A DNA stretch of 25,977 nt, taken from the NCBI GenBank assembly GCA_003644265.1, contig QNBX01000051.1, positions 1 to 25,977 on the forward strand. The letters are read 5' to 3'. The notes below the pieces were generated by a model, which made no database searches, was not told where the DNA came from, and saw only the letters and a list, made by a program, of their open reading frames with translations. Source of the DNA: Planctomycetota bacterium. Lineage in GTDB: Bacteria; Planctomycetota; B15-G4. A program made the position numbers and the translations under genes. Shown here piece after piece: positions 1 through 25,977 of this stretch. The first letter of the stretch is position 1; each line of letters begins with the position of its first letter.

Positions 1-653
1 ACGTCCTCGACGAAGCCCACCCGCGCGTCCAGGTCGACGCCCTGGCTCTGGGCGTTGGACAATGCGATGCGCACCATCTCGGGGCTGGGGTCGAAGGCGG
101 AGGCCATGGCCCCCAGGCGCGCGGCCTCGATGCCCACCCAGCCAGCGCCGCAGCCCGCGTCCAGCACGCGCGTGCCGCGCCCGGGCCTGGCGATCTGGGC
201 CAGCAGCCGGCGCATCCAGCGGTAGTGCCCGTAGGTGGCGGTGCCGGGCACGCCGTTCCAGCCCTCGGCGTTGGCGTCGAACTTGGCCACGGTGGTGCTG
301 CGCCCCATGGCGGCGTCGCGGTCGCGCAGGAACAGCAGCGTGCGCGGCTCGCCGGGGATGGGAGCGGCCAACGACGTCTGCCCGGAGAGCAGGCTGCGCT
401 GCACCGCGCCGTCGCTGCTGGTGCGGTAGATCGCCGTCAGGTGCCGCGCGGGCCAGAGGCGGTCGCGCAGCCGAGCCAGGCTGAGGTCATCCACGTGACC
501 CGGCAGCACCGCCAGCACCGCCGAGTGCGCCCCAAAGGGGGCCAGGGCCGGGTGCGGGTCGTCGCCGGCGCCCGCCAGCGCCAGCACCGGCAGCGTGCCT
601 CCACCCAGCTCCAGATCCTCGAAGATGGGTGCGAGCTCGGCAGCGGTGGTCAC
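1..653 (-). CDS. Class I SAM-dependent methyltransferase, partial (C-terminus outside window)
   Basis: An open minus-strand frame runs from a GTG at 653 to the window edge, giving about 217 residues without a stop. Near residue 163 it carries the SAM-binding motif I of class I methyltransferases (VLDAGCGAGW), followed by the acidic end of strand 2 (AFDPSPEMV), where the ribose hydroxyls of SAM bind. The ~160 residues before the Rossmann core are an N-terminal extension that I do not recognise; its last part (around WNGVPGTATYGHY) may help bind the substrate. The GTG is chosen because GAGGAG lies 11 bases upstream and the reading is coherent from there. The acceptor substrate cannot be inferred. 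The gene follows the two riboswitch-linked genes on the same strand after a 96-base gap, so co-transcription is possible but not shown. Confidence 0.75.
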   Translation of the reverse strand, partial: MTTAAELAPIFEDLELGGGTLPVLALAGAGDDPHPALAPFGAHSAVLAVLPGHVDDLSLARLRDRLWPARHLTAIYRTSSDGAVQRSLLSGQTSLAAPIPGEPRTLLFLRDRDAAMGRSTTVAKFDANAEGWNGVPGTATYGHYRWMRRLLAQIARPGRGTRVLDAGCGAGWVGIEAARLGAMASAFDPSPEMVRIALSNAQSQGVDLDARVGFVED

Positions 654-714
654 GGTTCGGCAGGCTCCTCGGGCGACGAGCGTGGGAGTCTAACAGCCCG
701 GGGTGCACGACCGA

Positions 715-740
715 GGCGTGCGAGCGGGGCGTGCGAGCGA
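715..740. repeat. 13-bp tandem duplication between genes
   Basis: Two adjacent 13-base copies (GGCGTGCGAGCGG at 715-727 and GGCGTGCGAGCGA at 728-740) differ only in the last base. They lie in the 96-base gap between the secreted-protein gene and the methyltransferase gene. No function is evident; a simple slippage duplication is the likeliest origin. Confidence 0.6.
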
Positions 741-749
741 GGCCCGCGA

Positions 750-1808
750 TCAGGGCAGGAAGATCGCGTCGCCGCGAGTCTGGCCGTCGCTGTCCACGGC
801 GGAGATCTTCAGGAGCATGCGCTCGAAGCCCGGTGGAAACGGGCCCGTCTCCAGCGTGGCGCCGAAGGCGTCGATCTCGGTGATGACCAAGAACTCCAGC
901 AGTAAGCCGAAGGGCACGCTGAGTCCATTGATGGACGCATTCAGGCCCAGCTTGATGTCGGCCAGGCCTTCGTCGTCCTCCAGGCGCAGGCGCAGCAGGC
1001 CGGTCGTGTCATCGAGGGAGAGCTCCACCCGCGGTCGTCCGGTGGAGTCGTTGAGCGCGCTGTTGACCGCGGTGATGGCGTCGATGTCCGCCGCCGCAAA
1101 GACGGGGTTGCCGCAGTCCCAGATGATCGTGCCGTCGTCGTCCTGATCGACGCCGGCCTGAACGTCCACCAGACGCACCCACTCGATGTAGTCGAGCTCG
1201 ACTTCGCCCGAGAGCACCAGCGGGTGCCCCAGGAGATCCGCGAAGTCAAAGGCATCCGCGCCGGCCTTGACCACGTCCAGCGGGTCGATCAAGGGCAGCG
1301 CTGCCAGCACGGGATGAACGCCCGTGAAGCCGTTGTAGTAGGTCATGTCCGAGCCGAGCTGCATGCCGCCTTGCATGTACGGTCCCGCGGGGCCCTCGAA
1401 GTCGGTGGGGAAGCGCGCGAAGTCGCTTCCGTTACTGGAGACCTCGACGTAGGCCAGGTCGATGTACGCGTCCCAGTCGCTGCCCTGGATGATGAACGGG
1501 TTCTCGGACACGATCAGGTCGGTGCCGGGGCCGTTCCACGCGGGGGTGTCCAGGTGCAACACGGCCTCGCCACCGATGCCGAGCGTGAACACGTCCAGCG
1601 CGCCGCCGCCGGAGCTATTGCCCTTGGGTGGACCGAGCATGTTGTCATCGACGCCGTAGTCCGCGAACGGACCGAGGTTCAGCGACGTGACCACGTCCGC
1701 GTAGGGCGTGCCCATCAGGGTGAAGCCCGTGGCCAGCGTCAGGACCGCGAGCCCCAGCGCTGCCACGCAGCGCCTGCTGCGCGGGCCGGATGTGTTCAGG
1801 GAGACCAT
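750..1808 (-). CDS. Secreted surface protein of a riboswitch-associated family, 352 aa
   Basis: Residues 1 to about 37 form a signal peptide (basic SRR followed by a hydrophobic stretch), so the protein is exported. The body has a pattern I associate with bacterial 'cell surface proteins' found near B12 uptake genes: GIGGEAVLHL, then NGPGTDLIVSENPF, then AYVEVSSNGSDFARFP, then a DADAFDFADL-like block (AGADAFDFADL) and YIEWVRLVDV. A likely calcium loop (DQDDDGT, about residues 219-225) is followed by an ADIDAI segment resembling the family's usual FDLDAV ending. A C-terminal ~100-residue domain reads like a beta-sandwich. The ATG at 1808 is well supported by AAAGGAGAG four bases upstream. It lies 133 bases downstream of the beta-propeller gene on the same strand, so it probably shares the cobalamin riboswitch control. 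The ligand is unknown; corrinoid or carbohydrate binding are the options. Family assignment is from memory of the motif pattern. Confidence 0.75.
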   Translation of the reverse strand: MVSLNTSGPRSRRCVAALGLAVLTLATGFTLMGTPYADVVTSLNLGPFADYGVDDNMLGPPKGNSSGGGALDVFTLGIGGEAVLHLDTPAWNGPGTDLIVSENPFIIQGSDWDAYIDLAYVEVSSNGSDFARFPTDFEGPAGPYMQGGMQLGSDMTYYNGFTGVHPVLAALPLIDPLDVVKAGADAFDFADLLGHPLVLSGEVELDYIEWVRLVDVQAGVDQDDDGTIIWDCGNPVFAAADIDAITAVNSALNDSTGRPRVELSLDDTTGLLRLRLEDDEGLADIKLGLNASINGLSVPFGLLLEFLVITEIDAFGATLETGPFPPGFERMLLKISAVDSDGQTRGDAIFLP

Positions 1809-1941
1809 GGGTCTCTCCTTTCTTCTTCAAGCATGGATGCGTCGGGGGGAAGAGGCGGCCGGGGCCGGTGTGCTGGGGGGACACGGGAGCAGGTCAATCG
1901 CGACTCCCGCCACCGACGCCCGGCGCCTCGATGGAGAGTAC

Positions 1942-3267
1942 TCAGGAGCCAAAGATGAACTCTAGCCCGTTGCCGATGCCGAAGACGCCGTCCTCGAGCG
2001 TGAAGGCCTGGATCACGAGGGGCCGTCCCTGCAGGAACTCGAGGTCGCGCAGGGACATGCGGCAGGTGGCCTCGCCGTCCGGCCCCAGGTCCATCAGCGG
2101 CGAGATGGCGTGCAGGTCGTTGAAGCCGGCGCACAGGTCGCCGATGCCAGGAAACGTCGGCCCGCTGGTGTCGAGCGAGATCACGAACATGCCGTCAGCG
2201 AAGGCTGCGCCGCGCACGATGACATCGATCACCTCGTTGAGAGCGACGTTGCCTACGACCTCCGTCTCGGCCAGGGGCGCGCTGCGTGCGATGTCGTTGC
2301 CCTGGAAGCCAAAGTCACCGATCCACAGCTCGCCTTCGCCGTCGGCGCCCGGGTTGAAGCCGCCCGCGCCCTCGAACAAGGTCAGGCCCCCGCTGTACGC
2401 GAAGCCCTCGAAGACGCACTCCTCGACGCCGTCCGCCATGCCGTCCGCGTTGCTGTCCGGCAGCAGCCGCCCGACGCAGCCCGCGAACGAGGGGCTCGAG
2501 CCGCCCGAGATCCACAGGCTGCCGTCCTGCGCGAAGGCCAGCCCGCTGGCGCCGGTGAGGCCGGTGGCGTAGAGCCCGTTCTCGCCGGGGTCCATGGCGT
2601 CGCCGTCGTCGTTCATGTCCTGCAGCGCGAAGACCTCGCCCACGAAGAACGTGCTGTGGAGGCTGCCGGCGTAGAGCACGCCCTCGCGAAAGGCCAGCCC
2701 GCCCGAGAAACCGAGCTCGTCGAAGTAGACGCCGCCCGCGCCGTCGGCGTGGCGCACGATGGCCGGCAACGAGGTCTCACCCGAGATGAACTGAGTGGTG
2801 CCGATCATGTACAGCGTGTCGGTACCCGGCTCGTAGGCCACGTCGAAGGCCAGGGCCGGCCGCCCGTTGGCCAGCAGCGGGTGCGTGCTCGGGAACACCG
2901 TGCGCTCGCCGGGGTCGAGCGCGTCGCCGTCGTGGTTCAGGTCGCGCAGCAGCCAGAGGATGTCCGGGCTGAACAGGTCGCCCACGGCGATGTCGCCGCT
3001 GAGGGTCGACTGCGAGACGCCGTCGATGGAGCTGAAGCCCTCGGCGAACAGCGTGAGCGTGCCGTCGGGAGCCTGGCGCGTGAGCGTGGGGCCGGCGCTG
3101 GCCAGCAGCAAGGAGCCGTCAGCCAGCACTTCGACCACGGGGCCGGCGCTGGCCATGGTCTCGATGTTGAAACCGGACGGCTTGGTGATCTCGCCGGCGA
3201 GGGCCGGCAGGCACAGGGCGCCCAGCAGGGCGGGCACGAGCAGGTGCTGCGAGGTGAGATGGGTCAC
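1942..3267 (-). CDS. Secreted beta-propeller protein with calcium-type loops, under cobalamin riboswitch
   Basis: The 441-residue protein starts with a signal peptide (residues 1-25, ending in ALAG). It then shows repeated NHL/SMP-30-like blade signatures such as SGGLAFREGVLYAGS, SGLAFAQDGSLWISGG and GELWIGDFG, which indicates a beta-propeller. Three Asp-rich loops of the EF-hand/dockerin type occur at about residues 109-121 (DLNHDGDALDPGE), 217-229 (DMNDDGDAMDPGE) and 271-280. I prefer the GTG at 3267 because GGAG lies six bases upstream and the signal peptide follows at once; a GTG at 3312 is in frame but has no clear ribosome site. Directly upstream lie a terminator hairpin and a cobalamin riboswitch, so expression should fall when B12 is plentiful. 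By analogy with BtuG of Bacteroides, a B12-binding surface propeller, it may capture corrinoids. That role is inference; the propeller and the riboswitch are what the sequence shows. Confidence 0.82.
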   Translation of the reverse strand: MTHLTSQHLLVPALLGALCLPALAGEITKPSGFNIETMASAGPVVEVLADGSLLLASAGPTLTRQAPDGTLTLFAEGFSSIDGVSQSTLSGDIAVGDLFSPDILWLLRDLNHDGDALDPGERTVFPSTHPLLANGRPALAFDVAYEPGTDTLYMIGTTQFISGETSLPAIVRHADGAGGVYFDELGFSGGLAFREGVLYAGSLHSTFFVGEVFALQDMNDDGDAMDPGENGLYATGLTGASGLAFAQDGSLWISGGSSPSFAGCVGRLLPDSNADGMADGVEECVFEGFAYSGGLTLFEGAGGFNPGADGEGELWIGDFGFQGNDIARSAPLAETEVVGNVALNEVIDVIVRGAAFADGMFVISLDTSGPTFPGIGDLCAGFNDLHAISPLMDLGPDGEATCRMSLRDLEFLQGRPLVIQAFTLEDGVFGIGNGLEFIFGS

Positions 3268-3330
3268 GGGGGACTCCAGAGTCAGTGAGTTGAGACCAAG
3301 GAGCGCCTCCACGGGAGGGCCTGTCCGCAG

Positions 3331-3381
3331 GAAATGAAAATGGCCGCCGGGACGCCCCGCAGAGCGGGGGCCAAGGCGGCC
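3331..3381 (-). terminator. Intrinsic terminator, expression platform of the riboswitch
   Basis: On the minus strand GGCCGCC (3381-3375) pairs with GGCGGCC (3348-3342). An inner stem CCCCGC/GCGGGG (3369-3364 with 3360-3355) closes on a TCT loop. The hairpin is followed by ATTTTCATTTC, a U-rich tail. It sits between the aptamer and the beta-propeller start codon, as expected for a transcription-attenuating riboswitch. Confidence 0.7.
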
Positions 3382-3439
3382 ACTCGAGGCGTCGACTGGC
3401 GACGCCGCGTCCGACGGACGTTTACGGAATCCCAGATCC

Positions 3440-3640
3440 GGGGAATGCGCAAGACAGTTCGTCGACCAGGGTCTTCTGGCTCACGGAGGATGACCTCGGG
3501 ACGCGCCTTCCCGCCTGATGCTGCAGGCAGTGACCGGGACCTCGCTCGTGTGAGCGGCTCCCCAGCGTCCGTCGCCTCCGTTCACAGCGGCGGGACCGCG
3601 ACGGAATTACACCGTCTTCCCCGGGGGCCGAGAACAACAG
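3440..3640 (-). ncRNA. Cobalamin (B12) riboswitch aptamer
   Basis: Read on the minus strand, the 5' part contains the conserved GGGGAAGACGGTGTAA block at about 3622-3607. It is followed by ATTCC, then GCGGTCCCGCCGCTGTGA, the hallmark of cobalamin riboswitches. Further on come GGTCACTG and GGGAAGG, and finally the B12 box GAGCCAGAAGACC at 3482-3470 (consensus GCCAGGAGACC, one base different). Order and spacing fit the adenosylcobalamin-type aptamer. The outer ends (P1) are approximate. It lies upstream of a terminator and of the two secreted-protein genes on the same strand. Confidence 0.92.
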
Positions 3641-3689
3641 GACAGCAGGTAAGAAAAGAACGTGGCGACCGTGAGGCCACCGGAGCGCC

Positions 3690-3720
3690 TATTCATGCAC
3701 GCATGGAGGGCCCTGGTCAA
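3690..3720 (-). promoter_or_regulatory. Possible promoter for the riboswitch transcript
   Basis: On the minus strand TTGACC (3720-3715) matches a -35 box in five of six bases. A weak -10-like TGAATA (3695-3690) follows after a 19-base spacer, which is longer than ideal. The start point would fall some 40-50 bases before the riboswitch aptamer, which is a plausible distance. The -10 match is poor. Confidence 0.3.
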
Positions 3721-3845
3721 GCGCGCGCCGCAGACGTCGCCGCAGGGCCCCTCAAGGACGCTTCTGCATGCTGGTCCGCGACTTCTCCAGATCGTTCAGC
3801 CCGTTGCCTCTTCACCCGGAGGCCCCCGCTCCCGATGATGGGCGG

Positions 3846-5540
3846 ATGAGCGCTTCCGTCGTGAAGGACCTTTTCCTGGGCGAGCTGTCCGCCGCCGCCG
3901 TGCTGCCGTTCCCGTTCCTCGATCCCGAGCGGGCTGAGCTGCTGGCCATGGTGCGCGAGACTCTCGACCGCTTTGCCGCCGACAAGATCGATCCGGACGC
4001 CATCGACCAGGCCCACGCCATCCCCCAGGAGGTGCTGGACGGCCTGGCCGAGGTGGGCCTGTTTGGCCTGCGCATCAGCGAGGACTACGGCGGCCTCGAC
4101 CTGAACACCAGCCAGTACGTGCGCGTGGGCGTCGACCTGGCGCGCTACGACGGCGCCACCGCCATCCTCTCGGGCGGCCACAGCACCATCGGCATCAAGG
4201 CCCTGCTGCTGCGCGGCAGCGACGAGCAGAAGCAGCGCTACCTGCCGCGCCTGGCCACCGGCGAGCTCAAGGCGGCCTTCGCCCTGAGCGAACCCGACGC
4301 GGGCAGCGACGCCCAGGCCCTGCGCTGCACGGCCACGCGGCGCGACGACGGCAGCTACGTGCTCAACGGCGAGAAGCTGTGGATCACCAACGGCGGCCTG
4401 GCCGATCTGATCACCGTCTTCGTGCGCACGCCCGACCATCCGCGCGACGACGGGCGACCCTCCATCAGCTGCTTCCTGGTGGAGCGCAGCATGGGCTACG
4501 TGCCGGGGGCCGAGGAGGACAAGCTCGGCATCTGCGGCAGCTCCACCGTGCCGCTGCTGTTCGAGGACGTGGTGGTGCCCGCCGAGAACATGCTGGGGCC
4601 GCCCGGCGACGGCTTCCGCTTGGCGCTGGAGGTGCTCAACTCGGGCCGCACGGGGCTGGCGGGCAACTGCCTCGGCGCCGGCCGGTTCATCCTGAAAGAG
4701 GCCGCGCGCTACGCGGCCGAGCGCGAGCAGTTTGGCCAGCCCATCGCGCGCTTCGAGCTGATCCAGGAGAAGCTGGCGCGCATGGCGCAGGACCTGCACG
4801 CCCTCGAGTGCATGCTGTTCCTCACCACCGGGCTGATGGACCGCGAGGGCAGCGACGCCGCCGCCGAGTTCGCGCTGGAGTCGGCGCTGTGCAAGATCTT
4901 TGGCACCGAGACGCTCTGGTCGGTGGTCAACGACGCGGTGCAGATCGCGGGGGGCAACGGTTTCACCAGCGACTACCCCTTCGGACGCATGCTGCGCGAC
5001 GCGCGCGTCAACATGATCTTCGAAGGCACCAATGAGATCCTGCGCATCATGGTGGCGACCACGGGGGCGGCCGAGGCCGGCCGGCGCGCGGGGGGCGCTG
5101 GGGTCGAGCCCATGAGCCCCTATGGCCGACGCATCAGCGGCAGCGAGGGGCCCGACCCGCTGCCCGTACCCGCGGCGCTGCAGGCCGAGGCCCTGGCGCT
5201 GGCCATGGGCGGCTCCGAACTGGCGGTCTCCACGGCGCGCGCGGTTCAGCAGCACGGCAAGGGGCTGCGCGCGCGGCAGCTCGTGTGCGCGGCGCTCTCC
5301 GATCAGGCCATGGCGATCTACGCCCAGGCCGCCGTGCTGTCCCGCGCCAGCGCGGTGTTCGAATCGCTGGGCGAGGAGGCCGCCGCGGATGAGCTGCTGT
5401 TGGCCCAGGGCGCCTGCCGACGCCAGTCCCGGGCAGCCCGCGCCGCCAGTGACCGCCTGCGCGACAACGACGACGAGCTGTTGGTGACCACGGCCGAACT
5501 GGTCAGTCGCCTGGGCGGTCCCTTGGGAGAACGCATGTGA
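3846..5540 (+). CDS. Acyl-CoA dehydrogenase, long VLCAD/ACAD9-like form
   Basis: FAD-dependent alpha,beta-dehydrogenation of an acyl-CoA, passing electrons to ETF; 564 residues. The N-terminal helical domain, the beta domain (AFALSEPDAGSDAQALR and LNGEKLWITNGG, the FAD/substrate signatures) and the C-terminal helical domain (REQFGQPIARFELIQ) are complete. The catalytic base Glu is in MIFEGTNEILR near residue 400, and QIAGGNGFTSDYP precedes it. About 140 extra C-terminal residues match the membrane-associated extension of VLCAD/ACAD9 rather than the ~380-residue short-chain enzymes. I chose the ATG at 3846 because the family usually begins just before the KDLFLGEL-like segment. An in-frame ATG at 3768 with AAGGA nine bases upstream would add 26 unconserved residues and is a real alternative. 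The stop overlaps the next gene's GTG by four bases. Exact chain-length preference is unknown. Confidence 0.93.
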   Translation: MSASVVKDLFLGELSAAAVLPFPFLDPERAELLAMVRETLDRFAADKIDPDAIDQAHAIPQEVLDGLAEVGLFGLRISEDYGGLDLNTSQYVRVGVDLARYDGATAILSGGHSTIGIKALLLRGSDEQKQRYLPRLATGELKAAFALSEPDAGSDAQALRCTATRRDDGSYVLNGEKLWITNGGLADLITVFVRTPDHPRDDGRPSISCFLVERSMGYVPGAEEDKLGICGSSTVPLLFEDVVVPAENMLGPPGDGFRLALEVLNSGRTGLAGNCLGAGRFILKEAARYAAEREQFGQPIARFELIQEKLARMAQDLHALECMLFLTTGLMDREGSDAAAEFALESALCKIFGTETLWSVVNDAVQIAGGNGFTSDYPFGRMLRDARVNMIFEGTNEILRIMVATTGAAEAGRRAGGAGVEPMSPYGRRISGSEGPDPLPVPAALQAEALALAMGGSELAVSTARAVQQHGKGLRARQLVCAALSDQAMAIYAQAAVLSRASAVFESLGEEAAADELLLAQGACRRQSRAARAASDRLRDNDDELLVTTAELVSRLGGPLGERM

Positions 5541-6910
5541 TCGACGAGCAGCCGGACAGCAGCGAAGGCATGAGCTCTGGCGCCGACGCGCGCCGACCCG
5601 ACGACGAACGAGCGATACCACGCGAGCCGTTGGAGCCTGCGACTGACGCGGGGCCGGGCCAGGCGGCTTCGGCCGACGCGGCAGCGAGCGACGAAACCGT
5701 GGGCGACGAAACACCTGCCGACGCGGGCACTGACGCGGGCACCGACGCGGATGCCGACGGGGGCGCCGACGATCAAGCCCCGGTCGAGCCTCTCCGCAGC
5801 ACGGCGGCCGATGACGACGCACGGCTGGAGGACGGGACGCCGCTCACGCCGCGTCGCAGCGCGCCTGACGGCGTGCCCTCGGCGTACGTCGAGGGAGCGT
5901 CGGGGGGCCCCGATCGCGCCGGCGAACGGCGCGGCGCCGAGGACCCCGCCGGCCCGCTCGAGCTCAGCTCGGCGGGCGCGACCAGCAAGCTCCGCCCCGG
6001 CGGCCGCCGGCGCGGCGACCCCGCGGCCCCCGATGCCGAGCCCGAGCTTGAGTCGGAGTCGTTCGAGCGCCCGGGCGGCCTGCTCAGCCGCATCGATGGC
6101 CACGTCATCATCTACCACCAACCGCACAGCCTGCAGGCCGAGCAGTACCGCGCCTTCCGCGCCACGCTCTCGGCCATGAACCCCGGCGGCGCGCCCTGGG
6201 CCATCGTGGTCACCAGCGCGCGCAAGGGCGAGGGCAAGTCCACCACCGCCACCAACCTGGCCGCCTGCCTGGCCGAACTGCCCGGGCAGCGCGTGTGCAT
6301 CGTCGATGCCGACAGCCGCTCGCCTAGCCAGGCCCAACTGCTGGGGTGCACCCCGCGCGTCGGGCTGACCGAGGTGCTGGAGGGCAAGGCCGCGCTCAAC
6401 GAAGCCACCATGGTGACGCTGTTGCCCGGGCTTGACTGCGTTCACTCCGGGCGCGAGCCGGCCAACCCCGCCGAGGTGCTGGGCAGCGACGCCTTCGCCC
6501 ACCTGCTGGGCGAGCTGAAGCGGCGCTACTCGTGGATCGTGCTGGACTCCCCGCCGGTGAACCCCTTCACCGACCCCTGCGTGCTGGCCGCGCAGTGTGA
6601 CGGCGCCATCCTGGTGGTGCGCCTGCAGACCGCGCCGCGCGAGCTGGTGACCAGCTCCGTGGACGCCATCACCAACGCGGGCGGGCGCGTGCTGGGCACC
6701 TTCGTCACGGGCCTCACGCCCGACACGGACGACGACGCCGAGGTCTCGGGCTACGAGCGCATCTCCGACGAGGACCGGGCCCTGTTGCGCAAGGGCGGCA
6801 AGGACGAGCGCGAGCTGCGCAAGCAAGAGCGCGAGCGCTCCAAGCGCGAGAAGGCCGCCGTCAAGCAGCAGCGCAGGCAGGGCGGAGCCGACGAGGAGTT
6901 CCCGGTTTGA
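5537..6910 (+). CDS. BY-kinase/CpsD-like P-loop ATPase with acidic N-terminal region and no Tyr tail
   Basis: The first ~180 residues are low-complexity, rich in Asp, Ala, Gly and Glu, and probably disordered. The second part is a MinD/ParA-type ATPase of the bacterial tyrosine kinase (CpsD/CapB/Wzc) branch. It has the QAEQYRAFRATL lead-in, a Walker A (ARKGEGKSTTATNLA, Lys about 234), a Walker A' VDADSRSP (about 256-263) and a Walker B-like LDSPP (about 336-340). The C-terminus is highly charged and basic (many Arg/Lys/Glu) with only one tyrosine after the domain, so the tyrosine cluster that BY-kinases autophosphorylate is missing. No membrane segment or Wzz adaptor is seen here. The GTG start overlaps the acyl-CoA dehydrogenase stop (GTGA), implying coupling; an ATG at 5570 is an alternative. 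Known relatives control polysaccharide export; whether this one phosphorylates protein is doubtful. Confidence 0.83.
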   Translation: MIDEQPDSSEGMSSGADARRPDDERAIPREPLEPATDAGPGQAASADAAASDETVGDETPADAGTDAGTDADADGGADDQAPVEPLRSTAADDDARLEDGTPLTPRRSAPDGVPSAYVEGASGGPDRAGERRGAEDPAGPLELSSAGATSKLRPGGRRRGDPAAPDAEPELESESFERPGGLLSRIDGHVIIYHQPHSLQAEQYRAFRATLSAMNPGGAPWAIVVTSARKGEGKSTTATNLAACLAELPGQRVCIVDADSRSPSQAQLLGCTPRVGLTEVLEGKAALNEATMVTLLPGLDCVHSGREPANPAEVLGSDAFAHLLGELKRRYSWIVLDSPPVNPFTDPCVLAAQCDGAILVVRLQTAPRELVTSSVDAITNAGGRVLGTFVTGLTPDTDDDAEVSGYERISDEDRALLRKGGKDERELRKQERERSKREKAAVKQQRRQGGADEEFPV

Positions 6911-6972
6911 GCGGGCCTGCGCTACGAGAGCGCCGCGGCGCGCGGAATGACTTGCGCCACGGGCTGCTAGCT

Positions 6973-6989
6973 GGGCTCGGGGCGAGCCC
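6973..6989 (+). terminator. Short perfect hairpin between the ATPase gene and aroA
   Basis: GGGCTCG (6973-6979) and CGAGCCC (6983-6989) form a perfect 7-bp stem on a GGG loop, 62 bases after the ATPase stop. There is no U-tract, so termination is uncertain; it may also be an mRNA structure ahead of aroA. Confidence 0.3.
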
Positions 6990-7037
6990 TCGCCGGGCCC
7001 GTGCGCGCGCGGCCGCTACCGGCCGGAGGGCGCGGGG

Positions 7038-8300
7038 GTGCTGACGCCGCGGCCGCTGCGGGGCGAGGCGCGTGTGCCCGGCGACAAGTCGGTCACGCAC
7101 CGCGCGCTGCTGCTGGGGGCGGTGGCCTCGGGCGAGACGCTCGTTCGCGGCGCGTTGGACGCGCTCGACACCCGCTCCAGCGCGCGCTGCGTGCGGGCCC
7201 TGGGTGCGCGGGTGCGCTGGCAGCGGGGCGGCGAGCTGGCCGTGCTGGGTACGGACGAGCTGCTCAGCCCGAGCGCGCCGCTCGACTGCGGCAACGCCGG
7301 CACCGCCGCGCGTCTGCTGCTGGGCCTGCTGGCCGGACGCAGCGGGCGCTGGGCGCTGACCGGGGACGAGTCCCTGCGCGCTCGCCCCATGGGGCGCGTG
7401 TGTGCGCCGCTGGCGAACCTGGGCGCGCGCATCGACGGCGAGCGCCTGCCGCTGGCCGTGCAGGGCGCGCCGCTGTCCGGCGGCGAGCTGCGCGTGGAGG
7501 TGCCCTCGGCCCAGGTCAAGTCGGCGCTGCTGCTGGCAGGGCTGGTGTGCGACGGCCCGCTGACCGTCGAGCAGCCCGTGCCCACCCGCGATCACACCGA
7601 GCGCATGCTGCCCGCGTTTGGCGTGCGCTGCCAGGTGGACGGCGCGCGCATCACGCTGCACCCCGGCCGTCCGGCCGCCGCGCAGATCGACGTGCCCGCT
7701 GACCCCAGCGCCGCGGCCTTCCTGGTGCTGGCGGCGCTGCTCACCCCGGGTAGCGAGCTGGCCTTACCGGGTGTCGGTCTGTGGCCGCGCCGCACGGGCT
7801 GGCTCGACGTGCTGATCCGCGCCGGCGCACCGATCACGGTGCAAGCGCTGCGCGAGGACGGCGTCGATCCCGTCGGCACGCTGCACATCCGCGCCGCCGA
7901 CGAAGGCCAGCTCGGCGCGCTGAGCGTCTCGCCGCACGAGGTGCCCGACCTGGTGGACGAGCTGCCCATGCTGGCCCTGGCCGCCGCCCGCGCCCAGGGC
8001 ACCAGTCGCTTCGAGGGCCTGGCCGAGCTGCGCGTCAAGGAGACCGATCGCGTGGCCAGCATCGCGCGCCTGCTGGGCAGCCTGGGCGTGCCGGTCGTGG
8101 TGGACGGCGACAGCCTCTCCATCACCGGCGTGCGCGCCTTCTCGGCGCCGCCGCTGCGCGACCCCGTCGATCACCGCCTGGCGCTGTGCGCCGACGTGGC
8201 TCGCCACGTCAGCGGTCTGTCGCCCGAGCCCGACGACGGCGCCGGCGCGGTGTCGTGGCCGGGCTTTGGCCAGGTGCTGGCGGGGCTGGGCGAGGGCTGA
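7038..8300 (+). CDS. aroA: 3-phosphoshikimate 1-carboxyvinyltransferase (EPSP synthase)
   Basis: Transfers the enolpyruvyl group of PEP to shikimate-3-phosphate, step six of the shikimate pathway. At 420 residues it is of normal length. Signatures are complete: the N-terminal PGDKSVTHRALLLG (shikimate-3-phosphate binding Lys/Ser/Arg), GNAGTAARLLLG (PEP site, about 85-96), VPADPSAAAFLVLAA, the catalytic-Asp block VPDLVDELPML, the LRVKETDR signature and the C-terminal DHRLAL plus WPGFGQVL. The glycine of GNAGT, where glyphosate-tolerant class II enzymes such as CP4 have alanine, is kept. GTG at 7038 has GGAGGG seven bases upstream. The 127-base gap to the preceding gene contains a small hairpin, so it may have its own control. 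No other aromatic-pathway gene is in the window. Confidence 0.96.
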   Translation: MLTPRPLRGEARVPGDKSVTHRALLLGAVASGETLVRGALDALDTRSSARCVRALGARVRWQRGGELAVLGTDELLSPSAPLDCGNAGTAARLLLGLLAGRSGRWALTGDESLRARPMGRVCAPLANLGARIDGERLPLAVQGAPLSGGELRVEVPSAQVKSALLLAGLVCDGPLTVEQPVPTRDHTERMLPAFGVRCQVDGARITLHPGRPAAAQIDVPADPSAAAFLVLAALLTPGSELALPGVGLWPRRTGWLDVLIRAGAPITVQALREDGVDPVGTLHIRAADEGQLGALSVSPHEVPDLVDELPMLALAAARAQGTSRFEGLAELRVKETDRVASIARLLGSLGVPVVVDGDSLSITGVRAFSAPPLRDPVDHRLALCADVARHVSGLSPEPDDGAGAVSWPGFGQVLAGLGEG

Positions 8301-8310
8301 GAGCTCGCCC
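8288..8310 (+). terminator. Probable terminator of aroA
   Basis: GGGCGAG (8288-8294) pairs with CTCGCCC (8304-8310), with a nine-base loop that contains the aroA stop codon. It is followed by TCTTGCGTTG, a weak T-rich stretch. The stem is perfect but the tail is poor. Confidence 0.5.
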
Positions 8311-8399
8311 TCTTGCGTTGATTGAGTTCATGGTCCAGCCAGGTCAGCTCGCCACGTTGCCCTCCCCGGCCGCGTCTGCCTGGGCGACTGCTGAGGGCC

Positions 8400-8408
8400 T
8401 GCTACCAT
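8400..8408 (+). promoter_or_regulatory. Candidate extended -10 promoter of the ferritin-like/carbamoyltransferase pair
   Basis: TGCTACCAT contains an extended -10 (TG, one base, TACCAT) about 60 bases ahead of the start at 8470. No convincing -35 box is visible. The same TGCTAC..T core occurs ahead of the SGNH genes at 12667, which supports a shared promoter type. Confidence 0.4.
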
Positions 8409-8469
8409 TCGCTCCCGCTCGGCGATGTCAGCGAGCTGAACGAACCGCTGTTCCTGTGTGGGAGGCCTC

Positions 8470-9243
8470 ATGTCCGTGCTTGTGTCTCTGTTGCCCTCCC
8501 GCTCGCGCGCGGCTTGGCGCGACCCGGTGCGGCGGTATCGCACCCTGCTGGCCTTCTCGGCCACCGAGGCTGACGGTGGCAAGAACCTGTTGGCCTGCGC
8601 CGCCCAGGTCGAGGACGATGGACTCAGGGAGCACTTGCTCAAACACGCCGATGACGAGGTCAGGCACGCGCGTTTGTTCAGGGACCGTGCCGCGCAGGTG
8701 CGCGCGGAGGTCGCCGATGCAGGCGCTGCGGACGGCTCCCAGGTCGAACGGCTCTGGGACGTGTCTACGGGCCGTGAGTCGGACGGCCAGGATGCCCACG
8801 GATTCCTCAGCGACGAGTTGCTCGACACGCGCGGCGTGGTGGCCTACGTCGCCATGCTGCATGTGGCCGAGTTGAAGGCCGAGGAGCTGTTCGCCCGATT
8901 CTCGAAAGAGACCGCCCACGACCCGGGGACCCAGGCCGTGTTCGACGAGATCCTCAAGGACGAGCGCTACCACGTGGCGTACACGCGTCGATTCCTCGAC
9001 GAATGGCGGCAGCAGGGCTTCGCCCAGGAAGTGGAGCGTGAGCTCAGAGCCGCCAGGAGTTCGCGCTTCGTGGGCGCTTGGCGACGGCTGGGCCTGCGCT
9101 CGGCCTCAGGTTTCAGCTGCCTGCTGCTGCAGGTCCTCTACCTCACGCTGCTCATGCCCTTCGGCCTGCTCGCCCGCCGCAACCGCCCGCCCCGCGGCTG
9201 GCAGCAGCCCGCGCCAGTGACGGGATTGCAGGACCAGGCCTGA
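8470..9243 (+). CDS. Ferritin-like di-iron protein with C-terminal membrane segment
   Basis: 257 residues. The four-helix-bundle iron ligands of the ferritin/rubrerythrin-like superfamily are visible in order: Glu33 (SATEADGG), the pair Glu63-x-x-His66 (DEVRHARLF), a third-helix Glu at 134 or 138 (HVAELKAEELF) and Glu165-x-x-His168 (KDERYHVAYT). That is a full set for a di-iron oxidase or oxygenase rather than a storage ferritin. A hydrophobic helix (about 213-235) near the C-terminus, followed by an Arg-rich tail, would anchor it to the inner membrane with the bundle probably in the cytoplasm. The ATG at 8470 has GGAGG four bases upstream; a GTG at 8458 is in frame but overlaps that site. 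The stop overlaps the next ATG as TGATG, so it is tightly coupled to the carbamoyltransferase homologue. Substrate unknown. Confidence 0.85.
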   Translation: MSVLVSLLPSRSRAAWRDPVRRYRTLLAFSATEADGGKNLLACAAQVEDDGLREHLLKHADDEVRHARLFRDRAAQVRAEVADAGAADGSQVERLWDVSTGRESDGQDAHGFLSDELLDTRGVVAYVAMLHVAELKAEELFARFSKETAHDPGTQAVFDEILKDERYHVAYTRRFLDEWRQQGFAQEVERELRAARSSRFVGAWRRLGLRSASGFSCLLLQVLYLTLLMPFGLLARRNRPPRGWQQPAPVTGLQDQA

Positions 9244-10940
9244 TGGCGCTGCTCGCTGTCTCGGCATATCACCGCGACGCCTCGGCGGTGTTGCTGGTCG
9301 ACGGCGTGCCTGTGGCTGCCGCACGCGAAGAGTCATTCAGCGGCGAGCCCCACGACGCGGCCCTCCCCCTGAGGGCCGTTCGCCACTGCCTGAGTGCCGC
9401 TGGGCTCGTACCCACCGACCTGGAACACGTCGTGTTCCAAGGCAAGCCTCTGCGCGCCTTCGAGCGCGTCCTCGTCAGTCATCTGCGCGCCTTCCCCCGT
9501 TCGGGGCGGGCCTTTTCCAAGGATCTCTTCCGGTGGCTCGGAGATCGGCTCTGGGTGCGAGATCGCCTGGCCGGTGAGCTGGGGCTCGACCCCACCCGGG
9601 TCCTGTTCATCGACCGGGCACGTTGCCACGCCGCCACGGCGTTTTTGACCTCGCCCTTCGAGCAGGCCGCCGTGCTCGTGCTCAACGACGTGGGCGACTG
9701 GGCCACCACGCTCATGGCCCAGGGCGAAGGTCAGCAACTCACGGCCCTGTCCGAGCTGCCGTTCCCCCACTCGTTGGGGCTGGTGGCTTCTGCGTTGACG
9801 CAGTTCCTGGGCTTCGAGCCTGGCTCGGACGAGGCCCTTGTGGAAGACCTGTCGGCCTGGGGCAGTCCCGATCAGGCAGAGGCCCTGGGAGCGCTGCTTC
9901 CCGCCGCGGAAGACGGCAGCTTCGAAGTGGACAGCGAGGCGTTTCACTTCGCCTTCGATGGGGATCAACTGGCCGGCCCGGGGCTGGCGCGCGCGCTGGG
10001 CCAGCGTCGCGGCAGCCAGAGCCCCTTGCTCGTGGACGGGGAGGACCGGCGCCATGCGGTGCTGGCCGCCAGCCTGCAGGCCGTGCTCGAGCAGCGAGCT
10101 CTGGCCCTGGCCAGCGAACTCTATCGCCGAGCGCCGGGTGAGGCGCTCTGCGTGGGAGGGGTGCTGGCAAGCAACGCCCGCCTGCTGGCTCGACTTTCGG
10201 TCGACGGGCCCTTCGCCCGGGTCTTTGCCCCAGCGGCGCCCGGCGACGACGGGGCAGCCCTGGGTGCGGCCCTGCTGGCCCACAGCCTGCTCTCCAAGGA
10301 GGGTGATTCAAACCGCCTGCGACGAGCGACCCGCCAGCTGCCCCCGGGCCCCGGCCTGGGGGGCTTGCCGACCCACGACGAGACGGGCTCGCCCAGGGGC
10401 ACTCCGCGCTCGCAAGACGAGTTGCGCGACGAGTTGGTGACTCAGCTCAGCGATGGTGCCAGCGTGGCGTTCGTCCAGGGGCCCTTGCCGTTGGGGCCTG
10501 ATCCCGGGGGGGCACGCGTGCTGTTGGCTCACCCGAGTCATGGGCAGGATCCGCTGGCAGCTCTGCGTGGGGAGTTTGCCTGGCGGCTGCCGCGCTACGC
10601 CGTGCCTGCCGAGCAGGCAGCGAGCCTGTTTGACTTGCCGGGCCAAGCCGAACTGTTCCCGAATGCCACGGTTCCACTGGCTCGGGTGCGATCCGACAGC
10701 AAGTTGCGGGCCGCGCCCGACGGGACTGTGCGCCTGTTGCTGGTCCAGCGCGAGGCCCAACCTGAGTTGCACGCCTTGTTGATGTCACTCGACGCCGCTG
10801 GCCAGGGCCCTCTGCTGCGCGCCGAGACCTTCCGGACCCAGGGCGCAGCCGCCGTGCGCAGCGAGCGAGAGGCCCTTGACGCCTTCGAGCGCAGCACGCT
10901 CCAAGTCCTGGTCGCGGGCAACCGGATCTACACGCGCTGA
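9243..10940 (+). CDS. NodU/CmcH-family carbamoyltransferase homologue with degraded active sites (likely pseudoenzyme)
   Basis: 565 residues, normal length for the family, with both the Kae1-like N-terminal domain and the YrdC-like C-terminal domain. Fold blocks align well: the start AVSAYHRDASAVLLVDG (family: YYHDSAACLL), PHSLGLVASALTQFLGF, AASLQAVLEQ and PGDDGAALGAALLA. The catalytic signatures are changed. The HHLSHAAS metal site reads DRARCHAAT (first His of H-x3-H becomes Arg125, His129 kept). VDGVGEWAT reads LNDVGDWAT. GEYKVMGLAPYG reads DEALVEDLSAWG. The YrdC-side GPRALGNRSIL reads GPDPGGARVLL. NTSFN..GEPIV reads RAETF..QGAAAV. The frame is intact with normal codon use, so the protein is made but probably does not carbamoylate. 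A scaffold or sensor role is inferred. Coupled to the ferritin-like gene by TGATG. Comparisons are from memory of family motifs. Confidence 0.85.
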   Translation: MALLAVSAYHRDASAVLLVDGVPVAAAREESFSGEPHDAALPLRAVRHCLSAAGLVPTDLEHVVFQGKPLRAFERVLVSHLRAFPRSGRAFSKDLFRWLGDRLWVRDRLAGELGLDPTRVLFIDRARCHAATAFLTSPFEQAAVLVLNDVGDWATTLMAQGEGQQLTALSELPFPHSLGLVASALTQFLGFEPGSDEALVEDLSAWGSPDQAEALGALLPAAEDGSFEVDSEAFHFAFDGDQLAGPGLARALGQRRGSQSPLLVDGEDRRHAVLAASLQAVLEQRALALASELYRRAPGEALCVGGVLASNARLLARLSVDGPFARVFAPAAPGDDGAALGAALLAHSLLSKEGDSNRLRRATRQLPPGPGLGGLPTHDETGSPRGTPRSQDELRDELVTQLSDGASVAFVQGPLPLGPDPGGARVLLAHPSHGQDPLAALRGEFAWRLPRYAVPAEQAASLFDLPGQAELFPNATVPLARVRSDSKLRAAPDGTVRLLLVQREAQPELHALLMSLDAAGQGPLLRAETFRTQGAAAVRSEREALDAFERSTLQVLVAGNRIYTR

Positions 10941-10995
10941 CAGCCGCTCTTCCGCACTTCGACGGCGCCGCGTTGCCCACCAACGGGAGCAAGCC

Positions 10996-11028
10996 GTGCC
11001 GGCGGTCCGCCGCGAGCCCGCCGGGCAC
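10996..11028. terminator. Hairpin between convergent genes
   Basis: GTGCCGGCGG (10996-11005) pairs with CCGCCGGGCAC (11018-11028) with one bulged G, followed by TTTGCC. It lies in the 105-base gap where the carbamoyltransferase homologue and the methyltransferase gene converge. The short T run favours termination of the plus-strand transcript. Confidence 0.42.
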
Positions 11029-11045
11029 TTTGCCATGCTGTCCTG

Positions 11046-12032
11046 CTACGAACGCCGGGCCACCACGCAGACCAGTCCGGCGTCCGGGTCCACGGGGCCC
11101 GTAGCTAGCCAGCTCAGGCGAGCGGAACGTGCTGCGGATGAGCCGAGGGCTGCGCCGTCAGCGAGCATGCCCGCGTGGAGCACCGGCGGCACGCTGCGCA
11201 GGGTGTGCAGGCCATGCTGGGCCAGGATCTTCACGACGTGGGGCAGGGGCAGTGAGACTTCGGCCGGGTGCAGGTACTGGTCCTCGATCCAGATGCGTCG
11301 CTTCTCAGCGTCGAGCACGCCCCGCCGCAACAGCGGGTCCAGCAGCGCGAAGGGTCGCGCTCGGGAGCGCCCTGGCAAACGGGCCAACGCACGGCGCAGC
11401 CGATGGAATGCCCGAGCCCAGGTCTCGTAGAACCCGAGGACCAGGACGCCACCGGGTGCGACCAGGCCTGCCACCTCACCCATGGCCCGGTCGGGGTCAG
11501 GCGTGTGATGCACCACTCCGCGGCTGATGACCACGGGCCACTGCCCAGGCGCTAGCGGCAGCTCGAACAGGTCGCCGCGCACCAGGTGCAAGTTGCTCAC
11601 CCGGGCCCGATCACGAAACGCAGCGGCGTGCTCCAGCGACGAGCGGCAGCCATCCACGCCGAGCACTCGACGGCGGGGTGCCGAGAGGGCCAGGAACGCA
11701 GCGAGCTGAGCCGTGCCGCAGCCGATATCGAGCACCTGGGCGTCGGTGGGCAGGTCGGCGTCCAGCGCGCGCAGAAACGGGCTGGCCCGTCCGCGCCCCA
11801 GGATCGTGCGCTCGTCGTCCCCCGCGGCGTACCCAGGGAAGGGGCTCTTGGCGTAGAAGGCCTCTACTTCGGAAGCGACGGATTCGCGCTGGGCCCCGCC
11901 GATGACATCGAGTACGCCTGCACGCCAGCTGAACGTCAGGGCACACCCGGGGCAGATCCCATCCGTCGGGCTGGGCAAGTGCATGCCGCAACGGGGGCAG
12001 GCGAGCGCCTCACAGCTCAGGGCCGATTCCAA
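11046..12032 (-). CDS. Zinc-ribbon SAM-dependent methyltransferase
   Basis: 328 residues. An N-terminal zinc ribbon (Cys12-x2-Cys15 and Cys27-x2-Cys30) resembles the Trm112-like domain fused to many type 11 methyltransferases. The class I Rossmann core follows, with motif I VLDIGCGTAQ (about 100-109), an acidic LGVDGCRSS end of strand 2, and GVVHHTPDPD near 173 as the post-motif signature of Methyltransf_11/25. The C-terminal ~110 residues (basic, WIEDQYLHP) are probably the substrate region. The reading frame is closed by a TAG twelve bases before the TTG at 12032, so TTG is the only start that keeps the zinc ribbon. It has no Shine-Dalgarno and may be leaderless (see promoter). It converges on the carbamoyltransferase homologue and diverges from the DUF5989 gene. 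Substrate unknown; small metabolite or glycan precursor is likelier than nucleic acid. Confidence 0.85.
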   Translation of the reverse strand: MESALSCEALACPRCGMHLPSPTDGICPGCALTFSWRAGVLDVIGGAQRESVASEVEAFYAKSPFPGYAAGDDERTILGRGRASPFLRALDADLPTDAQVLDIGCGTAQLAAFLALSAPRRRVLGVDGCRSSLEHAAAFRDRARVSNLHLVRGDLFELPLAPGQWPVVISRGVVHHTPDPDRAMGEVAGLVAPGGVLVLGFYETWARAFHRLRRALARLPGRSRARPFALLDPLLRRGVLDAEKRRIWIEDQYLHPAEVSLPLPHVVKILAQHGLHTLRSVPPVLHAGMLADGAALGSSAARSARLSWLATGPVDPDAGLVCVVARRS

Positions 12033-12038
12033 GAGACC

Positions 12039-12047
12039 ACGCTAGCA
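12039..12047 (-). promoter_or_regulatory. Extended -10 element abutting the methyltransferase start
   Basis: On the minus strand TGCTAGCGT (12047-12039) has the TG-n-TANNNT form of an extended -10 box. Only six bases separate it from the TTG start codon, so transcription would begin at or next to the codon. No -35 box is visible. Confidence 0.35.
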
Positions 12048-12113
12048 TTTCACCGGGGCCGGCCGATGATGTCCCTTCGCGCATGCTGGCCCGTGGGCAA
12101 AGGACGCATCAGA

Positions 12114-12296
12114 ATGACATGGATCAACGCATTACGGGGCGGAGCCGCCACGGTAGCCGAGCTGCTGAGTGCCCTGTGGAACGGTCCGTACTGGTGGCTG
12201 GTTCCCGTGGTGTTGATCCTGCTGCCGACCGCCGTGGTCTGCGTGCTGCTCCAAGCCGCGCCCCTGGTGGCGCCCTTCGTCTACTCGGTGTTTTAG
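12114..12296 (+). CDS. DUF5989-type small membrane protein (SxtK-like), 60 aa
   Basis: A 60-residue protein with an amphipathic N-terminal helix (WINALRGGAATVAELLSALW), a short NGPYWWLVPV turn, one long transmembrane helix (about 27-46) and the terminal APFVYSVF. The order 'helix, W-W-L-x-P, TM, APFxYxxF' is how I remember DUF5989. That family of about 50-60 residues is found next to O-carbamoyltransferases, as SxtK next to SxtI in saxitoxin clusters. Start ATG has AAAGGA nine bases upstream. It is transcribed away from the zinc-ribbon methyltransferase and followed by 450 bases without a clear gene. The function of the family is unknown; a membrane adaptor for the carbamoyltransferase or SGNH partner is a guess. 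It is easily missed by gene callers because of its size. Confidence 0.83.
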   Translation: MTWINALRGGAATVAELLSALWNGPYWWLVPVVLILLPTAVVCVLLQAAPLVAPFVYSVF

Positions 12297-12488
12297 CCTC
12301 CCGTGCTTGCTGTCCGCGGTCGCTGGACGACGGATGGGGGAAGTCGACGCGGCTGCATCCGGTGCACCCGCGGCTCTGACGCTGAGCCTGTTGGGAATCA
12401 GTGCCCATGCAGAAGGCGAGCGGCCCTCGCTTGCACCGGGCCAGTCCGCGCACGGCAGGCGTGACAGCTCGCTCGGTGAGTTGACTGA

Positions 12489-12662
12489 GTGAAGGCGGAA
12501 CAGCCATGCACGCTGGCGTTGTCTGCGATCCAGCTGCTGCGTCACGAGTTGCCGGTCCGCCGGGAGGCCGGCGGGGTGCTGCTCACGCTCCGAAATCGAT
12601 CCGGCGGGTTCGGGGCCATCGGGAAGCCCCTCGCGTCCCCCAGAGTCGATCGGGCGACCTAA
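12489..12662 (+). CDS. Doubtful small ORF, 57 aa
   Basis: A GTG-initiated frame ends at TAA 12660-12662. Its third codon positions are mostly G or C and its composition is protein-like (LALSAIQLLRHELPVRREAG, then GGVLLTLRNRSGG). A TGA immediately precedes the GTG. The ribosome site is weak (GGTGAG about eight bases upstream). No motif or family is recognised. It could be a chance frame or a remnant. Confidence 0.22.
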   Translation: MKAEQPCTLALSAIQLLRHELPVRREAGGVLLTLRNRSGGFGAIGKPLASPRVDRAT

Positions 12663-12666
12663 TGAG

Positions 12667-12675
12667 TGCTACAGT
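12667..12675 (+). promoter_or_regulatory. Candidate extended -10 promoter of the SGNH operon
   Basis: TGCTACAGT has TG-n-TACAGT form and lies about 78 bases before the preferred SGNH start at 12753. It shares the sequence TGCTAC..T plus a CGC..CCG downstream flank with the element at 8400. No -35 box is visible. Confidence 0.42.
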
Positions 12676-12752
12676 CGCCCGTATCGCCCTGGGAATCGGC
12701 CCTCGATGTATCTCCACATGCCACAGTTGCGCCCTTGTTGAGGTCTCGCGGC

Positions 12753-14012
12753 ATGCGGCCAGCAGAACGAGGCCACGCATCGCGCCCACCCTCCGGCCGA
12801 CCCCGCTCGATGTCCAAGCCGCCTTCTCGCCGCGGTCGCTGGATCGTGCTGGCGCTCGCGCCGCTGCTCGGGCTGGCGCTGCTTGAGGGGCTGTTGCACA
12901 CGTCCCTGGCTCAGGAGCGCCTCTACAACCTGCTCTACATGCCGGGGGAAGACACCAAGTTCGGTGATTGCTCCAGCCTGCCGGGTCTCTTGAAGGCCGG
13001 CCGCTACGGCTATGGCCCTTTTGAGGCCTGCGGCGACTTTGTGCTCAACTCCAAGGCACTGCGGACTCCGGAATACGCCACGCACAAGGCGGCAGGAACG
13101 CAGCGCGTGGTCCTCCTCGGCGACTCCAGCAGCTTCCGCTCCGGGGGCATCCCGCACGAGTTGCTGTGGCACACGCGCATGTTGGCCTCCCTGAGCGCCC
13201 GTGGCGTGGACAACCTGGAGCTGATCAACCTGGCCGTTCCCGCCATCGGCCCCCACTTCGAGTGGCGCATGTGGGAGCTTGAGGGCTCGCGCCTCTCGCC
13301 CGACCTGGTAATCCTGGCTGTCTCAGTGAGCAACGACTTGGTTGAAGTGCAGGCTGGACTCTCGGCTCGCAGCGGGCTGGACAGGCTCGCCCAACTGTTC
13401 CTCAGCGTGCGCCTGATGCGCAACTACGGCATCCTGCGCGAGTTGCGCCAAGAAGGCCGCCCAGGTGCGGTAGCCCAAGTGCAACCCGTGGCTCATGAGG
13501 CCCAGGCGGGCGGCACGGTCATCGCTGACTACCGGTCAAGGTACGACCGGTCGCGGCCGGCATTCACGCAAGAGCACCACGATCGGATCGTCTACAGGCG
13601 AATGGCCGTCTGTGATCTGGACCTCACCGGGCTGTTTGAGTCGGCGGTCTCACGCATGTACGACGTTCTGGCCCGGTTGCGGCACAGCACGTCTGCCGTG
13701 GGTGCCAAACTTGCGATCCTGTTGGTTCCGGCGGAGTACCAGATCGACGAGTCCCTCTTGCGTCGCGTCGCACAGGCCCGGGGACGGCAGCTTGAGGAGT
13801 TCGACACGAAGCGCCCCCAGCGCGCCTTGATCAAGGCCTGCAAGCGACTCCACATTCCTGTGCTCGACGCGTTTGACGTGGTGAATGAGGCCGGCAAGCG
13901 CGCGCCCATGTTTCGGCCGCGGGAGACGCACGTGAACGATCTGGGCCACGCCCTGATGGCCGAGCAGTTCAGCACTTTTCTGCTCGCTCGGGGCTTGGTG
14001 GGGGCGCCCTGA
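12753..14012 (+). CDS. Membrane-anchored SGNH/GDSL-hydrolase-like protein with degraded active-site blocks
   Basis: 419 residues. A basic N-terminus and a hydrophobic helix (about 30-49) suggest a type II anchor with the domain in the periplasm. The SGNH fold is shown by block I LLGDSSSF (Ser125 as nucleophile) and block III VSVSND (191-195, family GxND with Gly replaced by Ser). The C-terminal RETHVNDLGHALMA holds the block V His393, but the position of the catalytic Asp in D-x-x-H is Arg390. The catalytic triad is therefore incomplete unless the neighbouring Glu391 stands in. Known relatives are esterases or O-acyltransferases acting on exported glycans. The ATG at 12753 has GAGG nine bases upstream; the ATG at 12810, just before the anchor, is an alternative, and the frame is open from 12666. 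It precedes a second SGNH gene by 64 bases, so the two are probably co-transcribed. Confidence 0.82.
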   Translation: MRPAERGHASRPPSGRPRSMSKPPSRRGRWIVLALAPLLGLALLEGLLHTSLAQERLYNLLYMPGEDTKFGDCSSLPGLLKAGRYGYGPFEACGDFVLNSKALRTPEYATHKAAGTQRVVLLGDSSSFRSGGIPHELLWHTRMLASLSARGVDNLELINLAVPAIGPHFEWRMWELEGSRLSPDLVILAVSVSNDLVEVQAGLSARSGLDRLAQLFLSVRLMRNYGILRELRQEGRPGAVAQVQPVAHEAQAGGTVIADYRSRYDRSRPAFTQEHHDRIVYRRMAVCDLDLTGLFESAVSRMYDVLARLRHSTSAVGAKLAILLVPAEYQIDESLLRRVAQARGRQLEEFDTKRPQRALIKACKRLHIPVLDAFDVVNEAGKRAPMFRPRETHVNDLGHALMAEQFSTFLLARGLVGAP

Positions 14013-14076
14013 GCGGGGCCGCTCTGCACCAAGCCCACGCGCGGCAGCGTCTGCCCTCCTGTGAGCCCCGAATCCG

Positions 14077-15648
14077 ATGGGCCAGTCGCCTGAAGCAGGC
14101 GCGCCGCACGCCGCCCCGCGGCCGCTGCTCCGTACCTGTGCCTTTGCCCTGGCGCCCTTGATTGCCCTGCTGCTGAGCCTGGAAGCCGCGCTCTCATTGC
14201 TGGGGCTGGGCGCCGAACGTGGGCAGCCTCTCTCCGCAGGATTCGATCCGCATGCGCAGTACCTGGTGCCGGTCGACGGGAGCCCAGGTGCTTGGCGCAC
14301 GCAGTTCCGAGGCATCGAGAACACTCACAAGGAACTGCAGATCCCCCCAAGGGACGGGCGCCTGCGCCTGCTGCTGTTCGGCGGCTCAAACACGCAGGGC
14401 TTCCCGGAGGAGCTGATGCAGCGGGCGCTGAATGAGGCCGCGCCAGATCCAGGCTACGAGGTGATCAATCTCGGGCGTCCTGGCTACGGCAGCGAGCGCG
14501 TGCTGATCCTGTTCGAGCAGGCGCTCGCTCTCGAGCCGGACGTGGTCGTGATCTACTCGGGGCACAATGAGTTCGTGGAGTCCGGCTTCGCCTTGGAGCT
14601 GGCAGATAGAGGCGCCACCGCCCAACTGCTGCGTGCCCTCGACCGATTGCAGCAGGTGCGCATCGTCAACCTGGCAGTGACGGCTTTCCGCCCGGCAGGT
14701 GTTCCCCTGGCGCCCCCGCGCCCAGAAGCGCGGCGCAGCCCTGGCGCGCGCTTCAATCAACTCACATTCGTGCAGACCCAGGTCTTCTACGAGGCGTACG
14801 CGGAGAACCTGGCCCACATGTGTGAACTCGCTGAGGCTGCGGGGGTACGCATCGTGCTGAGCACGGTCATCGGCAACATGCTCTTTCGGCCCAGAGACTG
14901 CGGCCTTCCGCTTGAGATGAGCGGCGAGATGCAGGCCGACTTCGAGCAGCGCCTCGAATGGGCCCAGCAGCTCATCCCCTCGCGCTTTGTGGAGGCCTTC
15001 TCGCCCAGCGTGCCTCCGCGATGGTACGCCTGGCGAGACACAGGTCGGGACAGGCCAGCGGCGCCCGACGACGCGGTCGGCGCCCAGAGCTATCGCGCGC
15101 CGCGCCTGCGCCCGTTGTCAGGGCCACTCGCCCTGGCACCCGCAGGCATCGTCAAGCGCATTCCCATCGTGGAGGGTGCACACTGGACCGATCCTGCCGG
15201 TTGGGAGCCGTCGCTGCGGCCCGTGATCGACGCAGTCGCCGCCCTGCACGAGCGAGAGCTTACGCCGCAGGAGGCCCTGGCGACGCAGCGCGCCGCAGCT
15301 CTCTTCGAGCAACTGCTGATCGATTGCGACAACCACCCCGTGGCCACCTTCAACTTGGCCTTGTGCACCTACCTGCTGGGACATAACGATGAGGGCGCTA
15401 CCCAGCTCCTGATCGACGCCGCATGCTTCGATCGGACCCCGCGGCGCGGGAATCAGACGTCCAACGACATCGTGCGCGAACTGGCCGCCCGCTACGACCT
15501 GACCCTGCTCGATGCCGAAGCGCTCTACCGTGCGCGCTGCCCCGACGGGATCATCGGCTGGGAAGTCATGCTGGATGTGTGCCACATCCACCCCGGTGCG
15601 CGGGTGGCCCTCATGCACGACATCGCCCGTGCGGTACTCACACCATGA
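14077..15648 (+). CDS. Membrane-anchored SGNH hydrolase with TPR-like C-terminal part
   Basis: 523 residues. After a short basic leader, a transmembrane helix spans about 22-44. The SGNH blocks are canonical: block I FGGSNTQGF with Ser104, block II GRPGYGSE (about 133-140), block III SGHNEFVE with Asn164, and block V LDVCHIHP with Asp500 and His503. A helical, TPR-like stretch (about 405-480, including TFNLALCTYLLGHNDEGATQ) is inserted before block V, a pattern I know from planctomycete SGNH proteins. The protein should be a periplasmic esterase or acyltransferase; its substrate is probably a glycan or lipid-linked sugar. ATG at 14077 has only a weak ribosome site. Its stop overlaps the start of the 46-residue DUF5989-like gene (ATGA), showing that the two are made together. 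Compared with the preceding SGNH protein this one looks catalytically competent. Confidence 0.88.
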   Translation: MGQSPEAGAPHAAPRPLLRTCAFALAPLIALLLSLEAALSLLGLGAERGQPLSAGFDPHAQYLVPVDGSPGAWRTQFRGIENTHKELQIPPRDGRLRLLLFGGSNTQGFPEELMQRALNEAAPDPGYEVINLGRPGYGSERVLILFEQALALEPDVVVIYSGHNEFVESGFALELADRGATAQLLRALDRLQQVRIVNLAVTAFRPAGVPLAPPRPEARRSPGARFNQLTFVQTQVFYEAYAENLAHMCELAEAAGVRIVLSTVIGNMLFRPRDCGLPLEMSGEMQADFEQRLEWAQQLIPSRFVEAFSPSVPPRWYAWRDTGRDRPAAPDDAVGAQSYRAPRLRPLSGPLALAPAGIVKRIPIVEGAHWTDPAGWEPSLRPVIDAVAALHERELTPQEALATQRAAALFEQLLIDCDNHPVATFNLALCTYLLGHNDEGATQLLIDAACFDRTPRRGNQTSNDIVRELAARYDLTLLDAEALYRARCPDGIIGWEVMLDVCHIHPGARVALMHDIARAVLTP

Positions 15649-15785
15649 ACGACTTCATCCTGCTCCTGCGCACCAAGCAGCACATCTGGGTCACGGTCAT
15701 CGCGATGTTCTTCGTGGTGTTGGGCATTCTCGCTTGGTGGATCGCGCGAGTGCCTGAGTCGCCCTTCGTGTACCGATTGGGCTGA
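15645..15785 (+). CDS. Second DUF5989-like small membrane protein, 46 aa
   Basis: A 46-residue single-span protein: short polar N-terminus with FILLLRTKQHIWV, one transmembrane helix (about 15-33) and the end PESPFVYRLG. The end resembles APFVYSVF of the first DUF5989-type protein at 12114, which is the main reason for the assignment. It starts inside the stop of the SGNH hydrolase (ATGA), so it depends on translational coupling. A perfect hairpin follows its stop codon, which makes it the last gene of the SGNH operon. Its function is unknown. The short length means homology can only be judged by profile search. Confidence 0.8.
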   Translation: MNDFILLLRTKQHIWVTVIAMFFVVLGILAWWIARVPESPFVYRLG

Positions 15786-15814
15786 GAGAGGCGGCGTACG
15801 TCGCCGCCTCTCTC
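15784..15814. terminator. 13-bp perfect inverted repeat at the end of the SGNH operon
   Basis: GAGAGAGGCGGCG (15784-15796) and CGCCGCCTCTCTC (15802-15814) pair perfectly around a TACGT loop. The left arm starts inside the stop codon of the 46-residue gene. There is no U-tract on the plus strand, but the position between convergent genes and the stem strength fit a terminator that may work from both sides. Confidence 0.65.
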
Positions 15815-15864
15815 GCCGGCTCCCTCCGTTAGCCGCCGCGGTCAGTCGCGGCGTGTTCACGCAG

Positions 15865-16977
15865 TCAGTCTTTGTCTGGTCCGCTGTCGTCGTCCTCACC
15901 GTCGGTGCTGCGCTCGGAGATCAGCGCGAAGCCCTCTTCATTGAGCTGCCAGAAGCCGCTGAAGCTGTCGAGCACGATGCGCTCGCCGTCGTGCCAGAGC
16001 ACGCCGCGGCGGGCGCGGTGGCTGCCCGGGTTGAGCAGCGCGCCGTTGCCCTGCTCGCCGGCGGCGGACAGGAAGGCGTCCAGGTCGTCCACGGCGTGGG
16101 CGCTCCAGTCCTCCTTGACCTGCTCCTCCTCGATCCACTCCTTGGCGGCCTCTTCGGTGGTGAACAGCAGGGCGTAGTCGAGGGCGTCCTCCTCCACCGT
16201 CACGACCACGGGCTCGCTGGGGGACGCGCCGGGGGACCACAGCTGCGCGTCGTCGGGCCAGCCCAGCATGGGCAGGCAGCCCACGGACTCCGCGAGGCGC
16301 GCGTCGCAGGCCTCGCCGTTGTCGAGGAAGTCGATCTGCTCCTCGCCGTCGTAGGCGATCCAGCCCTCGATCGGGTCGAGCAGCTCCATCGACACGCTGC
16401 TCTTGCCGCCCTCGCCTACGCGCAGGAACTGTAGCTCGTCGTCCTGGTCGAGGCAGAAGAAGAGCGGCTGCTGGCCGTTCCACAGGGCCCCGGCGTAACC
16501 CTCACGCGCCAGGTGCGTCAGGAAGCGTGGGATGTCGAGCACGGGCACCAGCTCGGCGCCCTCGCCCGCCTCCTCGGCCAGCTCCTGGGTCTCGTACAGC
16601 TCCGCCGCCAGGCCCTGGGGCAGGATGCTCCTGAGGTACCCGCGGAAGCCCTTGCCCGGCCCTTCGCTCAGGGCCCAGGCGGCCTCCGGCGGCTCGCTGG
16701 TGGACTGCAGGTAGCGCTCGACCAGCTCGCCGGCCAGGGTCGCGTGCTCGCGGTGGCGCGGGTCGGGCAGCAGCAGCTCGCCGTTGTCCCAGCGGGCCAC
16801 GGGGAACCAGTCGCCCTGGTCGCGCCAGGTCACGGGCTGATCGTCCTCGCGGTGGGGGAAGGAGCTGTTCTCCCCGTCGACGAGTAGCGTCACCGTGCGC
16901 GTGGGCGTGTTGAAGCCGCCCTCCACGCAGAGATAGGACTGGCCGCTGTGCTCCACCAGAGTGCCGGGCTGCTTCAT
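15865..16977 (-). CDS. Acidic protein with SseB-like segments, function unknown
   Basis: 370 residues, strongly acidic, without signal peptide or membrane helix, so probably cytoplasmic. The C-terminal half contains ALLFTTEEAAKEWIEEE followed by DLDAFLSAAGEQGNGALLNPGS, similar in layout to the SseB fold (type III secretion associated, N-terminal domain), where a short strand-helix unit ends in 'LNPG'. The middle part (IPRFLTHLAREGYAGALWNG) looks like a second, diverged copy, so an internal duplication is possible. The N-terminus (GEYLC-like SYLCVEGGFNTPTRTVTLLV) is beta-rich. The last ~15 residues are almost all Asp, Glu and Ser. ATG at 16977 has AGGA nine bases upstream and overlaps the stop of the 60-residue gene by four bases. 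Nothing indicates an enzyme. The SseB resemblance is only suggestive. Confidence 0.75.
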   Translation of the reverse strand: MKQPGTLVEHSGQSYLCVEGGFNTPTRTVTLLVDGENSSFPHREDDQPVTWRDQGDWFPVARWDNGELLLPDPRHREHATLAGELVERYLQSTSEPPEAAWALSEGPGKGFRGYLRSILPQGLAAELYETQELAEEAGEGAELVPVLDIPRFLTHLAREGYAGALWNGQQPLFFCLDQDDELQFLRVGEGGKSSVSMELLDPIEGWIAYDGEEQIDFLDNGEACDARLAESVGCLPMLGWPDDAQLWSPGASPSEPVVVTVEEDALDYALLFTTEEAAKEWIEEEQVKEDWSAHAVDDLDAFLSAAGEQGNGALLNPGSHRARRGVLWHDGERIVLDSFSGFWQLNEEGFALISERSTDGEDDDSGPDKD

Positions 16978-17156
16978 GATTGGTGTTCCTCGATGTCACG
17001 GGCCAGGCGCCGACGCGCGGCAGCGCGCGTGAGCAGAAAGGCCAGCAGATGAAAGGGGGTGCTGAGCAGGTCGAGCGCCAGGCGTAGCAGCAGACCGGCC
17101 TGCTCCAGGCGTCCGCCGGGAGGGGCGGGCTCGGGTGTGGTTGGCGTTGTGTTCAC
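16974..17156 (-). CDS. 60-aa hydrophobic microprotein, middle gene of a three-gene operon
   Basis: A GTG at 17156 lies inside the stop of the SUMF1-like gene (GTGA) and the frame ends at a TGA (16976-16974) that overlaps the ATG of the next gene (ATGA). The 60 residues comprise a Thr/Pro-rich start, a long amphipathic to hydrophobic segment (about 21-44, GLLLRLALDLLSTPFHLLAF) and an Arg-rich end (AAARRRLARDIEEHQS). This suits a monotopic or single-span membrane protein with its basic end in the cytoplasm. The double coupling to its neighbours is the strongest evidence that it is real. A longer frame reads through from 17525, but that part only shadows the SUMF1-like gene. No family recognised. 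Confidence 0.72.
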   Translation of the reverse strand: MNTTPTTPEPAPPGGRLEQAGLLLRLALDLLSTPFHLLAFLLTRAAARRRLARDIEEHQS

Positions 17157-18511
17157 AGGTCCTGTGCGCAGCGGAAGCCGATCGGGCGGTCGAAGCCCGG
17201 GTGGGCGAAGGTGGCCCGCCCGGGCGCGATCCAGCGGTGGCGCGTGGTGAGCTTGTCGCGCGAGCTGCGCCAGCTGCCGCCGCGGATGATCAGGTTGACG
17301 GGTCCGTCGGGCAGGCTGCTCACGTCGCGGCCCTCCTCCAGCGTGGCGGTCCACTCCCACACATTGCCGGCCATGTCGAAGCAGCCCGCGGCGGAGCGCG
17401 CGCCGGGGAAGCTCTCCACCGGGAGCGGGCCCGGGTTGGCGCTGGCGCCGTTGCACAGCCCTACGGCGAACTCGTCGCCCCAGGGCCAGGCGCGCCCGTC
17501 GGGTCCGGCTGCAGCGGCCTCCCACTCGTCCTCGCTGGGCAGGCGCTTGCCGAGCCAGCGGGCGTAGGCGGCGGCCTGCTCCCAGCTCACGAACTCCACC
17601 GGGTGGCGGCCCCGCTCGGGCTCGTCGTTGCGGACGCTGCCGACGCTGTTCAAGCTCCAGCCTCGGGGCAGCAGGGCGCGCCGCGCCGCCAAGGGTTGGG
17701 CCTCGATGAAGGTCTGGTACTCGCGCCGCGTGACCTCGCGCCGGTCGAGGGCGAAGGGCTGCAGCTGCAGCTTGCGCCCGGGGCGCTTGAAGCCGCTGTT
17801 GGGGCCCAGTTCGTATGGGCCGCCGGGCACGATCACCATGCCGGCGGGGGCGCGCTCACCGCGTGGGCCGTAGCGCTCGGGGAAGCGCGCCCGGTCGAGG
17901 GCCAGGCCGGCTTGCTCGTACTCGGCCTGGGCCGCCGTCAGGACGCGCGACTCGGGCAGGTCTGCGTGGAAGCTGCGGTTCCAGAACTCGTACCAGTTCT
18001 CGCCGGGCTCGAAGAGCGCCTCGATCAGGCGCAGCAGCGCGGTGGCGTCCACGTCCTCCAGGTTGGAACGGCCGGCCAGGCCGTCGGCCACGCGCCGCGA
18101 GATCCAGGCTGCCAGGCGCGGGTCCAGCGAGGACGCCTCGGACACCGGCAGCTCCCAGGCCTCGCGTACGATGCGCGCGCGCGTGCCGCGGCTGGGGCGG
18201 CGGCCCTCGGCGGCGGCGGCGGCGATGCGCGCCTGGGCCGTGGGCAGCAGGTCGAGCATGGCCAGCATCAGCTCGTTCTTCACCGAGGTGGCGCGGTCGC
18301 CCACGGTCAGCGCCTGGTAGTCGTCCTTGAGCGCATCCACCAGCAGCTGCAGGGCGTCCTGGGCGGCGGCGAGCTGATCGCGGGCCGCGCCCAAGCGCTC
18401 CGACGCGTCGGAGAGTGCCTGCTGGGCCCGCGGCCCTGCGGCGCTCTGCGGAGCCACCGGCAAGGTCATCAGGCTGAGAAGGGCTGCGCTGAGCAGCAGC
18501 AGAGACGGCAT
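17153..18511 (-). CDS. Secreted SUMF1/FGE-fold protein without catalytic cysteines
   Basis: 452 residues from the ATG at 18511, with a signal peptide (PSLLLLSAALLSLMTL, cut near residue 22). Residues ~25-220 are helical and Ala/Leu/Arg-rich, of unknown fold. From about residue 225 comes a full formylglycine-generating-enzyme-type domain: MVIVPGGPYELG, FALDRREVTRREYQTF, PVEFVSWEQAAAYARWLGKRLPSEDEWE, MAGNVWEWT, IIRGGSWRSS and the ending IGFRCAQ. True FGEs have two cysteines just after the GGS motif; here the segment reads GGSWRSSRDKLTT without cysteine, so it is not a sulfatase activator. FGE-fold domains without cysteines often serve as ligand-binding or structural modules. The in-frame TTG at 18577 would overlap recG's start region; ATG 18511 leaves 39 bases between divergent genes. 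First gene of a coupled three-gene operon. Confidence 0.88.
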   Translation of the reverse strand: MPSLLLLSAALLSLMTLPVAPQSAAGPRAQQALSDASERLGAARDQLAAAQDALQLLVDALKDDYQALTVGDRATSVKNELMLAMLDLLPTAQARIAAAAAEGRRPSRGTRARIVREAWELPVSEASSLDPRLAAWISRRVADGLAGRSNLEDVDATALLRLIEALFEPGENWYEFWNRSFHADLPESRVLTAAQAEYEQAGLALDRARFPERYGPRGERAPAGMVIVPGGPYELGPNSGFKRPGRKLQLQPFALDRREVTRREYQTFIEAQPLAARRALLPRGWSLNSVGSVRNDEPERGRHPVEFVSWEQAAAYARWLGKRLPSEDEWEAAAAGPDGRAWPWGDEFAVGLCNGASANPGPLPVESFPGARSAAGCFDMAGNVWEWTATLEEGRDVSSLPDGPVNLIIRGGSWRSSRDKLTTRHRWIAPGRATFAHPGFDRPIGFRCAQDL

Positions 18512-18550
18512 GATCGAGGGTCCGAGTGCCCGAGGGATGGATGCCCCATT

Positions 18551-20653
18551 GTGACAACTGCCGAGACCGGGGAGCAAAGGAGCAGCCGCAGCTCATCTGA
18601 GCGCGGCCCCGCCGACGGCGGCCTGATCGGTCTCCCGGGCATCGGAGAGGGACGGGCAGCGGCCTACGCAGCGGCCGGATTGCGGGCCCGGGCGGACCTG
18701 GTCTGGCTGCTGCCTCACAAGTATCGGCGCCGACCCGCGCCGGTGACCGCCTGCGCCCTGGAAGATGGCCAGCGGGCCGCCGTCTGGGGTCGGGTGCGCC
18801 GCGCCAGCCTGCGCCGCCGGGGCCGCCACGCCACGGTCTCGGTGCTGCTGGAGGACCTGCACGGCGCCGAGCTGCTGGTGCTGCTCTTCAACCGCGCCTG
18901 GCTGGCCAAGAGCCTCAAACGGGGCATGCAGCTCTGGGCGGCGGGGCGGGCCGAGGTGCCACAGAGCGGCCGCCCGCGTCTGCTGGCCGCCGACCACGAG
19001 GTGGCGGGGGAGCAGGCCCTCGCGCCCGAGGAGCGCTGGCTGCCCATCTATCGCCTGCCCGCGGGGGTGCCGCCCGCCGTGCATCGCCGGGCCGTGGCCG
19101 CGGTGCTGTCCGCGCAGCCCGTCCAGGACTGGCGCCAGCCGGACGCAGGTGAGCCCGGCCTGGCCGCGGCGCTGGAGGCTCTGCACCTGCCCAGCGACAT
19201 CGAGGCCGTGCGCGCGGCGCGCCGGCGCCTGGCGCGGGACGAGGCCCTGGCCCTGTCGCTGGACGTCGCGGCCCGGCGTCGGCTGGCTGCCGATCAGCCC
19301 GCCGTGGCCCTGCCGCTGGACGGCGCGTTGCACCGAGAGCTCGTGGCGCGCCTGCCGCACGAGCCCACCGGAGCCCAGGCCCGGGTGCTGGAGCAGCTGC
19401 GCGTCGGTCTGTCCTCGCCCCGGCCCATGGCGCGACTGCTGCAGGGCGACGTGGGTTCGGGCAAGACCATGGTGGCGCTCTACGCCTTGCTGGCGGCCCA
19501 CGCCGTCGGACGCCAAGCCGCGCTGATGGCGCCCACCGAGGTGCTGGCGGTGCAGCACGTGCGCGAGCTGCGCGCTCTGCTGGCCGCCACCCACGGCGAG
19601 GCCGCGCCCGAGGTGGCGCTGGTGCTGGGAGGCGGCGCGGCCCCCGAGCGCCGGCGCGTGCGCGCGGGGCTGGCCGACGGCTCGATCGCCCTGGCGGTGG
19701 GCACCCACGGCTTGGCCTCCGGTCAGGTGGCCTTCTCCGACCTGGCCGTGGCCGTGATCGACGAGCAGCAGCGCTTCGGCGTGCGGCAGCGCGTGCGCCT
19801 GGCCACCAAGGGCGCCTCCACGCACCTGCTGGTCATGACGGCCACGCCCATCCCGCGCACGCTGGCGCTGACCGCGTATGGCGAGCTGGACGTCTCGCTA
19901 CTGGACGAGCTGCCCCCCGGCCGCAGCCCGCGCAGCACCAGCTACGTGCCCGCGGGCAAGCAGCCGGCCCTGTGGGCACGCCTCGCCAGGCGCGTGGCCG
20001 CCGGTGAGCGCGGCTATGTGGTCTGCCCGTCCATCGCCGCCGGAGACGAGCCCGGCCACTCGGTCAGCGAGACCCTGGAGCGGGTGCGCGAGCGCCTGGG
20101 CCCCGCCGCCCGGGTGGCAGCCGTGCATGGCCGCCTGCCGCCCGCCGAGCGCGACGCCGTGCTGGACGGCTTTCGTGGCGGCACGCTGGACGTGCTGGTG
20201 GCCACCGTGCTGGTGGAGGTCGGGCTGGATGTGCCTGAGGCCGGCTTCGTGGTGCTGCCCGACCCCTCGCGCTTCGGCCTGGCCACGCTGCACCAGATCC
20301 GCGGCCGGGTGGGGCGCGGCGAGCTGCCCGGCGCCTGCTACCTGCTGGGCCCCCTGCCCGGCGGCACGGCCCGGGCCCGGGTGCAGGCCATGTGTCGCTC
20401 CGAGGACGGCTTCGCCCTGGCCGAGCAGGACCTGGCCCTGCGCGGCCCCGGCGAGGTGCTGGGCACGCGCCAGAGCGGGCTGCCGGGCTTCCTGGTGCTG
20501 GACCCGGTGGCCGACGTGGAGCTGCTGGCCAGCTGCCGCGACGAGGCCCTGGCCCTGGCGGCCGGCCTCAGCGACGGCGAGCTGGCCGCCCTGCGCGAGC
20601 GTGCCTTCCCGCGCCTGGAGCTGCTGCGCGAGAACCTGCTGGCGGGAGGCTGA
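18551..20653 (+). CDS. recG: ATP-dependent DNA helicase RecG
   Basis: Branch-migration helicase that reverses stalled replication forks and processes Holliday-like junctions. From GTG 18551 it is 700 residues, matching the usual ~690. The N-terminal wedge/OB domain begins with LLPHKYRRR. Helicase motif I is QGDVGSGKTMVA (Lys305), motif II is DEQQRFGV (404-411), motif III is TATPIPRTLALT, and the C-terminal lobe has ATVLVEVGLDVPEA and HQIRGRVGRGE, followed by the RecG C-terminal region (EQDLALRGPGEVLGTRQSG). Motif II has Gln in place of the usual His of DEQH. The GTG is the only plausible in-frame start before the conserved part; the longer frame upstream only shadows the divergent SUMF1-like gene. 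Ribosome site is weak. It is read divergently from that operon and closes with a palindrome. Confidence 0.95.
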   Translation: MTTAETGEQRSSRSSSERGPADGGLIGLPGIGEGRAAAYAAAGLRARADLVWLLPHKYRRRPAPVTACALEDGQRAAVWGRVRRASLRRRGRHATVSVLLEDLHGAELLVLLFNRAWLAKSLKRGMQLWAAGRAEVPQSGRPRLLAADHEVAGEQALAPEERWLPIYRLPAGVPPAVHRRAVAAVLSAQPVQDWRQPDAGEPGLAAALEALHLPSDIEAVRAARRRLARDEALALSLDVAARRRLAADQPAVALPLDGALHRELVARLPHEPTGAQARVLEQLRVGLSSPRPMARLLQGDVGSGKTMVALYALLAAHAVGRQAALMAPTEVLAVQHVRELRALLAATHGEAAPEVALVLGGGAAPERRRVRAGLADGSIALAVGTHGLASGQVAFSDLAVAVIDEQQRFGVRQRVRLATKGASTHLLVMTATPIPRTLALTAYGELDVSLLDELPPGRSPRSTSYVPAGKQPALWARLARRVAAGERGYVVCPSIAAGDEPGHSVSETLERVRERLGPAARVAAVHGRLPPAERDAVLDGFRGGTLDVLVATVLVEVGLDVPEAGFVVLPDPSRFGLATLHQIRGRVGRGELPGACYLLGPLPGGTARARVQAMCRSEDGFALAEQDLALRGPGEVLGTRQSGLPGFLVLDPVADVELLASCRDEALALAAGLSDGELAALRERAFPRLELLRENLLAGG

Positions 20654-20669
20654 GCCTGGGCGCCCAGGC
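20654..20669. terminator. 16-bp perfect palindrome directly after the recG stop
   Basis: GCCTGGGCGCCCAGGC is fully self-complementary and begins one base after the recG stop codon. As RNA it would fold into a 6-bp stem on a GCGC loop. No T-run follows. A weak terminator or a protein site are both possible. Confidence 0.42.
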
Positions 20670-20717
20670 CGGATCTGAGCTGCCAATGGCGTCCAACACT
20701 CGCCCCGGGAGGATCGG

Positions 20718-20723
20718 TATAGT
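20718..20723 (+). promoter_or_regulatory. Possible -10 element of the moxR operon
   Basis: TATAGT matches the -10 consensus in five of six bases and stands out in a very GC-rich surrounding, about 200 bases before the moxR start. No -35 box is recognised. The rest of the 269-base gap (20654-20922) holds nothing else that I can name, and such a long leader may hide a regulatory structure. Confidence 0.38.
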
Positions 20724-20922
20724 TCCCGATTCGACGGTGCCCGAGGGGTGCCTGGGACGTGGCGCCTTAGGCAACTCCCGAGCCTCTGGCTGTTGTTTGG
20801 CCGGCCTGGGGCCCCGTCGTCGCCATGACAGGACCTGAACAGCGCGGCCCGGGCCCAGGCCCAAGGCTGCGTCTGAGTGCAGCCCGAAGACACCCGCCCC
20901 AGATTCCCGAGGAGCCGTTGCC

Positions 20923-21912
20923 GTGACCGACATCCTGGAGCGCGGAGAGCGCATCAAGGAGGAGGCCGCCTTCCTGACCGACCTGATCGACGAGGTCGAG
21001 AAGGTCGTGGTGGGGCAGCGGCGCCTGGTGGAGCGGCTCATCATCGCCCTGCTGGCCGACGGCCACGTGCTGCTGGAGGGCGTGCCCGGCCTGGCCAAGA
21101 CCATGCTGGTGCGCACCCTGGCCCAGGCCCTCGACCTGAACTTCCATCGCATCCAGTTCACGCCGGACCTGCTGCCGTCGGACGTGACCGGCACCGAGAT
21201 CTACAACCCCGCCTCGGGCGAGTTCAGCGTGCGCCGCGGTCCGGTGTTCTCCAACATCCTGCTGGCGGACGAGATCAACCGCGCGCCGGCCAAGGTGCAG
21301 AGCGCCCTGCTGGAGGCCATGCAGGAGCACCAGGTGACCATCGGCGAGACCACCTTCGATCTGCCGTCGCCGTTCTTCGTGATGGCCACGCAGAACCCGC
21401 TGGAGCAGCAGGGCACCTACCCCCTGCCCGAGGCCCAGCTCGACCGCTTCCTGCTGAAGGTGCTGGTGGACTACCCCAGCAAGGAGGACGAGCAGCGCAT
21501 CGTGGAGGCCATGGCGCGACCCTCGCCGCGCACCGAGGTGCGCACGGTCACCAGCGCCGAGCAGCTCAAGCGCGCCATGGCGCTGCAGTCCGAGGTCTAC
21601 ATCGACGAGCTGGTGACGGCCTACATCGTCGACCTGGTGCGCGCCACGCGCGACCCGGCGTCCGTGGGGCTCGACGACCTGGCCCCGCTGATCGAGACCG
21701 GCGCCAGCCCGCGCGCGTCCATCTCGCTGGGCCTGGCGGGCCGCGCCCACGCCTTCCTGGACGGCCGCGCCTACGTGAAGGGGCACGACATCAAGTCGGT
21801 GGCCCACGACGTGCTGCGCCACCGCATCCTGCTCAGCTACGAGGCCGAGGCCCGCGAGATCCCGGTGGAGGAGGTCATCACCCGGGTGCTCGACCAGATC
21901 CACGTGCCCTGA
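20923..21912 (+). CDS. MoxR-family AAA+ ATPase
   Basis: 329 residues, the chaperone-like ATPase of MoxR/VWA systems. Walker A is GVPGLAKT (53-60), Walker B LLADEINRAPAKVQSALLEA (from 113), sensor 1 ATQNP (155-159), and QGTYPLPEAQLDRFLLK is the MoxR signature. The C-terminal lid (ASPRASISLGLAGRAHAFLDGR) is intact. GTG at 20923 has GAGGAG eight bases upstream. It heads an operon with DUF58, DUF4381 and two VWA membrane proteins. By family knowledge it probably matures or assembles its VWA partners using ATP. The substrate in Bat-type operons is not settled; roles in envelope stress and oxygen tolerance are reported for relatives. Confidence 0.95.
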   Translation: MTDILERGERIKEEAAFLTDLIDEVEKVVVGQRRLVERLIIALLADGHVLLEGVPGLAKTMLVRTLAQALDLNFHRIQFTPDLLPSDVTGTEIYNPASGEFSVRRGPVFSNILLADEINRAPAKVQSALLEAMQEHQVTIGETTFDLPSPFFVMATQNPLEQQGTYPLPEAQLDRFLLKVLVDYPSKEDEQRIVEAMARPSPRTEVRTVTSAEQLKRAMALQSEVYIDELVTAYIVDLVRATRDPASVGLDDLAPLIETGASPRASISLGLAGRAHAFLDGRAYVKGHDIKSVAHDVLRHRILLSYEAEAREIPVEEVITRVLDQIHVP

Positions 21913-21935
21913 GCCACGGGAGCGCCACCAGCACC

Positions 21936-22877
21936 ATGGGTCCAAGCGCAGCCAGTCCGATCGCAGCGCGTGGCGCCGAGGCGTCCGCTGGCGGTGAGGC
22001 CGACACCACGGAGATCCTGCGCCAGGTGCGGCGCGTGCAGCTGCGCACGCGCAAGGCCGTCACCGACATGGTGGCGGGGGGCTTCCGCTCGGTCTTCCGC
22101 GGTTCCGGCATGGAGTTCGAGGAGGTGCGCGAGTACGTGCCCGGCGACGACGTGCGCGCCATCGATTGGAACGTCACGGCGCGCACCGGCAAGCCCTACA
22201 TCAAGAAGTTCGTGGAGGAGCGCGAGCAGACCATCGTGCTGGCCCACGATTTGTCGGCCTCCACGCGCCTGGGCAGCTCGCGTCGCAGCGTGCGGCAGGG
22301 CGCGGCCGAGCTGGCGGCGGTGCTGGCCTTCAGCGCGGTGCAGTCGGGCGACCGCGCCGGCTACCTGGGCTTCAGCGACGAGGTCGAGCTCTCGCTGCCG
22401 CCGCGCGGGGGCAACCGCCAGGCCTTCCGCATCACGCGCGAGGCCCTCTACCGGCGCCCCGCCAGCCGCGGCACCAGCCTGGCCCTGGCCTGCGAACACC
22501 TGACGCGAGTGCTCAAGCGCCGGGCGCATGTGTTCCTGCTGAGCGACTTCCTGGACGACGACTTCGAGCGCGCCCTGGGGGCCCTGGCCCGCCGCCACGA
22601 CGTGGTGGCCCTGCGGCTGGTGGATCGCCTGCACGGCGAGCTGCCCAACGTGGGTCTGGTGCGCTTCCACGATCCCGAACGCGGTGTCGATCTGCTGGTG
22701 GATACCGGCTCGGCCGCCGTGGTCAAGCAGCTGACGCGGCGCGCCGAGGCCCGCACGCAGCAGCTCACGCGCCTGCTGCGCGGCCACGCCATCGACCTGG
22801 TGGACGTGCCCCTCTCCGGCCAGGTGGTCGACCCGCTGGTGCACTGGCTGCACATGCGCGAGCGGAGGCTGCGGTGA
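21936..22877 (+). CDS. DUF58 domain protein (MoxR partner)
   Basis: 313 residues. The family signature is complete at about 60-97: EFEEVREYVPGDDVRAIDWN followed by TARTGKPYIKKFVEERE. After it comes a VWA-like segment with the remnant MIDAS sequence DLSAST (105-110), then RAHVFLLSDFLDDDFE in the position of a VWA strand. No transmembrane helix is present, so it is the soluble short DUF58 form. The ATG at 21936 lies 23 bases after the moxR stop; GGGAG is 14 bases upstream, so the start is reasonable but not certain. The stop overlaps the next gene's GTG (GTGA). DUF58 proteins are found with MoxR almost without exception, and the biochemical function remains unknown. Confidence 0.93.
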   Translation: MGPSAASPIAARGAEASAGGEADTTEILRQVRRVQLRTRKAVTDMVAGGFRSVFRGSGMEFEEVREYVPGDDVRAIDWNVTARTGKPYIKKFVEEREQTIVLAHDLSASTRLGSSRRSVRQGAAELAAVLAFSAVQSGDRAGYLGFSDEVELSLPPRGGNRQAFRITREALYRRPASRGTSLALACEHLTRVLKRRAHVFLLSDFLDDDFERALGALARRHDVVALRLVDRLHGELPNVGLVRFHDPERGVDLLVDTGSAAVVKQLTRRAEARTQQLTRLLRGHAIDLVDVPLSGQVVDPLVHWLHMRERRLR

Positions 22878-23800
22878 CGCGCACGACGTCTCTGTACGCG
22901 GCGCTCGTGGCGCTGGTGCTGGCGGCCTCGGCCTCCTCGGCGCAGGACACGCAGAACGGCCCGCCCGTGCTGCCAGCTGCCGCGCCCGATGTCGAGGGCC
23001 CGCCCCTCGCTCAGGACGTCGGCATGAGCGTGCGCGCGCCCGAGCAGGTGCTGCTGGGACAGTGGTTCGAGCTGGTGCTCGCGGGCCCGCTCAGCACCGA
23101 CGCCGAGCTGGGCTTCTCGCTGCGGCCGCCCGACCTGATGGCCAAAAGAAGCGTCACCAAGGCCACCATCACGGGCGTCGAGCTGCGCCTGCCACTGGTG
23201 GCGGTGCGCGCCGGCACGCTGACCCTCGACGGCCTCATGATCGAGGACGGCGAGACCCTGCTGGGCGTGGCGCCGATCCAGATCGAGGTGCTGACCGAGC
23301 TGCCGCCCGAGGCCACCGCGCGCGTGGCGGCGCCGCTCGCTGCGCTCAGCCTGCCCCTGCCTGCCGTGCCGGTCTGGCCCGTGCTGGCGGCGCTGCTGCT
23401 GGGGCTGGCCCTGATCGGCATGTGGGTCGTCCGCGCGGGCCGTGAGCTGCCGGTGGTCGTTTACACCGAGCCTCCGGATCAGCGCGCCATGCGGGCGCTG
23501 GAGCACCTGCGTCTGGGCCTGCCGAACACCTCCGAACAGGTGGCGGTGTTCATTCTGGCGCTGAGCGACGTGCTGCGCGACTACATCGAGCGGCGCTTCC
23601 TGGTGCATGCCCCGGCGCGCACCACCGAGGAGTTCTTGATCGAGGCGCTGCGTGAGCCCGAGCTGGCCCAGCACAAGCCGTCCCTCGAGCGCTTCCTGAC
23701 GCTCTGCGACCTGGTCAAGTACGCGCGCTTCCGTCCCGCTCCCAGCGAGGCCGTGACGCTGCTCGATACGGCCTGCGCGTTCGTGGAGCAGACGCGATGA
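22874..23800 (+). CDS. DUF4381-like membrane protein with exported N-terminal domain (BatD position)
   Basis: 308 residues. A signal sequence (1-23, ALVALVLAASASSAQ) is followed by an exported beta-rich domain (about 40-165) that resembles the end of BatD domains (EQVLLGQWFELVL, LPLVAVRAGTLTLDGL). A single transmembrane helix (about 172-195) leads to a cytoplasmic helical region (RAMRALEHLRLGL, VFILALSDVLRDYIERRF, LCDLVKYARFRP) of the DUF4381 kind. It thus sits where BatD or a DUF4381 protein sits in related operons. The GTG start is inside the DUF58 stop codon and the stop overlaps the first VWA gene (ATGA), so coupling on both sides is clear. The function is likely to tie the VWA proteins to the envelope. 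Confidence 0.85.
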   Translation: MTRTTSLYAALVALVLAASASSAQDTQNGPPVLPAAAPDVEGPPLAQDVGMSVRAPEQVLLGQWFELVLAGPLSTDAELGFSLRPPDLMAKRSVTKATITGVELRLPLVAVRAGTLTLDGLMIEDGETLLGVAPIQIEVLTELPPEATARVAAPLAALSLPLPAVPVWPVLAALLLGLALIGMWVVRAGRELPVVVYTEPPDQRAMRALEHLRLGLPNTSEQVAVFILALSDVLRDYIERRFLVHAPARTTEEFLIEALREPELAQHKPSLERFLTLCDLVKYARFRPAPSEAVTLLDTACAFVEQTR

Positions 23801-24768
23801 TCCACCTGGGCGACCCCGCATTCCTGTTGCTGCTGCTGCCCCTGGCGGCGCTGGTGCTGTGGCGTCGGCGCCGCGCCCCCGGGAGCGTGGACGGCGCGTC
23901 GGCCGAGGTCTTCGGCGGCCTGCCCGTGAGCCTGCGACAGCGCACGGCCTGGTTGCCCGGGCTGCTGGCCACGCTGGCTTGCGTGCTGCTGATCGTCGCG
24001 CTGTCCCGGCCACAGCGGGGGCGCGAGGAGACCCGCGTGATCACCGAGGGCGTGGACATCATGCTGGTGGTGGACACCAGCTCGTCCATGCTCCAGGACG
24101 GCCTGGAGCGCGGCGTGACCAACATCGCCGTGGTCAAGGAGGTGCTGGCCGGCTTCGTGCGCGGACGTCAGGACGACAAGCTGGGCCTGGTGACCTTCGC
24201 CGCCCTGCCGCGCACCGCGTGCCCGCTGACCCTCGACAACGACGCCGTGCTGCGGCACCTGGCCGCCGTGCATTGCGTCAACAAGTCCGGCCCCGAGGAC
24301 GGAACCGGCATCGGCGTCGCGCTGGGTCACGCCGCGCGCAAGCTGATGGACAGCGAGGCCGCCAGCAAGGTGGTGGTGCTGCTCACAGACGGCATAGAGA
24401 ACCAGTTCGTGATCCCGCCCGAGGACGCGGCCGAGCTGTGCGCCGACCTGGACGTGCGCGTCTACATCATCGGCGCCGGCGTGATCCGCGCGCCGCGGAT
24501 GTTCGGCGGCGTGGAGGAGCAGGAGCTGCCCATGGAGATGCTGGAGCTGGTGGCCGAGCGCACCGGCGGCAAGGCTTACCGCGCCCGCAACGCCCAGGTG
24601 CTCGAGCTGGTCTACGCCGAGATCGACGCGCTCGAAAAGACCCAGCGCGAGGACGTGCGCTACACCGACTACGACGACATCTACACCTGGTTCCTGATCC
24701 CCGCCGCGGCGCTGCTGGCGCTGGAGCTGTTGCTGCGCCGCAGCGTTTTCCTGGAGCTGGTCGGGTGA
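23797..24768 (+). CDS. VWA-domain membrane protein, BatA-like
   Basis: 323 residues. Two N-terminal transmembrane helices (about 7-22 and 53-69) flank a short loop, the VWA domain follows and a C-terminal transmembrane helix lies at about 301-317. The MIDAS metal site is complete: DTSSS (93-97), the Thr in EDGTGIGVAL and the Asp of LLTDGIEN. The domain is expected on the periplasmic side, binding a partner through a divalent metal. ATG at 23797 overlaps the previous stop by four bases, and the stop overlaps the GTG of the second VWA gene. The order DUF4381-VWA-VWA is typical of Bat operons. Confidence 0.93.
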   Translation: MIHLGDPAFLLLLLPLAALVLWRRRRAPGSVDGASAEVFGGLPVSLRQRTAWLPGLLATLACVLLIVALSRPQRGREETRVITEGVDIMLVVDTSSSMLQDGLERGVTNIAVVKEVLAGFVRGRQDDKLGLVTFAALPRTACPLTLDNDAVLRHLAAVHCVNKSGPEDGTGIGVALGHAARKLMDSEAASKVVVLLTDGIENQFVIPPEDAAELCADLDVRVYIIGAGVIRAPRMFGGVEEQELPMEMLELVAERTGGKAYRARNAQVLELVYAEIDALEKTQREDVRYTDYDDIYTWFLIPAAALLALELLLRRSVFLELVG

Positions 24769-25772
24769 GCTTCCTGAGACCCCAGCTGCTCGTGTACCTG
24801 CTGGCGCTGCCGGCGCTGCTGGCCCTGGCGTTCTGGGCCGTGGCCCGCGCCCGCGCCCGCCGCGAGGCGCTGCTGGGCGCCCAGGCCGAGGCCCTCGCGC
24901 CGGGCTTCACGCGCCTGGGTCGGCTGCTGCGCGACGGCCTCGTGATCGTGGGCACGGGCCTGGTGCTGCTGGCCCTGGCCGGACCGCTGTACGGCACCTG
25001 GCTCAAGGAGGTGCAGCAGCGCGGCGTCGACGTGATGATCGTGCTCGACACCAGCCGCTCCATGCTGGCGCAGGACGTGGCGCCCAGCCGGCTCGAGCGC
25101 GCCAAGCGCGAGGTGCGCGGCCTGATCACGCGCCTGGCCGGCCACCGCGTGGGCCTGGTGACCTTCGCCGGCGACGCGCGCTCGCTGTGCCCGCTGACCC
25201 ACGATGCCAGCACGCTGCGGCTGTTCCTGGACGACGTGGACAGCAGCTCCAACGCCACCGGCGGCACGGCCATCGGCGAGGGGCTCGAGCAGGCCCTCGA
25301 CGCCTTCGACGAGGAGCACCCGGCCGAGACCGTGATCGTGCTGCTGACCGACGGCGAGGACCACGACAGCGACCCCGCGCCCGACCAGGTGGCCTACCAG
25401 GCCCGGGCGCGCGGCGTGCCCATCCACGTGGTGGCCTTCGGCAGCGAACAGGGGGGCTACGTGCCCGTGCCCAACCTGCGCGGCGGCTCCACCCTGCTCA
25501 AGGACAGCGAGGGCCAGCTGGTGCGCACCACCCCCGACGAGGACCTGCTGGAGCAGATCGCCGGCATCTCCGAGGGCAGCTTCCTCTCGGCCTCGCGCAC
25601 GCCCTTCCCGCTGGATGAGATCTTTGAGAAGCGCATCGCCGTGATGGAGGGCGTGACCCGCGCCAGCTCCCTGCGGGAGGAGGGTATCGACCGCTTTCAA
25701 TGGGCGCTGGTGGCGGCGCTCCTGTGTCTGGGGCTGGCGCACGGGCTGCGTGATGGGAGCATGGGGGCATGA
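24765..25772 (+). CDS. VWA-domain membrane protein, BatB-like
   Basis: 335 residues with the same plan as its neighbour: transmembrane helices at about 8-27 and 57-73, a VWA domain and a C-terminal helix (about 310-327). The MIDAS residues are DTSRS (95-99), the Thr in GGTAIGEGL and the Asp of LLTDGEDHDSD. DVAPSRLERAKREV is the BatB-type alpha-1 helix. It starts with GTG in the stop of the BatA-like gene and its stop overlaps the next ATG. The two VWA proteins are paralogues, probably forming a membrane complex handled by the MoxR ATPase. Confidence 0.93.
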   Translation: MSFLRPQLLVYLLALPALLALAFWAVARARARREALLGAQAEALAPGFTRLGRLLRDGLVIVGTGLVLLALAGPLYGTWLKEVQQRGVDVMIVLDTSRSMLAQDVAPSRLERAKREVRGLITRLAGHRVGLVTFAGDARSLCPLTHDASTLRLFLDDVDSSSNATGGTAIGEGLEQALDAFDEEHPAETVIVLLTDGEDHDSDPAPDQVAYQARARGVPIHVVAFGSEQGGYVPVPNLRGGSTLLKDSEGQLVRTTPDEDLLEQIAGISEGSFLSASRTPFPLDEIFEKRIAVMEGVTRASSLREEGIDRFQWALVAALLCLGLAHGLRDGSMGA

Positions 25773-25977
25773 AGCGGCTCGCGTCCCTGATCGCTCGCAT
25801 GGCTCCGGCTGCTCTGGTTGCACGGGCCGCCGCTGCGCGCGTTGCGCGCGGGCACGGCTCGCTGCTGCTGCTCGCCGCCGCGCTGGCGTTGACGTCGCCG
25901 GCCGCCCGGGCCGATGAGGTGCAGGGCGTGATCCTGGCGCGGCAGGCGCGCGCGGCCCTTGATCAGGGCGACTCCGA
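25769..25977 (+). CDS. Exported protein, start only (BatC/TPR-like position)
   Basis: The ATG at 25769 overlaps the BatB-like stop (ATGA) and the frame runs to the window edge (69 residues seen). A basic start and a hydrophobic run (SLLLLAAALALTSPAARA) give an unusual, late signal peptide ending near residue 52, with an Ala/Arg-rich region before it. The signal may really begin at the ATG coding Met11. The next residues (ILARQARAALDQGDS) look like a TPR helix, which fits the TPR protein (BatC) usually found here. The identity cannot be confirmed inside the window. Confidence 0.7.
   Translation, partial: MKRLASLIARMAPAALVARAAAARVARGHGSLLLLAAALALTSPAARADEVQGVILARQARAALDQGDS

Follow-up and report, generated by a model that had tools for sequence, protein, structure and literature searches.

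A carbamoyltransferase homologue with altered catalytic sites behind a ferritin-like gene in a planctomycete: a probable pseudoenzyme

Genes and altered sites at the locus

The window (the whole stretch of DNA analysed, 25,977 nucleotides of contig QNBX01000051.1, assembly GCA_003644265.1, Planctomycetota bacterium) carries a carbamoyltransferase-like (CT-like) gene directly downstream of a ferritin-like gene, with the stop codon of the first overlapping the start codon of the second by one base (TGATG). The CT-like frame, 9243–10940 on the plus strand, was open over 565 aa plus stop, and a missing or frameshifted end was excluded. Its product matched PF02543 (residues 4–344, E 3.8e-46) and PF16861 (residues 401–564, E 1.5e-10), both above the curated cut-offs, and by these domains and its Kae1-like/YrdC-like fold it is a homologue of the class III O-carbamoyltransferases, as an earlier reading of the sequence alone had proposed for one intact frame. 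The features are as follows.

8470..9243, plus strand: ferritin-like protein, 257 aa, predicted diiron ligands E33, E63, H66, E134, E165 and H168, C-terminal tail -DQA
9243..10940, plus strand: CT-like protein, putative pseudoenzyme, 565 aa, Kae1-like (about residues 1–350) and YrdC-like (about 390–565) domains
9273..9275, plus strand: Arg11, at the position of the GdmN general base His27
9615..9629, plus strand: R125-x3-H129, at the positions of the GdmN Fe ligands His133/His137, without the first of them
9684..9689, plus strand: N148-D149, at the positions of the GdmN Fe ligand Asp156 and oxyanion-hole Gly157, each replaced
9837..9839, plus strand: Leu199, replacing the EYKVMG lysine by alignment
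10245..10247, plus strand: Asp335, at the position of the GdmN Fe ligand Asp333, retained here as in 23/55 degenerate rows
10500..10517, plus strand: altered GPRALGxRS block, Asp420 for Arg, Arg425 kept (55/55 degenerate rows)
10566..10568, plus strand: Arg442, replacing by alignment the YrdC-domain lysine ahead of RE-FRPFAP
10821..10835, plus strand: AETFR (residues 527–531), replacing NTSFN by alignment
11046..12032, minus strand: class I methyltransferase with Cys-rich N-terminus, a relative near the gene pair in 14/21 loci
12114..12296, plus strand: DUF5989 small protein (PF19451), a relative near the pair in 17/21 loci
12666..14012, plus strand: SGNH-like protein, start uncertain, Pfam match below cut-off
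14077..15648, plus strand: SGNH/GDSL hydrolase-like protein

According to the GdmN structure paper (PMC9633730), the iron of GdmN is held by H133, H137, D156 and D333, its general base is H27, and activity is lost in the variants H27N and Y82F. At the aligned positions the CT-like protein has R125, H129, N148 and D335, i.e. two of the four ligands, together with Arg11 for the base and Gln66 for Tyr82, two changes absent from the sequence-only reading; a histidine, His10, stands one position ahead of the lost base. The motif changes listed by the sequence-only reading were all recovered in the alignments: H-x3-H has become R125-x3-H129, VDG has become L-N148-D149 with its aspartate changed to Asn, EYKVMGLA reads EALVEDLS with Leu199 for Lys, GPRALGNRS reads GPDPGGARV with Asp420 for Arg and the second Arg (R425) still present, and NTSFN is replaced by AETFR. 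Across the donor-site motifs (GPRALGxRS, KxRE-FRPFAP, HVDG and NTSFN), 2/9 scored residues were left, R425 and R448. Judging from the motifs, residues R442 and T529 of the CT-like protein are probably the counterparts of TobZ K443 and S530.

For comparison between proteins, 17 sites were scored, of which 7 were taken from the GdmN structure paper and 10 were further motif positions chosen in this analysis. The CT-like protein keeps 4 of these, 79 canonical relatives keep 16–17, and each of 15 canonical planctomycete copies keeps all 17, so the losses go beyond chance, and a chance loss in a single sequence was excluded by this comparison.

The ferritin-like protein does not reach the curated cut-offs for DUF455, Ferritin, Rubrerythrin or COQ7, and PF03232, PF02915, PF00210 and PF04305 match 10, 10, 8 and 7 of 14 members of its family at E up to 0.1. 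Its structure model was all-helical and of middling confidence (pLDDT 77.6). A fold search with this model gave 678 matches at E up to 10 and none at 0.001 (best E 0.03 or worse); its top rows, all weak, included Dps-like, VlmB and aldehyde-deformylating oxygenase chains, and also unrelated F-BAR chains. The six predicted ligand residues, in the order E, ExxH, E, ExxH expected of a diiron site in a helical bundle, were kept in 120/120 listed of 202 homologues. Among the same 120, a Gln near the C-terminus was 98% conserved after a variable linker and lay exactly second from the end in 107, the commonest ending being SQY (35/120). The Gln and stop codons differ among loci, which argues for conservation of the tail at the protein level. 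A hydrophobic stretch was also seen ahead of the end in this family (8470–9243 and homologues P0121–P0240).

Scans for promoters and terminators (8200–12700) and for RNA families (8300–12700) returned 0 and 0 sites and 0 matches. Further upstream, a Cobalamin riboswitch (RF00174, 64.6 bits, E 4.7e-14) lies at 3469–3622 on the minus strand, and none of the adjoining open reading frames tested matched a Pfam family at E up to 1e-4. A polysaccharide-type tyrosine autokinase, an FGE-sulfatase domain protein and DUF58/VWA-domain proteins are also encoded nearby (5537–6910, 17153–18577 on the minus strand, 20877–25772).

The degenerate clade and its intact relatives

A homologue search with the CT-like protein returned 219 proteins at E up to 1e-5, 120 of which were listed. 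The degenerate set comprised 55 rows (40 proteins and 15 locus rows); left out were L003, with a motif string identical to that of P0015 (a homologue from the cultivable planctomycete Engelhardtia mirabilis), L004 and L009, which are complete with Arg at the base position, and the partial L018, as well as the later-found P0264, P0275, L114 and L124 and the intact L006 and L012. In a tree of 79 rows all 55 formed one group (support 100/99), which adjoined the intact gammaproteobacterial pair L006 and L012 (union 100/99). In three further trees with more intact rows, the degenerate side was supported at 100/98 (29 rows), 100/99 (22 rows) and 100/99 (15 rows), and the surrounding intact rows were a grade or weakly grouped (89/57 in the first of these trees, unresolved in the second, next fork 91/84 in the third). 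The long rows L016, P0075 and L015 (first of the three trees) and L100 (79-row tree) are of unsure placement inside the clade.

Each degenerate row kept 3–13 sites and none kept 17. His stood at the base position in 2/55 rows, and all four Fe ligands were present in 14/55 (7 basal, 7 crown). The YrdC-like sites averaged 6.6/9 in 14 basal rows vs 2.0/9 in 41 crown rows, and the YrdC lysine was present in 13/14 basal vs 1/41 crown rows. P0275 was the first row to branch, with support for the remainder of 85/73, 93/91 and 91/72 in the three further trees; Arg takes the place of its base, Ser that of G157 and Glu that of D333, but 9/10 further sites are kept. P0264, another early branch, has Gly at the base, the other 6/7 sites and 8/10 further sites. 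Since the base is broadly lost and the YrdC-like sites are still partly present in basal rows, the base of the transfer centre appears to have gone first and the donor centre later.

Some related proteins show other combinations. P0036 and P0046 have a degenerate Kae1-like half with a YrdC-like half that is largely (P0036) or wholly (P0046) canonical, though P0046 might be an assembly chimera. L043–L045 and, by motif string, L112, L115, L116 and L118–L120 lack a His at the position of the GdmN base but are intact CTs in other respects; in L043–L045 a His stands one position earlier. A plasmid search gave 151 records, none reaching 60% identity, and 5 rows shown were annotated carbamoyltransferase.

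Reading of 20 weaker CT matches in a family of 81 genomes gave two further degenerate genes, L114 in genome G075 and the partial L124 in genome G076, which are 60% identical to each other. They form a pair (100/100) whose long branch falls outside the ferritin-type clade (22 rows, 100/100). A search of both genomes showed no ferritin-like gene, so such decay does not require a diiron partner; the linkage within the clade of the CT-like protein is left untouched by this second lineage.

A separate CT with 17/17 sites was present in 15/18 genomes of relatives holding these loci, and in G009 a truncated separate CT had all 15 readable sites. In G006 and G012 the sole CT is the ferritin-linked one (L006, L012), an intact copy with 17/17 sites directly downstream of the ferritin-like gene, and a diiron protein of this kind therefore needs no dead CT behind it. 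Both loci come from gammaproteobacterial MAGs that carry the ferritin-like gene, the intact CT and DUF5989. L012 also has a glycosyltransferase upstream and a weak AlgX/SGNH-like match downstream, with related open reading frames in L006, and these surroundings hint at cell-envelope carbohydrate chemistry.

Gene linkage and selective constraint

The ferritin-like gene lay directly upstream, on the same strand, in 21/21 loci with both genes (18 from one genome-contig scan, the locus described here, L100 and L102); in L101, which lies at a contig end, just the ferritin-like gene is present. Among the 81 genomes of one family, 15 carry the CT-like gene of the clade, and 14 of these 15 also carry the ferritin-like gene; in the remaining one, G063, the contig stops 95 bases upstream of the CT-like gene. 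The ferritin-like gene was found in none of the other 66 genomes. It was also present in 9 of 392 sampled genomes of the phylum, where 6 first-look candidates were scored per genome, and in 2/19 genomes of the family of G012.

Neighbouring genes were counted in the 21 loci by phmmer with the genes of this stretch as queries. L004, L009 and L018 stop at or just past the CT gene, so missing downstream genes are meaningless there; L005, with 2.6 kb remaining, has neither methyltransferase nor DUF5989, and no methyltransferase match was found in L006 and L012, with their intact CTs, or in L100. Protein distances of the CT correlated with those of the methyltransferase at r 0.83 (14 loci) and with those of the ferritin-like protein at r 0.55 (19 loci). 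Searches of a paper library with few subscription papers and no separate bioRxiv preprints found no mention of DUF5989 and no paper joining carbamoyltransferase, ferritin-like and Planctomycet; for carbamoyltransferase with pseudoenzyme or with diiron they gave papers that appeared unrelated.

Purifying selection among orthologues, a check proposed by the sequence-only reading, was evaluated on the ten closest locus pairs, all of which had dN<dS (for example, dN 0.30 and dS 1.76 for L001–L007, and dN 0.36 and dS 0.63 for L008–L013); dS was high or saturated, and the values are therefore rough. No internal stops occurred among the genome matches listed. Of the columns that are invariant in canonical CTs, 53/107 in residues 1–350 and 9/50 in the rest were kept at 90% in 33 degenerate proteins, and 25 columns were newly conserved in the clade. 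Six of these 25 fell within the 55 positions mapped to acceptor-pocket elements of GdmN, vs about 2.4 expected by chance. With its fold kept, its catalytic residues lost and its gene constrained (the dN/dS part of this being rough), the CT-like protein is a probable pseudoenzyme.

The CT-like protein was less conserved than its ferritin-like neighbour in 129/153 pairs of degenerate loci. In the intact pair L006–L012 the CT was the more conserved of the two (71% vs 61%), and between degenerate and intact loci the CT was the less conserved in only 10/36 pairs, which counts against the explanation favoured below.

Interpretation and comparison with known carbamoyltransferases

Catalytic residues were lost, yet the gene stayed intact and fixed behind a gene for a predicted iron-binding protein, which suggests a former enzyme turned helper subunit. 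Judging from the residues at its active sites, the CT-like protein has very probably lost carbamoyl transfer. We consider it likely, with moderate confidence, that this class III O-carbamoyltransferase homologue has been kept as a non-catalytic partner of the upstream diiron protein, a recruitment to which the linkage points. The earlier suggestion of a recruited pseudoenzyme rather than random decay thus gains support from the clade, the open frames, dN<dS, the newly conserved columns and the linkage to the ferritin-like gene.

Under this partner model, linkage between an active CT and the diiron gene would have come first; damage would then have begun at the transfer centre, with loss of the base His, and the YrdC-like centre that makes the carbamoyl-adenylate would have decayed afterwards, the CT fold staying under selection throughout. 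The remaining, presumably oxidative chemistry would be performed by the diiron protein, and the CT-like chain would hold or position the old acceptor substrate, or build the complex as a scaffold, perhaps with a grip on the conserved Gln in which the tail of the ferritin-like protein all but ends. A substrate-binding or presenting subunit or a scaffold would be the simplest role, with the tail Gln as a candidate contact. A more specific version, in which the dead CT presents substrate to a diiron oxidase, with its acceptor pocket kept, the tail Gln docked in the emptied transfer/donor site and the acceptor oxidised instead of carbamoylated, seems to us rather improbable; that only 6/25 newly conserved columns lie in the mapped pocket was counted against a substrate-holding partner. 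The 14 rows with all four Fe ligands may include some that bind metal, which speaks against a dead partner.

Because the replacements recur, the main rival is a repurposed enzyme, which would not strictly be a pseudoenzyme, with its old site rebuilt for another reaction (FHRD for YHD, DD for DG). His10 is found in 38/55 rows, Arg11 in 35/55 and Asp149 in 41/55, Arg425 is kept in 55/55, and in the 33 rows G306 is invariant and N311 nearly so. The replacements nevertheless vary between rows, where invariance would be expected of a new catalytic set (Asn148 here is Asp in 49/55), and past residue 350 the canonical-invariant columns are kept only in the small part given above, so that we hold this alternative possible, if unlikely. 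The same His10 bears on the proposal that the protein is still an active carbamoyltransferase with ligands supplied by shifted residues, a condition that the sequence-only reading had itself set. A His at this position, shared by the otherwise intact subfamily L043–L045 (10/10 further sites), makes a one-residue shift of the base alone conceivable, but the other losses could not be replaced thereby: the motif alignments offered no shifted substitute for R125, N148, Asp420, Arg442 or AETFR, and with 0/55 rows keeping all 17 sites continued activity is very improbable.

A role as partner or regulator of another, intact CT in the same genome, instead of the diiron protein, would accord with the 15/18 relatives' genomes that carry one and the truncated copy in G009, and pseudoenzymes often pair with active paralogues. 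The linkage, however, is to the ferritin-like gene, and a CT match at E up to 1e-80 was found in 77/81 family genomes but the gene of the clade in only 15, and we give this proposal little credence. Decay of a pseudogene whose frame happens to be open might account for lost motifs that vary from row to row and for degenerate CTs that mostly evolve faster than the neighbour gene. It was rejected, as scarcely credible, on the frames that are open over their full length even in relatives with only about 40% identity and on dN<dS (rough, with dS high); the close-relative matches listed were also free of stops and frameshifts, and the start of the CT-like gene overlaps the ferritin-like stop.

The origins of pseudoenzymes are mostly reconstructed from their endpoints. 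Here one operon offers a graded series of intact relatives, early rows that are without the base but otherwise nearly intact, basal rows with partial donor sites and crown rows without both centres, and the order of loss is therefore testable. The partner model also gives a concrete prediction for the unassigned diiron family and for DUF5989, the label 'carbamoyltransferase' on these degenerate proteins is probably wrong as to function, and the second, separate degenerate lineage suggests that the CT fold was repurposed more than once.

Compared with the class III O-carbamoyltransferases GdmN, NovN, VtdB and TobZ, the CT-like protein has 2/4 Fe ligands left and is without the base, Tyr82, the EYKVMG lysine, the first Arg of GPRALG, the YrdC lysine and NTSFN; the C-terminal dimerization domain of GdmN is also absent from its 565 aa. 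The canonical planctomycete CTs (L103–L107) share the homologous fold and an adjoining DUF5989-like match, weak in L106 and L107, but unlike the CT-like protein their catalytic sites are intact and the five loci are without a ferritin-like match. The nearest intact rows to the degenerate clade are the ferritin-linked L006 and L012 and their relatives P0241–P0262. The first two have, like the locus described here, a ferritin-like gene directly upstream (shown for these two rows), but they keep 17/17 sites and P0241–P0262 keep 15–17, unlike the CT-like protein, and no methyltransferase match lies near L006 or L012.
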